The translations under genes and the position numbers were made by a program. The notes under the pieces are model-generated. The model searched no databases. It was given only the letters and a program-made list of their open reading frames with translations, and was not told the DNA's origin. A DNA stretch of 64,000 nucleotides from Cyanosarcina radialis HA8281-LM2 (GTDB taxonomy: Bacteria > Cyanobacteriota > Cyanobacteriia > Cyanobacteriales > CCAP-1448), in contig JAHHHA010000021.1 of NCBI GenBank assembly GCA_019359615.1, positions 1 to 64,000 of the forward strand, read 5' to 3'. Positions 1-64,000 of the stretch are shown piece by piece. Numbering within the stretch: position 1 is the stretch's first letter; each line of letters opens with the position of its first letter.

Positions 1-179
1 TCACGCAGAAGATTCTTGATTTTATTGACTACTTCAACCGCACTTTGGCTAAACCTTTTGTCTGGAAATTTCAGGGGTTTCCCGAACCCGCTTAAGCTGG
101 TCACTTATTTTCGCCACGCTGCACTAGACCTCTGGCGAACAAGCGATCGCCCATCTTTTATGTCCGATCGATTGCATAA
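1..179. other. window-edge stretch, no supported gene
   Basis: No intact gene is visible downstream of the rhodopsin. On the minus strand there are only short open stretches broken by stops, for example GTG-initiated 22 codons ending near position 52 and then a different frame open to the window edge. A cognate rhodopsin transducer gene would be expected here by analogy with Anabaena, but none begins in these 179 bases. They may be remnants of a decayed gene. Confidence 0.4.
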
Positions 180-1004
180 TTACATACCTCCCGATAAATA
201 TCGCGTTCTTTTTAACTGCGATCGCCTTTGTCTAGTCCTAACAGGTACAAATCCTAAGAAACGCATCGCGCTACCTACCCTTTCATCAAGGCGAGTTTCC
301 GTCTCAGGACTGCTGAGATGGCGCAATCCATGTAAATCTAAAAAGCTAAATCCGACTTTGGAAAAGAAAGGAATGAAGCAGAACAAAAATGTATCCACCG
401 TTTGATTGAAAACTCCAAAACCTGAAGGACCGAGAATCCAGACGATCGGATAGCAAATCCATAGCACGGTGAAATAGGTGGCAATTTTGTTATAGAAGCT
501 CGATAGCTCTGAGTCTTGGCTGCTGGCTTTGGCCCGCAACGGCCCCCAAATGCCTGCCAAAATAACCAGAAAGGCAACGACACCGTTGATGTACCACAAG
601 TATCTCACCCAAGGCACGACGGAGAGATCGGCAACTAAGCCGCTGAGGACAACTATGACTTGAGTAGCCATTAAAGAGGCAATCAGGGTCCAATCTTTTT
701 TCTGATGGCGGTGCATTGCCGTCCAAGATAAGGCTAATAGCAGCAGTGGCGTGGTCACAACCCAGTCGATGTAGCGAGCAAAATGAGTCACCTGTCCGGC
801 AACAGGAATTTTACCTTGCTCTAAAACCGCACCTGGTAAAACCATCGATAAATACGCTAATCCCGACCAGATGGGGATAAAAGCAGCAACTAGGTACTCG
901 TATCTAGGGACACCTCTAGGATTTCTCCCTAGCAAAATAAAGTGAATGGCACCGATCGCCATCCCAGCAATGTAAAGCCAGTGCCAATGACTCTGCCAAT
1001 CCAT
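180..1004 (-). CDS. asr: Anabaena-type sensory rhodopsin (xenorhodopsin family)
   Basis: A seven-helix retinal photoreceptor of 274 residues that closely follows Anabaena sensory rhodopsin from end to end. Key residues seen: R77 and D80 in helix C (ARYIDW), T84, Schiff-base K216 in FFSKVGF, and P212 four residues before it. That proline replaces the usual second counterion Asp and is diagnostic of the ASR group. D223, matching the cytoplasmic proton-accepting Asp of ASR, is also present. The position equivalent to ASR S86 is Ala91, giving a D-T-A helix C motif instead of D-T-S. The C-terminus carries an extra basic tail (about residues 255-274, rich in Arg/Lys). The ATG is preceded by GAGGT. 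It lies in the inner membrane and probably senses light colour; an output partner is not in view. Confidence 0.95.
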   Translation of the reverse strand: MDWQSHWHWLYIAGMAIGAIHFILLGRNPRGVPRYEYLVAAFIPIWSGLAYLSMVLPGAVLEQGKIPVAGQVTHFARYIDWVVTTPLLLLALSWTAMHRHQKKDWTLIASLMATQVIVVLSGLVADLSVVPWVRYLWYINGVVAFLVILAGIWGPLRAKASSQDSELSSFYNKIATYFTVLWICYPIVWILGPSGFGVFNQTVDTFLFCFIPFFSKVGFSFLDLHGLRHLSSPETETRLDERVGSAMRFLGFVPVRTRQRRSQLKRTRYLSGGM

Positions 1005-1082
1005 AAGTTACCTCATCAAAATTTACATCACAAAAAATACACAGACAAAATTAAATTTGCAATTGGCAATTGCTCCACTCAG

Positions 1083-1205
1083 CTAATACCAACCACAGGC
1101 ACAAGATGGTAGCTCAGCAAATTGATAACTGTTATAAAATTCTGACCAGCAAGACAGATTTGAACTAGCTGGACTCGTACCAATTTTTAAATTTTTGCTA
1201 GACAT
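1083..1205 (-). CDS. possible 40-residue small protein, unknown
   Basis: A short ORF with a good purine-rich site (AAAGGGGAG, about 5 bases before ATG) and a Ser/Cys/aromatic-rich product ending in PSCACGWY. It lies alone between the rhodopsin and the histidine kinase in a 495-bp gap that otherwise shows nothing. A longer in-frame ORF and an overlapping frame also exist, so chance is likely. I do not recognise a family. The Cys-rich end and small size could suit a modified peptide, but no maturation gene is nearby, so this is only a candidate. Confidence 0.2.
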   Translation of the reverse strand: MSSKNLKIGTSPASSNLSCWSEFYNSYQFAELPSCACGWY

Positions 1206-1499
1206 CTCGCTCCCCTTTCCTCTTTTTATCAGGGTAATTGGGAATAAAGGCGAGCGACTTTCGCCCTTGTAGAATAAATAACTGTATTCGGCGCTCGCCT
1301 CTATCAATAGGCAGAAATATATTAGCGTCACTCTCGCCCATACCGATAACTGTCATCAGACTAAGAAACCTGCTCTTCATCCAACAATAAGATCGTTTAC
1401 GATCGAAGCAATTGGCAATTCTCAGATCGAGAGCTTTTGCGATCGCCCACTATCGAGTTGACTTACTAACTTATGAAAACCGAACCTTCTATCTCTGCG

Positions 1500-2873
1500 T
1501 TACGGCGATCTTATGGTGACGGTAAAGGTTGTGCCTACTCCCACTTCACTTTTGACCGATATGTGTCCTTGATGCAAATCCAGACACTTTTTTATCACTG
1601 CCAATCCCAAACCCGTCCCCAGGATCTCTTTGACATTTTTACCCCGTTGAAATGGTTCGTACAATTCCTGTTGGTTTTCTAGGGGAATGCCAATCCCTCG
1701 ATCTTCGATTTCAAAGGTCAGAACTTCCGGTTCGCAACTCAGCCTGAAGTAGATGTCTCGTTCTGGAGGCGAGTATTTGATGGCATTGGAGAGCAGATTG
1801 CTCAGAATCGAATAGAGCAGTTTTTCATCTACCCAAACGTGAGTGCGGCTGCCTTGGTGAGCAAATTGAATCTTTGGTTGCACTTTGCTCGTTAGCTGCA
1901 TATCTTCGACTAAATTGAGACAAAAAGACTGGATTTCTACCAAGGTGGGGTTAAATTCTAGCCTGCCAGCTTCTGCCCTGGCTAGAGTCAAAATATCAGA
2001 AAGAAGCTGAGTCATCAATCGGGCAGCAGATTGAATGCGGGCGAGATTCTTCAATTTTTTTTTCTCCACCAAGGGCTGGAGACTTTCCTCTAGCAGTTGA
2101 GCCGAACCTAAAATCAAACTGAGGGGAGTACGAAATTCATGGGAAGCCAGGGAGAAAAATTCGAGTTTGAGTTCGCCCAGTTCTTTAGCTTTAGCGAGAG
2201 CTAGTCGATCGGTTTCAGCTTGATAGCGTTTCATCATCTGGCGATAAAGTACGGCATAGATGCCAAAGAGGATGGCAAAAGTGAGAAAGGTGCTAGTGGC
2301 TTCGATCGCCATTCGCCATCGGATACTAGATTGAGATTGTTCGATCCAGACGGCAAGTGCGGTTTGTTCTTCCTGCTGCATTTGGTCGATCGTCTGCCGG
2401 ATTTGACGGCGGTTTTGGTTGCTAGCAGCCTGAAGAGAAACTTGCATTGCCGAATCTGCATCTGCCGATAAGGAGTCTTGCTGTTTGAGTTCGAGCGAAC
2501 GCCTAGATAAAACCATTCGTCGAGCGATCGAGGAGTTGAGTTGGTTTAACCGTTGCTGCTGGTTGGGGTTGCTAGTCATCTGGCGTTCCAAAGCCTGAAT
2601 TTGAGCGTCGATAGTGGGAATCGACAGGCGATAACGCTTGAGTTCTGACTCATCTCCCAAAAGAATGTAACTGCGCCGCGCCGATTCGGCTTCGTCGAGC
2701 GCAGCGAGAATCCCAACTAAGTCTTCCAAAACTTCATGGGTTTGTTTGAGCTTATCCGTACTTTCAGCTAAACGGGTAGCATTCTGGTAAGAGATGACAT
2801 TGGTAACTCCCATCAACAAAACTGCTAGGACAAACCCCCCTGTAATCCATTTCCCTTCAACTGACCACTTCAT
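1500..2873 (-). CDS. CHASE3-domain sensor histidine kinase
   Basis: A membrane sensor kinase. Order seen: N-terminal membrane segment, a periplasmic helical CHASE3 domain, a second membrane segment (FLTFAILFGIYAVLY), then HisKA with the phosphoacceptor in SLASHEFRTPL, and HATPase_c with N box (LLSNAIKYS), G1 box (EDRGIGIP) and G2 box (GTGLGLAVIK). A GGGGGT site sits 6 bases before the ATG at 2873. An ATG at 2879 and a TTG at 2909 are the alternatives. It is divergent from the OmpR-type regulator starting at 2995, which is almost certainly its partner. Signal unknown. Proximity to the rhodopsin gene is suggestive but is not evidence of a link. Confidence 0.93.
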   Translation of the reverse strand: MKWSVEGKWITGGFVLAVLLMGVTNVISYQNATRLAESTDKLKQTHEVLEDLVGILAALDEAESARRSYILLGDESELKRYRLSIPTIDAQIQALERQMTSNPNQQQRLNQLNSSIARRMVLSRRSLELKQQDSLSADADSAMQVSLQAASNQNRRQIRQTIDQMQQEEQTALAVWIEQSQSSIRWRMAIEATSTFLTFAILFGIYAVLYRQMMKRYQAETDRLALAKAKELGELKLEFFSLASHEFRTPLSLILGSAQLLEESLQPLVEKKKLKNLARIQSAARLMTQLLSDILTLARAEAGRLEFNPTLVEIQSFCLNLVEDMQLTSKVQPKIQFAHQGSRTHVWVDEKLLYSILSNLLSNAIKYSPPERDIYFRLSCEPEVLTFEIEDRGIGIPLENQQELYEPFQRGKNVKEILGTGLGLAVIKKCLDLHQGHISVKSEVGVGTTFTVTIRSP

Positions 2874-2994
2874 CGACATACCCCCATTGAGCAACTGGTA
2901 GGAGCGCAAAAAAAACTTTTGTAATCTAATTTAAGTAGGTAAGCATAATTAAATTGCAGGCAATCGATCGAGTATAGAATCCCAGCCAATTCTC

Positions 2995-3678
2995 ATGCGA
3001 ATTTTAGTGGTTGAAGATGACGTGCAAATGGCAGATATGTTGGCCGAAGCCCTGACCAACCGCCACTATGTGGTGGATATAGCACCAAATGGCGAAGCCG
3101 CGTGGAATTACATCACTACCTTAGACTATGAATTAATGGTGCTCGATATTACTTTGCCTAAGTTAGACGGCATCAAGCTTTGTCAGCAATTGCGCGATCG
3201 CCAATTTCATCTGCCAGTGCTGATGCTTACAGCCCGCGATACTACTGCCGACAAAATTATTGGGCTAGACGCTGGGGCAGATGACTACATGGTTAAACCT
3301 TTTGAGCTTGGAGAACTGATGGCTCGAATTCGGGCCTTATTGCGCCGAGGAAGTACCCGTTCTCAGGCCACTCTATCGTGGGGTGACTTGTCGATCGATT
3401 CAGGCACGTATGAAGTCACCTATAAAGGTCAACTTTTGCCAGTAACTCCCAAAGAATACGCGATTTTAGAGTTATTGGTTTCTCAAGGTCGTCGAGTATT
3501 GAGTCGTGCTGGCATCATCGAGCAGGTGTGGTCGTTGGAAGATCCACCCACAGAGGAAACGATTAAATCCCATATCAAAAACTTGCGGCAGAAGCTAAAA
3601 AGTGTAGGCGCACCCGACGACTCGATCGAAACCGTTCATGGATTGGGCTACCGTCTCAAGTCACTTTCAGACATTTAA
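2995..3678 (+). CDS. OmpR/PhoB-family response regulator
   Basis: A 227-residue DNA-binding regulator. The receiver domain (1-115) has the acidic pair D8/D9, phosphoacceptor D51 (VLDITLP), Thr in MLTARD and the conserved Lys in MVKPF. The winged-helix effector domain (about 128-222) ends with the family motif VHGLGYRL. It is divergent from the CHASE3 kinase with roughly 120 bp between starts, so both promoters must lie in that gap and shared autoregulation is plausible. A strong hairpin terminator follows about 200 bp downstream. Confidence 0.95.
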   Translation: MRILVVEDDVQMADMLAEALTNRHYVVDIAPNGEAAWNYITTLDYELMVLDITLPKLDGIKLCQQLRDRQFHLPVLMLTARDTTADKIIGLDAGADDYMVKPFELGELMARIRALLRRGSTRSQATLSWGDLSIDSGTYEVTYKGQLLPVTPKEYAILELLVSQGRRVLSRAGIIEQVWSLEDPPTEETIKSHIKNLRQKLKSVGAPDDSIETVHGLGYRLKSLSDI

Positions 3679-3883
3679 TTGAGAAGCCCAGCGGCTGTTC
3701 GGATTTCTCCCCGATTTCTCCCCGATTTTTCCCTGATTTCTCGACTTCTCAAGACTAACCTGAACTGTAGGTCGATCGCTCTGGTGCTGAAGCGGAGTAA
3801 AAATCGCGCTCTACTCCTAGCTCGGCCAGCAGCGGTTTATGCCGCATCACATCACAGTTCCTCAAACAACTAAAGTTAATGAC

Positions 3884-3916
3884 ATCGATTCTTGCTTCAG
3901 CAAGAATCGATTTTTT
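3884..3916 (+). terminator. rho-independent terminator
   Basis: A perfect 12-bp stem (ATCGATTCTTGC / GCAAGAATCGAT) with a TTCA loop followed directly by a T run. It terminates transcription from the response regulator. The 200 bp between gene and terminator hold only a short imperfect repeat of GATTTCTCCCC (3707-3745) and no credible gene. Confidence 0.85.
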
Positions 3917-3952
3917 ATTGTCGCTCTGGCGTACCTGCAAGGTAATTTACAA

Positions 3953-3982
3953 CGATCGCGGCCATCATCATGGCCGCGATCG
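3953..3982 (-). terminator. palindromic hairpin 3' of the YihY gene
   Basis: A perfect 13-bp stem (CGATCGCGGCCAT / ATGGCCGCGATCG) with a CATC loop, 17 bases after the yihY-like stop codon. It has no long T run, so it may act as a weak or RNA-stabilising terminator for the minus-strand gene, or be a HIP1-derived palindrome. Confidence 0.5.
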
Positions 3983-3998
3983 CATTTGTTGGTTTAAG

Positions 3999-4895
3999 CT
4001 AGTCTAAAGTCGAGTCTAGGGTTGATACGGCAAAATTAGAGGGCCGGATCGGCGTGCCTCGTTGTCGAGCATAAACCTTGGTAAAAGCGGCTCCTGAAAA
4101 GAGAATTTGGGCAGCGTAGAAAATCCAAGTAATGATAATTAAAAAAGAGCCAGCCACACCGTAAGCAGAGCCAATATCGACCTGCTGTAGAAACACGCCA
4201 AACAAGGCTTGCCCCAGCATAAATAGTAGTGCCGTAAGCATTGCGCCAACGATCGTATCGCGCCAATGAATTTCTGCATCGGGCAAGATCGTATACATAG
4301 CGGCGAAAACAGCAGAAATCGCCCCAAAAGAAACAACCCCTTGCAAGATCTGCCAGAGATTGCCTAACCCTGGAATCCATTGGTTCAGGTTGGCGACGAT
4401 CGTGGCGAGGATAGTGCTAGCCACCGAGGAAACCAGTAACAGAAAAGCGATCGCCAGAATCATGGCAAACGATAACAGGCGTTTGCGGAGAAAATGAAAA
4501 ATGTGTCGTCCGGGGGCTGGTTTGACTGCCCAAATCCGATCGAGCGAAGTTTGAATTTGGGCAAACACGCTCGATGCCCCAAAAGCAAAGAAACCCAGGC
4601 TGACAATTAGTTGCAGTCCGTCTCCTCTAGCTTCCTCGCGGAGATTGGCGATCGCGGTTGCCATTAATTCCGCCCCATCTTCGCCGAATAAGCTGGCTAA
4701 TTGAGAGACGATTTGTTCTCTGGCAGTCGCTTCACCAAAAATTGCCCCCAAAAACGCAATTACCAGAATCATTAAGGGAGCTAGAGAAAAAATGGTTGAG
4801 TAAGCCAGCGCCGAAGCTAGGAGCGACACCTCGCTGGCCTGCCACTCCGCGATCGTACCTTTAACTAATCGACGAACTTTTCTGATGCTAGCCAT
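3999..4895 (-). CDS. YihY/BrkB-family inner membrane protein
   Basis: An integral membrane protein with about six hydrophobic segments and the family's N-terminal signature (SALAYSTIFSLAPLMILVIA) and C-terminal stretch (ITWIFYAAQILFSGAAF). The family is often labelled 'virulence factor BrkB' or mis-labelled RNase BN; its real role is unsettled. I place the start at ATG 4895 because it lies one base past the TGA of the upstream methyltransferase (TGAAATG), which implies translational coupling. A longer in-frame extension to 5000 would overlap that gene deeply. It ends with a short Ser/Thr/Asp tail. Confidence 0.88.
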   Translation of the reverse strand: MASIRKVRRLVKGTIAEWQASEVSLLASALAYSTIFSLAPLMILVIAFLGAIFGEATAREQIVSQLASLFGEDGAELMATAIANLREEARGDGLQLIVSLGFFAFGASSVFAQIQTSLDRIWAVKPAPGRHIFHFLRKRLLSFAMILAIAFLLLVSSVASTILATIVANLNQWIPGLGNLWQILQGVVSFGAISAVFAAMYTILPDAEIHWRDTIVGAMLTALLFMLGQALFGVFLQQVDIGSAYGVAGSFLIIITWIFYAAQILFSGAAFTKVYARQRGTPIRPSNFAVSTLDSTLD

Positions 4896-4896
4896 T

Positions 4897-5538
4897 TCAC
4901 TGCCGCAAATTAGCAGGAGGGTTTTCAGGTACGACCCAGTAGTAAACCGTTCTACCATCGACTTCGACCACCTGTTCCGGTTGCCAATCTCCCATATCAA
5001 ATTCGTGGGAGACGATCCGCGTACCGGGTTTCAATTCACTCAGGAGCCTCGGACGCAGCTTCGCATTCAATTCGGGTAGCAAGTAGAGCGCGACCACGGT
5101 GGCATTGCTGAAGTCGGTTTCAAATAAGTCTTGCTGGCGAAACGTGACGCGATCGCTAACTCCAGCTTTTTGGGCGTTTTCGTTGGCTTCTCGTATCCGT
5201 TCCGGATCGATATCGATGCCAATTGCGCGCGCGCCCCGATCTCTAGCTGCCGCGATCGGGATGCGCCCATCGCCGCTGCCCAAGTCGTACACCAAGTCTG
5301 TGGATTTTACGTCTGCTAACCGTAGCATCTCATTGACTACGGCTGGAGGTGTGGGAACGTAGACCACATCAGGGCCGCGAGTTGGAGCTTCAGTTGCAGG
5401 GCTAGAAGTTGTTTGGGAGTTAGCAGGCGGATCTTGAGATTGAGTCTCAAAGTCCCGCAGTTGGGTGCAACCTATTCCAGTAAAACTGAGAATGCTAATT
5501 CCGATCGAGAGGGAGCGCAGCATGAGTTGAGGTGGCAT
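4897..5538 (-). CDS. class I SAM-dependent methyltransferase, exported or lipid-anchored
   Basis: Residues 1-24 form a hydrophobic leader ending in a Cys (TGIGC) that resembles a lipobox, followed by a Ser/Thr/Pro/Gln linker. From about residue 60 the Rossmann methyltransferase core starts: VYDLGSGDGR is motif I, IGIDIDPERI the acidic SAM-ribose strand, and QDLFETDF motif II region. An exported SAM-dependent enzyme is odd because SAM is cytoplasmic, so the leader may instead be a membrane anchor facing inward. It is coupled to the YihY-family gene downstream. The substrate cannot be told from sequence. Confidence 0.85.
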   Translation of the reverse strand: MPPQLMLRSLSIGISILSFTGIGCTQLRDFETQSQDPPANSQTTSSPATEAPTRGPDVVYVPTPPAVVNEMLRLADVKSTDLVYDLGSGDGRIPIAAARDRGARAIGIDIDPERIREANENAQKAGVSDRVTFRQQDLFETDFSNATVVALYLLPELNAKLRPRLLSELKPGTRIVSHEFDMGDWQPEQVVEVDGRTVYYWVVPENPPANLRQ

Positions 5539-5667
5539 AATTTCGCTGTTCGAGTTCTACTTTTAGAGTCAACAGCAAATGTGACGAGAAAGTGACAGCG
5601 AAAGCGCCAGTGTCCCCACGCTCAGCGCCAGCGGCGCTCTCGATCGATAGCACGGAGTTCAAACAGA

Positions 5668-6654
5668 TTACACTTGGTTCGGACAGGGATGTCCTCGCTC
5701 GACATCGCTGATATTTGCCAAGGTAGTTTGGGCGATCGCTTCTAGGGCATTGCGAGTAAAAAATCCCTGATGGGCTGTAATGACTACATTGGGAAACGAT
5801 TGCAACAGTTGAAACGCATCGTCTTGAATTACCGTATCGGATAGATCTTCAAAAAACAGATCTTCTTCTTGTTCGTATACATCAATGCCAAAGCCACCAA
5901 TCTTACCAGATTTAATCGCCGCGATCGCAGCTTGAGTATCGATTAAACCTCCCCGACTGGTGTTGATTAAAATTGCCCCCATTTTGAAATGTTCCAGCAT
6001 CTCAGTATTAATTAGGTGATGAGTTTCTGGGGTCAGGGGACAGTGAAGCGAGACAATATCCGACTTAGCAAGTAGTTCTGGAAGTTCTAGGTATTGGACT
6101 CCCAATTCTAAGCAGGCTGGGTTTTGATATGGATCGTATGCCAACAAATGACAGCCAAATCCGCGCATAATTTGGGCAAAACAGACACCGATTTTACCCG
6201 TTCCTACCACCCCAACGGTAGAGCCATGCAAGTCGAATCCTAACAGTCCCTCTAGGGAAAAGTTATCGTCTCGCACCCGGTTATAGGCCTTATACAGTTT
6301 TCGATCGAGCATCAAAATTAAGCCAACTGCGTGTTCGGCTACGGCATAGGGCGAATAAGCTGGCACTCGCACCACTTTTATGCCCAACTCGGCGGCAACT
6401 TTGAGATCGACGTTGTTGAATCCAGCCGATCGCAAAGCAATTAACTTCGTGCCGCTACCAGCTAGTATCTGTAGTGCGGCTGCATCCAGGCGATCGTTGA
6501 TGAAGGCGCACACTGCTGGAAAACCTTTTGCCAGTGGGGCGGTTTCAGCCGTCAAACGCGGCTCGAAAAACACCAGTTCGTGACCGAAAGCTTGGTTGGC
6601 AGCGGTGAGAAATTGGCGATCGTATGATTTGCTGCTGAAGATAGCGACGCGCAT
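5668..6654 (-). CDS. D-lactate dehydrogenase, 2-hydroxyacid dehydrogenase family
   Basis: An NAD-dependent D-specific dehydrogenase of 328 residues that interconverts pyruvate and D-lactate. Features: N-terminal start like other D-LDHs ([12 protein letters not shown]), SAGFNNVD, the Rossmann nucleotide motif [10 protein letters not shown], the catalytic Arg region NTSRGGLID, and the catalytic His in TAHQGFFT. The ATG at 6654 matches the family start; the upstream in-frame extension to a TTG at 6717 is low-complexity Ser/Arg and unlikely. Cytoplasmic fermentative enzyme, standing alone. Confidence 0.92.
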
Positions 6655-6764
6655 AGGAGAGAGAGAAGAATGTAGAGACGCAGCACTGCTACGTCTGGAA
6701 GAGAGGGAAAAGGACAACCAAATTTAAGGATAGCGGTTAATCTCAGATCGAACAGATTAATTAG

Positions 6765-7421
6765 CTACTTAATCAGAACGTGGCGATCGCTAACTTGGGT
6801 AACTGACAAATATTCCATTCCTGCTTGTTTTAATTGAGCTTCAAGTTCGGGAATTTCAAAGGCTGCACAGAGAGAGTTATAAAAGTCTGTTTGTAAAATT
6901 TCTGGCTCGTTACCAGCATAAGTTTCTACCAATCTAGATGCTTCTGCTGTAGTTGCTGGACGGAATAAATCCATGACTAAAATTGGCGTGTTTTTGTCGC
7001 TATATTTTTTAATTGTCTGCCAAAAGCAATCTGGTTGATGGATGTGATGTAAAAGACTATTGCTAATAATTAAATCGTAGCGATCGAAAGGTAATTGTAC
7101 TTGAGGAATTATACCTTGAATAAACTTAATTCTTTGCTTACAGCTAATAGGTTCTAAAGCTAGAGCCTCAAAAGCGTACTTTAGCATCGCACCTGACCCG
7201 TCAACTCCATCAATGTGAGATTGAAGATAGGCTTTAGCCACTTTAATAGTAATATTGCCTGGTCCGCAACCTAGATCGAGAACGTTACCTTGAAATTCTC
7301 TTCCTATGCGTTCTTGTAACAAGTGTAGAAACTGACTATTCGGTTCTTCAAAATTGGCTTCGGCATATGCCAGACTTTGGGCTTCTCCTGTCATTAATTC
7401 AGGTTCGATAATTCTATCCAT
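6765..7421 (-). CDS. class I SAM-dependent methyltransferase
   Basis: A 218-residue cytoplasmic methyltransferase. Motif I is VLDLGCGPGNIT, followed by the SAM-binding acidic strand (IDGVDGSGAML) and the post-motif NSLLHHIHQP typical of small-molecule/UbiE-like methyltransferases. The start is placed at ATG 7421 (MDRIIEPELM); upstream codons are low-complexity. Substrate unknown and no informative neighbours. Lower GC than adjacent genes. Confidence 0.85.
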   Translation of the reverse strand: MDRIIEPELMTGEAQSLAYAEANFEEPNSQFLHLLQERIGREFQGNVLDLGCGPGNITIKVAKAYLQSHIDGVDGSGAMLKYAFEALALEPISCKQRIKFIQGIIPQVQLPFDRYDLIISNSLLHHIHQPDCFWQTIKKYSDKNTPILVMDLFRPATTAEASRLVETYAGNEPEILQTDFYNSLCAAFEIPELEAQLKQAGMEYLSVTQVSDRHVLIK

Positions 7422-7544
7422 GGATGTAGATAAGATTAACAGCAGTAACCTCAACTTAGCTTGTTTCTTACATCATTTTAGCTATGTCGATCCAGAAGAC
7501 AAAAGAAGTTTACTTTCACAGAGAAGGAGAGCAAGCTTCAAAGT

Positions 7545-7582
7545 CCCTCTCCCAAGCTTGGGAGAGGGATTTAGGGTGAGGG
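7545..7582. repeat. palindromic 'gagaggg' repeat, copy 1
   Basis: CCCTCTCCC and GGGAGAGGG form a 9-bp stem around AAGCTT, with the trailing half ATTTAGGGTGAGGG. Same family as copies at 13678, 25324, 28411 (inside chlH), 31586 and 54470. Confidence 0.75.
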
Positions 7583-7638
7583 CGAGGATTCGTGCAGGAG
7601 ATGCCATGTAAATCGGCCGTCCTAACTTGGAGATAAGT

Positions 7639-7887
7639 TTATTCATCCTCGTCAGACAGTGGCACATTAATATCAAATTTGATATCCGCAATCAAAGACT
7701 GAGCGCGGTAAACCAGATCGGAGTCGATCGCTTGAATATGCTGGGGATTTTTGGCGATATCTTGAGCCAGAAAGCTCAGAAACTCTCCAACCATGGGATC
7801 GTTTTCTTGGAGTTCAGCGGGAGACAAAATTACTTGACTGTTTGGCTGTATGGTATAACGAATTTTATCATTCTGGCTCGACTGCAA
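7639..7887 (-). pseudogene. N-terminally truncated PrlF-like antitoxin remnant
   Basis: The C-terminal part (EFLSFLAQDIAKNPQHIQAI... then a run ending FDINVPLSDEDE) resembles the C-terminal half of PrlF/SohA-family antitoxins, whose N-terminal half is an AbrB-like swapped-hairpin DNA-binding domain. Here only the last strand of that domain (DKIRYTIQPNSQVIL) remains: the ORF begins at a TTG and an in-frame TGA lies two codons upstream. The expected partner toxin (YhaV type) is absent downstream, where only repeats occur. A decayed toxin-antitoxin locus is the likeliest reading. Confidence 0.55.
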
Positions 7888-7894
7888 GGCTTTT

Positions 7895-7929
7895 CAACAA
7901 AAAGACCTGCGATCGCAATTAATCGCAGG
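7895..7929 (-). terminator. rho-independent terminator of phoX-like gene
   Basis: Stem CCTGCGAT / ATCGCAGG (8 bp, loop 8) followed on the minus strand by TCTTTTTG, about 20 bases past the phosphatase stop codon. Confidence 0.7.
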
Positions 7930-7950
7930 CCTACAGGTGTAGAAGGACGA

Positions 7951-10320
7951 TCAGATAAATCTACCGCGCGATCGCTTGCGCTGGATGCCAATTACAGATG
8001 GACGGGGCAAACCTGTAGCTTTACCTGCACCGCCATCGACAGTCGGCATATTACTCGGCCAGCTACTACCACGGGGGACGGTGCGCGTCTGATTGAAAAG
8101 ATTGCCGTTCGAGTCCAGCATTTCAATACTGCGACTCAGAAGGGTACCATCGTTAATTGGGCAATCTTCGCCGGGATGCTGTACCGCCAGAATTAGCGTA
8201 TCGCCCACAAAAGTTGGCCCGGTCATTTCGCAACGCACCGGACCGTAAGCGAAAGGTATGACTTGTCCGGCATTCGGCCCCCTGGTGGGTACGAAAAACA
8301 GCCAGTTATTGCCAAAAACCCCAGTGAAATTAGCCACATTACCAATCGCAGTGTGGTCGATGGTGTTTTGTTCGCCAGCGGCACCGACGTTAAAGCCGTT
8401 ATGGGTGCTAGTAGACATATCGGTCACACCCCAGATATTAGCTTGGCGATCGAATACTAAGTTATCGACGTTAGCAAAGCCATCTCCTGCAACCGTGCCG
8501 TCTTCTCCACCTTGAAGCAACTTCTGCCATCGGAAAGTCGTGCCCGTACCGTCAGCGCTACCTTCAATAATTTTGTAGAGTCCTCCCGACTGCTGCGTCG
8601 CATTGGGATTGGCATTATATTTGGCAACTACAAAAATGCGGGAATCTGGATACCCATCGCCACCAGGCGCACCATCGGTATAGGCAATAAAAACTTCTTT
8701 AGTGCGAGGGTGAACTTCAATATCTTCCGGTCGCGCTGTCGGAGTTCCCCCGACTAGATTGCCTGCTAAAAAGGCATCGCAAAGCATGGCACCTCTACTG
8801 CTGTAGAAGTCTGATAGTTTCTTCCCTCGGTAATCTGGTAAAGCAGTAGCTTCATTAGTTCGATCTAGGTTGAACGCACCGCCATCTGTGGTTTGACCTG
8901 CCACCCCATTGCGGCGCGGTAGCGGTAGGCGACCTTCCCTTTGGGCCGAACCAAGGGCCGCAAACTCTACCGAAGAAAGCTCGCTGGGTGGAATCGGATT
9001 GGTGGGAGTAGTCAACCACAACGGAATCCATCGACCAGTACCATCAGGGTTGAATTTAGCGACATACAAATTTCCTTGGGTTAAGAGGTCGCTGTTAGTC
9101 TTATCGGCAGGAAAAGTGACTTTACCATTACTGACATACTTCCAAGTATGACCGCCACGGCGATCGTCTCCCATATAAGCCACTAGTTTTTTGCCAATGT
9201 CTACCCGCAGGGCGATATTTTCATGCCGAAAGCGACCCAAGGCTGTGTGCTTGCGAGGACGAAAACCAGGGTTAGCGGGGTCGATTTCTACCATCCAACC
9301 GTATTTCTCGCCGACCAAACCGAATTCTTTGCCAGTAGTGCCCTCGGTGTAATCGGTTTGAGTGCCATCCGGTTTGACCGACTCTGTAACTCCGACAAAA
9401 AAATCGGTACTGCCTTGGAAATTCTCTTCGGCTGACAAAATGGTTCCCCAGGTCGTAGTGCCTCCAGAACAGTTAAATCCAGTGCCGATAATCTTATTTC
9501 CTAAGCCATCAGAACTGAGTTTGAAAACCTGCTGTGCGGCTGGTCCAGTACCAATTAAATAGTTTCGATCGCCGATTTGATAGCTTAAATATCCCCAAGA
9601 AGTGACAGTTTGATAGCCATCGGTACGCCCAGAGTTAATTCCTAATCCTGAAAGTCCGTGGATGCGTCGATTTTTGGAGTCTCGAACCACTTGATATCGC
9701 CCTCTGCGATTCGGCTTGGCAATCCGAACGATCGACCCCCCCATGTTATACATAAATTCTCCCAAGATCTCGCGATTCTTGGTAGTAGGTAAAGGTCGTC
9801 CGATGACTGGGGCAAATGTGGTCGATAGTCCCACCACATCAGCCGGAGTATCGGGCACTAGATCGGATATGGGGAAAGAGACGTATTCGTGATTTACCCA
9901 CAGATAACCGTCGTCATCATTTCTATCTAAAGAAATAAAGCCCGTGTAATCGCAGTTATAACCGAAGTATTCATCGGGGTTAGGAAATACGCGATCGCCC
10001 CATTTGACAATAGTATAACGCTCGTATTCTGGCGGCACTACCACATCGTCAACAACGTTATAACTAGTTAATTTAACGTTATTAGAAGGATTGACTATGC
10101 TTCCTTGACCTATACCTGTGGCTAAGAAACTTGGATTAGTTTTGTAGAGAGCCAAAGGATGAGGTAAGCGGACGGGAGTAAACCTCAAAGGAAAGTTTGT
10201 CGCTTTAGCACTATTGAGATCGTTACCAACTAATTTTTCTTGAATCTGAGAGCCTAAGACAGCAGTACCAGCACTGCCAGCAAAGAAAACTAGTAGTTGT
10301 CTGCGAGTTAAATTAGACAT
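7951..10320 (-). CDS. phoX: PhoX-family (DUF839) alkaline phosphatase, Tat-exported
   Basis: A 789-residue secreted phosphatase. The N-terminus has a twin-arginine signal (TRRQLLVFFAGSAGTAVLG), expected for a metalloenzyme folded before export. The remainder is the long DUF839 beta-propeller with typical stretches such as GTILSAEENFQG, YGWMVEIDP, HENIALRVD, and AGNLVGGTPTARPEDIEVHP. Known PhoX enzymes use calcium and iron and release phosphate from organic esters in the periplasm. The start at ATG 10320 places the Arg pair near the N-terminus; a TTG 11 codons upstream encodes only Cys-rich extra residues. Regulation by phosphate starvation is usual, but I did not recognise a Pho box. Confidence 0.9.
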   Translation of the reverse strand: MSNLTRRQLLVFFAGSAGTAVLGSQIQEKLVGNDLNSAKATNFPLRFTPVRLPHPLALYKTNPSFLATGIGQGSIVNPSNNVKLTSYNVVDDVVVPPEYERYTIVKWGDRVFPNPDEYFGYNCDYTGFISLDRNDDDGYLWVNHEYVSFPISDLVPDTPADVVGLSTTFAPVIGRPLPTTKNREILGEFMYNMGGSIVRIAKPNRRGRYQVVRDSKNRRIHGLSGLGINSGRTDGYQTVTSWGYLSYQIGDRNYLIGTGPAAQQVFKLSSDGLGNKIIGTGFNCSGGTTTWGTILSAEENFQGSTDFFVGVTESVKPDGTQTDYTEGTTGKEFGLVGEKYGWMVEIDPANPGFRPRKHTALGRFRHENIALRVDIGKKLVAYMGDDRRGGHTWKYVSNGKVTFPADKTNSDLLTQGNLYVAKFNPDGTGRWIPLWLTTPTNPIPPSELSSVEFAALGSAQREGRLPLPRRNGVAGQTTDGGAFNLDRTNEATALPDYRGKKLSDFYSSRGAMLCDAFLAGNLVGGTPTARPEDIEVHPRTKEVFIAYTDGAPGGDGYPDSRIFVVAKYNANPNATQQSGGLYKIIEGSADGTGTTFRWQKLLQGGEDGTVAGDGFANVDNLVFDRQANIWGVTDMSTSTHNGFNVGAAGEQNTIDHTAIGNVANFTGVFGNNWLFFVPTRGPNAGQVIPFAYGPVRCEMTGPTFVGDTLILAVQHPGEDCPINDGTLLSRSIEMLDSNGNLFNQTRTVPRGSSWPSNMPTVDGGAGKATGLPRPSVIGIQRKRSRGRFI

Positions 10321-10758
10321 GGAAATTTTGATTAGTTTGCAGCAGCAAGACAAAACCTGTAGAGTTTAAACCTCTATTCAAAAAAGCAGTTACAGGTAAT
10401 GTCTAGACAATTAAGAGAGAGCCAAACAGGAGAGAATTTCTAGATTTTCCAGCAATGAAGATGCAAAGCAGAAATTTAGATAGTTCATCAAGGAATATAT
10501 GACTTAAAAGTTAAGGCAAGTTAATCTAAGAGTAAATAATTTACTACTTTTCGGAATGTTTTTTATTAATTAAAAATAACCAGTTCTTAACCTTGGACTC
10601 GATCGCCCACTGGGACAGCCAGGACGGCTATCCCACAAGTCATGAGAGAAAGGCTATACATCCAAAGTTTGGATTTATGCAAGAGACTTATTCATGATTT
10701 TAAATAATAATTATGCTATAATTAAATACTGCAAGATTAGTATTTTTATATATAAACT
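10321..10758. other. 438-bp AT-rich intergenic region
   Basis: No gene seen. It holds an imperfect hairpin (10610-10636, TGGGACAGCC / GGCTATCCCA) that belongs to the GTGGGACAGGCTGGAAG repeat family also found at 37008 and 57863. It must also carry the promoters of the divergent phoX-like and glycosyltransferase genes, which I could not pin down. Confidence 0.5.
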
Positions 10759-11715
10759 GTGTTTTTTAGCGTTATTATTCCTACTTACAATCGCCGATCG
10801 ATTCTGGAAAAATGTCTGAAGGCATTAACACAGCAAAAGTTTAGTGCAGATAGTTCGATCGCAGGTTACGAAGTAATCGTAGTAGATGATGGCTCGACTG
10901 ACGGAACTTTGGAATGGCTAGAAGAGCATCAAGACAAGTTACCTAACGTGCGGTGGCGCAGCCTCTCTGAGGGACGACTGCTGACTCAAGCTCATGCCGG
11001 GCCGGCCGCCGCTCGCAACCTGGGAGTACGAGAAGCTATTGGAGATACGATCGTTTTCATCGACAGCGATTTGGTCGTAACTGAAAACTTTCTTCAAGCT
11101 CATGCCGATCGATTATTGGAAGGGCAGAAAAAAATTGGCAGCGATCGCCTCTTCACTTACGGTAGCGTCATCAATACTTGTAATTTTGAAAATCCCACAT
11201 CAGAACCATACAAAATCACCGATTTTTCTGCTGCCTATTTTGCCACTGGCAATGTTGCCATTCCCAGAAAATGGTTAGAACAAGCAGGGCTATTTGATAC
11301 GCAATTTACCCTTTATGGTTGGGAAGATTTAGAGCTAGGCGTTCGACTCAAAGAACTAGGATTGCAACTAATTAAATGTCCGGAAGCAGTCGGCTACCAC
11401 TGGCATCCGCCATTTAAATTAGAGCAAATATCTAACTTAATCGAGAAAGAAATTCAACGAGGAAGAATGGGAGTTTTGTTTTATCAAAAGCATCCCACTT
11501 GGGAAGTCAAAATGATGATCCAAATGACTTGGATACATCGCCTGTTGTGGGGAATTCTCTCTCTCGGTGGTACTCTCAACGAGCGGACAATGGCTCCATT
11601 ATTGCAATGGTCGATCGATCGAGGTAAACCCCAATTAGCTTTAGAAATCGCTCGCATATTCCTCAACTGGTATAACGTCCGAGCAGTTTATGCTGCTTAT
11701 AGGGAAATGAAGTAG
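10759..11715 (+). CDS. family 2 glycosyltransferase
   Basis: A 318-residue GT-A fold enzyme transferring sugar from a nucleotide-sugar donor. The N-terminus VIIPTYNRR, the VVDDGSTDGT nucleotide-binding strand and the metal-binding motif FIDSDLV are clear, and GWEDLELGVRLKELG supplies the C-terminal acidic motif. The only sensible start is a GTG. No other polysaccharide genes lie next to it, so the acceptor is unknown. Cytoplasmic or membrane-associated. Confidence 0.9.
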   Translation: MFFSVIIPTYNRRSILEKCLKALTQQKFSADSSIAGYEVIVVDDGSTDGTLEWLEEHQDKLPNVRWRSLSEGRLLTQAHAGPAAARNLGVREAIGDTIVFIDSDLVVTENFLQAHADRLLEGQKKIGSDRLFTYGSVINTCNFENPTSEPYKITDFSAAYFATGNVAIPRKWLEQAGLFDTQFTLYGWEDLELGVRLKELGLQLIKCPEAVGYHWHPPFKLEQISNLIEKEIQRGRMGVLFYQKHPTWEVKMMIQMTWIHRLLWGILSLGGTLNERTMAPLLQWSIDRGKPQLALEIARIFLNWYNVRAVYAAYREMK

Positions 11716-11720
11716 AAGGG

Positions 11721-11752
11721 GATGGGGAGATGGGGAGATGGGGAGATGGGGA
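11721..11752. repeat. octamer tandem repeat (GATGGGGA)4
   Basis: Four perfect copies of an 8-base unit right after the glycosyltransferase stop. Reverse-complement relatives occur at 15669-15727 and in ten copies at 23341-23420. Confidence 0.85.
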
Positions 11753-11790
11753 GACAAAGAGGAATTGTTCGCTTAACACTTAACACTTTC

Positions 11791-11848
11791 TGAACTCCTG
11801 AACTTCTGTTGGCGTAGCCTGCGCTCGGCGCATACTCCTGAACTTCTG
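11791..11848. repeat. dispersed repeat GGCGTAGCCTGCGCTCGGCGCATA
   Basis: A ~58-bp repeat; a near-identical copy sits at 55925-55983. The core also occurs, rearranged, at 44710, 52388 and 62680. It has no coding capacity. Confidence 0.8.
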
Positions 11849-11850
11849 AT

Positions 11851-12414
11851 TTATCTTCGATGAAATTCGATCGCATTTTCCATAATTTTGAGATCGTAAT
11901 TATCGAAGAAATCGTGACCTAGCAAGCCAATTTCTCCTTTGGGAGCGATCGCCACTTGCACGTTATTGACTACAGCATTGCTAACCGCGATCGATCGCAC
12001 CATCCCTGTAAGGAATTTCACTTCACTACCATCAGCAATTTGCGCTCGTACCGTCCCGGTGGGCTGAATTTTCAGAGCGTTTGCCATCTCTTGAGTAATC
12101 AAAGTGCCGCTAGCACCAGTATCTAACATCATTTCAAACGTTTGGCTGCCGTTGAATTTAACCTTAATAATTGGCACTTTCCCATAGCGACGTTCGATCG
12201 GTACTCGAAATACTCTGCTGTCGATCGCTGCTGGGGCTGAAACACCACAGAGTTTCCCCAAATTTACAGTTCTACCACTAGCAGTGACCATAAAACAGGT
12301 GCCAAGATTTTGAGCCATTACCCGACCGGAGAATGCGAACATCATCACAGTGGGGGCGATCGCCATTAAAATTATCTGACTAGTGGCAATGCACCGCTTG
12401 CCAGTATTTCTCAT
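11851..12414 (-). CDS. secreted retropepsin-like aspartic protease
   Basis: A 187-residue protein with a signal peptide (hydrophobic residues 11-33, cleavage near VMA-QN) and a single aspartic-protease half. MLDTGASGTLI carries the catalytic DTG, and IGLLGHDFFDNYDLKI is the typical C-terminal hydrophobic-Gly motif of clan AA retropepsins. One half only means it must dimerise to be active. TTAGGAGC precedes the ATG. Periplasmic or outer-surface location expected; substrate unknown. Confidence 0.85.
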   Translation of the reverse strand: MRNTGKRCIATSQIILMAIAPTVMMFAFSGRVMAQNLGTCFMVTASGRTVNLGKLCGVSAPAAIDSRVFRVPIERRYGKVPIIKVKFNGSQTFEMMLDTGASGTLITQEMANALKIQPTGTVRAQIADGSEVKFLTGMVRSIAVSNAVVNNVQVAIAPKGEIGLLGHDFFDNYDLKIMENAIEFHRR

Positions 12415-12582
12415 ATCTTGCTCCTAAGTTTTCGCACCTGTCTATTTTTAGATTACCCAAACTAGCTCAAAAATATGGTGTCAGGGTTGAGATTAACGAT
12501 CGATCTAGCAATTCTCAATTGAGTAAACTACATTCTTGTGAGGTAGGCAGGAAAGCCTGCCCCACTCCGGGAACCATGAACT

Positions 12583-13656
12583 ATGAAAGTTCGAGATATT
12601 GGAGAACAAGGGCTGTTAGAGCGATTGCAAAGCTTTTGTCCGCTAGAAATTATCGGCGACGATGCCGCAGTTCTAGCTGCAACTCCAGGGGAATTGTTGG
12701 TAGTTACTACCGATATGTTGGTTGATGGGGTGCATTTTAGCGATCGCACTACTTCCCCAGTCGATGCTGGTTGGCGGGCGGCAGCGGCTAATTTATCCGA
12801 CCTCGCTGCGATGGGCGCATCTCCAATAGGAATTACGGTGGCGCTGAGTCTCCCTGGCGATCTCTCGGTGAGTTGGGTAGAGCAACTCTATCAGGGATTA
12901 ACTGCCTGCTTGCAACATTACGATACTTCAATTGTGGGCGGCGATATTTGTCGTGCGCCGACAATCGCGGTTGCGATTACTGCCTTCGGCCGAGTTTCCC
13001 CTACCCATGTCATTCGCCGTTCCTCTGCTAGAGTTGGGGATGCGATCGTCATCACTGGAGTTCATGGCGCTGCCCGTGCTGGCTTAGAGTTGTTACTAAA
13101 TCCCGAACTCGGTCAAAACCTCTCTGAAAGTGAAAGAAACTTTCTCATTCAAGCCCATCAACGCCCAAAACCCCGTCTAGATGTATTACCTCTCCTGTGG
13201 GAGTTAAACGAGACAAGGGAGAGCGGGGAGAGTTTTCAACTCAACACTCAACACTCAACACTTCACACTTCATACGACACTCCACACTTCCGATTGGCTG
13301 GGATGGATAGCAGCGATGGTTTGGCAGATGCCGTCATTCAGATTTGTCGATCGAGTGGGGTTGGTGCTTCCCTGCAACGAAACTCGATTCCCATCTCTTC
13401 CGCACTCAACAAATTGGTATCGCCAGAGCAAGCCCTAAACTGGACTTTATATGGGGGTGAAGATTTCGAGCTAGTGCTTTGCCTTCCAGAAAAAACAGCC
13501 CAGATCTTCGTTAAAGAACTAGGCAGCGAGTCTACCATTATCGGAACAATCGACAACCGAGAGGGTGCTTGGTTAGTAGACGATCGAGGAGTTTACCCAG
13601 ACGATCGACTGACTCTCGATCGAGGATTTCAGCATTTTGCCCTCACCCCGCCATAG
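12583..13656 (+). CDS. thiL: thiamine-monophosphate kinase
   Basis: Phosphorylates thiamine monophosphate to thiamine pyrophosphate, the last step of cofactor synthesis. Seen: IGDDAAVL, TTDMLVDGVHF metal/ATP-binding motif, AAANLSDLAAMGA, VGGDICRAP, and the C-terminal GMDSSDGLADA and LYGGEDFELV. Compared with usual ThiL (about 325-335 residues) this one is 357: about 28 extra residues between LLWEL and RLAGMDSS are encoded by a heptamer repeat (AACACTC) and its flanks at 13212-13293. The insertion is in frame at the domain junction, so the enzyme is probably still active. Cytoplasmic. Confidence 0.93.
   Translation: MKVRDIGEQGLLERLQSFCPLEIIGDDAAVLAATPGELLVVTTDMLVDGVHFSDRTTSPVDAGWRAAAANLSDLAAMGASPIGITVALSLPGDLSVSWVEQLYQGLTACLQHYDTSIVGGDICRAPTIAVAITAFGRVSPTHVIRRSSARVGDAIVITGVHGAARAGLELLLNPELGQNLSESERNFLIQAHQRPKPRLDVLPLLWELNETRESGESFQLNTQHSTLHTSYDTPHFRLAGMDSSDGLADAVIQICRSSGVGASLQRNSIPISSALNKLVSPEQALNWTLYGGEDFELVLCLPEKTAQIFVKELGSESTIIGTIDNREGAWLVDDRGVYPDDRLTLDRGFQHFALTPP
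13229..13285. repeat. in-frame heptamer repeat inside thiL
   Basis: CAACTCAACACTCAACACTC and continuing degenerate copies encode QLNTQHSTLHTS within thiL. The same heptamer occurs between genes at 14219-14243. Confidence 0.75.
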
Positions 13657-13677
13657 CAGGTTCTTCTTCCTCTTGCT

Positions 13678-13710
13678 CCCTCTCCCGTGGGAGAGGGCTG
13701 GGGTGAGGGC
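13678..13710. repeat. palindromic 'gagaggg' repeat, copy 2
   Basis: CCCTCTCCC-GT-GGGAGAGGG followed by CTGGGGTGAGGGC, 22 bases after the thiL stop and just before the stop of the opposite VOC gene. It could serve as a bidirectional terminator hairpin. Confidence 0.75.
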
Positions 13711-13715
13711 TGAGT

Positions 13716-14096
13716 TCAGCTATAGCTAATAATCGATAAAATTGCCCCTTGAGGATCGGCAATTACCGCAAACCGTCCGACATCGGGAATATCCATTGGT
13801 GGAACTTTGATTTGTCCCCCCAACTCTTCTACCAGTTTGGCAGAGGCATCCACATCATTTACCGTAACGTATGTTCCCCAGTGAGGAGGCACAGCACCCA
13901 TATCGGGCGGCATAGTCATCAACCCACCCACTTCGGCATCCCCTGCCTTGAGAACCGTGTAAATCGAGCCTTCGATCGGGCGATCGTCCATTGTCCAGCC
14001 AAATAATCGGCCGTAAAATTCTTTTGCGGCTGTGGTATTGGTGGTCATCAACTCGCACCAACTAAAAGCCCCATGCTGTTTGAATGCGTTAGTCAT
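13716..14096 (-). CDS. VOC-superfamily (glyoxalase-like) protein
   Basis: A 126-residue vicinal-oxygen-chelate fold protein. It starts with FSWCELMTTNTTAAKEFYGRLFGW, where the opening strand and helix are typical of this family, and ends with GRFAVIADPQGA. Members range from glyoxalases and dioxygenases to resistance proteins, so the substrate cannot be named. Single-domain, so a dimer is expected. Cytoplasmic. Confidence 0.85.
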   Translation of the reverse strand: MTNAFKQHGAFSWCELMTTNTTAAKEFYGRLFGWTMDDRPIEGSIYTVLKAGDAEVGGLMTMPPDMGAVPPHWGTYVTVNDVDASAKLVEELGGQIKVPPMDIPDVGRFAVIADPQGAILSIISYS

Positions 14097-14255
14097 AAGC
14101 GTCTAACTGCTCGCAGCAGCCTCTATTATTAAGACCACATCATTATAGTACATTTGTACTAGATGTCAAGCATGGGGAGATGGGCAGAGAGGGCGAGAGG
14201 GTGAGAGTGAGAATAATTAACTCAACACTCAACACTCCTCACTCCTCACTTTAAT

Positions 14256-15269
14256 TTAAGCGACCCATTTTTCGCCGACGATTTCTGCCAGATCGACAAC
14301 TCGCTGGCTGTAACCCCACTCGTTGTCATACCAGGCCACCACCTTCACCATGTCGCCGCCCATTACCATTGTCAGGCTAGAATCGACGATCGAAGAAGCA
14401 TCAGTACCCCGATAATCGCAGGAAACCAGAGGCAAGTCGTTGTACTCTAGAATTCCTTTCATTGGACCTTCAGCGGCTTCTTTAAGGGCTTGATTGACCT
14501 CTTCAGCGAAAGTCTGCTTTTCTACTTGAACCACCAAATCGACCACAGAAACGTTAGGCGTTGGTACCCGCAGGGCAATCCCGTTGAGTTTTCCTTTCAG
14601 TTCCGGCAGTACCAAAGCCACGGCTTTAGCCGCCCCTGTAGAAGTGGGAACGATGTTGATGGCTGCTGCCCGCGCCCGCCGCAAATCGCGGTGAGACGCA
14701 TCTAACAGGCGTTGGTCGCCAGTATAGCTGTGGGTAGTAGTCATCGTCCCTTTGATGATGCCAAATTTTTCGTGCAATACTTTGGCAAAAGGTGCCAGAC
14801 AGTTAGTAGTGCAACTAGCGTTACTAATAATGTTGTGCTGATGGTGGTTGTAGTCGTTGTGGTTTACGCCTACTACGAAAGTTCCATCCTCGTTCTTCCC
14901 TGGAGCAGTAATCAACACTTTTTTAGCACCAGCTAATATATGTTTGGAAGCTCCTTCCTTGCTGATAAAAACCCCGGTTGATTCGATAATCAGATCGATT
15001 TGCCAATCCTTCCAGGGCAAGTTTTCTGGGTTGCGATCCGATACGCATTTGACCGTCTTGCCATTAACCGTAATGGAATTGTCATCTGCGCTAATGTCAG
15101 CGTTGAATATCCCCAACATCGAATCGTACTTCAGCAGGTGGGCGTTAGTCCTTGGGTCGGAGGTATCATTAACAGCGACTACTTCAAGGTGGCTCTTTTC
15201 TCTACCTGCCCAGCATCGCATGAAATTACGTCCAATGCGTCCAAAACCGTTAATCGCTACTCTAATCAC
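14256..15269 (-). CDS. gap2: glyceraldehyde-3-phosphate dehydrogenase, Gap2 type
   Basis: A 337-residue dehydrogenase, photosynthetic NADP-using type by its pattern. Rossmann motif [11 protein letters not shown], cofactor strand followed by [17 protein letters not shown], the catalytic Cys in SNASCTTNC, His in [10 protein letters not shown], and DNEWGYSQR at the C-terminus. Start is GTG at 15269 with AGGGCAAGG upstream, which gives [10 protein letters not shown]; the longer ORF to 15344 adds unrelated residues. In cyanobacteria Gap2 works in the Calvin cycle, and its lying opposite murC is a familiar cyanobacterial order. Confidence 0.95.
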
Positions 15270-15472
15270 AACGCCTTGCCCTCTGTATACAAGCTGAATA
15301 AATTCCGATTGATGACCCCGATCATACCGCAAACAGGACACCATTTCTTAAATAATTGCGATCGCCACAAGAGAGGGGAGAGGGGGGACGCGGGGAGGGG
15401 GGAGGTAATGGTGTAGAGGAGCAGAGGGACAGAGGAGAATTTTTAACTGCACGCTTCATACTTCCTGATGAG

Positions 15473-15600
15473 CTAGACGTTTGGATCTGAAGAGCGATCG
15501 ATATCGTCGCGCCTTACCCATCCCCGCCGCTGCCAATATTCATTACCCAGATCGTTATCGACAAAAACCTTGATGTGAGTTTTAAAAATCCCTATAAACT
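15473..15600 (-). pseudogene. possible remnant of a GNAT acetyltransferase C-terminus
   Basis: A short open frame reads VFVDNDLGNEYWQRRGW, which looks like the last strand-helix of a GNAT N-acetyltransferase, followed by a stop. Upstream the frame runs into the (CCCCATCT) tandem repeat, so the rest of the gene is missing. The call rests on this single stretch. Confidence 0.3.
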
Positions 15601-15668
15601 CCAGCTTCGACAAGCGACATCTCACGACTGGAGTTGAAAAAGCCAGAGGTATGGAGTTAGGAATTTTC

Positions 15669-15727
15669 TCCCCATCCCCCCATCCCCCCATCCCCCCATC
15701 TCCCCATCTCCCCATCTCCCCATCCCC
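15669..15727. repeat. tandem CCCCATCC/CCCCATCT octamers
   Basis: About seven imperfect 8-base units in the 704-bp space between gap2 and murC. Nothing else in that space (15270-15973) is recognisable apart from the possible GNAT remnant and AT-rich promoter DNA before murC. Confidence 0.85.
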
Positions 15728-15973
15728 TCATTTTTCCCGCGACAGTTTCCGAACAATCCCTCTCGGCTCGTGTATCTCAATATTAGGCAAGACCTTTGAG
15801 TAAACTCGACTAACTTCTAAGCAGCACGATCTCCCTGCTGCTGATAGTTCTTGATGACTATTTAAAGAAAAGCCTAAATATAAATTTTTTCTAATCTATA
15901 TCTTGAAAAAAGAATTCCTGATATGATAGCGCCATTTGAAGTCGCTTGTGATGTGGTGTGTAAGGAGTCAAAA

Positions 15974-17497
15974 ATGGATAATACAGTAGATCTTAGCGGT
16001 AAACCCTTTCATTTCATAGGCATTGGTGGCATTGGGATGTCAGCCCTAGCCCATATTGTAGCCAATCGCAATTTACCCGTCTCTGGTTCCGACATTCGCC
16101 CCAGCAACATCACCGAGCGCTTGCGATCGGCTGGAGTGCAGATTTTTATCGGCCAGCAAGCTACTAATTTGGACGCTTGGGGGCCTCTATCTGAATCGAC
16201 CTCACAAACTTTAGCGGTTGGGACCATAGCTAACGGTTCGGCTAGTAAATATTCGAGAACATCCAAAACTAGCAGTGTCGCCACCGCTCTTAAACCACCA
16301 GTCTCTTTACCACAAGTAATTTGCTCGACGGCGATTAATCCTGCTAACCCCGAACTGCGAGCGGCTTTAGAAAAGGGCTGTCCTGTTTTTCACCGCTCCG
16401 AACTCCTGGCAGCTTTAATTCGGGAATATCAAAGTATTGCTGTTGCTGGTACTCATGGCAAAACTACAACCAGCAGCATGGTTGGTTATCTGCTCCTCGA
16501 AGCCGGACTAGACCCAACTATTGTAGTTGGGGGAGAGGTAGAAGCTTGGGAAGGCAACGCCCGCGCTGGTAAGAGCGAATATTTGGTAGCTGAAGCCGAT
16601 GAATCTGATAAATCTTTAGTCAGGCTTGCGCCCAAAATCGGCGTGGTAACAAATATCGAACTGGATCATCCCGATCACTACGACAGTTTAGAAGAAGTAA
16701 TTAACATTTTTGAAACCTTTTCTCGGCAATGCGAGATTCTAGTGGGATGTATCGATTGCGAATTAGTCAGAACTCGCTTGCGACCGACTATTAGCTATAG
16801 CTTAGATCCAGAACTCGGTGCCGATTATAGCGTCGATCGCATCGCTTACAATCCTGATGGCACTACAGCGCGAGTATGGGAACGCGGAGAAATCTTAGGA
16901 GAGTTGGAATTAAAGTTGCTCGGCGAGCATAATCTGCAAAATGCCCTAGCTGCGGTGGCTATCGGTCGTTACTTGGGATTGGAATTCGAGACTATCGCTA
17001 AAGCCATGGCTACCTTTGCTGGCGCGAAACGCCGCTTTGAAGTTCGGGGTGAAGCTAACGGCATCCGCTTTATTGACGATTACGCCCACCATCCCAGCGA
17101 ATTGCTCGCTACCCTAGCCGCTGCCCGCTTGCAAGTCAAAGAATCGGGACGATTAGTAGCGATTTTCCAACCCCATCGTTACAGCCGGACCTTAACTTTC
17201 TTAGCGGAATTCGCTCGATCGTTTGTCGATGCCGATTTAGTGGTATTGACCGATATTTACAGTGCTGGCGAACCTAACTTGGGTCAAATCGACGGCGAAC
17301 GGTTAGCAGAACGGGTGAGTAATTATCATCCCCAAGTGAACTACCAAGAATCTATTCCTGCCGTGCGAGAGTTGCTCGGTCAGATTTTAAAGCCAGGTGA
17401 CTTGGCTTTATTTTTAGGAGCGGGCAATCTCAATCAGGTAATTCCTGAAGTAATGGCTCACCACCAAAAAGTTGACAAAACCCAGCTTGTCAAGTAA
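15974..17497 (+). CDS. murC: UDP-N-acetylmuramate--L-alanine ligase
   Basis: Adds L-Ala to UDP-MurNAc in peptidoglycan synthesis (cytoplasm). Features: HFIGIGGIGMSALA dinucleotide motif, ATP loop AGTHGKTTTSS, ADESDKS, NIELDHPDHY, GEHNLQNALAA, and DDYAHHPSE with the C-terminal domain. AAGGAG lies 8 bases before the ATG at 15974, so the upstream in-frame ATG at 15923 is not used. An extra Ser/Thr-rich stretch of about 40 residues (near residues 65-105) interrupts the N-terminal domain. First gene of a murC-murB-ebfC-phosphatase run. Confidence 0.96.
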   Translation: MDNTVDLSGKPFHFIGIGGIGMSALAHIVANRNLPVSGSDIRPSNITERLRSAGVQIFIGQQATNLDAWGPLSESTSQTLAVGTIANGSASKYSRTSKTSSVATALKPPVSLPQVICSTAINPANPELRAALEKGCPVFHRSELLAALIREYQSIAVAGTHGKTTTSSMVGYLLLEAGLDPTIVVGGEVEAWEGNARAGKSEYLVAEADESDKSLVRLAPKIGVVTNIELDHPDHYDSLEEVINIFETFSRQCEILVGCIDCELVRTRLRPTISYSLDPELGADYSVDRIAYNPDGTTARVWERGEILGELELKLLGEHNLQNALAAVAIGRYLGLEFETIAKAMATFAGAKRRFEVRGEANGIRFIDDYAHHPSELLATLAAARLQVKESGRLVAIFQPHRYSRTLTFLAEFARSFVDADLVVLTDIYSAGEPNLGQIDGERLAERVSNYHPQVNYQESIPAVRELLGQILKPGDLALFLGAGNLNQVIPEVMAHHQKVDKTQLVK

Positions 17498-17733
17498 AAT
17501 CCCATTGCTATTTTTAGCATTAAGATCGAAATTGGAGGGTAAAAATAATTTCAGGTCGGGGATCGGCCCGCGATCGAGTTAGATGAGGTAAAGAAAAACT
17601 AGAAATTTTGACAGGAAAAATAGATCGGGGAATTCTATACTTTAAGCAACTGAAATTCTCAAGGGAATAACAGTGGTGTGAATTTCTTGCTCTCAGCATC
17701 AATGAAGTAAGTATTTTTTGCGAGTGGTGTGCT

Positions 17734-18714
17734 ATGACTCTTTCTTTCGATCTTCCCAAACCCTTGAATGTCGCTGTTCCCCCAGCGCCAGTTACCCTTA
17801 AAGATTCCCCTTTATATCTGCCAGGAACTAGCTGCCTCATCAAGCATCAAGTCCCCTTAGCTAACTTCACCTCCTTTAAAGTGGGAGGCCCGGCAGAATG
17901 GTTTGTGGCTCCTAAAAATCTAGAAGAACTGCAAGCCAGTTTGAAGTGGGCTTACTCAGAAAAATTACCCGTTACCTCCCTCGGTGCTGGTTCTAACCTG
18001 TTAATTAGCGATCGCGGTTTGCCCGGTTTAGTCATCTCCACTCGCAACTTACGCTATATCCGCTGCGACCAAGAGACAGGTCAGCTTACGGCTAGCGCTG
18101 GGGAACCAATGGCAGCGATCGCTTGGGAAGCAGCGAAACGGGGTTGGGAAGGCTTAGAGTGGGCTATAGGCATTCCCGGTACGGTGGGAGGAGCCGTAGT
18201 CATGAATGCTGGGGCGCACAAACGCTGCACGGCTGAAATTTTAGTCAGCACCCAAATACTTTCATCTGATGGCACTCTAGAGAACTTTACCCCTGAAGAT
18301 TTAGGTTATAGCTATCGCACCTCGAATTTGCAAGGCAATTCCCGATTCGTAGTTCAGGCCACTTTCCAACTGCGACCGGGAGCCGATCCAGAAAAGGTCA
18401 AAGCCGCCACTAAAGAAGATCTAGCCCAACGGCACAGCACCCAGCCTTACGACTCTCCTAGCTGCGGCAGCGTCTTCCGCAATCCCCATCCCCACTATGC
18501 CGCCAGCTTGATCGAACAAACCGGACTCAAAGGCTATCGCATCGGTGGCGCTCAAGTAGCTTACAAGCACGCCAACTTTATCCTCAACAATGGTGGCGCT
18601 ACTGCCAGCGATATTTTCCAGCTAATCTGTTACGTGCAACAGCAAGTAGCAGAGCGTTGGTCCGTGCGTCTAGAAACAGAAGTCAAAATTTTAGGCGAGT
18701 TTCAACGGGCTTAA
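17734..18714 (+). CDS. murB: UDP-N-acetylenolpyruvoylglucosamine reductase
   Basis: FAD enzyme making UDP-MurNAc, the substrate of MurC. FAD-binding [13 protein letters not shown] and [10 protein letters not shown], catalytic region [16 protein letters not shown], and the Ser of SCGSVFRNP that donates the proton are all present. The first ~35 residues are a Pro-rich extension often seen in cyanobacterial MurB. It follows murC at 236 bp, so a separate promoter is possible. Confidence 0.96.
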
Positions 18715-18771
18715 GGAATACTAAGATAAAGATCGACTCGCACATCTAAACTCATATAGCGTAAAAAAATC

Positions 18772-19116
18772 ATGACTAAAGGACAAGGATTCGGCTTCGG
18801 TCTGGGAAAAATGAAAGAGTTGACCGAAGCTTTCAAGAAAGCCCAGCAGGTTCAAGAAGGCGCGAAGAGGCTTCAAGAAGAACTCGAACAAATGGAAATT
18901 GAAGGCCAAGACGCTGAAGGTTTGGTGAAAGTGATCCTCAGCGGCAACCAAGAACCTCGCAGCGTTCAGATTTCTGAAGCGGCCGCCAGCAAGGGAGCAG
19001 ATGCTCTCTCGGCTATTGTCACCGAGGCAATGATGGATGCCTACGAAAAGTCCACTACGATTATGCGCGAGAAGATGGAAGACCTCACTGGCGGTCTGAA
19101 TCTGCCAGGAATGTAG
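18772..19116 (+). CDS. ebfC: YbaB/EbfC-family nucleoid-associated protein
   Basis: A 114-residue DNA-binding protein. The helical N-terminal half ([22 protein letters not shown]) and the central strand block with [16 protein letters not shown] match the family, which forms tweezers-like dimers on DNA and packs the nucleoid. Here it has a Gly-rich N-terminal extension (GQGFGFGLG). It lies 57 bp after murB and is probably co-transcribed. Confidence 0.92.
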
Positions 19117-19244
19117 TCGTTGCCTTATAACATTGAAAATTCCGCACTTTGGGTAGAGAAGCGTTAATTATCTCTCTATCCAATTTTGCTATTGGGCGAT
19201 CGCGATCGATATGCGAGCAGAGTAAACGCTCCATGGCTACTCTT

Positions 19245-19279
19245 ATGCCCCATGCCCCATGCCCCATGCCCCATGCCCT
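19245..19279. repeat. ATGCCCC heptamer repeat over a start codon
   Basis: Four perfect ATGCCCC units followed by ATGCCCT. The last ATG is the natural start of the phosphatase gene; because 7 is not a multiple of 3 the copies cycle through all frames. Confidence 0.9.
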
Positions 19280-19761
19280 ATAAACTACTTTTTGTCTGTC
19301 TGGGAAATATCTGTCGATCGCCAGCGGCAGAAAATATTATGAATCATTTAATCGATCGAGCAGATTTAAGCGATCGCTTGGTTTGCGATTCTGCTGGCAC
19401 TTCTAGCTACCACGTTGGCAGTCCTCCCGACAGACGGATGACTGCCGCTGCTAGCACCAGGGGAATTAAGCTTCAGGGACGAGCGAGGCAATTGCAAAGA
19501 TCGGACTTAAAAGAGTTCGACCTAATTTTGGCAATGGATCGGGATAACTATCAAGATATCTTGACACTCGATTCATCCGGAGAATATCGTCACAAGGTCA
19601 AATTAATTTGCGATTTTGCCTCTCATCATCGAGAACGGGAAGTTCCCGATCCGTATTACGGTGGCTCTGAAGGGTTCGATCGAGTAATAAATCTGCTTTT
19701 AGATGCTTGCGAAGGCTTACTGAACGATGTTGTTCGACAACTAGAGGTCGGTCAAGACTAG
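19273..19761 (+). CDS. low-molecular-weight protein-tyrosine phosphatase
   Basis: A 162-residue cytoplasmic phosphatase. The P-loop VCLGNICRSP holds the nucleophilic Cys9 and Arg15, and the general-acid Asp lies in DPYYGG. The start ATG 19273 is the last unit of a heptamer repeat, so no ordinary ribosome site is present; the in-frame ATG at 19252 would add seven residues. Cyanobacterial relatives act on tyrosine kinases of exopolysaccharide export or on unknown phosphoproteins. Confidence 0.93.
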   Translation: MPYKLLFVCLGNICRSPAAENIMNHLIDRADLSDRLVCDSAGTSSYHVGSPPDRRMTAAASTRGIKLQGRARQLQRSDLKEFDLILAMDRDNYQDILTLDSSGEYRHKVKLICDFASHHREREVPDPYYGGSEGFDRVINLLLDACEGLLNDVVRQLEVGQD

Positions 19762-19954
19762 CAAAGTTATTGTCGATCGTTAACTTCGAGCTTGGCAGAT
19801 CTAGCCGTTAGATAGAGGTGCTTCTAGGCGCAAACCCATACTATCTTTATCTAAACTAAATACTTCTCCTTTCTACCTTTGCAAACTTGGTGCATTGGTG
19901 GTTTATTAATTTCCAAAATTCGATCGCAATTAACAACCATAGATGGGGGAATAG

Positions 19955-21418
19955 ATGCAAATTCAAACGCCAGATTGGGTCAAAAACGCAGTTTTCTATC
20001 AAATATTTCCCGATCGCTTTGCTAAAAGCCAGCCACTAGACGGGGAATTTTTCCACCCTCATAACTTAGAAGAATGGGAAGAAACACCGACATTTTTTGG
20101 TTATAAAGGCGGTAATTTATGGGGCGTAATCGATCGCCTAGATTACTTGCAAGATTTAGGAATTAATGCTATATATTTTACGCCCATTTTTCAATCGGCA
20201 GCCAACCACCGCTATCACACTCACGATTACTATCAAGTCGATCCGATATTGGGTGGAGATCGGGCTTTTGAAGCTTTATTAGCAGCGGCTCACAAACGCG
20301 AGATCAAAATTGTTTTGGATGGGGTATTTAATCATGCCAGTAGAGGTTTTTTCTTCTTCCACGACCTTCTAGAAAACGGCTCTCAGTCTCCTTGGGTAGA
20401 TTGGTTTAAAATTGAAGCCTGGCCCCTATCGCCTTATGATGGCGATCGCCCAGCCAATTATGCCAGTTGGGCCGATATTCGCGCTTTGCCGCAGTTCAAT
20501 CACGATAATCCTCAAGTCAGAGAATATCTGATGCAGGTGGGGGAATACTGGATTAAAAAAGGTATCGACGGCTGGCGATTAGATGTGCCATTTGAGATTA
20601 GAACGGCTGGATTTTGGCAAGAATTTCGCGATCGCATCAAAGCCATTAATCCCGAAGCTTATATTGTCGGCGAAGTGTGGACTGATTCCCGCGAGTGGTT
20701 GGATGGCACGCAGTTTGATGGCGTGATGAACTATCTGTTTACCGGCCCGACGATCGCTTTTGCTGCGGGCGATCGCGTCATCATGGAATACGTCCAATCT
20801 CCCTCTTACGAACCTTATCCGGCTTTATCCGCGAAAGGCTACGGGGAAAAAATTCAAGAGTTACTAGCACTATATCCTTGGGAAATTCAGCTAACCCAAC
20901 TGAATTTACTCGCCAGTCACGATACCGCCAGATTAATGACTATTACTGGGGAGGATAAATCTAGCATTGAATTAGCGACCTTGTTGCTGTTGACTTTTCC
21001 TGGTGCTACTAGCATTTATTACGGGGATGAAGTGGGTTTGCCAGGGGGAATCGATCCAGATTGTCGTCGCGGTTTTCCCAAAGAAGAAGACTGGGATATC
21101 GCGCTCTTAAATTGTCACAAACAATTAATTGCTCTGCGCCATCAACACTCAGCCTTGAGAACGGGAAGCTATGAAATTTTGTTTGCCGATGAAAGCGTTT
21201 ATGTTTTTGCTCGCATTTTAGAGGCAGAAGAAATCGTCGTAGCGGTTAATATCGATTCGGCACCAGCTAACGTGCAATTTGAGGTTACGAAGTTGCGATC
21301 GCAACCCGATCGGTTACTGTACGGTGAAGGTAAAATTTCCTGGACGGTTGAAGAGAAATCCCGTCAACTGGAATTGAGTCTTCCCGCCCGAACGGGATGT
21401 ATTATCGGCGATCGATGA
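19955..21418 (+). CDS. GH13 alpha-amylase family (neopullulanase/maltogenic amylase-like)
   Basis: A 487-residue alpha-glucan hydrolase with a (beta/alpha)8 barrel. Conserved regions: DGVFNH, GWRLDVP with the nucleophile Asp, VGEVW with the acid/base Glu, and LLASHDT with the transition-state Asp. It begins WVKNAVFYQIFPDRF, the usual start of intracellular cyclomaltodextrinase-type enzymes that lack the N-terminal dimerisation domain, and has no signal peptide. It ends 3 bp from the stop of the sugar ABC permease facing it, so it may digest imported malto-oligosaccharides. Confidence 0.93.
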   Translation: MQIQTPDWVKNAVFYQIFPDRFAKSQPLDGEFFHPHNLEEWEETPTFFGYKGGNLWGVIDRLDYLQDLGINAIYFTPIFQSAANHRYHTHDYYQVDPILGGDRAFEALLAAAHKREIKIVLDGVFNHASRGFFFFHDLLENGSQSPWVDWFKIEAWPLSPYDGDRPANYASWADIRALPQFNHDNPQVREYLMQVGEYWIKKGIDGWRLDVPFEIRTAGFWQEFRDRIKAINPEAYIVGEVWTDSREWLDGTQFDGVMNYLFTGPTIAFAAGDRVIMEYVQSPSYEPYPALSAKGYGEKIQELLALYPWEIQLTQLNLLASHDTARLMTITGEDKSSIELATLLLLTFPGATSIYYGDEVGLPGGIDPDCRRGFPKEEDWDIALLNCHKQLIALRHQHSALRTGSYEILFADESVYVFARILEAEEIVVAVNIDSAPANVQFEVTKLRSQPDRLLYGEGKISWTVEEKSRQLELSLPARTGCIIGDR

Positions 21419-21421
21419 AAA

Positions 21422-22294
21422 TTATCCTTTAACTGCACCAGCGGTCAGTCCTCGGACGATTTGGCGCTGGAAGAACAACACTAGTAAAACTAGGGGCAAC
21501 GTTCCCAAAACAGTAGCAGCGGCAATGGGGCCGTAAGGGATTTCAAAAATTGAAGCCCCGCCTAGCTGGGCAGTAGCTACGGGAATGGTTTTCAACTCAT
21601 CGCGAGTGATAAAAGTCAGAGCAAAAATGTACTCGTTCCAGGCAAAAATAAACGTCAGAATCCCAGTAGTTACTAATGCTGGCCAAGTCATTGGTAACAA
21701 GATTTGCACTAACATTTGGATAGTATTGTAGCCATCCATTTTGGCAGAATCTTCTAAATCTTTGGGTAATTGCTGAAAAAAGCTCCGCATCACTAAAATT
21801 GTCAGCGGCAAATTAATCGCAGTGTAGGGAATAATTAATGCTAAATAATTGTTGCCTAATTTGAGCATTTGGACGATTTCTAGCAATCCCAAAAACAACA
21901 AAATTCCGGGAAATAAAGTAACAATCAAAATTCCTGCCAAGATGACTTTTTCACCCCAAGGGCGCAATCGGGCGAGGGCGTAAGCAGCAGGTGCGCCGAT
22001 CGCTAAAGCTAAAGCTGTAGAGACGATCGACACGAAGGCGCTGTTTAAGATATAGCGCCAAAATGGTTTGCGGATAAATAAATTCAGGTAATGATCGAGA
22101 GTAAAGCGAGTAGGAAAGTAGACCGTAGGGACGGCAGAAATATCTTCGTTGACCTTAAATGAGGTCAGTAATTGCCACAAGACGGGCGCTAGAGAGAAAA
22201 TTATCACTAAAGCGATCGCGCTACCCAATAATATGTTTTTGAGCGTAAATTTGGATTTACTAGTGGCGATCGGTTCTTTTTGAATTACAGCCAT
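21422..22294 (-). CDS. sugar ABC transporter permease, MalG type
   Basis: Inner-membrane subunit with six hydrophobic segments and the EAA loop (DLEDSAKMDGYNTIQMLVQI) that docks the ATPase. Last gene of the importer operon. The ATG at 22294 is preferred; the earlier in-frame ATG at 22327 reads through a repeat-like sequence (CTTCATCATTCATAATTC). No ATPase gene is adjacent, so a shared MsmK/MalK-like ATPase elsewhere is required. Confidence 0.92.
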   Translation of the reverse strand: MAVIQKEPIATSKSKFTLKNILLGSAIALVIIFSLAPVLWQLLTSFKVNEDISAVPTVYFPTRFTLDHYLNLFIRKPFWRYILNSAFVSIVSTALALAIGAPAAYALARLRPWGEKVILAGILIVTLFPGILLFLGLLEIVQMLKLGNNYLALIIPYTAINLPLTILVMRSFFQQLPKDLEDSAKMDGYNTIQMLVQILLPMTWPALVTTGILTFIFAWNEYIFALTFITRDELKTIPVATAQLGGASIFEIPYGPIAAATVLGTLPLVLLVLFFQRQIVRGLTAGAVKG

Positions 22295-22388
22295 TTGAAT
22301 TATGAATGATGAAGTATGAAAACGCATCTACGATCGACAACAAAAAATTACTCCTATGCCCTATGCCCTATGACCCATTTCCCGATCT

Positions 22389-23282
22389 TCAGGTACGAGA
22401 TTTGTTGAGGAAAAAACTAGCGATCGCTACTGATGCTACCAATAACAAAAACGTCACGACCACCAACGCTGCCCCATAACCAAAATCTAAGTAACGCATG
22501 ACTGTCGCATAGATATAGAGCGAAACTACTTCTGTTGCTCCTCCAGGACCGCCGCCTGTCATCACCGCGATGAGGTCGAAAACTCCGAAAGCTTGAGCGA
22601 ATCGAAATACCATGGCGATGAGGATTTGGGGCATTAGCAGCGGTAAAGTAACTTGCCGAAAGCTTTGCCAAGGCGTTGCCCCGTCGAGGGCATGGGCTTC
22701 GTAAAGATCTGACGGAATCGATTGCAACCCAGCCAACAGCAGAATGCTGATAAACGGCGTAGTCTTCCACACATCGGCTAAGATAACTGCGATCTGAGCT
22801 AGGAGGGGTTCTCCCAGCCAATTAATTCCAGTTTGAATCAAACCCAACCGCAACAGAATATCGTTGACCACTCCATAGCGATCGTTAAAAATCCAAACCC
22901 AACCCAAACCGATCAAAGCTGTAGGCAAAGCCCAAGGTAAGATCGCGCTGGTTCTGACTAAGCCTCTGCCAGCAAATTGCTGGTTCAGCACCAGAGCAAT
23001 TCCCAAACCCAGCAGGAGTTCCAAGACAACTGATGCCGTTGTGAATACTGCTGTCGTTCCAAAACTCTGCCAGAAGCGCCCATCTCCTGCCATCCGCACG
23101 TAATTATCTAAACCAGAGAAGACGGGTTGCAGTTTCGTTCCCAAATTCTGCGCGAACAGACTTAACCCAAAGGCGCGAATTATAGGATAACCAAAGACAA
23201 ACAACAGCAGCAGCACTGCGGGTAGTAACAATAACCATCCCGTTCGCCGTTCTCGGTTTTCGATTGTATGCAAATTAGTCAT
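22389..23282 (-). CDS. sugar ABC transporter permease, MalF type
   Basis: Partner permease of about 297 residues with six membrane segments and the EAA motif DLYEAHALDGATPWQSFRQV. ATG 23282 is chosen over a TTG six codons earlier. It is separated from the binding-protein gene by ten copies of an octamer repeat, and from the second permease by 94 bp with a CCCTATG repeat. Confidence 0.92.
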   Translation of the reverse strand: MTNLHTIENRERRTGWLLLLPAVLLLLFVFGYPIIRAFGLSLFAQNLGTKLQPVFSGLDNYVRMAGDGRFWQSFGTTAVFTTASVVLELLLGLGIALVLNQQFAGRGLVRTSAILPWALPTALIGLGWVWIFNDRYGVVNDILLRLGLIQTGINWLGEPLLAQIAVILADVWKTTPFISILLLAGLQSIPSDLYEAHALDGATPWQSFRQVTLPLLMPQILIAMVFRFAQAFGVFDLIAVMTGGGPGGATEVVSLYIYATVMRYLDFGYGAALVVVTFLLLVASVAIASFFLNKSRT

Positions 23283-23340
23283 TAGCAAATCAAAAGTCAA
23301 AAGTCATCGCTCATTCCTCGCCCTCTCGCCCTCTCGCCCC

Positions 23341-23420
23341 ATCTCCCCATCTCCCCATCTCCCCATCTCCCCATCTCCCCATCTCCCCATCTCCCCATCT
23401 CCCCATCTCCCCATCTCCCC
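23341..23420. repeat. (ATCTCCCC)10 tandem repeat
   Basis: Ten perfect 8-base units fill the space between the permease start region and the binding-protein stop codon, whose first base is the last base of the repeat. The longest such array in the window. Confidence 0.95.
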
Positions 23421-24727
23421 TAAGTTCCCAACAGCCGCCTAGTTTCAGCCGCCGCCGCCTTCATTGCTTTTTCGGGAGTCATTTGATTTGTGAGGGCAGC
23501 ACTGAGATATCGCTGAAGGATATCTGATACTTGGGCGTATTGAGCCAGCGGGGGACGCAAGACGGCACTATCGCCAACTTCTAGGAGTTGCGGATAATGA
23601 CTGTATTTAGCCACCACATCTGGATCGGTAAATAATTCTCGCCGACTGGGGACGTAGCCAGCTTGGAAAATAAATTGCTTCTGGGCTTCTTTGCTAGTAA
23701 AGAATTGAATGGCCTTCCAGGCTTCGGCGGGATGCTGGGAAGATTTAGCAATTCCTAAACCCCAACCGCCCAAGCAAGCACCGCTATTTTTACTAGGGGC
23801 GCGAACCATCGGTTTGATGCCAACTTTCCCTTTGATGGGCGAAGATTCTTCATTGGCTATCGGCCAAAGATACGGCCAACTGCGGATAAATGCAGCTTGA
23901 CCGCTTTTAAATAAATTGAGAGTTTCATCTTCCTGATAAGTGGTGACTCCCGCTGGAGAAACACCTTCTTTGATGGTGCTGCGGAGAAATTCGATCGCTT
24001 GCAGGGTTTCGGCTCGATCCAGACCGACTTCTAGCGTTTCAGGATTCACCCAAAAGCCGCCAAATCCTTCTAAAACTTCCACAAACATGGCAGATAGCCC
24101 TTCATATTGCTTGCCCTGCCAGAGATAGCCCAACGGAATCTTTTTGTCTTTTTGCAAGGCTTGGGAAATTTTGAGTAAATCGGCAAACGTTTCCGGTGGT
24201 TCGTATCCCGCTGCTGCCAGCAAGTCTTGTCGGTAGTAAAACACCCCCACATCAGAACGAACGGGGATGCGGTACAGCCTGCCCTCATAGCGGCCCGCTT
24301 CGATATCTTTAGGAGAAAATGCCTTTAATTCTTCTGGGGAAATTCGATCGCTCAGATCTAGCAACCACCCCGCTGCGGCAAATTTTGGGGCCCAAATTAC
24401 GTCCATATTCACCAGATCGTATGGCGAATCGCCCAAGATAAAAGCCGAGGTATACAGATCTTCGACTAAATTGGTGGCATTCGGTCCTTCAATGATATTG
24501 ATGCGAATGCCAGGATTTTGAGCTTCAAATTCTTTTACCATCCCTTGTTTCCAAGGTTGGGCATCAGGGGCAGTCATCAGCAAGTTAAGAGTGATGGGTT
24601 GCTGCGAGAGGACTGTCCAAGCGAACAAAACTATCCCCAACAACAGCGACAGAAATACCCCTAATTGCCAAAAAGTAAATTTTGGTAAGAATTTTGGCAG
24701 TTTTTTTAGTGGCTGTCGGTACAACAT
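23420..24727 (-). CDS. sugar ABC transporter substrate-binding protein
   Basis: A 435-residue family 1 (MalE-like) binding protein. A hydrophobic N-terminal segment (residues 18-42) without a lipobox Cys suggests it is membrane-anchored. The body shows LMTAPDAQPWKQGMVKEFE, the typical DLVNMDVIWAPKFAAAGWL and GGWGLGIAKSSQHPAEAWKAI motifs. With the two permeases it forms an importer for malto-oligosaccharides or trehalose-like sugars. First intact gene of the operon, preceded by a fragment of a second binding protein. Confidence 0.92.
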   Translation of the reverse strand: MLYRQPLKKLPKFLPKFTFWQLGVFLSLLLGIVLFAWTVLSQQPITLNLLMTAPDAQPWKQGMVKEFEAQNPGIRINIIEGPNATNLVEDLYTSAFILGDSPYDLVNMDVIWAPKFAAAGWLLDLSDRISPEELKAFSPKDIEAGRYEGRLYRIPVRSDVGVFYYRQDLLAAAGYEPPETFADLLKISQALQKDKKIPLGYLWQGKQYEGLSAMFVEVLEGFGGFWVNPETLEVGLDRAETLQAIEFLRSTIKEGVSPAGVTTYQEDETLNLFKSGQAAFIRSWPYLWPIANEESSPIKGKVGIKPMVRAPSKNSGACLGGWGLGIAKSSQHPAEAWKAIQFFTSKEAQKQFIFQAGYVPSRRELFTDPDVVAKYSHYPQLLEVGDSAVLRPPLAQYAQVSDILQRYLSAALTNQMTPEKAMKAAAAETRRLLGT

Positions 24728-24863
24728 TATCTGAGTGCAGTAACCTCCAAATAATTGGTTAGCAACGATCGCCTGCGCCTTTATCTTTATAGCTGCAATC
24801 GCTACTGTTGTTGACTGCGAAGTTATGTCGATCGATGCCTATCTACTCAATTAGTCCGAGCAG

Positions 24864-25127
24864 TTAGAGGCGATCGACTCTATAAAAGACTAACTCTGTT
24901 TGGGAAATTTGGACAAAGAAATTTAGAGAGGTGCGTTTGATTACCTCAAGGCGAATTTTGGGATTTTTTTGCTGAAATTCCTGAGCCAGAAACGACCAGT
25001 ATTCAGATCCAATAGTAGGCACTACAAACTCGATCGTGACTGGTGGCTGTGGTGGCAAAGTCAGCAACAGCGCACACAAGAGGGCTACTTGCAATACAGC
25101 AAAAAATAAGGCTCGATCGCTCGTCAT
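24864..25127 (-). pseudogene. truncated second sugar-binding protein
   Basis: 87 residues: a membrane anchor (residues 7-27) followed by VTIEFVVPTIGSEYWSFLAQ and EFQQKNPKIRLEVI, which is the start of an ABC substrate-binding protein like the neighbour's. After about residue 57 the similarity stops and the frame ends; the remaining ~370 residues are missing. It is either the remnant of a tandem duplication or of an independent gene lost by deletion. Confidence 0.65.
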
Positions 25128-25323
25128 CTAGCTTAATATTTGACGCTCCTGCTGAGCCAAATTCTGGCACATAGCAGTTAACCTAACAGCATCTCCAGAT
25201 CTCAGGGAACTGCAAAAACGGGCTGGAGATCGCCTCTGCGACTATTTGAAGACCAACCCTAACGTCACAGAAGGCGATCCGCCATCTATGCGAAGGGATC
25301 GGTTAATATAGTTCCCTCTTGCT

Positions 25324-25356
25324 CCCTCTCCCGTGGGAGAGGGTTGGGGTGAGGGC
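25324..25356. repeat. palindromic 'gagaggg' repeat, copy 3
   Basis: CCCTCTCCC-GT-GGGAGAGGG with tail TTGGGGTGAGGGC, 3 bp after the stop of the oxidase gene; could act as its terminator. Confidence 0.75.
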
Positions 25357-25359
25357 CGA

Positions 25360-27396
25360 CTACTGCGCCAGCCGCCATTGCTGATTGTTGCCATTGCCGC
25401 AAGTCCACTGGTGAACCTTCGCCCCATCGCTCAAAGAAACACCAGAAACATCGATGCACTTGTTGCTGTGCCGGGCCACTAACCTGTAGTAGCCGCCACC
25501 GAACGACTCTCGGCGAAACTGCTGGTTGTTACCGCCGTGACAACTCCATTGGATAATAGCTGCGCCATTGCTCGTAGAAGCCCCATAAACATCGATGCAC
25601 TTGTTGCTGTTGACGTTGACGATGTTGTAGGTGTTAGCTACCCCCGCTACCGGCCGGAATTGGAAATTTTGAGCGTTAGTGCCATTGCAAGGCCATTGCT
25701 GAAGTTGCACGCCATCAGTTGTTTGCGATCCAGGCACGTCGAGGCACTTGTTACTGTGCCGCGCCACGGCAGTTGAGTTAAACGTGCCGCCACTACTAGC
25801 TCGCACGTTCACCATTCTGGCGATCGAAGGGGTGCCGTTATTGATGACAAACAACATATAGAAACCCGGCGGGGCGATATTGGCATTCGCTGGCGCAGTG
25901 ATGTTTAACTGTCCGCTACCGCGCGTGAAACTGAGCGGCACGTAGCGTTGATCCATATCTTGACCGTGGGTAGGTGCGCCCAACCTCACCAAAGCGGCCT
26001 TGCTAATCGTGGCTGCTTGGGGGGTGCTAATTGCAAATGACTGCCCGTAAGAGACGGCCGTAGGGGCACTGCTGATGGTCGGGCGGGTCGCTAGCTGACC
26101 GGAACCATCCGGTCTGAAGAGATAGGGAGGCGAGAAAACCTCGATATCTTTGCGTAAATAACCCAACCGCTGGCAGTCGCCGCAGATCCCGCCGCCCCCT
26201 GTCATCACTCGCCCATCTGGTAACAGCATGGCTACGGAATGGTATTGGCGCGTCACTTGGGCGCTGGCTAGTTCCCGCCACTGGCCCGTAGCTGGATTCC
26301 ACACCTCAGCCGCGTATACTCCGGCATTGAGATCGACCAATCCGGCGTTGCTGCTCAAACCCCCCGTAGCTAGCACGGTGCCATCAGCTAGCACGGTGAC
26401 GTTGTGTTGGCGGCGGGCGTAAATGGAGTTAGAGGTAGCTGAAACGCTGGGGGAACCGCTACTAGTATTAATCACAACAGCAGTGTTAGTGGGTGGAGTA
26501 CCACCACCTGTCACCAAAAACCTGCCGATATCGTACATGGCGTAACTGCCGTAGGAGCGATCGAATCCGTCCCGATTGCCAAATGCTTGCCACGAACCCG
26601 TTCCCGCTGTAGAGAGCGATCGCATTTGCTGGCGCGGTCCGGCATAAAATACTCGACCGTCGGTATTAGTTTGAATGAACGGATATTCCCTATTATGTCC
26701 GAAGACAGCGGTAGTCAAAGTCCGCATGACGTTGTTGGTTTGGTAGACCTCATGGGTGTTTGGGCCGCCAGCCATGACGAACTGTTCGCCATTGGGGAGG
26801 GATGCCACCGATGGATACCAGCGTTCGTATGCCATATCCGGTCCCCGCGACCAACTGTTAGTGTTGAAGTCGAAGATGTGGGTTTGGCGAATGCCATTCA
26901 AGCTGGCATCTTTGTTGCCACCAGCCACAAATAATCTGCCATCGGCTAGGTGGGCAAACCCCGCACAAAAAATGTTGTAACCGCTGACATCTACTCGCAC
27001 GAAGGTATTGTTATTCGGATTCCACACGGCGGCGCGGGTGAAGTTGTGGGTGGGGAAACTTTCGGTCGGCGCGTCTCCCACTGAATCCCACATGACGACG
27101 TTGCCGTTAGGTAACAGGGAGACAAAGATCGGCACTACGGGGGCGCTGATAATTGCCGACCACTGCCCGATTTGGTCTGGCGGACCTTGCACTAGGTTGC
27201 TAACTCTGGCATTCCTACTATTACGACGCAAACCAGCTTCGGGGTTGGCAGTAGCTTCCAGCTTTTTCATCCCCTGACTTGCCAGTTTTCCTTCTACTCC
27301 ATCGCCATGCGCTCGTGCAGGGCTAGCACCAACCGCAGACAAAATCATCCCCAGCACAATCCCTGGTAGGATCGCAGACCAACGATTACCTTGCAT
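25360..27396 (-). CDS. secreted copper-radical oxidase (galactose/glyoxal oxidase-like) with ricin B lectin tail
   Basis: 678 residues. A signal peptide (to about ARA at 29) is followed by a kelch-type seven-bladed propeller (about 75-450), the DUF1929 Ig-like domain (about 450-550) and a ricin-type beta-trefoil (about 555-678) with three repeats, each with HSNKCIDV/NSNKCIDV and QQW/QQF motifs. Active-site residues of copper-radical oxidases are all visible: the Cys of NIFCAGFAHL and the Tyr of ERWYPSVASL (the Cys-Tyr cofactor), the Tyr-His of RQYHSVAML, and the His of APTHGQDMDQR. These enzymes oxidise alcohols or aldehydes to make hydrogen peroxide. The lectin tail should tether it to sugar. 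Copper-radical oxidases are best known from fungi, so a cyanobacterial one is noteworthy. Confidence 0.9.
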   Translation of the reverse strand: MQGNRWSAILPGIVLGMILSAVGASPARAHGDGVEGKLASQGMKKLEATANPEAGLRRNSRNARVSNLVQGPPDQIGQWSAIISAPVVPIFVSLLPNGNVVMWDSVGDAPTESFPTHNFTRAAVWNPNNNTFVRVDVSGYNIFCAGFAHLADGRLFVAGGNKDASLNGIRQTHIFDFNTNSWSRGPDMAYERWYPSVASLPNGEQFVMAGGPNTHEVYQTNNVMRTLTTAVFGHNREYPFIQTNTDGRVFYAGPRQQMRSLSTAGTGSWQAFGNRDGFDRSYGSYAMYDIGRFLVTGGGTPPTNTAVVINTSSGSPSVSATSNSIYARRQHNVTVLADGTVLATGGLSSNAGLVDLNAGVYAAEVWNPATGQWRELASAQVTRQYHSVAMLLPDGRVMTGGGGICGDCQRLGYLRKDIEVFSPPYLFRPDGSGQLATRPTISSAPTAVSYGQSFAISTPQAATISKAALVRLGAPTHGQDMDQRYVPLSFTRGSGQLNITAPANANIAPPGFYMLFVINNGTPSIARMVNVRASSGGTFNSTAVARHSNKCLDVPGSQTTDGVQLQQWPCNGTNAQNFQFRPVAGVANTYNIVNVNSNKCIDVYGASTSNGAAIIQWSCHGGNNQQFRRESFGGGYYRLVARHSNKCIDVSGVSLSDGAKVHQWTCGNGNNQQWRLAQ

Positions 27397-27659
27397 AGAT
27401 TTATTCCGATCGAATGTAGAGTGTAAAGCGATCGATGCTTATAGCTTAGAGATTATATTTTTTATCGGTAATTCTCAAGAAATTAGCAAAAAAATTAATA
27501 ATCATATGGTTAACTGTCAGGAATCGATAGCAAACAGTCAATGGCCAACGCTCGATCTCCAAAAACTAATAAATAAAAACTGACAGCCCCAGACAAACCC
27601 ATTCGCTTCTGGCACATCTACTAAGATCGAAAGGGAGCAATAGTTGGGATTGAAAGGGC

Positions 27660-30600
27660 ATGAAACGGATCGTCCTCATCGTTGGATTTGAATCCTTCAA
27701 CGCAGATTTATACCGAAAAGCAGCGCAATTGGCACGACAGCGCTGCCCGGAACTCGATATTAAAGTATTTAGCGATCGAGATCTCGCCCCCAAAGCTGCC
27801 GAGGTCGAAGCTGCCTTAGCTGATGCCCAAGTTTTGTTTGCCAGCTTGATCTTCGATTATCAACAAGTCGAGTGGTTGCGATCGCGCATCGATCGTATTC
27901 CCATCCGTTTGATATTTGAATCTGCCTTAGAGTTACTCAGTCTCACGCAGCTAGGGGCGTTCAAAATTGGAGATAAACCCCAAGGAATGCCCAAACCCGT
28001 GAAATTCATCCTCGACAAGTTCAGTCAGGGGCGGGAAGAAGACCGATTGGCTGGGTACTTGAGCTTTTTGAAAGTCGGGCCGAAACTGCTTAAATACGTC
28101 CCCGTGCAAAAGGTGCAAGACCTGCGGAATTGGCTAATTATTTACGGTTATTGGAATGCTGGCGGTGCTGATAACGTCGCGGCTTTATTCTGGACTCTAG
28201 CCGAGAAATATCTGGGGTTGAAGGTAGGAGATATTCCGCCACCGATAGAAACCCCGAACATGGGCTTGCTGCATCCCAACTATCCAGGTTACTTTGAATC
28301 GCCGCGACAGTATTTGGAGTGGTATCGGGGAAACCTAACCCCCCAGCCCCTTAAGGAGCAAGGGAAGGGTGGGAAGGAGAAAGCATCTCTTTCTCCCTCT
28401 CCTGTTCTCCCCTCTCCTTGCAGGAGAGGGGCTGGGGGTGAGGTCGGCTGGGATGAAGGGGAGAGATCTAACCCAGTAGTGGGGATTCTTTTGTATCGCA
28501 AGCACGTCATCACCAAACAGGCTTACATCCCTCAATTGATTCGCTACTTCGAGGAAGCTGGGCTGATCCCGTTACCGATATTTATCAACGGGGTTGAAGG
28601 TCACGTAGCGGTGCGAGATTGGATGACTACAGCCGATGAAACTGCCCAAAGGCAACAAGGTAAGATTGAAACGGCATCTTTATCGATCGAGGCAGTTGAG
28701 GTAGATGCGATCGTCTCTACTATCGGTTTTCCCCTAGTTGGGGGGCCAGCGGGGTCGATGGAGGCGGGAAGACAGATAGAAGTCTCAAAGGGCATCCTCA
28801 GTGCCAAAAACGTCCCTTATATCGTAGCCGCACCGCTGCTAATTCAAGATATCTACTCTTGGACGCGGCAAGGGGTGGGGGGTTTGCAAAGCGTGGTGTT
28901 ATACGCCCTGCCAGAATTAGATGGAGCGATCGATCCGGTACCTTTGGGCGGTTTAGTAGGGGAAGATATCTATCTAGTGCCCGAACGAGTCCGGCGGCTG
29001 ACGGGCAGGTTGAAAAAGTGGATTGCTTTGCGCCAAACTCCTCCGGCCGAGCGCCGCATTGCTATTATTCTCTATGGTTTTCCCCCAGGATATGGGGCGG
29101 TGGGGACGGCAGCTTTATTAAACATACCGCGATCGCTTCTGAAGTTTCTCCAGGCTTTGCAGGCAGAAGGCTACACGGTGGGAGATTTGCCGGAAGATGG
29201 TGAAGAGTTGGTTCGCCAAGTTAAAGCGATCGATGAATTGACCACAGATGCACACAGATTAACACAGATGGAAGATGGGATTGAGTCTGAGGTTAATACT
29301 GTTAATGTCAAAACGTTGGAAAAGTGGTTGGGATATCTGCTCTCTACTCGGATTGAAAAGCAGTGGAAATCTCTGGTCGATACTGGCATCAAAACTGTAG
29401 GGGATGAATTTATTATTGGTGGCGTTCGGTTCGGAAATATCTGGATCGGAGTGCAGCCGCCCTTGGGAATTGCTGGCGATCCGATGCGGTTGATGTTTGA
29501 ACGGGATCTGACTCCTCATCCTCAATATGCGGCTTTTTATCAATGGTTGCAAAATGAATTTCAAGCTGATGCTGTAGTTCATTTTGGGATGCACGGCACT
29601 GTCGAATGGTTGCCTGGATCGCCATTAGGAAATACGGGGTATTCTTGGCCGGATATTCTACTAGGAAATCTGCCCAATTTGTATATCTATGCTGCTAATA
29701 ACCCGTCAGAATCAATTCTGGCTAAGCGTCGGGGTTATGGGACGATAATATCTCACAACGTTCCCCCTTATGGGCGGGCGGGATTGTATAAAGAATTGGT
29801 GACTTTACGAGAGTTGATTTCCGAATATCAAGAAGATCCGCAAAAGAATTACGCTCTCAAAGCAGCGATCTGTAAAAAGATTGTCGATACTGGTTTAGAT
29901 GCCGATCGCCCTTTTGATGAAGCCAAAAAGCTAGGAATTCCCTTCAGTTCTGAAAATGCCAAAATGTTCAGTGCTGATGTTTTCAACCGTTATTTAGTCA
30001 AACTTTACGAATATCTTCAAGTCATAGAAAGCCGCTTGTTCTCATCGGGATTGCATACGCTAGGCGAACCGCCCAATGATGAAGAACTAGCCAATTACTT
30101 ACAAGCTTACTTTGGCGATCGCAGTTACCTCAACGGCCAGCAAGAAGAGGCAGAGCAAATCGTCAACTTATTGCAACAAAATACCGACGAACTCACCAAT
30201 CTCTTGCGCGGACTCAACGGCGAATATATTCCTCCCGCACCAGGTGGCGATTTATTGCGAGATGGGGCTGGGGTGTTACCTACAGGACGAAATATCCACG
30301 CTTTAGATCCTTATAGAATGCCATCTCCTGGTGCTCAAGAACGGGGAAGAGAAATCGCTCGCCAAATTATCGCCAAACACTTACAAGAACATGGGGAATA
30401 TCCCGAAACTGTGGCGGTAATGTTATGGGGACTCGATGCGATTAAAACTAAGGGCGAATCGATCGGCATTCTCTTAGAATTAGTTGGGGCCGAACCCGTA
30501 AAAGAAGGTACAGGCAGAATTGTTCGCTACGAATTGAAGCCTTTAGCAGAAATGGGACACCCTAGAATTGACATTTTAGGCAATCTTTCGGGAATCTTTC

Positions 30601-31457
30601 GAGATAGCTTTATCAACATTATCGAATTACTCGACGATCTATTTCAAAGAGCAGTAGAAGCAGAAGAACCTGAAGCGCAAAACTTTATTCGCAAACACGC
30701 TTTAGCCTTAAAAGAGCGAGGAGTAGAAAATCCTTCTGCTCGCTTGTTTTCTAACCCGGCTGGCGATTTTGGTTCGATGGTAAACGAACGGATTACCGAC
30801 GGTAACTGGGAATCGGGCGACGAGTTGGGCAATACCTGGCAAAGTCGCAACGTCTTTAGTTATGGCAAGCAAGATAAAGGACAAGCTAGACCGGAAGTGT
30901 TAAATCAATTGTTGCAAAAGTGCGATCGCATCGTGCAAGAAATCGATTCGGTGGAATACGGTTTAACCGATATCCAAGAATACTATGCCAACACGGGCGG
31001 ATTGAAAAAAGCAGCCGAACAACAACGGGGTAAAAAAGTAAATGCCAGTTTTGTGGAAAGCTTTTCTAAAGACACGACACCTCGCAGCTTGGAAGATTTA
31101 TTGCGAATGGAATATCGCACCAAATTACTCAATCCTAAATGGGCAGATGCGATGGCAAATCAAGGTAGCGGTGGAGCTTATGAAATCTCGCAAAGAATGA
31201 CGGCTTTAATCGGTTGGGGAGGAACGGCTAATTTTACGGATGCTTGGGTATACGACCAAGCTGCTGATACTTACGCCCTCGATCGAGAAATGGCGAAAAA
31301 ATTGCGCGATGCTAATCCTGAAGCCTTCCGCAATATTGTCGGCAGAATGTTAGAAGCGAACGGTCGCGGTTTCTGGCAACCCGATGCCGAAAAGTTACAA
31401 CAATTGCGAGAATTGTACGATTTAACCGATGAAGAAATTGAGGGGATTGCAGTTTAA
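27660..31457 (+). CDS. chlH: ChlH/BchH-family chelatase large subunit (short paralogue)
   Basis: 1265 residues of the porphyrin-binding subunit family of Mg-chelatase (related to CobN). The N-terminal domain (1-225, DUF3479 type, KLLKYVPVQKVQDLRNWL) and the large C-terminal part (VHFGMHGTVEWLPGSPLG, HNVPPYGRAGLYKEL, GWGGTANFTDAWVYDQAADTY) are clear. Its start, MKRIVLIVGFESFNADLYRK, differs from the standard cyanobacterial ChlH (~1330 residues), so I take it as a second, shorter copy that may serve chlorophyll or cobalamin-type metal insertion. Two repeat-derived insertions lie in frame: about residues 224-270 (contains the palindromic repeat, 28411-28444) and about residues 526-540 (CACAGATG repeat, 29241-29270). 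Partners ChlI and ChlD are not in the window. Confidence 0.85.
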   Translation: MKRIVLIVGFESFNADLYRKAAQLARQRCPELDIKVFSDRDLAPKAAEVEAALADAQVLFASLIFDYQQVEWLRSRIDRIPIRLIFESALELLSLTQLGAFKIGDKPQGMPKPVKFILDKFSQGREEDRLAGYLSFLKVGPKLLKYVPVQKVQDLRNWLIIYGYWNAGGADNVAALFWTLAEKYLGLKVGDIPPPIETPNMGLLHPNYPGYFESPRQYLEWYRGNLTPQPLKEQGKGGKEKASLSPSPVLPSPCRRGAGGEVGWDEGERSNPVVGILLYRKHVITKQAYIPQLIRYFEEAGLIPLPIFINGVEGHVAVRDWMTTADETAQRQQGKIETASLSIEAVEVDAIVSTIGFPLVGGPAGSMEAGRQIEVSKGILSAKNVPYIVAAPLLIQDIYSWTRQGVGGLQSVVLYALPELDGAIDPVPLGGLVGEDIYLVPERVRRLTGRLKKWIALRQTPPAERRIAIILYGFPPGYGAVGTAALLNIPRSLLKFLQALQAEGYTVGDLPEDGEELVRQVKAIDELTTDAHRLTQMEDGIESEVNTVNVKTLEKWLGYLLSTRIEKQWKSLVDTGIKTVGDEFIIGGVRFGNIWIGVQPPLGIAGDPMRLMFERDLTPHPQYAAFYQWLQNEFQADAVVHFGMHGTVEWLPGSPLGNTGYSWPDILLGNLPNLYIYAANNPSESILAKRRGYGTIISHNVPPYGRAGLYKELVTLRELISEYQEDPQKNYALKAAICKKIVDTGLDADRPFDEAKKLGIPFSSENAKMFSADVFNRYLVKLYEYLQVIESRLFSSGLHTLGEPPNDEELANYLQAYFGDRSYLNGQQEEAEQIVNLLQQNTDELTNLLRGLNGEYIPPAPGGDLLRDGAGVLPTGRNIHALDPYRMPSPGAQERGREIARQIIAKHLQEHGEYPETVAVMLWGLDAIKTKGESIGILLELVGAEPVKEGTGRIVRYELKPLAEMGHPRIDILGNLSGIFRDSFINIIELLDDLFQRAVEAEEPEAQNFIRKHALALKERGVENPSARLFSNPAGDFGSMVNERITDGNWESGDELGNTWQSRNVFSYGKQDKGQARPEVLNQLLQKCDRIVQEIDSVEYGLTDIQEYYANTGGLKKAAEQQRGKKVNASFVESFSKDTTPRSLEDLLRMEYRTKLLNPKWADAMANQGSGGAYEISQRMTALIGWGGTANFTDAWVYDQAADTYALDREMAKKLRDANPEAFRNIVGRMLEANGRGFWQPDAEKLQQLRELYDLTDEEIEGIAV
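28411..28444. repeat. palindromic 'gagaggg' repeat, copy 4, inside chlH
   Basis: CCCTCTCCTTGCAGGAGAGGG and its GGGGGTGAGG tail, translated in frame as SPCRRGAGGE. The flanking ~100 bases (Pro/Lys/Ser-rich) also look inserted. Confidence 0.8.
29241..29270. repeat. ACCACAGATGCACACAGATT repeat inside chlH
   Basis: A sequence type normally intergenic in cyanobacteria, here in frame as TTDAHRLTQM in the chlH paralogue. Confidence 0.55.
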
Positions 31458-31536
31458 TGATGGCGAACCACAAACCAAAAAGTGCGTTTTTTGGTCTAGA
31501 GTTCAGTCTGGGGTCGATATGACGGTTGTAGATAGG

Positions 31537-31672
31537 TGATACCAAATCCGATTTTCATACTATCCTTTCAGCCCTCACCCCCAACCCCTCTCCCACGGGA
31601 GAGGGGAGCCGGAGGCACATTGAGAGAAAGAAGGTTTTGGAAACCGGATTTAGTATGATACCAGTTTGAATG
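31537..31672. mobile_element. MITE-like element with inverted ends carrying the palindromic repeat
   Basis: GATACCAAATCCGATTTTC at the left and the inverse complement of GAAACCGGATTTAGTATGATA at the right form ~18-bp imperfect inverted ends. Between them lies copy 5 of the CCCTCTCCC/GGGAGAGGG palindrome (31586-31605). The rest of 31458-31849 holds no gene; a GCTTCGACAAGCTC palindrome is at 31738. Confidence 0.5.
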
Positions 31673-31849
31673 GCGATGGTGGCAGATCCCAGCTTGAACG
31701 TTCTGCTTCATCACGCTTCTGCAATCCAAAATCCAAGCTTCGACAAGCTCAGCTACCAATCTAAAATCCAAAATGGTATGAGATCTCGTGTTTCCAAGCA
31801 TCCCCGAAACATCTAAGATTGGGTAGACGGCAACCAAAAGGATTAAGTT

Positions 31850-32500
31850 ATGACTCTGCAATTGCGAGTGTACGTTCCTCCACATCCTCTGATTCAGCAC
31901 TGGTTGGGTGTAGCACGCGATCGCGCTACTCCTACGCCTCTATTTAAAAGTGCGATCGCGGAATTGGGACGCTGGCTCACTTACGAGGCCGTTCGCGATT
32001 GGCTGCCGACGATCGAAACCACTGTGGAAACTCCTTTAACCGAGTGTCCGGCCACCTTTGTCAATCCCGAAGTACCGATCGCAGTAGTTCCGATTTTGCG
32101 GGCGGGATTGGCACTCTTAGATGGGGCGCTGCCCGTATTACCCCTAGCCTCGATTTATCATCTGGGCTTGGTGCGCGATGAAGAGACTTTAGAAGTGAGT
32201 TGCTATCTCAACAAGTTGCCAGAAAAATTAGCTCCCGAAACGCGGGTGTTAATTAGCGAGCCGATGCTGGCAACGGGCGGCACTATCATGACTGCGATGG
32301 CAGAACTGACTCAAAGAGGAGTAGATCCGACTTTGGTGAGAATTATTTCTATAGTTGCTGCACCACCAGCGTTGCAAAAACTAGGGACGACTTATCCTGG
32401 TTTGCATATATATACTGCGATTATCGATGAAGGGGTCAACGGTCATGGTTATATCGTCCCAGGCTTAGGAGATGCAGGCGATCGAGCTTTTGGCACGTAA
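31850..32500 (+). CDS. upp: uracil phosphoribosyltransferase
   Basis: A 216-residue salvage enzyme: uracil + PRPP gives UMP. VVPILRAGLALLDG (pyrophosphate-binding), the PRPP loop EPMLATGGTIMTAM and the C-terminal uracil-binding GYIVPGLGDAGDRAFGT are all present. It starts at ATG 31850, about 390 bp after chlH, with its own probable promoter. Cytoplasmic. Confidence 0.95.
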   Translation: MTLQLRVYVPPHPLIQHWLGVARDRATPTPLFKSAIAELGRWLTYEAVRDWLPTIETTVETPLTECPATFVNPEVPIAVVPILRAGLALLDGALPVLPLASIYHLGLVRDEETLEVSCYLNKLPEKLAPETRVLISEPMLATGGTIMTAMAELTQRGVDPTLVRIISIVAAPPALQKLGTTYPGLHIYTAIIDEGVNGHGYIVPGLGDAGDRAFGT

Positions 32501-32510
32501 GGTCTGTTGG

Positions 32511-32933
32511 TTAAATCGTCCAATCTTCAATTACTAGTGCAGGAACTTTACTGAAGTCTTGCTGATTGCGCGTGACGAGAATTGTCTGATTAGCCAGAGC
32601 GATCGCTGCTATTCTCAAGTCTTGCGTCCCTATCCTAATTTTTTGTTGGAGCAAATCTCGATAGCAGTTGTAGGCTGCGTCATCAAAATCGAGCAAATTA
32701 ATACTGCAAAAATAAAGCAGAGTTTTTCGCAAATTGCCATAACTAACTGCTAAATTTTCTGGCTTTGTAGCGGCTCTGCTAATCCCGGCTAGTCTTCCTC
32801 TTAATTGTTCTTCGAGCGTGACAGTTGTAACTAATATATTTGAACTACCAATGGTTTGGATGCGTTGTACGATTTTGGAGTTATTGTGCTGAAATAGAGT
32901 CACATGATCGGTATCCAAGATATATCTGCTCAC
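32511..32933 (-). CDS. PIN-domain (VapC-like) ribonuclease
   Basis: 140 residues with the four acidic residues of PIN nucleases: D7 (YILDTDH), E41/E42 (TLEEQ), D105 (GTQDLRIAAIALA) and D126 (TRNQQDF). Such proteins are usually toxins cutting tRNA or rRNA, paired with a small antitoxin. Here no small antitoxin precedes it: its GTG start overlaps the TGA of the large DUF4209 gene by four bases (GTGA), with GAGGAG upstream, so it is translationally coupled to that gene instead. Confidence 0.88.
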   Translation of the reverse strand: MSRYILDTDHVTLFQHNNSKIVQRIQTIGSSNILVTTVTLEEQLRGRLAGISRAATKPENLAVSYGNLRKTLLYFCSINLLDFDDAAYNCYRDLLQQKIRIGTQDLRIAAIALANQTILVTRNQQDFSKVPALVIEDWTI

Positions 32934-34864
32934 CCTGACTGCTGCTCCTCGGAAGAGAGATCGCAGGTAGTAGTTTCAGCGTCGAGTTCGCGTCGATAAG
33001 CAGCCATATCTTCTACAAATTCATCAAAGAGCGGATCGTCTTTGAACATTCCAGCAAACGAAACCCACGGATCGGACTGTGCAACTATCTGCTGGTAATT
33101 CAAGATTGGCAAACAACAAAGTCTTAGTGTTAGCCACCACAAATAACACATTATAGGCTCTCCGAATTCGCGATCGTCGATTAAACCATGAGCCATCCGA
33201 TTTCTCAGATTACTACCTGAATGTTCTACTAATAGTCCTTGGAGATCGAAGAGTGTATCCTCATCAAAAATTGTAGCAATCTCTGGATAATTTGTAGGGT
33301 ATAAAGTAGAAGTCAAGAAATGTTCCTTTTGAATTCCTCGATCGAGTCCAGAAGTTATTACGCCTTGTTTGGCCAGCAAATAGCGAACTGAATTCTCAAT
33401 TTGAGGAATCAGAATGTGAGTAGATGTAATAAAATCTCCAGTTAGTCCCGCATAAAGCCCTTTGGCAAACAGATACTCTCGATTGGATGGAATAAAAGGG
33501 TTATTGGAGACAATTGGCAAGAAATCGCTAATTTGAACTGAATGTTCTAGATTAATTCGATCTCTAGCAGGCTCAATAAATGCTTGAACATGACACCTTT
33601 GATAGTCAATTGCTGTTATATACATTTCAAGCTTGAATGCTGTTTCTATCTCTTCAGTATTACTAGATTGACGTGCTACAACCTTACCGATCTCGTTAAT
33701 CTTTACTATCGGCGCAAAGCGTGATAAAAGCTCAGTCTCCTGGGCTAACTGTCTAAGCTTGGAAACTCTAGGGGAAGCTCCCAGCAAAGCTAAGCAAAAA
33801 AGAGCATCTTGTAATTTTTTCCCTTTGACAAAGTTCCTAGCTTTATCTACTTCATTGCTAATATCAACCTCAGTGGAAATAACACCTAGTTCCTCAATCG
33901 ATTGAGCTTGATATTGGATCATAAGTTTGTGTGCCTCTTTACCTCTAGCTTTGGCATCTAAAGTTTCTCCGTTAGTGCCTCGGATACTTCTAAATGCCTC
34001 AACAGCTTTTTGGAGGTAACTTGATGCTGCCAAGTACGGGACAGGATGATGATGAAAAGCATCCTCAGCTTCCTTAATATAAGTTTCAGCCGCAAGCATG
34101 GAAGCAGCACGTTCCTTTTCTTCATCTTTATCTCGACGATGCCATATGGCTTTGATAGTCCATAGATCTCTGGCTCTATGCCAGTCACGAGCTAATTCTG
34201 CGATGGTTGCAGCTTTTTGGGCGATCGCAGCATACTTCTTTGGGTCGCCCAGTTGGAATTCTTGCAAAAGCTGCATCAACTTAGTTGATAGCAAAAAAGG
34301 ATCTTCTTCGTTGTAACGATTAAGGACTGTTTCAATATGGTTAACAACTTCATCAATCTGATGATTAATTTTGCGTGCCAGCCGTAATGCCCGCTCGATT
34401 CGGTGAAAGCAACTGCTCCAATTTTGAGGATATTCTAATTCGATCGCAGATTGTAAATAAGCAGTAACCGCTAATTGAGCCATCCGATAATCGTGTCGTC
34501 TAACCCAGAGAATATCTGCAATTCGTGCCTGAAGTTCTGGGTCTGATACTTCAGAAACAATCTCAGTCAGAAAATCTAGATGCTCATCTGTGAGGTGCTG
34601 GAAAAGATCAGCAAAGAACTCATCTGTCGATCCCGGTTTAACAGCAGGACTAGTGACTACCGCTAAAATCTCAAGAACAGCTTGCTGCCTGATGTTGCCT
34701 GCGGCTTTGGCCGCTTGAGCTTTATTCCAAAAATCTCTGCTGTAGATCGAGCATTCCTTCCTCTCGCTGCTGTTAGCTACATCCTGCCAGTCAGAATTAA
34801 TGAAATCATCCTTAGTGAGAAGAAAAGCTAGCGATCGCATAGTAAAATCTGACTTTCGATACAT
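32930..34864 (-). CDS. DUF4209 protein with HEPN-like C-terminal domain
   Basis: A 644-residue, almost entirely helical cytoplasmic protein. The C-terminal ~200 residues match the DUF4209 pattern (LYAGLTGDFITSTHILIPQI then SNLRNRMAHGLIDD); R554-x4-H559 in that motif is the R-x4-6-H signature of HEPN ribonuclease folds. The N-terminal two thirds consist of amphipathic helices resembling TPR-like scaffolds. It overlaps the PIN-nuclease gene by 4 bp, forming a two-gene unit. The start at ATG 34864 has TTAGGT upstream; an ATG at 34840 is the alternative. Function unknown. A toxin, or an RNase-type defence effector coupled to the PIN protein, is an inference. Confidence 0.8.
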   Translation of the reverse strand: MYRKSDFTMRSLAFLLTKDDFINSDWQDVANSSERKECSIYSRDFWNKAQAAKAAGNIRQQAVLEILAVVTSPAVKPGSTDEFFADLFQHLTDEHLDFLTEIVSEVSDPELQARIADILWVRRHDYRMAQLAVTAYLQSAIELEYPQNWSSCFHRIERALRLARKINHQIDEVVNHIETVLNRYNEEDPFLLSTKLMQLLQEFQLGDPKKYAAIAQKAATIAELARDWHRARDLWTIKAIWHRRDKDEEKERAASMLAAETYIKEAEDAFHHHPVPYLAASSYLQKAVEAFRSIRGTNGETLDAKARGKEAHKLMIQYQAQSIEELGVISTEVDISNEVDKARNFVKGKKLQDALFCLALLGASPRVSKLRQLAQETELLSRFAPIVKINEIGKVVARQSSNTEEIETAFKLEMYITAIDYQRCHVQAFIEPARDRINLEHSVQISDFLPIVSNNPFIPSNREYLFAKGLYAGLTGDFITSTHILIPQIENSVRYLLAKQGVITSGLDRGIQKEHFLTSTLYPTNYPEIATIFDEDTLFDLQGLLVEHSGSNLRNRMAHGLIDDREFGEPIMCYLWWLTLRLCCLPILNYQQIVAQSDPWVSFAGMFKDDPLFDEFVEDMAAYRRELDAETTTCDLSSEEQQSG

Positions 34865-34981
34865 ACCTAATATGACCAGTCTAGACAGATCGAGCTATTT
34901 TTAGCCTGAATTTAAGTTTGTCATCCCCCAAAGTTGGCATAAAATAAACCAGAAAGCTTTGCAAACCTCATAATCGCGCTT

Positions 34982-35725
34982 ATGAATACCCAACTGAGAC
35001 AAGCATTTGCATCTGGCCGGGTTCTGAAAGTTATTAGCGGCTTGAATAATTTCGATCGCCAGCGGGTGGCCGCCACCGTCAAAGCCGCCGATTTAGGCGG
35101 TGCTACCTTCGTCGATATTGCTGCCGATCCAGATTTGGTGCGGCTGGCTCGCCAACTAACAAACTTACCGATCTGCGTTTCGGCTGTCGAACCAGCCCTA
35201 TTCGTTGCAGCGGTACAAGCTGGTGCGGATCTAATTGAAATCGGTAATTTCGATAGCTTCTATGCGCAAGGACGGCGGTTTGAAGCCGAAGAAGTTTTGG
35301 CCCTGACTCAAGAAACCAGATCTCTGCTGCCAGATATTACCTTATCGGTGACGGTTCCCCATATCTTGGAACTCGATCGCCAAGTGCAACTGGCAGAAGC
35401 CCTAGTTAAAGCTGGTGCCGATATCATCCAAACCGAAGGCGGAACCAGCAGCAACCCCGTTCATGCTGGCACTCTGGGACTGATTGAAAAAGCTGCCCCT
35501 ACCCTAGCTGCGGCTTACGAAATTTCTCGCGCCGTGTCGGTGCCAGTATTGTGTGCTTCCGGTTTATCTAACGTTACCGTACCGATGGCGATCGCGGCTG
35601 GTGCGGCTGGTGTCGGCGTGGGTTCGGCAATTAACAAACTCGATAGCGAATTAGCTGCGATCGCAGCCGTTCGCAGCTTGGTAGAATCTCTGGCAACGGT
35701 CAGCCGTCAGCGGGTTCTTGCCTGA
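34982..35725 (+). CDS. DUF561/Ycf23-family TIM-barrel protein
   Basis: A 247-residue protein conserved in cyanobacteria and some plastids (Ycf23). The sequence shows repeated beta-alpha units with AGADLIEIGNFDSFY, AGADIIQTEGGTSS and GAAGVGVGSAINKL, the last like the phosphate-binding loop of TIM barrels. No catalytic role is established. Stands alone; divergent from the DUF4209 gene with 117 bp between starts. Confidence 0.88.
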   Translation: MNTQLRQAFASGRVLKVISGLNNFDRQRVAATVKAADLGGATFVDIAADPDLVRLARQLTNLPICVSAVEPALFVAAVQAGADLIEIGNFDSFYAQGRRFEAEEVLALTQETRSLLPDITLSVTVPHILELDRQVQLAEALVKAGADIIQTEGGTSSNPVHAGTLGLIEKAAPTLAAAYEISRAVSVPVLCASGLSNVTVPMAIAAGAAGVGVGSAINKLDSELAAIAAVRSLVESLATVSRQRVLA

Positions 35726-35752
35726 TTTAACGCCTAAACCAGACATCCATTT

Positions 35753-35774
35753 GGGGCGCAAAGCTTTGCGCCCC
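35753..35774. repeat. perfect 22-bp palindrome GGGGCGCAAAG-CTTTGCGCCCC
   Basis: A REP-like palindrome 28 bases past the Ycf23-like stop codon; a related one (GGGCGCAA-TGCT-TTGCGCCC) is at 55899-55918. It may act as a terminator although no T run follows. Confidence 0.75.
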
Positions 35775-35986
35775 TAACCATTTATCTACCTCGCCTTTTA
35801 CTTTTCTGCCTTCAGCACTCGTTCGGCCGTTGGCGATCGTCTCTTGTTAATCAGGCTATTTAACCCAGATTAAGCCCTGATAAACGCAGATAGAATTGAT
35901 GAGTTATCGACTTTAGCAACATAGTTGTTTTACTCAATCCCTAATCCGATCGTAAGTCAAGCATTTCGATGGCAAGGAGTAACAGC

Positions 35987-36982
35987 ATGAAGTATCGCCA
36001 ACTGGGAAACACCGATACTCAAGTATCAGCGTTGGGCTTGGGCTGCATGGGGATGTCAGATTTTTATGGCGGACGGCAAACCAACGATGCTGAAAGCATA
36101 GCGACCATTCAACGAGCGATCGAACTCGGTGTCAATTTTCTCGATACGGGCGACTTTTACGGGGTGGGACACAACGAAGAACTCATCCGCCACGCTATTA
36201 AAGATGTGCCGCGCGATCGAGTGTTTATTTCGGTCAAATTCGGGGGATTGCGCAACCACGACGGCAATTTTATTGGCTACGATAATCGCCCGGTAGCCGT
36301 CCGTAACTTTTTGGCTTACAGCTTGCAACGGCTGCGGGTTGACTATATCGATATGTACTATCCGGCTAGAGTCGATCCCAATGTGCCGATCGAGGATACG
36401 GTGGGAACGTTAGGGGAACTGGTTAAAGAAGGTAAAATTCGTTATGTCGGACTGTCTGAGGCTGGTGCAGAAACATTGCGCCGCGCCCATGCCGTTTATC
36501 CACTTTCGATGTTGCAAACTGAATACAGCCTGTGGACGCGGGAGCCAGAAACGGATGTTTTGCCCGTTTGTCGAGAACTCGGCATTAGCTTAGTGGCTTA
36601 TTCGCCGCTCGGACGCGGATTTTTGACGGGGGCGTTTCAGAAGCCAGAAGATTTTGCCCTTGATGATTTTCGTCGCCACTCGCCCCGCTATCAAGGCGAT
36701 AATTTTACTCGTAACTTGCAACTGGTGGAAAAGGTGAAAGAGATGGCAGCAGAGAAAAACTGCACTCCCGCGCAGCTAGCCCTGGCGTGGTTGCTAGCCC
36801 AAGGGGAAGACATCATCCCCATTCCAGGAACCAAGCAGCGAGAACGGCTGGAAGAGAATTTAGGAGCCGTTGAAGTGGAATTGAGTGCAGGCGATTTGCA
36901 ACGCCTAGAAGAAATTGCTCCTCTAGGAGTTGCCGCTGGCACTCGCTACCCCGAAGCAGTTATGCACACCTTGAACCGTTAA
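35987..36982 (+). CDS. aldo/keto reductase
   Basis: A 331-residue NADPH-dependent oxidoreductase, (beta/alpha)8 barrel. [15 protein letters not shown] carries the catalytic Asp/Tyr, VFISVKFG the Lys, and [16 protein letters not shown] the NADPH loop. The usual catalytic His (Y-x-H-R) is replaced: [14 protein letters not shown]. This variant occurs in a known subgroup, so it is not a defect. AAGGAG sits before ATG 35987; the ATG at 35969 lacks such a site. Confidence 0.93.
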
Positions 36983-37007
36983 TACAGATAATAAGTATAT
37001 AGCGCCC

Positions 37008-37258
37008 CGTGGGACAGGCTGGAAGCCATTGGTGTCAACTTAACGGTCAAAAGCTTCATCCGACAGGGGTTCAAAACCCCTGTCTCAAAGCTAAAGTCCT
37101 CGCTCAGAGGACTAACTGTAGTCAAGGTAGTCCATTTCAATGGACTTGTGCTATTAGCCAGAGGTTTTCAACCTCTGGCGGAGATGGCTGAAACCCATGA
37201 TTTAGCAACGGTTATAGCCTTAACTTGACACCTATGGCTGGCAGCCTATTCCACAAGA
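37008..37258. mobile_element. MITE-like element with ~40-bp inverted ends and four internal hairpins
   Basis: The ends GTGGGACAGGCTGGAAGCC and (inverse complement) GTGGAATAGGCTGCCAGCC match over ~40 bp with about seven mismatches, including GGTGTCAA-x-TTAA. Inside are consecutive hairpins: GACAGGGG/CCCCTGTC, AGTCCTC/GAGGACT, AGTCCATT/AATGGACT and GCCAGAGG/CCTCTGGC. No coding potential. Short relatives at 10610 and 57863. Confidence 0.7.
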
Positions 37259-37293
37259 ATGTACCTCACTCAATCGATCGATGCTATAGAATC

Positions 37294-37986
37294 ATGTCTC
37301 AAACTCCTCCTCGCATTCTCATTGTTATCACTTCCCACGATCGCCTCGGCAATACCGATGAGAAAACTGGATTTTGGCTGGAAGAATTAGCCAGTCCCTA
37401 TTATGTCTTTGTCGATGCTGGCGCTGAAGTCACCCTGGCTTCAATTCGGGGCGGACAACCGCCTCTCGATCCCAAAAGCGACTTGCCAGAGTCTCAAACT
37501 GAGTCTACCAAGAGGTTTATAGCAGATGAATCTGCCAAAGCTAAATTGGAAAATACGATCGCCATTGCTAGCCTCAATCCTGCTGGCTACGATGCCATCT
37601 TCCTGCCAGGTGGACACGGGACGATGTGGGACTTTCCGACAAATCCTACCTTAACTCAAACGATCGAAGCCTTCGATCGCCAGCAGAAATTAATTGCTGC
37701 TGTGTGTCACGCGCCAGCAGCACTAGTACCCGCCAAATCTAAATCTGGTGAACCTCTGGTTAAAGGCCGAATCATCACCGGATTTACTGACTCGGAAGAG
37801 AAAGCTGTCAAGCTAGAAGGGGTAGTGCCATTTTTGCTAGAAACTCGGTTGCGAGAGTTGGGCGGCAATTTCCAAACCGTTGCTGATTTTGCTCCTCACG
37901 TCGAACAAGACGGAAATTTAATTACCGGACAAAATCCTGCTTCCTCTGAACCTGCGGCAGAACGAGTTTTGCGATCGCTGGGCTAA
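37294..37986 (+). CDS. DJ-1/PfpI (Hsp31-like) protein
   Basis: A 230-residue class I glutamine-amidotransferase-fold protein. The nucleophile elbow AAVCHAPAAL carries the reactive Cys, GFWLEELASPYYVF the conserved Glu, and LPGGHGTMWDF the oxyanion region, a pattern of the Hsp31-like group that detoxifies methylglyoxal (glyoxalase III) or acts as holdase. ATG 37294 is the family start; the upstream ORF part is inside a repeat element. It ends 4 bases into the opposite DUF3598 gene. Confidence 0.9.
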   Translation: MSQTPPRILIVITSHDRLGNTDEKTGFWLEELASPYYVFVDAGAEVTLASIRGGQPPLDPKSDLPESQTESTKRFIADESAKAKLENTIAIASLNPAGYDAIFLPGGHGTMWDFPTNPTLTQTIEAFDRQQKLIAAVCHAPAALVPAKSKSGEPLVKGRIITGFTDSEEKAVKLEGVVPFLLETRLRELGGNFQTVADFAPHVEQDGNLITGQNPASSEPAAERVLRSLG

Positions 37987-38732
37987 TCTGTGGTGAAAGT
38001 TTGGAGCGTTAAGAGAGTAAAACCCGATCGATCGTAGTGTCGGATCGCTCGCTGCCGCCTAGTTGGAGCTACCAGCCAATCGACAGCAAAAAACATCTCG
38101 ATGCCACTCTCGATTTGTCGGGGATAACAGATAGAAATTCCTCCACAGGCAGCAAAAATTTGATAGCGATCGCTCAATTCATCGAGCGGTTTATATTCAC
38201 AAGCTTCTGCATCTGACATCACTAGATCGGGGGTCAAATATTTTAAGTATCCTTTCCATTTGTTACTGGATTCTTTTATTGCCAGAGAAGCTTCATTGGG
38301 GAAACTTCCAAGCTGTTCGATATGAATAGTGAGACGTGAATTCTTACCGCTCTCGTCGTACATAAGCACAGCCGAAGAACCTCGATTCTCTAATCTAAAC
38401 CCAGTTTCAAAACCAAACGAAGAGCCTGGAGTTATATGGGTAGAACCCCAGGAAAAGCTGTTATCTAAATACAAAGCTTCTACCAGAGGCTTCTTATAAG
38501 AACCAAAGGATTTCGATCGAGACTTGCCATCGGCATATATATAGCGATTTTGGTGATAGATTTCACTCCTATCTTGGCTGAGATTAAAACTTCTGATACA
38601 CTTAAGAAAATCGATTACTTCACCTTCTGAAGAATGTCTAATTAAATAACCATACCAATCGCCTAAAGCATGGTAGCTAGCAAAATTATCCCAATTTTTA
38701 AGCCGATCGTCGGTGGTAATTGTTGATTTCAT
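37983..38732 (-). CDS. DUF3598 family protein
   Basis: A 249-residue cyanobacterial protein of DUF3598, a lipocalin-like beta-barrel family related to phycobilin lyases of the CpeS type. NWDNFASYHALGDWYGYLIR at the N-terminus and the pattern of alternating hydrophobic strands fit. GCGAGGAAATCC precedes ATG 38732. No ligand is established for this family. Convergent and overlapping by 4 bases with the PfpI gene. Confidence 0.82.
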   Translation of the reverse strand: MKSTITTDDRLKNWDNFASYHALGDWYGYLIRHSSEGEVIDFLKCIRSFNLSQDRSEIYHQNRYIYADGKSRSKSFGSYKKPLVEALYLDNSFSWGSTHITPGSSFGFETGFRLENRGSSAVLMYDESGKNSRLTIHIEQLGSFPNEASLAIKESSNKWKGYLKYLTPDLVMSDAEACEYKPLDELSDRYQIFAACGGISICYPRQIESGIEMFFAVDWLVAPTRRQRAIRHYDRSGFTLLTLQTFTTD

Positions 38733-38862
38733 CGTTTTGGATTTCCTCGCTTTGAGCTTAGCGACGATCGAATACCATTGCACCTTATCAGATTAACACC
38801 TAAGATCGAGAACCGATCGAGCGGGCTAGATCTGTCTCTAGCTATCGAATGACAATAAATCT

Positions 38863-39171
38863 ATGAACCCAGATTCTTCAACTAACTTTAATCGAGAACT
38901 CGATCGAATGCTCGATCGATCTGCTAAGCGAGTAGAGGAACTCAGAGAGTTAAATCGTCCTTTACGCCCTTGGGAAATCGAAAGATTTAAAGACAGATTG
39001 ACCAGACTCGAAACTCAGCTAACTTGGGATAAAGCTAGCGCCGAAAAGCGATTAGTTGCACTCCAAAAAGAGTTAAGAACGGTTTACTGGATGTTTGGTT
39101 TTGTCCTACTGATTTTGCTACTCATGTGTGCCTTACTGGGAGTCGAACTCTGGAAAAATCTTGGGAATTGA
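38863..39171 (+). CDS. small coiled-coil protein with C-terminal membrane anchor
   Basis: 102 residues: a charged helical region (RELDRMLDRSAKRVEELREL) and coiled coil to about residue 75, then one membrane helix (VYWMFGFVLLILLLMCALLG). It is paralogous to the next gene: both have ..EL/I-xx-MLDR...-R-..EL/I-KELNRP. I do not recognise a family. Tail-anchored topology is likely. Confidence 0.75.
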   Translation: MNPDSSTNFNRELDRMLDRSAKRVEELRELNRPLRPWEIERFKDRLTRLETQLTWDKASAEKRLVALQKELRTVYWMFGFVLLILLLMCALLGVELWKNLGN

Positions 39172-39195
39172 ACTTTTTAAGGGCTGATTAAAATT

Positions 39196-39498
39196 ATGGC
39201 AAATAACGAACGGGAAGGCTTAGGACAAGAAATCGAGCAAATGTTAGATCGAGTCGAACGGAAAATTAGAGAGATTAAAGAATTAAACCGTCCGGCTATT
39301 GAATTTTTAGACAAACAAGAAATCGATCGACGAATCAAAGCTTTAGAAGAAAGAGATGAAGCTGATAAACAAGCTATTAACGATCGAATAAAAACTTTAG
39401 AAAGTCATATTAGTCTGATAAATAATCGATTATATATTTTTCTGTTGATTTTGTCGGGGGTTTGTGCGGTTTTAGTGGTTTCGATCGGGATTTTTTAA
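39196..39498 (+). CDS. small coiled-coil protein with C-terminal membrane anchor (paralogue)
   Basis: 100 residues, same layout as the gene 24 bp upstream: GQEIEQMLDRVERKIREIKE, a coiled coil rich in Asp/Arg/Lys, and a C-terminal membrane helix (FLLILSGVCAVLVVSIGIF). A tandem duplication that has diverged; the pair may form a hetero-oligomer. Function unknown. Probably an operon with its twin. Confidence 0.75.
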   Translation: MANNEREGLGQEIEQMLDRVERKIREIKELNRPAIEFLDKQEIDRRIKALEERDEADKQAINDRIKTLESHISLINNRLYIFLLILSGVCAVLVVSIGIF

Positions 39499-39554
39499 TG
39501 CCCACTCTAAATCTGATTCGATCGCCTATTTAATTAGGTAATAGTTACCCACTA

Positions 39555-40451
39555 ATGTCTCTATTCAAACCATTTCGTGGATTATTTGTCGGTTTAATTA
39601 CCCTAGATACGATCTATTTAGCAGAATCTGCACCTAGTAACAATCAGAAAATAGTTGCGCTAGATTATACTGTTGCTGCTGGCGGTCCGGCTACCAATGC
39701 TGCTGTGACTTTTAGTTATTTGAGCAATCAAGATAGGCCAAGTAGTGTCACTAAATTAGTAGGCGCGATCGGAACTCATCCTATAAGTCAGTTAATTAGG
39801 TCAGATTTAGCAAATTACCAAATACAAATTGTCGATTTAGCGGCTAAAAATTCCGAACCGCCGCCAATCTCTTCAATTATTGTAACTCGATCGACAGGCG
39901 ATCGCGCGGTAGTTTCTCTCAATGCTAAGAATCGGCAAATTGAGGGACAAGCGATCGATAGCAGCATTTTGCAAGACATCGATATGGTTTTAATCGACGG
40001 ACACCAAATAGCAATCGGAGAAGCGATTGCATCTGGGGCTAAAGCTAAAAACATTCCTGTTGTCATCGATGGCGGGAGTTGGAAGCATGGATTTCAAAAA
40101 GTCTTGCCCTTTGTCGATTATGCAATTTGTTCGGCAAATTTCTTTCCTCCTAACTGCAACAACGCCGCCGAAGTGTTTGCTTATCTCTCATCGATTGGCA
40201 TTCCCCATATTGCCATTACTGAGGGCAAGAAGCCAATTAAATACCTGAGTGGAGATCGAAGCGGTGCGATCGACGTTCCCCAGCTTCAAGCTCTCGATAC
40301 TCTAGGAGCAGGAGATATCTTTCACGGCGCTTTTTGTTATTACATTTTGCAAGCAGATTTTCCTCAAGCTTTAGCCTCAGCCGCTAAAATTGCTTCCCAT
40401 GCTTGTCAATTCTTTGGACCCCGACAGTGGATGGAAATAAGTAATAAGTAA
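39555..40451 (+). CDS. PfkB-family sugar kinase
   Basis: A 298-residue ribokinase-like kinase. The N-terminal GLFVGLITLDTIYLA, AAGGPATNAAV (first signature) and C-terminal DTLGAGDIFHGAF (second signature with the catalytic Asp and anion hole) are clear. Substrate could be a sugar or nucleoside. It starts at ATG 39555 without a strong ribosome site, 57 bp after the small membrane-protein gene. Confidence 0.88.
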   Translation: MSLFKPFRGLFVGLITLDTIYLAESAPSNNQKIVALDYTVAAGGPATNAAVTFSYLSNQDRPSSVTKLVGAIGTHPISQLIRSDLANYQIQIVDLAAKNSEPPPISSIIVTRSTGDRAVVSLNAKNRQIEGQAIDSSILQDIDMVLIDGHQIAIGEAIASGAKAKNIPVVIDGGSWKHGFQKVLPFVDYAICSANFFPPNCNNAAEVFAYLSSIGIPHIAITEGKKPIKYLSGDRSGAIDVPQLQALDTLGAGDIFHGAFCYYILQADFPQALASAAKIASHACQFFGPRQWMEISNK

Positions 40452-40952
40452 TGTAACTTCTAAGCTGAATAATTTCGTTGTAAGTTTATGCCACACTCCA
40501 TCCTATTCAGGAAGTCTAGGACTATTTGCTGGATGGCTTGATGCCCAATTTCTCCACTGCCTAACTCGTCGATTGATGGTAAGATTTGATAGTGTTCGAT
40601 CGGGTTTTTATCGGAGGGATTTTTGCCAAACAAAATCCAGAAAACCTAAAACTTATTGCTGTCGATCGACGGCTAAATATCGCCACTTATTTAGAAAAAT
40701 TTGTTCGAGATTCATATCTTAGATCGGGGATAATTTCAGAGATTATTGTCAGAAATTCAGGTCGAAGCCGCAACTGAATTGCTTTTAATTTGGTCGATTT
40801 TTTGGAGCATCAATTTGACAAATTGTTAACTATAATCATCTTAGCATAAGAGATTTTTTCGCAGATATTAGCTCGCTATAACTGAAGCTGAGTTGGAAGT
40901 AGTTCCCTGAAGCTGAGTTGGAAGTAGTTCCCTTGACCCCTGAGTTGAAAAC
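40452..40952. other. 501-bp region without a confident gene
   Basis: Short overlapping frames exist on both strands: plus 40586-40777, and minus about 40470-40640 ending GINLQRNYSA. Neither shows a recognisable family and only one, if any, could be real. It ends in a perfect 25-bp tandem duplication (40882-40931, unit CTGAAGCTGAGTTGGAAGTA plus GTTCC) that abuts the truncated methyltransferase. Confidence 0.45.
40882..40931. repeat. 25-bp tandem duplication
   Basis: Two perfect 25-bp copies starting CTGAAGCTGAGTTGGAAGTA, located just past the premature end of the DNA methyltransferase. Confidence 0.9.
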
Positions 40953-41786
40953 TCAATTAGAAAAACCTCCGACGTTTTTAGTCACTCTTGAAATCTCTCG
41001 CAAAGTATCACCCATATCTAGACAATACTGTACTACTGTATAAAATCGATTTCCTCGGTTGGCTCTATTAGAACCAATTTCTGATTTGGCTATTTTTAAT
41101 AAATCCCATCCCATTATTTCAGCAGATTTGCGGTAGTTTTGATGATAATTAAATACATTGATATAAGGTGGTGAAGTTACAACAAAATCTATCCGATCGT
41201 TTTCTAAAGGTAGAGAACGGGCATCAGCTAGATCGACTCTAACTTGCTTCTCAGAGAACGGAAGTTTTTCGATCGCATTCGCTAGATCGGCAAACTTGGA
41301 TTGTATAAATTCGTTAGTCACCCTGTTATTGGCGACATCAAGAAGAATAATTAAAGCGGCAAATATTTTTTCTTCTACCTCATCTAATTCCTTTTTAATG
41401 CTGTTTAGTTTTTCTGGTAAATTCGGCACTTGACTACCAGATTCAAAAACTCTAAATGAAAATTCTCTGTCTATCAAACTTCTAATTTTTTTGAGGACTT
41501 CCTTTCTTTGAAGATCGTTTATAAGTTCATATGTTTTACTAAGAATCCAAGCTACTGGATTAATTTCAAAACCATATGCCTCAAACCCAAAAATACCTGC
41601 TTCAAGTAAGACAGTTCCACTACCTGCAAAGGGATCGAGAACAACTGAGTTAGGTAAACAGTAAGAGCTTAATATAGCTTCAATAAGCTGTGGCGAAAAC
41701 TGACCGCGCCAAGCAAATAAGTTAGACCGACTTTTCTCAATGATGTCAAGTTTTTTTTGTGGAATGGGTTTGTCAAACTCCTGCAA
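40953..41786 (-). CDS. DNA (N4-cytosine/N6-adenine) methyltransferase, probably truncated
   Basis: 277 residues of an exocyclic-amino DNA methyltransferase: motif I LDPFAGSGTVLLEA binds SAM, FEINPVAW follows, and TSPPYINVF is the catalytic motif IV. The C-terminus stops at TKNVGGFSN, before the last strands of the fold, exactly where a 25-bp duplication begins, so the 3' end has probably been lost. The start is a TTG with an in-frame TGA two codons upstream, so the N-terminus may also be cut. No restriction enzyme gene is adjacent. Activity is doubtful. Confidence 0.7.
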   Translation of the reverse strand: MQEFDKPIPQKKLDIIEKSRSNLFAWRGQFSPQLIEAILSSYCLPNSVVLDPFAGSGTVLLEAGIFGFEAYGFEINPVAWILSKTYELINDLQRKEVLKKIRSLIDREFSFRVFESGSQVPNLPEKLNSIKKELDEVEEKIFAALIILLDVANNRVTNEFIQSKFADLANAIEKLPFSEKQVRVDLADARSLPLENDRIDFVVTSPPYINVFNYHQNYRKSAEIMGWDLLKIAKSEIGSNRANRGNRFYTVVQYCLDMGDTLREISRVTKNVGGFSN

Positions 41787-41926
41787 CTGTCAACCTGCCT
41801 TGCTTCTTAACCTATTCTCATAAAACTCAGTTGTAGTTTACCATTCCTTCTTAACTCAATGCTTGACATATTGCATCTCAAAACTGCGGTTTCAACCGTC
41901 AGATGATTCCCGCAAGAGATTTGACG

Positions 41927-44614
41927 TTACAACCAATTGCCCACGAGGGTCAAAGCCGCCCAATAACCTGGATGATTTGTGGCTCCTCGATGTGCTTGCA
42001 GCCAACTTTTTTGGGCCGATCGCAACGCTTTGGCTCGACTCATTCCTCGCCTTAGATTTTGGTAAAATTGACCGATGACTTCGGCAGTCGCCCGATCGTC
42101 TACTTGCCACAGAGAGGCGATCGCACTTTTTGCCCCTGCCTGAATCGAAATGCCAGCCAAACCTAGCGCATCGCGATCGCTTCCTACGGCCGTTTCGCAA
42201 GCGGTCAGAGTCAACAGTTCCGGGGGTTTTTCTTGCTTGCTAGTTTGCAGAATTTGGTAAAGCCGATTCATGGTCAGTTTTTCATTGTATTTATCGGTTT
42301 GTTTGCCCGTCACCAAATAAGTATCTTGCGAATCGAGTCCAAATTTGCCGTGGGTGGCGAGGTGAATAATAGGAAAAGTATTTTGGTTGAGTTCTGCCGT
42401 CAGGCGATCGATGGTGAATAATTCGTCGGTAAATTCTTTGCTGCCGGGAATCGTTTTTGCGATCTCATTGAGTTCGGTTTTGACATAGCTTAAAGGCTCA
42501 AAAAAGGTCGATGGATCTGTAACTGACGAGGCTTTCGTTAAACCGAATCCTAAAACTCGTAGAGAACGCGGTTCGAGTTGAGTTGGATCGACTAAGGTAA
42601 GACTGAGGGTATTGGCGATCGCATATCTTTCGACCAAAAACCCTTTGCCGTCGTACAATGCCGTCATCGGAATGCTGCGGAGAATTCCATCTTGAACGAA
42701 CACCAGAGTTTCAATCCCTGCCGCTTGCAAGTCGCGATCGAAGGGACGAATCAGCCAGTCGTAGACCCGCTGGGCTGGTTCTTGGTAGGTATTGGCTAGG
42801 TCGAATCGTTGCTCTAATTTGAAGCGCAGATCGTTTACCGTTGCAATTAGAGTTTGACTTTCAACGGGCAGCCAGCGAACTATGGGCTGCGATTTGGGTA
42901 AAGTTAGAATGACCGCCACTCGATCGCCCAAAAAGATCGTACTCAAGATTGCCGTGCGATCGTCAATCAGTCCCACGGGTTTCTCGGTGACGGCAATGGC
43001 GCAATCCTCGCCTAGATAATTTTGCAACTCTGCCAGTCTTAAACTATCGATCGTCTTTAAGGCAGATTCGGGATTTACGTCACTCGATTTTGGATTTTGG
43101 ATTTTGGATTTTGGATTGGCTCCGCCTTGAAATGGGAGGCTTGAAACCCCTTTTTTTTGGTCCCGATCTTCGATCGCACTATTTGCTTGTAATTGTAGTG
43201 CAGTTAATTCTCGATAAACGGGTTCGACTGCATCGCGAAAATCGAATTGAAAATCGCGACTGGCGATCGCTAAATTGCTGCGGATTTCTTTTAAGACTTT
43301 AACCGAGCTTTCGTAAGCCGCGATCGCTTCTTTGGTTTTCCCTTGGGATTGTAAAATGCGCCCGATTTGCCAGTCCCATAAATAGCGGCTGTCTTGTTGT
43401 TGCGCCGCAAACTGCGCCTGTTGGGTGAATTTTATCGCTGGGTCGAATTTTTGCTGGCATTCGTAAAGATGTCCCAAACGTCCTAAAGCAAACGATTCAG
43501 CTTGCCCGTCGCCGATGCGTTGGGAAACTGCGATCGCACGTTCGAGCAACGTCACTGTTTCAGCCGGAATTTGGGGCAAGCACCGAACGTTGGGATTGAG
43601 TTGAGAATTATCGTTGGCCGATTGTTGGAGCAAGTTGGCGAGTCGGATCGAGCCATAGGTTTTGTCGCGGGAATCGGGTATGCGATCGAGCAGAGTAAAA
43701 GCCTGTTGCAGCGTGCTTTTGGTGGCTGGGGAAGTTTTGAAACTTCGCTGGTAGGAAGTTGCTAGATTCAGCAGTGCGCGACTCTCTTCGATCGGATTGT
43801 TTTGCTGGCGAGCAGCAATTGCAGTCTGTTCGTAGTATTCGATCGCTAGGCGATCGTCTTCGATTCCCTGTTTGGTAAACTTATCTTTGGCAATGCGATC
43901 GCCGGAATTAGCGGCAAATTCGGCATAGCGATAATCGCGTTTTGCCAAATTACCATAGGTGTTACCCAAACCATTTTTAGCAGCAATAATATAACCGGAA
44001 TTTTTTAGTTTTTCAGCAATAGTTAAACTCTTTTTCAGCAATTGTAATGAGATTTCATAATCGCCTTGCAACCGATAAACGTTGCCCAAAGTTCCCAAGG
44101 CGGCGGCTTCTCCCTGCCGATCCGACTGTTGGCGAGCGATCGCTAAGGCACTTTCTCGATCGCAGTTCGGTTCGGTTTGTTTGCCGCACAGCAGGGCGAT
44201 CGCTTGGCGCTGTTGTCCTAAGTTACTATAAGCTTGTCCCTGTTCGGTCAGCATTCTGCCGAGTTGGATGCGATTGCCGATTTTTCGATAGTAGTCGATC
44301 GGTCGATTTAAAGAGGCAATGGCGCGATCGAATTCGCCTACTTGGGAATAAGCCCGCGCTAAGTATTTGAAGATAATTATTTGCGCTTCTGGAGTTGGAC
44401 GGTGGTTTAAAGCCTCGTTCCAAATTGAGATTGCGCCTCGAAAATCTCCAGACCGATAGCATTCCAAACCTTGTTGAATCGATGAGTCTACTGTTTGAGC
44501 GACTGCCGCCCAACCCCATTCAACTTGCTTAAACGTTATAGATACTTGACTCAATCCCAAACAAAACACCAAGCTAATGAGGAATAACATACTTAGCCAG
44601 CGTTTTTTTAACAT
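41927..44614 (-). CDS. TPR-CHAT caspase-like protein, exported
   Basis: 895 residues: signal peptide or anchor (1-39), about ten tetratricopeptide-like repeats (45-450), a linker, then the CHAT peptidase domain (about 590-895) with catalytic His in HLATHGKF and Cys in LTACETA, ending GYWAALTLVG. CHAT proteases belong to clan CD. In cyanobacteria such genes commonly sit with haemagglutinin-type exoproteins, as here (46956). A heptamer-like repeat (GATTTTG)n at 43083-43122 is translated in the linker as NPKSKIQNPKS. Confidence 0.9.
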   Translation of the reverse strand: MLKKRWLSMLFLISLVFCLGLSQVSITFKQVEWGWAAVAQTVDSSIQQGLECYRSGDFRGAISIWNEALNHRPTPEAQIIIFKYLARAYSQVGEFDRAIASLNRPIDYYRKIGNRIQLGRMLTEQGQAYSNLGQQRQAIALLCGKQTEPNCDRESALAIARQQSDRQGEAAALGTLGNVYRLQGDYEISLQLLKKSLTIAEKLKNSGYIIAAKNGLGNTYGNLAKRDYRYAEFAANSGDRIAKDKFTKQGIEDDRLAIEYYEQTAIAARQQNNPIEESRALLNLATSYQRSFKTSPATKSTLQQAFTLLDRIPDSRDKTYGSIRLANLLQQSANDNSQLNPNVRCLPQIPAETVTLLERAIAVSQRIGDGQAESFALGRLGHLYECQQKFDPAIKFTQQAQFAAQQQDSRYLWDWQIGRILQSQGKTKEAIAAYESSVKVLKEIRSNLAIASRDFQFDFRDAVEPVYRELTALQLQANSAIEDRDQKKGVSSLPFQGGANPKSKIQNPKSSDVNPESALKTIDSLRLAELQNYLGEDCAIAVTEKPVGLIDDRTAILSTIFLGDRVAVILTLPKSQPIVRWLPVESQTLIATVNDLRFKLEQRFDLANTYQEPAQRVYDWLIRPFDRDLQAAGIETLVFVQDGILRSIPMTALYDGKGFLVERYAIANTLSLTLVDPTQLEPRSLRVLGFGLTKASSVTDPSTFFEPLSYVKTELNEIAKTIPGSKEFTDELFTIDRLTAELNQNTFPIIHLATHGKFGLDSQDTYLVTGKQTDKYNEKLTMNRLYQILQTSKQEKPPELLTLTACETAVGSDRDALGLAGISIQAGAKSAIASLWQVDDRATAEVIGQFYQNLRRGMSRAKALRSAQKSWLQAHRGATNHPGYWAALTLVGNWL
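43083..43122. repeat. GATTTTG heptamer repeat inside the CHAT gene
   Basis: Five near-perfect 7-base units, translated in the linker before the protease domain; the seven-base period cycles through the reading frames without a stop. Confidence 0.85.
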
Positions 44615-44773
44615 AAATTAATCTTGCGATTGTTAGCCCTAACGATCGAGTTTTAACATGATTTTACGGAATCATCCCTCAGAAACCGCTGCTAAAAACG
44701 TTTGTGCGTTGGCGCAGCCTGTTGCGGAGCAACGTATCGCCTCGCTAAATCCTCCCAAACTCTCCTAATGCCG

Positions 44774-44989
44774 CTACGAAGGATCGATCGTCGGTTTGCA
44801 GTCTACGAAAGAGATAGATTCTTCATCCAAGTAGCCTGCGATCGCCATCTCAATAATGGCCCAGACGGGATAATCGATTTCTTTGGCTCGACTTTCTAGC
44901 CCTGCCCGAATGTGTTCCGGCAATCCTTCTAGAAAGGTCTGCGCGAGTTCGGGTGAAAGATGCTCGTTAACGGCGATTTGAGATTGCAT
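44774..44989 (-). CDS. small conserved protein, partner of GIY-YIG gene
   Basis: 71 residues: two helices and a conserved-looking block (YPVWAIIEMAIAGYLDEE). GAGGGA precedes the ATG, which lies 2 bases after the stop of the GIY-YIG gene, so the two are co-transcribed. It may resemble small ribbon-helix-helix-type regulators, but this is a guess; family not recognised. Confidence 0.65.
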   Translation of the reverse strand: MQSQIAVNEHLSPELAQTFLEGLPEHIRAGLESRAKEIDYPVWAIIEMAIAGYLDEESISFVDCKPTIDPS

Positions 44990-44991
44990 AC

Positions 44992-45370
44992 TTAATCCCT
45001 CGTCGGAATCCTAACGTTATAGGGTGGATCGCAAGCTTGGAGAATCAGTGCCTCTAGTTCTGATGATAACTGTATCCACTCTATGAAATCCAGAGAGTGA
45101 ATTGCGATCCGAATATCAGTTGGGCGCAATTCCTCAATAAATGCCCACAGTAGCGCCTTGTGTCCTCCTCGAAAACGATCTCGCACCAGTTCTGGTCTTC
45201 CCAACGTACAAAATTCCCAGAGTTCGATGCTCGATCGTGTAAATACCTGCGCTCATTGGCAATTCTCGGAATTCCTTAGAGAGAGGAACACAATTATCAA
45301 AGGGAGTAGAGGCCAGATTATCGAGGATGTTGAGAGCTTGACTCTCAATAGAGTTAGGGCGATCGCTCAT
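44992..45370 (-). pseudogene. GIY-YIG nuclease gene broken by a frameshift
   Basis: The first frame (from ATG 45370) gives ELPMSAGIYTIEHRTLGILYVGKT, the GIY-YIG signature. The next expected block (VRDRFRGGHKALLWAFIEEL) is in the other frame, which continues to the stop at 44992. Moving frame near 45200, at AAGACCAGAACTGG, restores one 125-residue protein. It is either an indel mutation or a sequencing error. Confidence 0.75.
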
Positions 45371-45479
45371 CTTTTCTGTAGCACTGTGGTGCGAATCAAT
45401 TTTAGCTGTGCCACGAGAAGCCCCGCGCCATAATCGCTTCGATTTGGCGACGGGATGAAAGTGGGCAAGACGGAGGTAC

Positions 45480-46771
45480 GGAGTCGAGCAACCACTTGAC
45501 GCTACCTACCTTTATTTCTATAAACTATTATAGGAAATAGAATTTACTCTAAGATGTTAAGGGCTATCAAAGTTAGACTATACCCCACAACCGACCAGCA
45601 GCAGACGCTAGAGCAAAGCTTTGGGAATTGCCGCTGGCTGTGGAATTATAGTTTGAACTTGATGAACCAAACATATAAAGAGACAGGAAAAGGATTATCT
45701 GGTTACGATGTCAAAAAACTTATTCCCGTTCTTAAGAAAGAGCATGAGTGGCTGGGATTAACTTACTCCCAGTGCTTACAACAAGTCTGTTTAAATCTTG
45801 GTGTAGCGTTTAACAATTTCTTTGAGAAAAGAGCTAGCTACCCTTCATTTAAATCTAAGCATGGTAAGCAGTCTATTCAGTATCCCCAAAACGTTAAGGT
45901 GTTAGAAGCAGCAATATCTTTTCCAAAGATTGGAGAGGTAAGAGCTATTATCCACCGATCGAGCGAGGGGAAAGTCAAAACCGTTACGGTTTCCAAGAAT
46001 TGCTCTAACCAATACTTTGCTTCTGTGTTAGTTGACGATGGGAAAGAAAAACCCCAGTCAACTATAGAAGGGAAAGCTATAGGGATTGATGTCGGCTTGA
46101 CCCACTTCTGTATTACCAGCAACGGCTCTAAGTTCGATCGCCCTAGATTCTTCACCAAGCATGAGGATAACCTCACTTCAAAACAGCAGGATTTATCGAG
46201 AAAGCAAGAAGGCTCTAATCAGCGGGTCAAAGCCAAAAAGAAGGTAGCTAAAGTTCATCAAAAAATAACTAATTGCCGCGAGGATTTTCTGCATAAACTA
46301 TCGCGTAGGATAGTAGACGAAAACCAAGTCATAGTGACAGAAAATCTCAATATTAAAGGCATGATGAAAAACCACTGTCTAGCCAAAGCTATAGCTCAGG
46401 TCGGATGGGGAAGGTTTCAGACTATGCTGAAATATAAAGCGGAAAACGAGGGTAAGGTATATCAGGAAGTCGATCGCTTCTTCCCTTCCTCGAAGACCTG
46501 CCACGTATGTTTGAACCAAGTAAGAAGTTTATCTCTAGATGTCAGAACTTGGGATTGCGAACATTGCTCATCCAAGCACGATAGAGATATCAATGCGGCT
46601 ATTAACCTCAGAAATGAGGGACTACGAATTTTGACCTCTGGGACAGGGGATAAAGCCTATTGCCCAGACGTAAGACCCAACAGTAGAGGACGTAAGAAAT
46701 CCACTGTTGGGCTGTCTGTTGGATAGGAAGCCCGCGCTATACCCTCTTAGGGTTAGCGTCGGGTAGTTCAC
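45480..46771 (+). mobile_element. IS200/IS605-family element encoding only TnpB
   Basis: tnpB without tnpA. The right end is marked by the hairpin CCCGCGCTA...TAGCGTCGGG and the terminal TTCAC at 46767-46771. The left end is uncertain (somewhere in 45371-45550, which holds no gene and ends in an AT-rich leader). Without tnpA it needs a helper TnpA to move. Confidence 0.6.
45554..46726 (+). CDS. tnpB: TnpB RNA-guided endonuclease (IS605 OrfB)
   Basis: 390 residues. The N-terminal OrfB helix-turn-helix start (AIKVRLYPTTDQQQTLEQSF), RuvC-like active site with Asp in AIGIDVGLTHF, Glu in VTENLNIKGM and Asp in KHDRDINAAINL, and the zinc finger CHVC...CEHC are all intact, so it is probably an active nuclease guided by RNA from its own 3' end. 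It sits between the GIY-YIG locus and the haemagglutinin gene and could have split a CHAT-exoprotein pair. Confidence 0.93.
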   Translation: MLRAIKVRLYPTTDQQQTLEQSFGNCRWLWNYSLNLMNQTYKETGKGLSGYDVKKLIPVLKKEHEWLGLTYSQCLQQVCLNLGVAFNNFFEKRASYPSFKSKHGKQSIQYPQNVKVLEAAISFPKIGEVRAIIHRSSEGKVKTVTVSKNCSNQYFASVLVDDGKEKPQSTIEGKAIGIDVGLTHFCITSNGSKFDRPRFFTKHEDNLTSKQQDLSRKQEGSNQRVKAKKKVAKVHQKITNCREDFLHKLSRRIVDENQVIVTENLNIKGMMKNHCLAKAIAQVGWGRFQTMLKYKAENEGKVYQEVDRFFPSSKTCHVCLNQVRSLSLDVRTWDCEHCSSKHDRDINAAINLRNEGLRILTSGTGDKAYCPDVRPNSRGRKKSTVGLSVG

Positions 46772-46791
46772 ACTATCTACTATCGATCCTT
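46676..46791 (+). ncRNA. omega-RNA scaffold and guide of the TnpB element
   Basis: The 3' end of tnpB and its flank fold as two hairpins: CCCAACAGT/ACTGTTGGG (46676-46711) and the bulged stem CCCGCGCTA.../...TAGCGTCGGG (46731-46763). They are followed by TAGTTCAC at the element's edge. Bases 46772-46791 would be the guide. The 5' limit is not visible and may lie further into tnpB. Confidence 0.6.
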
Positions 46792-46955
46792 CGCGCCAGG
46801 AGATTGTTCGATGGAATCCCAATCCTCTGTGACACTCACCGCCCCTGCGCCCATAGTTGCACGAGAGATTTGCCAGCAAGGCGGACTTCGATTGTATAGC
46901 TGTGGTTTCAACCGCCAAGCGAAAGAAACCCAACACCTATCGCAAGGGTTAAGCC

Positions 46956-49754
46956 ATGGGTAAACTTATGAAAACTCAAGTTTGGATGCAGGTAACGATC
47001 GCCATTGCTCTGAGTAGTAATTGCGCGGCTCAAGTCGTACCCGATGGCACGTTGCCAGCAGGAGAGCGATCGCAAGTCAGAGGAAATTTTGACTTTCAAA
47101 TCGATGGCGGTGCCGTTCGGGGAAGTAACTTATTTCACAGCTTTCAAAGATTTTCAATTCCCACGGGCAGCAGCGTTGTTTTTAACAATAGCTTGACGAT
47201 CGATAATATTATCAACCGCGTCACCGGAAGCAATATTTCTAATATTGACGGACTAATTCGCGCCAACGGCAATGCCAACGTATTTTTAATTAATCCTAAT
47301 GGAATTGTATTTGGTCAAAATGCCAGGTTGGATATCGGTGGCTCGTTTCTAGCTAGCACCGCAGATGGTGTAGCGTTCGGTAATGGATTTACCTTTAGCG
47401 CCACCGACCCGCAAGCACCGCCATTGCTGACAATCAACGTTCCTGTAGGGTTGCAATATGGCAGCAATCCGGGAGCGATCGAAGTGCGGGGAGCGAGTTT
47501 GCAAGTGCCTGACGGTCAAACCTTAACCATAGCAGGCGGCAAGGTAAATCTTGAGGGCGGGAAGTTAATAGCCCTCGGCGGTCGAGTGGAATTGCTTGGT
47601 ATTGGTTCTCCAGGCGAGGTCGGGCTGACACAACGGGGTCCAGAATGGCGGTTGACCGTGCCAGAGAGCTTGACCAGAGCCGATATAGCGATCGTGAATA
47701 ATGCGATCGTCGATGTTCGCGCTGGTGGAGGCGGGAGCATTGGTATTACCGCTCGCAACTTCACAGGCAGGGGATTCGGGACGCAGGTGCGATCGGGCAT
47801 AGCACCAGGTTTCGGAACTGCGGGCGCAAGAGCCGGAGATATTGACATCAACGCCACCGAAGCCGTTAACCTTGATGAAATGTTTCTCTCCAATCGAGTT
47901 GAATCGGGCGGCACGGGCAATGCTGGCAACATTAACATCGCTACAGGCTCTCTCTCCCTCACTAACGGGGGGGCAATAAGTGCCAGCACGTTTGGTCGAG
48001 GAGATGGGGGGAATATTACCATTACGGCCAGAGATACAGTTTCCTTTGATGGCGAGAGCAGCGATGGATTTTCTAGTGGGGCTTTTAGCGCGATCGCTCA
48101 AGAGGGTATTGGTCGGGGAGGGAACATCAGGATCGACACAGGCTCTCTCTTCCTCACTAATGGAGCGCAAGTAACTACCATCACCTTGGACCGAGGAGAT
48201 GGGGGAAATATCAACATCAACACAGGCTCTCTCTCCCTCACTAACGGGGCACAAGTGGATACCAGCACGTTCGGTCGAGGAGATGGGGGAAAGATCGACA
48301 TTACGGCCAGAGATACAGTTTCTTTTGATGGCACTTTTAGCGGTGCTATTAGCGAGGTGGGGCCTGAAGCCATCGGTCGGGGAGGGGACATCAGCATCAA
48401 CACAGGCTCTCTCTTCCTCACTAATGGAGCGCAAGTAACTACCATCACCTTGGGCCGAGGAGATGCAGGAAATATCGACATTACAGCTAGAGATACAGTC
48501 TCCTTTGATGGCAGCAATGAAGTTTTTAGCGGTGCTGTTAGCGTCACGTTCAGTATTTTTGGCACGGCCACTGGTCGAGGAGGCGATATCGAGATCGACG
48601 CAGGCTCTCTCTTCCTCACTAACGGGGGACGAGTGGATGCCAGGAGCTTAAGTCGAGGAGATGCAGGGAATATTACCATTACGGCCAGAGATACAGTCTC
48701 CTTTGATGGCGTGGGCAGCAATGGATTTGCTAGCGGTGCTTTTAGCAACACGGACAACGATGTTAGCAGCACGATCGTTGGTCGAGGAGGCGATATCACC
48801 ATTAACACAGGCTCCCTCTACCTCACTAACGGGGCGCGAGTGGATACCAGCACGTCTGGTCGAGGATTTGCGGGGAATATCAAAATTACGGCAACAGATG
48901 CAGTGTTCTTTGATGGCACGAGCAGCGATGGACTTCCTAGTGGTGCTTTTAGCTCGGTGGCATCTAGAACCGTCGGTCAAGGCGGGAAGATTACGGTGAA
49001 TACCGGACTGTTTTCCATTACAAACGGGGCGGAATTATCTACTTCTTCTGAAGGTCAAGGGAATGCAGGTAACATCGAAGCGAACGCTCGCCAACTTCGT
49101 CTGGATATGAAGGGATCGATTCAAGCGCAAACCGCATCAGGTCAAGGTGGCAACATTACCCTGAACGTGCGGGATTATTTACTCCTTCGACGGGGTAGCT
49201 TCATTTCTACCACGGCTGGGACGGCTCAGTCTGGGGGCGACGGGGGCAACATCACCTTTAATGGCAACTTCATCGTGGCAGTTCCAGAGGAGAATAGCGA
49301 CATTAGTGCCAATGCCTTTACTGGCCAAGGCGGTCGAGTGGAGATTAACGCCCAAGGGATTTTTGGCATTCAGTCTCGTCCCGAACCGACTCGCTTCAGC
49401 GACATTACTGCTAGTTCGGAGTTTGGCATCAGCGGCACAGTGACGATCGATACGCCCGATCTCGATCCGAGCCGGGGACTGGAAAGCCTACCGACCGGGT
49501 TGGTCGATCCCGATTCCCTAATTGCTAATAGCTGCCTTATCCGTAGCAGTCGTCAGGGCAGCTTTACCATTGCAGGCTCAGGGGGTTTAGCAGCCCAACC
49601 GGACGATCTGGGTAATTCATCGTTTCCCACCTACGAGTTGGTTCCAGATGCCAATACTTCAAACGCCCAGCCATCGAGTGCAGAGATCGTCGAACCCGAT
49701 GGCATTTATCGCCTCCCCAATGGAGAACTGGTTTTAGGTCGATCGTGTCATTAA
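46956..49754 (+). CDS. filamentous-haemagglutinin-type exoprotein (two-partner secretion)
   Basis: 932 residues. Signal peptide (to about residue 25), then the TPS domain: QVVPDGTLPAGERSQVRG, LFHSFQRFSIPTGSSVVF, IDGLIRANGNANVFLINPNG and IVFGQNARLDIGGSF. Next come at least six beta-helix modules with the DNA-level repeat GGCTCTCTCTTCCTCACTAA (47946-48825), which encodes TGSLFLTNGAQV. It ends with a short C-terminal region containing LIANSCLIRSSRQGSF. Secreted across the outer membrane by an FhaC/ShlB-type partner, which is not in this window. Confidence 0.92.
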   Translation: MGKLMKTQVWMQVTIAIALSSNCAAQVVPDGTLPAGERSQVRGNFDFQIDGGAVRGSNLFHSFQRFSIPTGSSVVFNNSLTIDNIINRVTGSNISNIDGLIRANGNANVFLINPNGIVFGQNARLDIGGSFLASTADGVAFGNGFTFSATDPQAPPLLTINVPVGLQYGSNPGAIEVRGASLQVPDGQTLTIAGGKVNLEGGKLIALGGRVELLGIGSPGEVGLTQRGPEWRLTVPESLTRADIAIVNNAIVDVRAGGGGSIGITARNFTGRGFGTQVRSGIAPGFGTAGARAGDIDINATEAVNLDEMFLSNRVESGGTGNAGNINIATGSLSLTNGGAISASTFGRGDGGNITITARDTVSFDGESSDGFSSGAFSAIAQEGIGRGGNIRIDTGSLFLTNGAQVTTITLDRGDGGNININTGSLSLTNGAQVDTSTFGRGDGGKIDITARDTVSFDGTFSGAISEVGPEAIGRGGDISINTGSLFLTNGAQVTTITLGRGDAGNIDITARDTVSFDGSNEVFSGAVSVTFSIFGTATGRGGDIEIDAGSLFLTNGGRVDARSLSRGDAGNITITARDTVSFDGVGSNGFASGAFSNTDNDVSSTIVGRGGDITINTGSLYLTNGARVDTSTSGRGFAGNIKITATDAVFFDGTSSDGLPSGAFSSVASRTVGQGGKITVNTGLFSITNGAELSTSSEGQGNAGNIEANARQLRLDMKGSIQAQTASGQGGNITLNVRDYLLLRRGSFISTTAGTAQSGGDGGNITFNGNFIVAVPEENSDISANAFTGQGGRVEINAQGIFGIQSRPEPTRFSDITASSEFGISGTVTIDTPDLDPSRGLESLPTGLVDPDSLIANSCLIRSSRQGSFTIAGSGGLAAQPDDLGNSSFPTYELVPDANTSNAQPSSAEIVEPDGIYRLPNGELVLGRSCH

Positions 49755-49786
49755 ATTAAAAGACTGCCAATATCGATCGCGATTGG

Positions 49787-49865
49787 TTTCCAAACTTGGA
49801 AAGCGATTTTCCGTAGATGTCGATGTATATAAAGGGCGATCGCTCTAATTTAGAAGTATCGAACT
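49787..49865 (+). promoter_or_regulatory. palindromic upstream module, copy A
   Basis: TTTCCAA-AC-TTGGAAA (49787-49802) followed by GCGATTTTCCGTAGATGTCG and, after a variable stretch, TCTAATTTAGAAGTATCGAA. Ends 28 bp before the ATG of the 136-residue protein. Nearly identical over 79 bp to copies at 50448 and 57268. Confidence 0.8.
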
Positions 49866-49892
49866 TTACAACATGATTATGGAGGCGATAAA

Positions 49893-50303
49893 ATGAGTAC
49901 ATTTCACTCAGCAATTGAATTAATTAACAACTCCAACGTAGTGTTAACGCTAGATCCCGTTCATAGCAGCGGCATCGACTTCAAGTTGTGGCCGAAAACT
50001 TTATCCAATGTGCCAGGACAGAACCATTACAAATTTAAGCAGGGATTCAATTTTCAAATCAAATTTAAGGCTTTGTATTATGCAGCTAATAATGCTTCAA
50101 TTAGCTTGAATTACTATGCAGATGCTTTGCAAACTTTTAGCAGCAGCGCCACAACTAATCCACCAGGGGCTTTTTCGGGGACGTACTGGTCTACTGGCAG
50201 CAATAACTATAGTCCCTTATTTGATATCAAGGGTCTGGCCATTCCACCAAATGTCTCCTCAGCAGTAGCCGATAGTGCCATGCTTGAAGAGCTTGCGAAG
50301 TAG
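49893..50303 (+). CDS. uncharacterised 136-residue protein
   Basis: A beta-rich soluble protein without signal peptide (MSTFHSAIELINNSNVVLTL). GGAGGCG lies before the ATG. Its promoter region carries module copy A and it ends in a strong terminator, so it is a monocistronic, well-controlled gene. The segment NHYKFKQGFNFQIKFKALYY is rich in aromatic/Lys alternation typical of a beta-sandwich. Family not recognised. Confidence 0.8.
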   Translation: MSTFHSAIELINNSNVVLTLDPVHSSGIDFKLWPKTLSNVPGQNHYKFKQGFNFQIKFKALYYAANNASISLNYYADALQTFSSSATTNPPGAFSGTYWSTGSNNYSPLFDIKGLAIPPNVSSAVADSAMLEELAK

Positions 50304-50366
50304 TAGTCTTAACTGTTTTCAGATGTGTAAAAAATAGGTGAGTCCAAGCCGGACAAAAGCCCTAGT

Positions 50367-50406
50367 AGTCAGATTTTGCCATTAATGGCAAAATCTGACT
50401 TTTTTT
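50367..50406 (+). terminator. strong rho-independent terminator
   Basis: A perfect 34-bp palindrome (AGTCAGATTTTGCCATT / AATGGCAAAATCTGACT) followed by TTTTTTGTTT, 64 bp after the gene end. Confidence 0.92.
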
Positions 50407-50447
50407 GTTTGAACAGTAGGAGTCGATCGCTTCATCGACGCGATCGC

Positions 50448-50526
50448 TTTCCAAACTTGGAAAGCGATTTTCCATTTATGACGATGTTTCTTGGGGGCGC
50501 TCCCTCTAATTTAGAAGTATGGAAGA
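50448..50526 (+). promoter_or_regulatory. palindromic upstream module, copy B
   Basis: TTTCCAAACTTGGAAAGCGA followed by TTTTCCATTTATGACGATG and TCTAATTTAGAAGTATGGAA. Unlike A and C it has no intact gene right after it: the 237 bp to 50763 hold only a 45-codon frame without a start codon (RDTIEVSLRGQGITFVGLKL), possibly the remains of the gene it controlled. The next gene starts at 50764. Confidence 0.7.
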
Positions 50527-50763
50527 GAAGCCAACAAGCTGAATCTTCCAGCCAATAGAGACACGATTGAAGTCTCCCTGCGCGGACAAGGCATCACTTT
50601 TGTTGGCTTGAAACTACAACGAAAGTTAATGCGGCGATGTCACTTTTGTCGAACTTAGATCGCGACGTTTTGTAGATGTTTTGTCGAACTGGACTGCTTA
50701 CTATGAAAGCATCTTGGTTCGTCGCTTTCACAATCTTACTTGATTTTTGATTTAGGACTGCAT

Positions 50764-51570
50764 ATGAATTTCCCACAATTAATCGCCCTCGATCGAAGCC
50801 TTGAAAAAACCAATTCGATCCTCTCGAATGACAATTTAGTGCCGACAATTTCCTATCGGGCGCTGGAAAAAACTGCTCGCACCTTTGAGGCGATCGTCCA
50901 ATTCTACTTTCCGCTGCACGGTCTTTCTGAAACCGACTTTCTGCGGTTGATGCCCGCTCTCACCTTCGCTGAAGGGGCGATTTATCAGATCGATGAAGAG
51001 TACGAAGCCCATGTCGGCGATCCCAATTTTGTCTCGCAGCACTTGCCAGTTTTACGGAACGTCTTAACCAAGCTGAATCTGTTCGATGAAGCATTAGAGA
51101 CAGAACTGCAACGAGGATTGACCTATTACCGTCTGGAACAACAACTTTGCTCTGGTGCTGCTGTCACCGAGGAAGAGATCGCTCTGTCCAATCGCTTCAA
51201 GTGTTTTGATTGCCGTTTTCTCAACCGCTTGTTGTTCAAGTTAACCGATCGACCCTATGACGAAGAATTGCTCGATATTGTCTGGCTGGGGGAACAGATT
51301 GCCGAAGTGGAAGACGACCTCATGCAGTATGAGGATGATGTCCAACGCAATGTCTACAATACCTATCGGATGTTCGTGCGCCTCTACGGGTTAGAAGCTC
51401 CCCAACACCTCCTGCGCTACCTGGAAGAACTGCACGCCGAGGCCGAACGTTTGATGGCAATGCTGGCACAGAACAACCCCGACTTGGCAGAAACGTTATT
51501 CGAGCTTTGGAGTACATATCGCGGCTCCAATGAAATGCCTGCGATTCCCGCACCGATTTTAGAAGGCTAA
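50764..51570 (+). CDS. all-helical protein with terpene-synthase-like acidic motifs
   Basis: A 268-residue soluble helical protein. EVEDDLMQYEDDVQRNVYNT resembles the second Asp-rich motif of class I prenyl synthases (D-x2-x-D...R..Y), and YQIDEEYEAHVGD could be the first. Sequence is otherwise unlike known phytoene or prenyl synthases, so catalytic function is uncertain; it may be a helical protein of other function. TAGGA precedes the ATG; a TTG eight codons earlier is less likely. It lies 12 bp before a membrane-protein gene and upstream of dxs and ispH, which is why a terpenoid role is considered. Confidence 0.55.
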   Translation: MNFPQLIALDRSLEKTNSILSNDNLVPTISYRALEKTARTFEAIVQFYFPLHGLSETDFLRLMPALTFAEGAIYQIDEEYEAHVGDPNFVSQHLPVLRNVLTKLNLFDEALETELQRGLTYYRLEQQLCSGAAVTEEEIALSNRFKCFDCRFLNRLLFKLTDRPYDEELLDIVWLGEQIAEVEDDLMQYEDDVQRNVYNTYRMFVRLYGLEAPQHLLRYLEELHAEAERLMAMLAQNNPDLAETLFELWSTYRGSNEMPAIPAPILEG

Positions 51571-51582
51571 GGAGAGGAAGCA

Positions 51583-52206
51583 ATGATTGCTCTAGTCTTG
51601 CTGAGTGGATTTCTGGGTTTTGCGGTGAAGTATATTGACGAAGTATTTGACGAGGGACGTTTCTCGAAATCGACTGCTTATCTGCTAGGAGCGATCGCGA
51701 TTCCCGTCAGCACCTATCTGTTCGTCACCGACTTCTATTGGCGGCAACTGCTGCTGGCGATCTTTCTGGGTGTCTTATTTGCTTGCAAGGTTGATAATCG
51801 GGCTTTTCAAATATTTTTTGCTGCCACTTTCGGATTGGGATTGGCTTACCATCTGACAATTGCGCCTCTCACCATCAATTGGTTATTCGTCGGTACGGCA
51901 GCGCTTGCGGGAGTGCTAGACGAACTGGGGAACGATACGGTCGATCGCTACCAGTGCAACTGTTTCGTCACTAGCTTTTTTCAGCATCGATGGGCTTTGA
52001 AACTGCTGGTGTTGGGGTTCGGTTGGGCTAACTTATTACCGATCGGTCACGTGTTGGCTTTTCTAGTGTTTGATGGCGCTTACGAAACTGTAGGTTCGGC
52101 ATCAGAACTGTCAATTCAATTCGCAATTGACAATCCGCAATTGGCAATTAATCCCGCACCTGTGGTCAATTCAATTCGCAATTCGCAATTCACAATTGGC
52201 AATTAA
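51583..52206 (+). CDS. uncharacterised membrane protein, co-transcribed
   Basis: 207 residues with five to six hydrophobic segments and two possible metal/active-site stretches (KYIDEVFDEGRFSK and VLDELGNDTVDRYQ). GAGAGG precedes the ATG. The last ~31 residues (SIQFAIDNPQLAINPAP and following) are translated from AATTCGCAATT-type repeats (52110-52203), so the original C-terminus has been replaced or extended. Always read with the helical gene 12 bp upstream. Family not recognised. Confidence 0.7.
   Translation: MIALVLLSGFLGFAVKYIDEVFDEGRFSKSTAYLLGAIAIPVSTYLFVTDFYWRQLLLAIFLGVLFACKVDNRAFQIFFAATFGLGLAYHLTIAPLTINWLFVGTAALAGVLDELGNDTVDRYQCNCFVTSFFQHRWALKLLVLGFGWANLLPIGHVLAFLVFDGAYETVGSASELSIQFAIDNPQLAINPAPVVNSIRNSQFTIGN
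52110..52203. repeat. AATTCGC/AATTGGC short repeats forming the C-terminus of a gene
   Basis: Seven or more degenerate AATTCGC / AATTGGC units; they encode the last ~31 residues of the membrane protein. Confidence 0.8.
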
Positions 52207-52280
52207 CTTTGTAACTGCGATCGTCGCCAGACGATCGGCTTACCCAATCTGTCAACCACTCCTTTTCGCAATTCGTAAAA

Positions 52281-52346
52281 CGGTGCGTTACGACGGACAG
52301 TTGAATTTAACTCAAAGCAAAGTTTATCGCCGTCTAACGCACCCTA
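52281..52346. repeat. GGTGCGTTACGACGG inverted repeat element
   Basis: CGGTGCGTTACGACGG (52281) and CCGTCTAACGCACC (52330) are imperfect inverse complements around 33 bp. The rest of 52207-52509 also contains the GCCTGCGGCATGGCTACGC repeat (52388-52430) and no gene. Confidence 0.6.
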
Positions 52347-52509
52347 CCTAATTTATTAAATAAAGCTTGACAGTCCCTTAGGGTGCGTATAGCCTGCGGC
52401 ATGGCTACGCTAAAGCGCTGCCGTTAGCACCGCCACCACCATCAAAGGTATAGCTGCATAAGCATAAGTCTCATCCGTCTTAACTTCAGCAATTACCAGG
52501 TATTTAAAT

Positions 52510-54447
52510 ATGCAATTAAGTCAAATTAACCACCCTAACCAGTTACGCCCACTCTCTATTTCCGAACTTCAAGACCTGGCAGGTCAAATTCGGCAGAAGC
52601 ATTTAGAAACAGTTGCCACCAATGGCGGTCATCTCGGCCCCGGTTTGGGCGTGGTGGAACTGACCCTGGCACTCTATTACACCCTCGACCTCGATCGCGA
52701 TAAAGTCACTTGGGATGTGGGCCATCAAGCCTATCCTCACAAGCTGCTCACCGGGCGCTACCACCAATTTCACACTTTGCGGCAAAAGGGCGGAATTGCT
52801 GGCTACCTCAAACGGGGCGAAAGTCGGTTCGATGCCTTTGGGGCCGGACACGCTTCCACCAGTATCTCGGCCGCCTTGGGCATGGCTTTAGCTAGAGATC
52901 TCAAAGGCGAAAACTTCAAAGTAGCAGCCGCGATCGGAGATGGATCGCTCACTGGCGGGATGGCTTTAGAAGCGATTAATCATGCTGGCAGCTTGCCGAA
53001 AACTAACTTGCTGGTAGTTCTCAACGATAACGAGATGTCAATTTCCCCCAATGTCGGGGCGCTGTCTCAACATCTCAACCAGCTTCGATTTAAAACTCCG
53101 GTACAGTCGATCGAACGCGCCCTAGAAGACCAATTACAACACCTGCCACCCTTTGGCGAAGTCATGTCTACAGCCTGGAGCCGGATCGAGAAAGGAGTGA
53201 AGCGACTGGCTATCCCCAAGGTGGGAGCGGTGTTTGAGGAACTAGGTTTTACTTACATCGGGCCGGTAGACGGACACAATATTACCGAATTAATTGCCGC
53301 TTTCGAGCAAGCGCATCAACTGACGGGGCCGGTGCTGGTACACGTAGCCACCGTCAAGGGCAAAGGATACGAACTGGCCGAGCGCGAGCGAGTCGGCTAT
53401 CACGCTCAATCTGCCTTCAATTTGGCTACTGGCAAAGCAATTCCTGCCAGCAAACCCCAGCCTCCCAGCTATTCTAAGGTGTTTGCCACTACCCTGACCG
53501 CCTTAGCCGTTAGCAACCCCAAAGCGATCGCGATTACCGCTGCCATGCCCACGGGTACGGGACTCGATATCCTGCAAAAACAACTGCCCCAGCAATGTAT
53601 CGATGTCGGAATTGCCGAGCAACACGCCGTCACTCTGGCAGCAGGGTTAGCCTGCGAGGGGATGCGCCCCGTGGTGGCGATCTACTCCACTTTCTTACAA
53701 CGGGCGTTCGATCAAATCCTGCACGATGTTTGCCTGCAAAAGCTTCCCGTGTTCTTCTGCCTCGATAGAGCCGGGGTGGTGGGCAGCGACGGCCCCACCC
53801 ATCAAGGGTTATACGACATTGCCTATTTGCGGTGCATTCCCAATCTGGTACTGATGGCTCCCAAAGATGAAGCCGAACTTCAGCGGATGATAGTTACGGG
53901 ACTAGCATATACCGACGGCCCGATCGCAGTGCGATATCCGCGCGGCAACGGTTACGGCGTACCGTTGATGGATTCCGGCTGGGAACCGTTGCCCATCGGC
54001 AAAGGCGAAATTCTCCGTCATGGAGAGGATGTATTGTTAGTGGCTTACGGTTCGATGGTCTATTCGGCGATGCAAGCTGCGGCTCATCTTAAGGAATATA
54101 GAATCTCCGCTACGGTGGTCAATGCCCGTTTCGTCAAGCCGCTGGACGCTGACTTAATCGTGCCTTTAGCCCAGAAATTCGGCCGGGTATTCACCCTAGA
54201 GGAAGGGTGTTTGATGGGCGGCTTTGGTTCTGCCGTCGCCGAATCCCTGTTAGATCGTCAAGTTAACGTTCCTGTAATTCGGCTGGGCGTACCCGACAAG
54301 TTAGTAGAACACGCCACTCCAGAAGAATCTCTGCTCGAACTAGGGCTGACCAGTTCCCAGATTGGCGATCGCATCCTGGCAGAATTGCGACTTTCACAAC
54401 CAGGAACGCCGATCTTCCGCCACCGCTCTAAAGTCGAAGCTGCTTGA
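52510..54447 (+). CDS. dxs: 1-deoxy-D-xylulose-5-phosphate synthase
   Basis: 645 residues; condenses pyruvate and glyceraldehyde 3-phosphate, using thiamine pyrophosphate, as the first step of the MEP isoprenoid pathway. [46 protein letters not shown] and N-D-N-E-M-S cofactor loop, GPVDGHN, and [15 protein letters not shown] with the catalytic His are all intact. The segment around residues 190-225 ([20 protein letters not shown]) diverges from the usual cyanobacterial enzyme, so this may be a second copy. Confidence 0.95.
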
Positions 54448-54469
54448 GCCGGCCGACCTCACCCCCAGC

Positions 54470-54490
54470 CCCTCTCCTTGCAGGAGAGGG
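54470..54490. repeat. palindromic 'gagaggg' repeat, copy 6
   Basis: CCCTCTCCTTGCAGGAGAGGG, 23 bp after the dxs stop codon; may double as terminator between dxs and ispH. Confidence 0.75.
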
Positions 54491-54535
54491 GAGAACGCAA
54501 GAATCTTTGCTAATTCCAAAAGCGCGGATTTTCCT

Positions 54536-54567
54536 TGCGAATTGTCAATTGCGAATTGCGAATTGTT
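54536..54567. repeat. GCGAATT repeat abutting the ispH start codon
   Basis: GCGAATTGTCAATTGCGAATTGCGAATTGTT directly precedes the ATG, replacing the usual ribosome site region. Confidence 0.85.
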
Positions 54568-55770
54568 ATGGATAACAAAGTTTTAAATCGATCGCTTCAT
54601 CAGTCCGATCGCTATTATCGCCACGGATTCGGAGGCTCGGCCGATCTCAAGCAACAGTTGCGCTTTCAGTATGACAGCGATTTGATGCCACAGATTCGAG
54701 AACGAGGTTACGTGCTGCAACAAGGCGAGGTAACGATTCGGTTGGCCGAAGCGATGGGGTTTTGCTGGGGAGTAGAGCGGGCGATTGCCTTAGCCTATGA
54801 AACCCGACAGCAGTTTCCCAGTGCTTGCATCTGGATTACGAACGAAATTATTCACAATCCGAGGGTGAATCAGTCCCTCAAAGACAGGCAGATTAGATTT
54901 ATTCCTGTAGACTCACGGGGAGAAAAAGACTTTTCCGTTATGAGTGCGGATGATGTAGTTATCTTGCCTGCATTTGGGGCCACGGTTGAAGAAATGCAAC
55001 TCCTACACCAGAAAGGCTGCATCATCGCCGATACCACCTGCCCGTGGGTAGCGAAAGTGTGGAATCGAGTCGAGAAGCACCAACAAGGCAACTTCACCTC
55101 GATCGTTCACGGCAAATACAACCACGAAGAAACCCTGGCTACTCGCTCCCATGCCGAGAAGTACCTGGTGCTGCTAAATCTCTCGGAAGCCGAGTACGTC
55201 TGCAATTACATCTTACGAGGTGGCAACCGCGACGCTTTCCTCAGTAAGTTTGCCTTAGCTTGTTCTCCCGGATTCGATCCCGATACCGATCTGGTAAAAA
55301 TTGGGATTGCCAATCAAACAACTATGCTCAAGGGCGAAACCGAACAGATCGGCAAGCTGTTCGAGCGAACGCTGATGCGGAAGTATGGTTTTAGCGACAT
55401 CGATCGCCATTTCCTCAGTTTTAACACCATCTGCAATGCCACCCAGGAACGTCAGGATGCCATGTTGAAATTGATGGCGGAAAAGCTGGATCTGGTGCTG
55501 GTAGTCGGCGGCTTTAACTCCTCGAATACCGCCCATTTGTTGGAAATTGCCTGCCAGCGGGGGATTCCTGCCTATCACATCGACAGTGCCGAGCGGATCG
55601 GGGTAGGTAACTGGATTCAGCACCAGCCATTGCATCAAGCTTTGACAGTGACTGAAGATTGGTTGCCCCCAGGTCCCGTTGCTGTAGGTATCACTTCTGG
55701 AGCATCGACCCCAGACAATGCGGTGGCGGCAGCGATCGAGAAGATTTTGCATCTCAAAAATTGCTTCTAA
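54568..55770 (+). CDS. ispH: 4-hydroxy-3-methylbut-2-enyl diphosphate reductase
   Basis: 400 residues; last step of the MEP pathway, making IPP and DMAPP with a 4Fe-4S cluster. Cluster Cys in [15 protein letters not shown] and [12 protein letters not shown], substrate-binding His in [10 protein letters not shown] and GKYNHEET, and the conserved [12 protein letters not shown] and ITSGASTPD are present. This is the long cyanobacterial/plant type. Start at ATG 54568; the repeat upstream leaves no Shine-Dalgarno. Having dxs and ispH adjacent is unusual. Confidence 0.95.
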
Positions 55771-55898
55771 TTATCAAATTCGGTCGATCGCATCTAATTA
55801 AACGGTGGGGCAGGGCGGGTTTGATTTGGCAGTTAACGGTGTGCCTTAAACCTGGCTGGCTAAACCCGCCCCTACAACTGACTCCTCACCTCCTGTAC

Positions 55899-55918
55899 GG
55901 GCGCAATGCTTTGCGCCC
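55899..55918. repeat. palindrome GGGCGCAA-TGCT-TTGCGCCC
   Basis: Near-copy of the 35753 palindrome, followed at 55925-55983 by the second copy of the GTTGGCGCAGCCTGCGCTCG repeat from 11791. Confidence 0.75.
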
Positions 55919-55987
55919 CTACCTCTGAACTTCTGAACTTCTGTTGGCGCAGCCTGCGCTCGGCGCATACTCCTGAACTCCTGCCAT

Positions 55988-57226
55988 ATGACCTCCAAAT
56001 CTCGCGATGCCATCTCTCCCTTCGAGTTGACTGACTTTCGACTGCTGTGGCTGGGACAAAGCTTGCTGCTTTGGGCGATGCAATTTTGGCTGGTAGCGAT
56101 CGCTTGGTTGGTTCTCCAACAAACAGGCTCCGGGATTGCCATCGGTACGGTATTGATGTCAGCCGCTATCCCACGGGCGTTGTTTATGCTGGTTGGGGGG
56201 GCGCTGGGCGATCGCTTTCCCCCCCAACGTCTGGCTGCTGGTTCGGCGATCGTTAATACCCTTATCGTCGCGATCGTTGCCCTCGCGCTCTCAGCCGACG
56301 CGCTTCAACTGATACATCTAATTGTCGGTGCGGCTTTGTTTGGCTTGGCCGATGCTTTCCTCTATCCGGCGCTGCTATCGATCTTGCCTCGATTAGTGGA
56401 GCCAAAACTGTTAGGTCAAGCGAATGCCTTCCTCCAAGGGGGAGAACAAATTACTAATATCGTGGGGCCTGCGACCGCTGGCTTTGCCATTCATGCCTTT
56501 GGTTTGGCAAGTGCTTTCCAATTCGATGCCTTCCTGTTTGCGATTGGTAGTTTCTGTATTTGGTGGCTGCGACCCGATCGAGTTACGGTTACTAAGCTAG
56601 CAAGTCCGGGTGGTTCTAGTTTAGCTAGCGCCATCGGGGAAGCTCTGCGTTACGTCTGGAATCGTGCGGCTATTCGCGTCTGTTTGCTGATGGTGGCGAT
56701 GTTGAATTTTGCCACGATGGGGCCTGCGATCGTCGGACTGGCCAAACTGGTAGAACTGCGGTTGGGTGGAGATGCTGCTACCTACGGATATCTTCAAGCA
56801 GCTTACGGACTGGGAGCATTGGTCAGTGCGATTGCTGCCTGCCGCAGTCGGTCGATCGCTAATCCAATCCCTCTCTTCGTAGGATTGGCGTGGGGTTTGG
56901 GAGTTGGAATGATAGCCCTGGGATTTACTTGGCACGGTTGGGTAGCTGGCAGCCTGCTGGCAGCCATGGGACTGGGAGGTGGTTTTGTGACGGTCATTGG
57001 CGTAACTTGGATGCAGCAACAAACCCCACCAGAGATGCAGGGACGAATGATGAGTTTGCTGTTGTTCGCTGTCGTCGCGCTCGATCCGTTTTCCCAGGCA
57101 ATTTCCGGCTTGTTGATGGAAATAAACCTGGTGTTGTTATTTGTGGCGGCTGGCTTGGTGATGATTTTGACAGGTGCGATCGTCTATTTCAGTTCGGCTG
57201 TTCGAGAACCGATCGAGTACAAGTAA
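55988..57226 (+). CDS. MFS transporter (DHA/enterobactin-exporter-like, MFS_3)
   Basis: 412 residues, twelve predicted membrane helices. The N-terminal FRLLWLGQSLLLWAMQFWLVAIAWL and the GxxxDRFPPQRLA loop (GALGDRFPPQRLAAG) between helices 2 and 3 are typical of MFS_3 exporters, which pump out siderophores, drugs or metabolites. It closes the dxs-ispH run in the same direction. No regulator adjacent. Confidence 0.88.
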   Translation: MTSKSRDAISPFELTDFRLLWLGQSLLLWAMQFWLVAIAWLVLQQTGSGIAIGTVLMSAAIPRALFMLVGGALGDRFPPQRLAAGSAIVNTLIVAIVALALSADALQLIHLIVGAALFGLADAFLYPALLSILPRLVEPKLLGQANAFLQGGEQITNIVGPATAGFAIHAFGLASAFQFDAFLFAIGSFCIWWLRPDRVTVTKLASPGGSSLASAIGEALRYVWNRAAIRVCLLMVAMLNFATMGPAIVGLAKLVELRLGGDAATYGYLQAAYGLGALVSAIAACRSRSIANPIPLFVGLAWGLGVGMIALGFTWHGWVAGSLLAAMGLGGGFVTVIGVTWMQQQTPPEMQGRMMSLLLFAVVALDPFSQAISGLLMEINLVLLFVAAGLVMILTGAIVYFSSAVREPIEYK

Positions 57227-57267
57227 AAAATCAGCCAGACCTGGAAACGCTTATTTATCGCGATCGC

Positions 57268-57346
57268 TTTCCAAACTTGGAAAGCGATTTTCCGTATATG
57301 TCGATGTATATCCGGGACAATCTTTCTAATATAAAAGTATCGAACA
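57268..57346 (+). promoter_or_regulatory. palindromic upstream module, copy C
   Basis: TTTCCAAACTTGGAAAGCGA, TTTTCCGTATATGTCGATG and TCTAATATAAAAGTATCGAA, 43 bp before the DUF4278 ATG. Heads the block that contains the sigma-factor gene. Confidence 0.8.
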
Positions 57347-57388
57347 AAGGCAAACAATTTAGTCATCTAAACCACGAGGATTTTCATC

Positions 57389-57658
57389 ATGAAACTTACC
57401 TATCGCGGCAACTCCTATGAAAATTGCGATCGCATTAATTCTGACTCTGACTCTACAGATAAGCTTCCAATTAAACTCATTTACCGAGGTCACGCCTACT
57501 GCTACAATCGACGCTCTGTAGCAGCATCTCAAGAGATTGAGACAGACGGAACAAATGTAACTCTAATCTACCGAGGAAACACCTACGAGTCTAAAATCTC
57601 CACCTTTGAACCGACTCGAATTCCCTTGGCACTCAACTGGCGTTGGCATTTTAACTAG
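57389..57658 (+). CDS. DUF4278 repeat protein
   Basis: 89 residues with three copies of the motif K-L-T/I-Y-R-G-x-x-Y (LTYRGNSYE, LIYRGHAY, LIYRGNTYE) that defines DUF4278, a family of small cyanobacterial proteins of unknown role. ACGAGGA precedes the ATG. Directly under module copy C. Confidence 0.85.
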   Translation: MKLTYRGNSYENCDRINSDSDSTDKLPIKLIYRGHAYCYNRRSVAASQEIETDGTNVTLIYRGNTYESKISTFEPTRIPLALNWRWHFN

Positions 57659-57734
57659 TGTATTTTTTCGCCATCCAGCAAAGGGCGATCTACGAAGTAT
57701 CTGCTTCAGATCGAATCGCGCGATCGCCTATGTA

Positions 57735-57830
57735 CTTTTGTTACACGAACCAATGAGCGTATCTAAAGTGGGAGCAACTGCCTTAATCGTGGCAGGAACG
57801 ATCGTGCTGAATCTTACCAGTACCCATTAA
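57735..57830 (+). pseudogene. C-terminal remnant of an SMR-family drug/guanidinium exporter
   Basis: About 30 residues, LLLHEPMSVSKVGATALIVA and VLNLTSTH, match the last membrane helix of EmrE/SugE-type transporters. The upstream part is scrambled or missing. The ORF runs on from DUF4278 in another frame by chance. Confidence 0.6.
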
Positions 57831-57862
57831 ATATAACAAGTCGATTGCATTTGTGAATAATT

Positions 57863-57918
57863 GTGGAGCAGGCTGGAAGTCTACTCTATGGACAACTGAG
57901 ATGGCTATCCTACAAGTC
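57863..57918. repeat. GTGGAGCAGGCTGGAAG repeat, short relative of the 37008 element
   Basis: GTGGAGCAGGCTGGAAGTCTA and TGGCTATCCTACAAG form degenerate inverted ends. The remainder of 57831-57963 is unremarkable leader DNA. Confidence 0.5.
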
Positions 57919-57963
57919 TTTTGATACTAGAAATTCGATCGAAATATATGAGGATCAAACACC

Positions 57964-58239
57964 ATGACTTACTTAATTGATATCATTATTACACCGCTCT
58001 GTCAACATCTCGAATCAGTAGAAATCAATAACTACATAACAGCCAGGATTGTATGTCAAATCATCCCCGCAAGCTGTCCTTTTAAGCGAGAAATCAAGCT
58101 GTTCGATCGTACTATTGTTCGCATTCCTGCTCTATGTCAACTGAATCCTTTTTACGAGCAAATAATTGGTTTGCGCTGCAAATCTCTGGAGTATTTAACC
58201 AACAAATGCAGCAAACCTCTAACAAAATATAGCAAATAA
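57964..58239 (+). CDS. Mo-dependent nitrogenase C-terminal domain protein
   Basis: 91 residues. The central block (ARIVCQIIPASCPFKREIKL, then IPALCQLNPFYEQIIGLRCK) matches the Mo-nitro_C family, found as a stand-alone small protein throughout cyanobacteria, including non-diazotrophs, so nitrogen fixation is not implied. First gene of a three-gene run with the sigma factor. Confidence 0.8.
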   Translation: MTYLIDIIITPLCQHLESVEINNYITARIVCQIIPASCPFKREIKLFDRTIVRIPALCQLNPFYEQIIGLRCKSLEYLTNKCSKPLTKYSK

Positions 58240-58250
58240 GGGTGAAAAAT

Positions 58251-58493
58251 ATGATAGATACAAATACTTTAAAGATGCCTAAATTCAGCCAGAGCCAACA
58301 GATATGTTTTCTCGGTGGTGTAGGGCAAATTATCGACTGTCGAGCGGAATCGGGAGTATGGCTCTACATGGTGAAAATGAATTTAGATCGAGAGCTAAAT
58401 ATACAAAGGTTAGGCAGCGAGACAACCGTACTGCTCTACGAAGCAGAGATTAGCTCTGGGAGCAAGCACTCGATCGATCCCGAAAATTTATAG
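58251..58493 (+). CDS. small conserved cyanobacterial protein
   Basis: 80 residues with FLGGVGQIIDCRAESGVWLY and GSETTVLLYEAEI, a pattern that looks conserved and SH3-like barrel in type, though I cannot name a family. AAGGG lies 8 bases before ATG 58251; a GTG at 58242 is the alternative. It lies 11 bp after the previous gene and 33 bp before the sigma-factor gene. Confidence 0.65.
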   Translation: MIDTNTLKMPKFSQSQQICFLGGVGQIIDCRAESGVWLYMVKMNLDRELNIQRLGSETTVLLYEAEISSGSKHSIDPENL

Positions 58494-58526
58494 AAAAGCT
58501 ACGAACTTAATAAGAGTCTTCAAAAG

Positions 58527-59576
58527 ATGCAAGCAACTTTCAACCAAACAAACAATATTTGCCGGACAGAATCCCCAAAGAAGTCAGAGGAGCAGGTACT
58601 ATTGAGGCAGATTGCTGGAGGCGATCGCACCGCTTTTTGGCAGCTATGGCAACAATATCAAAATTATCTTTACCGTCGCTGCTGGACTTGGATGACAGGC
58701 AATTATACAGATGCCCAAGAAGCACTCAGTCGAGCGATGCTGAAAGCCTGGAATAAATTGCCAAAGTACGCAGAAAAAATTACTAATCTCAAAGCTTGGC
58801 TAACTCGCATGACTCATAACCTCTGTGTCGATATTCATCGAGAACGCCAAAGAGGAGCAAAGAGTATTGAGAGCATTGACACCGTGGCAGATAGAGAAGA
58901 TGAAGCAGTAATTTCTGGCTGCGATTCTCCTGAATCTACCATCCTTCGCCGCGAGATGAAAGCTTATATCCGTCAAGCCGTTAATGCGTTACCTGGGAGA
59001 TTGCGTCAGCCTTTTATTCTCAGATTCGATCGAGAAATGTCGTATCTAGAAGCATTCCAAAGGTATGCAATCGAAATTGATAGAAACCCATTTCTAAGCC
59101 TTTCAAATACTTCGATCGCTAAACGGTCTTTTAAGTCAAAAGACTACAACGTTTTGATCGATCAAGTCGTGCAGTTGTACGAAGGTTTTGAATCTGTAGA
59201 CCTAGACGAAATTAAAGAGTCTATTGCCAATATGGGCAAGTCCCTACTTTCGCACCAAACAACCGAAGAGTCAATGAATTTATTCGCCCAATCCACTATA
59301 GGTATCAGCGATCCAGGCAATCCCCAGTTCTTAATATACTACACTACGCTGCGGATGAAAAACACCAAAAATGGAAAGTCTGAAGTGTTGGAACAAGAAT
59401 ATGAAGTGAATCGAACTTCGTATTTCGTATTGCCAGATTTAATTAAAGCTCATGCTCCTACTTTAGCCAAACTACAGAAAACAACAGTTGACGACTGGGC
59501 GACCAATTCTACCTCTCCAGAAGTAGAAGATGCGAAGCTTTGCTTCGAGGTGAAACAATACAGTATGTCCCGTTAA
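58527..59576 (+). CDS. sigma-70-family factor with unusual C-terminal domain
   Basis: 349 residues. Residues about 22-120 are sigma region 2 (LLRQIAGGDRTAFWQLWQQY, AWLTRMTHNLCVDIHRERQR). Region 4 begins as usual (AVNALPGRLRQPFILRFDRE) but after MSYLEAF, where the helix-turn-helix for the -35 element should follow, the sequence departs. It runs 170 residues into unrelated text (GISDPGNPQFLIYYTTLRMK, RTSYFVLPDLIKAHAPTLAK). Normal length in this group is about 190-200. It is either a fusion with a new sensory or partner domain or a recombination product that has lost promoter recognition. Third gene of the block under module copy C. Confidence 0.75.
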   Translation: MQATFNQTNNICRTESPKKSEEQVLLRQIAGGDRTAFWQLWQQYQNYLYRRCWTWMTGNYTDAQEALSRAMLKAWNKLPKYAEKITNLKAWLTRMTHNLCVDIHRERQRGAKSIESIDTVADREDEAVISGCDSPESTILRREMKAYIRQAVNALPGRLRQPFILRFDREMSYLEAFQRYAIEIDRNPFLSLSNTSIAKRSFKSKDYNVLIDQVVQLYEGFESVDLDEIKESIANMGKSLLSHQTTEESMNLFAQSTIGISDPGNPQFLIYYTTLRMKNTKNGKSEVLEQEYEVNRTSYFVLPDLIKAHAPTLAKLQKTTVDDWATNSTSPEVEDAKLCFEVKQYSMSR

Positions 59577-59947
59577 GTCTCAACAAGTATCTCGATTGCA
59601 ACGAGATACTCAATCTTGCTCTGGCGATCGCCCCTCCTAGACGATTTAAAAATCGAAGAAGCGATCGCCTTTTCAGTTTTTCAAAAAGAACTGTAGATCG
59701 AGGAAAAATACAAGTCATTTTCCTGCCAGGTTCTGTCGGTGTCATCAACTGAGATTAACGGAATGCCCCAGTCGATCCGGGCACTGAAGCGATCGATGTC
59801 TGCGGAATGTCGGATTCAAGAGAATTCCGACCGAGTGCTTTGCTCACAAATTCCTCAAATTATTTCCCTATAAACGTGAGTGTAGAACGATCGAAGCCTA
59901 GAGCCAGCGCTACTCAAAGCTTCGCTAATACGTGAGGAATTAAGTCC
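59577..59947. other. 371-bp intergenic region with one hairpin
   Basis: A perfect hairpin GTATCTCG-ATTGCAA-CGAGATAC (59587-59609) follows the sigma-factor stop; no T run. Nothing else recognisable up to ppsA. Confidence 0.5.
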
Positions 59948-62458
59948 ATGTTGGAATCGACAGCCACTTGGGAAAAACAGTCACAGAGTTCAAAAGCACA
60001 AGCCTTGGTACTCCCATTTGAGGAAGCTGGCATTGGAGATATCCCTCTAGTAGGCGGCAAAAATGCTTCCTTGGGCGAAATGCTCCAACAATTAACTGCC
60101 AAAGGAGTGAGCGTTCCGACGGGCTTCGCGACGACAGCCTATGCCTATCGCTACTTCATTGCCGGGGCGGGTTTGGAACCACAGTTGCGATCGCTCTTTT
60201 CTGACTTAGATATCGAGGATGTTAACAACCTGCGAGCGCGGGGCAAACAAGCGCGGGCCTTAATTTTGAATGCGCCGTTTCCTTCAGAATTAGAAGCGGC
60301 GATCTCTCGTGCTTACTTGCAATTGTGCCAGCGATATGACGACTCTGCCGCTTTGTGCGATCGAGTCGCACCCGAAGATCGAGAAGAGTGCATTCGCTAT
60401 AGCAGCGATACCGATGTTGCCGTTCGCTCTAGCGCCACAGCCGAAGATCTGCCCGATGCCAGTTTTGCCGGACAGCAGGAAACCTACCTCAACGTTCGCG
60501 GTGTCAGAGGCGTTCTGGATGCTTGCCACAAGTGTTTTGCCTCTTTATTTACCGATCGCGCCATCTCCTATCGCACCCTCAAAGGGTTCGACCACTTCAA
60601 CGTCGCCCTCTCTGTGGGCGTGCAAAAAATGGTGCGCTCCGATTTAGCCTCTTCTGGGGTGATGTTCTCGATCGATACGGAAACTGGTTTCAAGGATGCA
60701 GCGTTAATTACCGCCGCCTACGGATTGGGGGAAAACGTGGTGCAAGGGGCGGTTAACCCAGACGAATATTTTGTCTTCAAACCCACCCTCCAACAAGGTT
60801 TTCGACCCATCTTAGAAAAACGCTTGGGCAGCAAAGAAATCAAAATGATTTACGACGTTGGCGGTAGCAAGCTGACGAAAAACGTCCCAGTGCCAGAAGG
60901 AGAGCGATCGAAATATGCCCTGACGGATGACGAGATCCTGACGCTGGCTCGCTGGGCTTGCATTATTGAGCAGCATTATTCAACTACTCGCGGCACTTAT
61001 ACCCCGATGGATATCGAGTGGGCCAAAGATGGCATCACCGGGGAACTATTCATCGTCCAAGCCCGCCCGGAAACCGTGCAATCCCAGAAGGCGGCGAACG
61101 TCGTCAGCAGCTATCACCTGCAAGAGAGCAGCGAAGTATGTGTCAGCGGACGTGCGGTTGGTGAAGCTATTGGTGCTGGCAAGGCGCGGGTGATTTTAGA
61201 TGTCCACAAGCTGGATGCTTTCCAACCGGGAGAGGTGTTAGTCACCGATAAAACCGATCCGGACTGGGAACCCATCATGAAAAAAGCCAGTGCGATCGTC
61301 ACCAATCGAGGCGGGCGAACTTGTCACGCCGCGATTATTGCTCGCGAGATGGGAATTCCGGCGATCGTCGGGACTAACAACGCCACCAGCGTACTGCAAA
61401 CCGGACGAGAAGTGACTGTTTGTTGCGCCGAAGGCGAAGAAGGCAGGGTTTATGGGGGTATTCTTCCCTTCGAGGTGACAGAGATAAAACTAGAAAACCT
61501 ACCCCGGACTAGCACCCAAATTATGATGAATGTGGGCAATCCCTCAGAAGCATTCAGTTTGGCAGCGATCCCCAACGATGGAGTCGGGCTAGCGCGGTTG
61601 GAATTTATCATTGCCAACCATATCAAAGTACATCCCCTAGCTTTGATTCATTACGATCGCCTAGAAGACGACGAGACAAAAGACGCAATTGCCCGCTTGA
61701 CTCATCTTTATTTCGATAAACCGCTCTACTTTGTCGATAAGTTAGCCCAAGGTATGGGAACGATCGCGGCGGCTTTTTACCCGAAACCCGTAGTCGTGCG
61801 CCTATCGGATTTTAAGAGCAACGAATACGCTAACCTCTTGGGCGGCAAAGGTTTCGAGCCGCAAGAAGAAAACCCGATGATTGGCTGGCGCGGTGCTTCT
61901 CGGTACTACGACGAGAGATATCGCGACGGATTCGCGCTGGAATGCCGAGCGCTCAAACGAGTTCGCGAGGAGATGGGTTTAACTAATGTCATCCCAATGA
62001 TCCCTTTCTGTCGCACTCCAGAAGAAGGCCGCAGAGTGTTGGCAGAAATGGAGAAACACGGCTTGAAGCGGGGCGAAAATAGGTTGCAAGTTTACGTGAT
62101 GTGCGAGCTTCCTAACAACGTGATTTTGGCCGATAGTTTTAGCCAAGTATTCGATGGCTTCTCGATCGGTTCTAACGATCTCACCCAGCTAACCTTGGGA
62201 CTCGATCGCGATTCTAGTTTAGTCGCCCATCTGTTTGACGAGCGGAACGAGGGGGTAAAAGAAATGGTGCGGATGGCAATTGAGAAAGCCAAGCAGAACG
62301 ATCGCAAGATCGGCATTTGCGGCCAGGCTCCCAGCGATTACCCAGAATTTGCTCGGTTCTTAGTCGAACGGGGAATCGACTCGATGAGCTTGAATCCAGA
62401 TTCAGTTTTGAAGACCTTACTGGCAGTAGCCGCAGCCGAAGGTGCAATCACCAATTAA
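59948..62458 (+). CDS. ppsA: phosphoenolpyruvate synthase
   Basis: 836 residues; converts pyruvate + ATP to PEP, AMP and phosphate (gluconeogenic direction). The N-terminal ATP-grasp domain (VGGKNASLGEML, AVRSSATAEDLPDASFAGQQET), the phosphohistidine swivel (TNRGGRTCHAAIIAREMGIPA with the catalytic His), and the C-terminal TIM barrel (GSNDLTQLTLGLDRDS, KIGICGQAPSD) are complete. Stands alone with its own promoter region. Confidence 0.96.
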   Translation: MLESTATWEKQSQSSKAQALVLPFEEAGIGDIPLVGGKNASLGEMLQQLTAKGVSVPTGFATTAYAYRYFIAGAGLEPQLRSLFSDLDIEDVNNLRARGKQARALILNAPFPSELEAAISRAYLQLCQRYDDSAALCDRVAPEDREECIRYSSDTDVAVRSSATAEDLPDASFAGQQETYLNVRGVRGVLDACHKCFASLFTDRAISYRTLKGFDHFNVALSVGVQKMVRSDLASSGVMFSIDTETGFKDAALITAAYGLGENVVQGAVNPDEYFVFKPTLQQGFRPILEKRLGSKEIKMIYDVGGSKLTKNVPVPEGERSKYALTDDEILTLARWACIIEQHYSTTRGTYTPMDIEWAKDGITGELFIVQARPETVQSQKAANVVSSYHLQESSEVCVSGRAVGEAIGAGKARVILDVHKLDAFQPGEVLVTDKTDPDWEPIMKKASAIVTNRGGRTCHAAIIAREMGIPAIVGTNNATSVLQTGREVTVCCAEGEEGRVYGGILPFEVTEIKLENLPRTSTQIMMNVGNPSEAFSLAAIPNDGVGLARLEFIIANHIKVHPLALIHYDRLEDDETKDAIARLTHLYFDKPLYFVDKLAQGMGTIAAAFYPKPVVVRLSDFKSNEYANLLGGKGFEPQEENPMIGWRGASRYYDERYRDGFALECRALKRVREEMGLTNVIPMIPFCRTPEEGRRVLAEMEKHGLKRGENRLQVYVMCELPNNVILADSFSQVFDGFSIGSNDLTQLTLGLDRDSSLVAHLFDERNEGVKEMVRMAIEKAKQNDRKIGICGQAPSDYPEFARFLVERGIDSMSLNPDSVLKTLLAVAAAEGAITN

Positions 62459-62533
62459 CGTCGGGTTTGCCCTCACCCCGCCTGCGGCACCCCTCTCAAA
62501 TAAGAGAAACTTCCTTTTCCCTCTCCTTGCAGG

Positions 62534-62871
62534 CTACCGTGTATACACATCTTTAGTTTTGATGCCCAATCCCTCGCAGATCCCCCCTAGCCCCCCTTAA
62601 AAAGGGGGGGACGCTCTCAAAGTCCACCTGCTTGGTGCAAGCTGCACGGCGTAAGTCCTGCGGACGACCTGACGGTACGCGTTGGCGTAGCCGCCCTGGA
62701 AGGGCTAGCGTCTCCGCTAGGAGATGGGAACCTGCCAAGGGCTTGCATCCGCTGCTTGGTGCGCTTGTATGCGGAGGGAACCTCCGCACAGCGCATCCGC
62801 TTTTTAAGGAGGATTTAGGGGGATCTAAAAGGCCGAACTTCAGACAGATAACTTAATGTATACACGTTAAC
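62534..62871. mobile_element. nested MITE pair inserted in an older palindromic repeat
   Basis: Outer ends CGTGTATACA (62538) and TGTATACACG (62857) are inverse complements. An inner element (62579-62825) has ends GATCCCCCCTAGCCCCCCTT and, inverted, AAGGAGGATTTAGGGGGATC. The outer element splits a 'CTCTCCTTGCAGG...GTAGGAGAGGG' palindrome. An ORF across it (FLRGARGDL) is a repeat artefact. Confidence 0.65.
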
Positions 62872-62979
62872 CCTGTAGGAGAGGGCTGCTTTGAGGCGGG
62901 AGAGGGGCAGAAGTGAGGGCTGGATGCAAGGTTTTTAAAGTCAGATTTGATATTAAATCTAGTCGGGAGCGAGGCCGAG

Positions 62980-63525
62980 GTGAAGGACGAATTTACAAGT
63001 GCTACTAATCCTGCCGGAGTACAAAATAAAACTCAGGCAGTAACCGCACACCCCAGCGGCGACAAGCGCTTCAAGGTGCTAGACGTGACGATTAAGCGGC
63101 ATCAGTATCGGCAAGATGCCCTAATTGAGATTCTGCATAAAGCGCAGGAGTTGTTTGGTTATCTAGAAGACGGTCTTTTACTTTACATCGCCCGCAGCCT
63201 GAAACTGCCCCCCAGCCGTGTTTATGGTGTCGCGACTTTCTATCACCTATTCTCCCTGGCACCCCAAGGAGTTCACGTTTGCACGATTTGTACTGGTACG
63301 GCTTGTTATGTCAAAGGGGCAGCCAAAATTCTCGCCGCTGCTGAGGAATACGCCAAAGTTCCCGCTGGTCAGACCACCCCAGACAAGCAACTTTCCTTAC
63401 TTACAGCCCGCTGTCTGGGCGCTTGCGGCATTGCCCCGGCTGTCGTCTTTGACGGTACGGTTTGCGGACATCAAACGCCAGAATCGGCCTGCGATCGCCT
63501 GAAGGAATGGCTAAAAGGTGAGTAG
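62980..63525 (+). CDS. hoxE: HoxE/NuoE-type [2Fe-2S] diaphorase subunit
   Basis: 181 residues. The thioredoxin-fold ferredoxin domain binds one 2Fe-2S cluster through CTICTGTAC and ARCLGACGIAP. HoxE links the bidirectional NiFe hydrogenase diaphorase (HoxF/HoxU) to electron carriers in cyanobacteria. Usual partner hoxF does not follow: the next gene is a convergent leucine-rich-repeat gene. Start GTG 62980 (VKDEFTS) is preferred; a TTG at 62947 would add 11 residues overlapping a repeat. Confidence 0.88.
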   Translation: MKDEFTSATNPAGVQNKTQAVTAHPSGDKRFKVLDVTIKRHQYRQDALIEILHKAQELFGYLEDGLLLYIARSLKLPPSRVYGVATFYHLFSLAPQGVHVCTICTGTACYVKGAAKILAAAEEYAKVPAGQTTPDKQLSLLTARCLGACGIAPAVVFDGTVCGHQTPESACDRLKEWLKGE

Positions 63526-63527
63526 AT

Positions 63528-63570
63528 CTGTCAATTCCAATTCGCAATTTTCAATTCGCAATTCGCAAGT
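63528..63570. repeat. AATTCGC short tandem repeats after hoxE
   Basis: CAATTCCAATTCGCAATTTTCAATTCGCAATTCGCAAG-type degenerate heptamers between hoxE and the LRR gene; same family as 52110 and 54536. Confidence 0.8.
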
Positions 63571-63621
63571 TGAATTTGGAGAGTTAATTGGTATGGTGGA
63601 AGAATTCGGCAACATTTTTTG

Positions 63622-64000
63622 TTAAAGTTGTCCGTTTGGCTTGTCAATGCCTTCGTATGGATTTTCAAAGATGCAGATTGTAGTGGGTTTGAGGGGACAG
63701 GTACTATCTTGAATTGGATTCTCCCATAGCTCAATCTGAGTCAAATTAGTTAACTTGGATAGATCTTTGACATCTGATATCTGGTTGTTCCATAGGTCAA
63801 GCTCGGTCAAATTAGTTAACTTGGATAGTGGCTTGACATCTGATATCTGGTTGCTAGATAGATCGAGCTTTGTCAAATTAGTTAACTTGGATAGTGGTTT
63901 GACATTTAATATCTGGTTGCTAGATAGAGCAAGATTAGTCAAATTAGTTAAATTGGATAAAGGTTTGACATCTGATATCTGGTTGCTCCATAGCTCAAGA
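63622..64000 (-). CDS. leucine-rich-repeat protein, partial (5' end beyond window)
   Basis: The reading frame is open to the window edge. About five 22-residue repeats of the SDS22/internalin type (LTNLTKLDLSSNQISDVKPL with small changes) are followed by the C-terminal cap WENPIQDSTCPLKPTTICIF usual for cyanobacterial LRR proteins. DNA copies (66 bp) are nearly identical, suggesting recent expansion. Likely a protein-interaction or surface module; the N-terminal part is not seen. Confidence 0.85.
   Translation of the reverse strand, partial: LELWSNQISDVKPLSNLTNLTNLALSSNQILNVKPLSKLTNLTKLDLSSNQISDVKPLSKLTNLTELDLWNNQISDVKDLSKLTNLTQIELWENPIQDSTCPLKPTTICIFENPYEGIDKPNGQL

Follow-up and report, generated by a model that had tools for sequence, protein, structure and literature searches.

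In the window (the whole 64,000-nt stretch of the Cyanosarcina radialis HA8281-LM2 genome analysed here), three copies of a promoter-like cassette share a common design: a TTTCCAA-N2-TTGGAAA inverted repeat, a TTTTCC third half-site two helical turns further on, and a sigma-70-type -10 hexamer, TAnnnT. This design was found again in 8 of the 387 other genomes searched. We think it likely that an activator-dependent promoter, together with a NarL/FixJ-type regulator encoded on contig C53, explains the module as a whole. The copies, named c1 (49787), c2 (50448) and c3 (57268), and the genes around them are as follows.

49787..49802, + strand: c1 operator, TTTCCAA-N2-TTGGAAA 7-2-7 inverted repeat, centre 63.5 bp upstream of the predicted start
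49807..49812, + strand: c1 third half-site TTTTCC, 21 bp after the first half-site
49846..49851, + strand: c1 predicted -10 hexamer TAATTT, predicted +1 at ~49858
49893..50303, + strand: 136-aa ORF downstream of c1
50448..50463, + strand: c2 operator
50468..50473, + strand: c2 third half-site
50507..50512, + strand: c2 predicted -10 hexamer TAATTT, predicted +1 at ~50519
50764..51570, + strand: 268-aa ORF, the next long ORF past c2, no family
57268..57283, + strand: c3 operator
57288..57293, + strand: c3 third half-site
57327..57332, + strand: c3 predicted -10 hexamer TAATAT, predicted +1 at ~57339
57389..57658, + strand: DUF4278 gene downstream of c3 (Pfam E = 4e-15)
58527..59576, + strand: ECF-type sigma factor gene, outside the system on present evidence

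A 20-mer is present without mismatch at 49787, 50448 and 57268, and allowing up to three mismatches gave five matches, which are the three sites themselves plus two of the three read on the opposite strand (0.04 in shuffled sequence). Identity is 86.5% over 89 bp between c1 and c3, 83.7% over 92 bp between c1 and c2, and 80.8% over 99 bp between c2 and c3. These values (81-87% over 89-99 bp) bear out the original prediction of three near-identical modules at these positions, while its perfect palindrome holds for the 7-bp arms and fails at the central AC, which is not symmetric. No likeness between the copies was found beyond the cassette in the flanks compared. A genome-wide search (6.5 Mb, 65 contigs; E ≤ 0.001) returned only c1, c2 and c3, besides partial reverse-strand matches of two of these. 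In the whole-genome palindrome search proposed with the prediction, the exact TTTCCAA-N2-TTGGAAA occurs at c1, c2 and c3 only. Three one-mismatch palindromes elsewhere in the genome did not match R1, a model trained on this genome (G000) and G017 only. The three copies resemble one another more closely than operator function requires and thus probably arose by duplication; G186 likewise holds two copies, 90% identical over 177 bp.

Nine of the 388 genomes in the collection, G000 included, contain a strong module (E ≤ 1e-5), giving 16 modules in all. R1 matches modules in unrelated genomes, as does the exact palindrome with the third half-site. The palindrome arms are nearly invariant in the 16 sites, which were picked on this very repeat. 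TAnnnT was not used in site choice, except that R1 extends over the -10 and first flagged G241a, G377b and G352, all of which also have the exact palindrome. All 16 modules have it at a distance of 55.5-57.5 bp from the palindrome centre, as do 13 of 13 when the near-duplicates c2, G117 and G186a are left out, compared with 0-5 of 16 in 3-bp windows away from this distance, 5.3% of 20,000 random positions, and 4 of 54 other palindrome orientations (29 loci) used as a control. This fixed spacing would place the operator near -63. A 10-bp spacing deletion considered for G352 was dropped, since TAnnnT is found at 57.5 bp there too. In a motif-blind scan of 19 loci for a 7-2-7 repeat with a third half-site, nine modules and seven other matches were recovered, and the G257 module was missed.

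A sense ORF follows 15 of the 16 modules, with its first start codon ~106-337 nt downstream (ORFs called mechanically). Outside C. radialis, modules stand ahead of genes for RTX proteins and for a Nif11 RiPP precursor; the G377b module is followed by one for a double-glycine peptide (leader read by eye), together with a C39 exporter. On sequence grounds, the idea of a promoter with a palindromic operator heading an uncharacterised regulon is thus supported, with only three copies here and with sense ORFs behind nearly all modules, contrary to the scatter unrelated to gene starts that had been named as refuting it. The exact palindrome alone is about twofold enriched over its backwards control (68 in 57 genomes vs. 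37 in 23); the 68 include the three of C. radialis, and 20 regions were taken, chosen by centre sequence. The model R2 was trained on sites from all nine genomes that it counts; of the 42 genomes with R2 matches, 33 had matches weaker than 1e-5 (among them G264, 4.5e-5) and were excluded. The counts also leave out a partial G049 match and the R1 matches in G376, G196 and G337, which cover the right half alone. Two further sites were dropped: the G252b palindrome read on the reverse strand, where TAnnnT sits at 58.5, and a weak one in G186, located between the regulator and the kinase, that has no TAnnnT at the module distance. A gapped pattern, written after the G017 copy was known, gave three matches in GTDB contigs: one in Gloeocapsopsis crepidinum, which is the G017 contig, and others in Flavobacterium and Clostridia, which we take as chance.

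The candidate regulator is a 223-aa protein (C53, 17413-18057) encoded with a CHASE2-domain histidine kinase and close to a lanthipeptide synthetase gene, on a contig other than that of the window. In related species this kinase-regulator pair is found close to exported-peptide and surface-protein genes. It was seen beside modules first in G377, G186 and G241, and then found in G000, G257, G117 and G252. Its clade (support 100/100) is present in 7 of 388 genomes, all of them among the nine with a strong module. With seed and discovery genomes removed, the exact palindrome, which is untrained, occurs in 2 of 3 regulator genomes. In four of the seven genomes the regulator gene has a module no more than 4 kb away; these include G377 (179 nt upstream), G241 (464 nt upstream, across a 64-aa ORF) and G257 (~1 kb upstream, across the Nif11 gene). 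The G241 and G257 modules came to light when regulator loci were scanned with a matrix untrained on them. Around the regulator gene of G000, G117 and G252, no strong module turned up; contig ends cut the G000 and G252 loci, and G117 and G252 belong to one genus. G352 has no regulator homolog at E ≤ 1e-5, though it has a module (E = 1.1e-5 with R1, which was not trained on it; 2e-9 with a model that was), and the only homolog in G017, at 47%, falls outside the clade.

Judged by its domains and profile, this protein is a NarL/FixJ-family response regulator. Response_reg is found in 8 of 8 aligned regulators (best 9e-10; the G000 protein just under the Pfam cut-off), with receiver residues D17, D18, D63 and K124 invariant, and GerE in 7 of 8 (best 3.2e-6; the G000 protein, at E = 0.004, under the cut-off); Sigma70_r4_2 also matches six of the eight weakly. 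The regulator profile aligned full-length, over ~190 residues, with NarL/FixJ structures (NarL, DevR, EvgA, DesR). Among the aligned kinases, CHASE2 is found in 6 of 6 and HATPase_c in 4 of 6, His435 is invariant, and the ATPase part is weakly like NarX, NarQ and VraS. A plasmid search for the regulator gave five records, all below 60% identity. Three of these loci were inspected: a TPR protein is present in all three, an annotated haemagglutinin in two, and a kinase aligned as CHASE2 in two, with a hypothetical protein in its place in the third; none contains a 7-2-7 repeat with a third half-site at the strictness of the motif-blind scan.

We propose that every module is by itself a full promoter, dependent on an activator and used by the housekeeping (sigma-70-type) RNA polymerase. 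A dimer of the NarL/FixJ-family regulator, most likely the C53 protein working with the CHASE2 kinase, would bind TTTCCAA-N2-TTGGAAA with its centre near -63.5, and a further protomer may occupy the third half-site (~-51 to -46) on the same helix face. The bound regulator, acting as an activator rather than a repressor, would bring polymerase to the TAnnnT -10 without a good -35, starting at the predicted +1 in response to a signal sensed by the kinase. In some genomes the CHASE2 system may control itself. The three copies in the window would stem from duplication of the promoter cassette without its gene, bringing as many as three transcription units under a single signal.

The same promoter-operator module could instead answer to another regulator, either a different NarL-type protein or an unrelated one, with the CHASE2 system as a passenger. 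The missing homolog in G352 and the three of seven regulator genomes without a strong module nearby favour this view. We nevertheless consider it unlikely, given that all seven clade genomes carry the module, that in G377, G241 and G257 the regulator gene follows its module at 0.2-1 kb, and that the 7-2-7 geometry suits the NarL/FixJ family.

The original prediction instead suggested that the local sigma factor (58527) reads the cassette as an ECF promoter whose operator is the palindrome, and that c3 heads a sigma-factor block. TTGGAAA followed after ~17 nt by TCGATG is ECF-like in c1 and c3 (ACGATG in c2), and the sigma gene lies ~1.2 kb past c3. However, TCGATG is exact in c1 and c3 only, and is lost in the G252, G186, G257, G117 and G377a copies, whereas the position of TAnnnT is fixed in all 16. 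The left arm, for which a sigma factor has no use, is conserved almost as well as the right one at these sites, which were picked on the palindrome. Nor does the sigma gene track the module: its homologs (E ≤ 1e-10) occur in 6 of 9 module genomes vs. 33 of 70 others (p = 0.31; 79 genomes, chosen by us), and none was found at this threshold in G377, G352 or G241. The -10 position and co-occurrence thus rule against this promoter, which we regard as very improbable. That c3 heads a sigma block is also not clear, with three ORFs and a ~305-nt gap before the sigma gene. As to the small genes, the 136-aa ORF begins 106 nt past c1 and the DUF4278 gene 121 nt past c3, both distances counted from the operator. 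For c2 there is no convincing gene close by, the ATG of the next long ORF being 316 nt from the operator. The 136-aa protein has no homolog in 280 other genomes and no Pfam match up to E = 10, and its single-sequence structure model (mean pLDDT 37.6) was of no use.

If the cassette were no more than a dispersed repeat or a mobile element, with no regulatory role, copies as alike as those here and in G186 would be accounted for. This too seems very improbable, as the genome has three copies only, the architecture is kept in eight other genomes, and sense ORFs follow the modules. An equally remote reading, in which the palindrome is an RNA element or a terminator hairpin ending the upstream gene, draws on a 12-bp stem followed by T in c2 and c3 and on a terminator-like score for c2, and was rejected on folding (z-scores -0.5 to -3.1 in four copies), on stem distribution (the 12-bp stem is in c2 and c3 only among these four), and on Rfam (0 matches above the gathering score in the window), with a separate terminator-like hairpin already preceding c2.

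For a CHASE2 sensor kinase, the analysis supplies a predicted operator and start site and names a candidate regulator, in a putative regulon that ties the CHASE2 system to RiPP and RTX proteins and suggests promoter duplication without genes. In the portions of the literature covered by our search, we found no description of CHASE2 kinase target sites in cyanobacteria, the papers retrieved dealing with other subjects; the sequence TTTCCAAACTTGGAAA was likewise not found in the literature searched. Downstream genes in C. radialis may have an exported-peptide or surface role. More tentatively, a dedicated CHASE2-kinase/NarL-type system might govern cell-surface and peptide-export functions in scattered cyanobacteria, covering RTX proteins and two-partner-secretion adhesins as well as RiPP and double-glycine peptides, having spread by the copying of a ~90-bp promoter cassette before new genes. 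We hold this possible, with rather more doubt than confidence; if true, such peptide clusters could be inducible via one identifiable signal.

The closest known parallel is E. coli NarX/NarL. NarL sites are 7-2-7 repeats that activate from -44.5, -67.5 and -77.5, and, as in the module, lie upstream of the core promoter with extra single half-sites (PMC7419079). Both systems also pair a NarL/FixJ-type regulator with a kinase, the ATPase domain of the one here being weakly NarX/NarQ-like. They differ in recognition sequence (TTTCCAA here; TACYYMT for NarL), in sensor domain (CHASE2 here; a nitrate sensor in NarX), and in that the module has one rigid operator position near -63.5 and unrelated target genes. 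Behind the G377b module, small double-glycine proteins are combined with a C39 exporter, which in locus type resembles EbfG/PteB of Synechococcus elongatus PCC 7942; no such operator or CHASE2 system is described there in the material we consulted. Finally, as in two-component bacteriocin regulons, a kinase and regulator are linked to secreted-peptide genes, with possible autoregulation. The best known bacteriocin regulons under dedicated two-component control use LytTR-type regulators and direct repeats, in contrast to the NarL-type regulator and inverted repeats here.

Scanning the window for the 20-mer that carries the inverted repeat, at up to three mismatches, returned sites at 49787, 50448 and 57268 (copies c1, c2 and c3) and no others, the reverse strands of two copies aside. 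Pairwise identity is 86.5% over 89 bp for c1 and c3, 83.7% over 92 bp for c1 and c2, and 80.8% over 99 bp for c2 and c3; the likeness is limited to about 90 bp, and similarity beyond that was absent from the flanks as compared. In a genome-wide search, these were the only three modules in the 6.5-Mb host genome. The three related copies of the original prediction were thus recovered, but its "perfect palindrome" holds only for the 7-base arms of a 7-2-7 inverted repeat, since the central AC is non-symmetric.

Features of the window
15651-15762 and 23302-23453: arrays built from TCTCCCCA, a unit of 8 bp, and its variants
46956-49754: two-partner-secretion protein that contains internal repeats and ends 33 nt before c1
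52510-55770: dxs and ispH, adjoining on one strand (NCBIfam equivalogs)
57964-58239: 91-aa stand-alone protein, encoded upstream of the sigma gene and assigned to the family "Mo-dependent nitrogenase C-terminus" (Pfam, E = 1e-31)
58527-59576: sigma factor of the ECF type whose C-terminal part is long

A search of 60 genomes gave a single module copy in one other genome, G017 (E = 1.3e-5); a match of only 26 bp in G049 was left out. A sequence model, R1, built from c1-c3 and the G017 copy, matched nine of 388 genomes of the order at E ≤ 0.001, seeds counted. The palindrome and third half-site (TTTTCC) are visible in the matches from G241, G377 and G352, and for the left half in G252; G376, G196 and G337, matched by R1 in the right half only, were left out. 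A second model, R2, from 16 sites, matched nine of the 388 genomes at E ≤ 1e-5, every one a source of training sites, and 33 additional genomes more weakly, up to E 0.01. The exact palindrome occurs in 57/388 genomes, at 68 places versus 37 for a backwards control, and most of those examined lack the remainder of the module.

Downstream of the operator, a TAnnnT hexamer lies 55.5-57.5 bp from the palindrome centre in 16/16 modules, selected by repeat and third half-site, and in 13/13 once three near-duplicates are removed (c1 and c3, though related, were both kept). R1 spans this -10 element; G241a, G377b and G352, first flagged by R1, have the exact palindrome too. Control 3-bp windows clear of this place, 20.5-111.5 bp from the centre, had TAnnnT in 0-5 of the 16 modules, and 20,000 positions drawn at random from the same loci gave a background of 5.3%. 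At 29 exact-palindrome loci read in both directions, TAnnnT stood at module spacing in 8/58 orientations; four of these are modules, leaving 4/54. G083 and G159 each have two copies of a diverged element, and the hexamer is at 57.5 bp in 4/4 of these.

Diverged elements
L129:4576 and 5206, L130:5126 and 5619, minus strand: operator TTTCTnAACTTGGnAAGTAAGTTAGC and TAnnnT at 57.5 bp

The G083 repeats span 290 bp and are 90% alike. The repeats in both genomes sit downstream of a regulator, a kinase and a gene that by eye is DUF928-like; past their TAnnnT, again by eye, lie only 5-9-codon ORFs.

The original prediction had read the module as a possible ECF promoter for the sigma factor encoded at 58527, with the palindrome as operator. 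Homologs of that factor occur in 39 of 79 genomes searched, at up to nine places per genome (G117), their alignments mostly limited to the N-terminal half. The fixed TAnnnT spacing in modules and diverged elements alike opposes the ECF reading and argues for a predicted sigma-70-type promoter with an upstream-bound activator. Taking +1 as seven bases past the hexamer, the operator is centred at -62.5 to -64.5, a position from which we infer that the regulator activates rather than represses.

First genes after the modules
c1: 136-aa orphan
c2: no convincing close gene for about 245 nt (window 50520-50764)
c3: DUF4278
G377a: the regulator
G377b: 116-aa double-glycine protein (assigned by eye) and a C39 ABC exporter
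G257: Nif11 RiPP precursor
G186a: 101-aa ORF, with a two-partner-secretion protein more distal
G186b, G252b, G252c: RTX proteins
G117: start near-identical to G252c
G252a: LamG protein
G017: orphan, plus a PatG-like protease
G352: M28 peptidase
G241a: no clear gene
G241b: the regulator, behind a 64-aa ORF

An exported-product theme is therefore strong in the other module genomes, whereas in the window, with an orphan, DUF4278 and nothing close, it is unproven. The stretch after c2 may encode an untranslated RNA, form a long leader or be what is left of a decayed copy. Proteins resembling the 46956-49754 product occur close to modules in two other genomes, G186 (Pfam) and G377 (by eye).

In G377, G186 and G241, a response regulator of 221-223 aa and a CHASE2 kinase are encoded around the modules. 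Host contig C53 encodes both (region 8001-18443, L106), and its regulator shares 72% identity with the G377 protein. Nearby are DUF928 and a LanM lanthipeptide synthetase (NCBIfam above cut-off), the latter preceded by a 166-aa protein with no Pfam match. Regulator homologs above 60% identity occur in 7/388 genomes (G377, G257, G117, G252, the host, G241 and G186) and form a single clade (support 100/100). The putative recognition helix reads SDRT[VI]RNYWIR in all seven; among 17 outside homologs sampled, WIR occurs in none, and the N position is H in 13, N in three and I in one. All seven clade genomes fall within the nine module genomes (hypergeometric p = 1.4e-13 for all genomes, p = 4e-7 without seed and discovery genomes, R2 being trained on the counted sites in both cases). 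The untrained exact palindrome is present in six of the seven (p = 5e-5, discovery genomes counted). There is overlap between the genomes used for discovery and for testing, and one genus supplies two of the seven.

The distance from a module to the regulator gene downstream of it is 179 nt in G377, 464 nt in G241 (the 64-aa ORF in between) and about 1 kb in G257, where the module heads the Nif11 precursor gene; in G186 module and regulator gene are 3.9 kb apart. No strong module was found near the regulator gene in the sequence available for the host, G117 and G252. A motif-blind search of 19 loci for a 7-2-7 repeat with a third half-site returned nine modules and seven other matches; it did not recover the G257 module, in which the arms differ. 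Counting against the CHASE2-linked regulator as the module's reader, G352 has a module and no regulator homolog at E ≤ 1e-5, and G017 has only a distant one. The G352 module (L095:6021) is a good one, with TAnnnT at 57.5 bp. The regulator in each of G083 and G159 is a homolog of about 50% identity. On plasmids of Calothrix and Aulosira (L187-L189), related regulators occur with CHASE2 kinases (two tested) and TPR proteins, and two of these loci carry haemagglutinin genes.

The regulator profile matched NarL/FixJ regulators in the PDB (4zmr, 4hye, DevR, EvgA, DesR, NarL) over about 190 residues, and receiver residues are unchanged across eight aligned regulators. CHASE2 was found in 6/6 kinases, whose ATPase domain gave weak matches, the nearest being VraS, NarQ and NarX. 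The operator or system as described here was not found among the listings and abstract openings searched in the open-access literature, most subscription papers being outside this coverage. In PMC7419079, E. coli NarL sites have a 7-2-7 arrangement, at times with lone 7-base elements, and NarL activates from -44.5, -67.5 and -77.5; the module operator resembles NarL sites in its 7-2-7 geometry.
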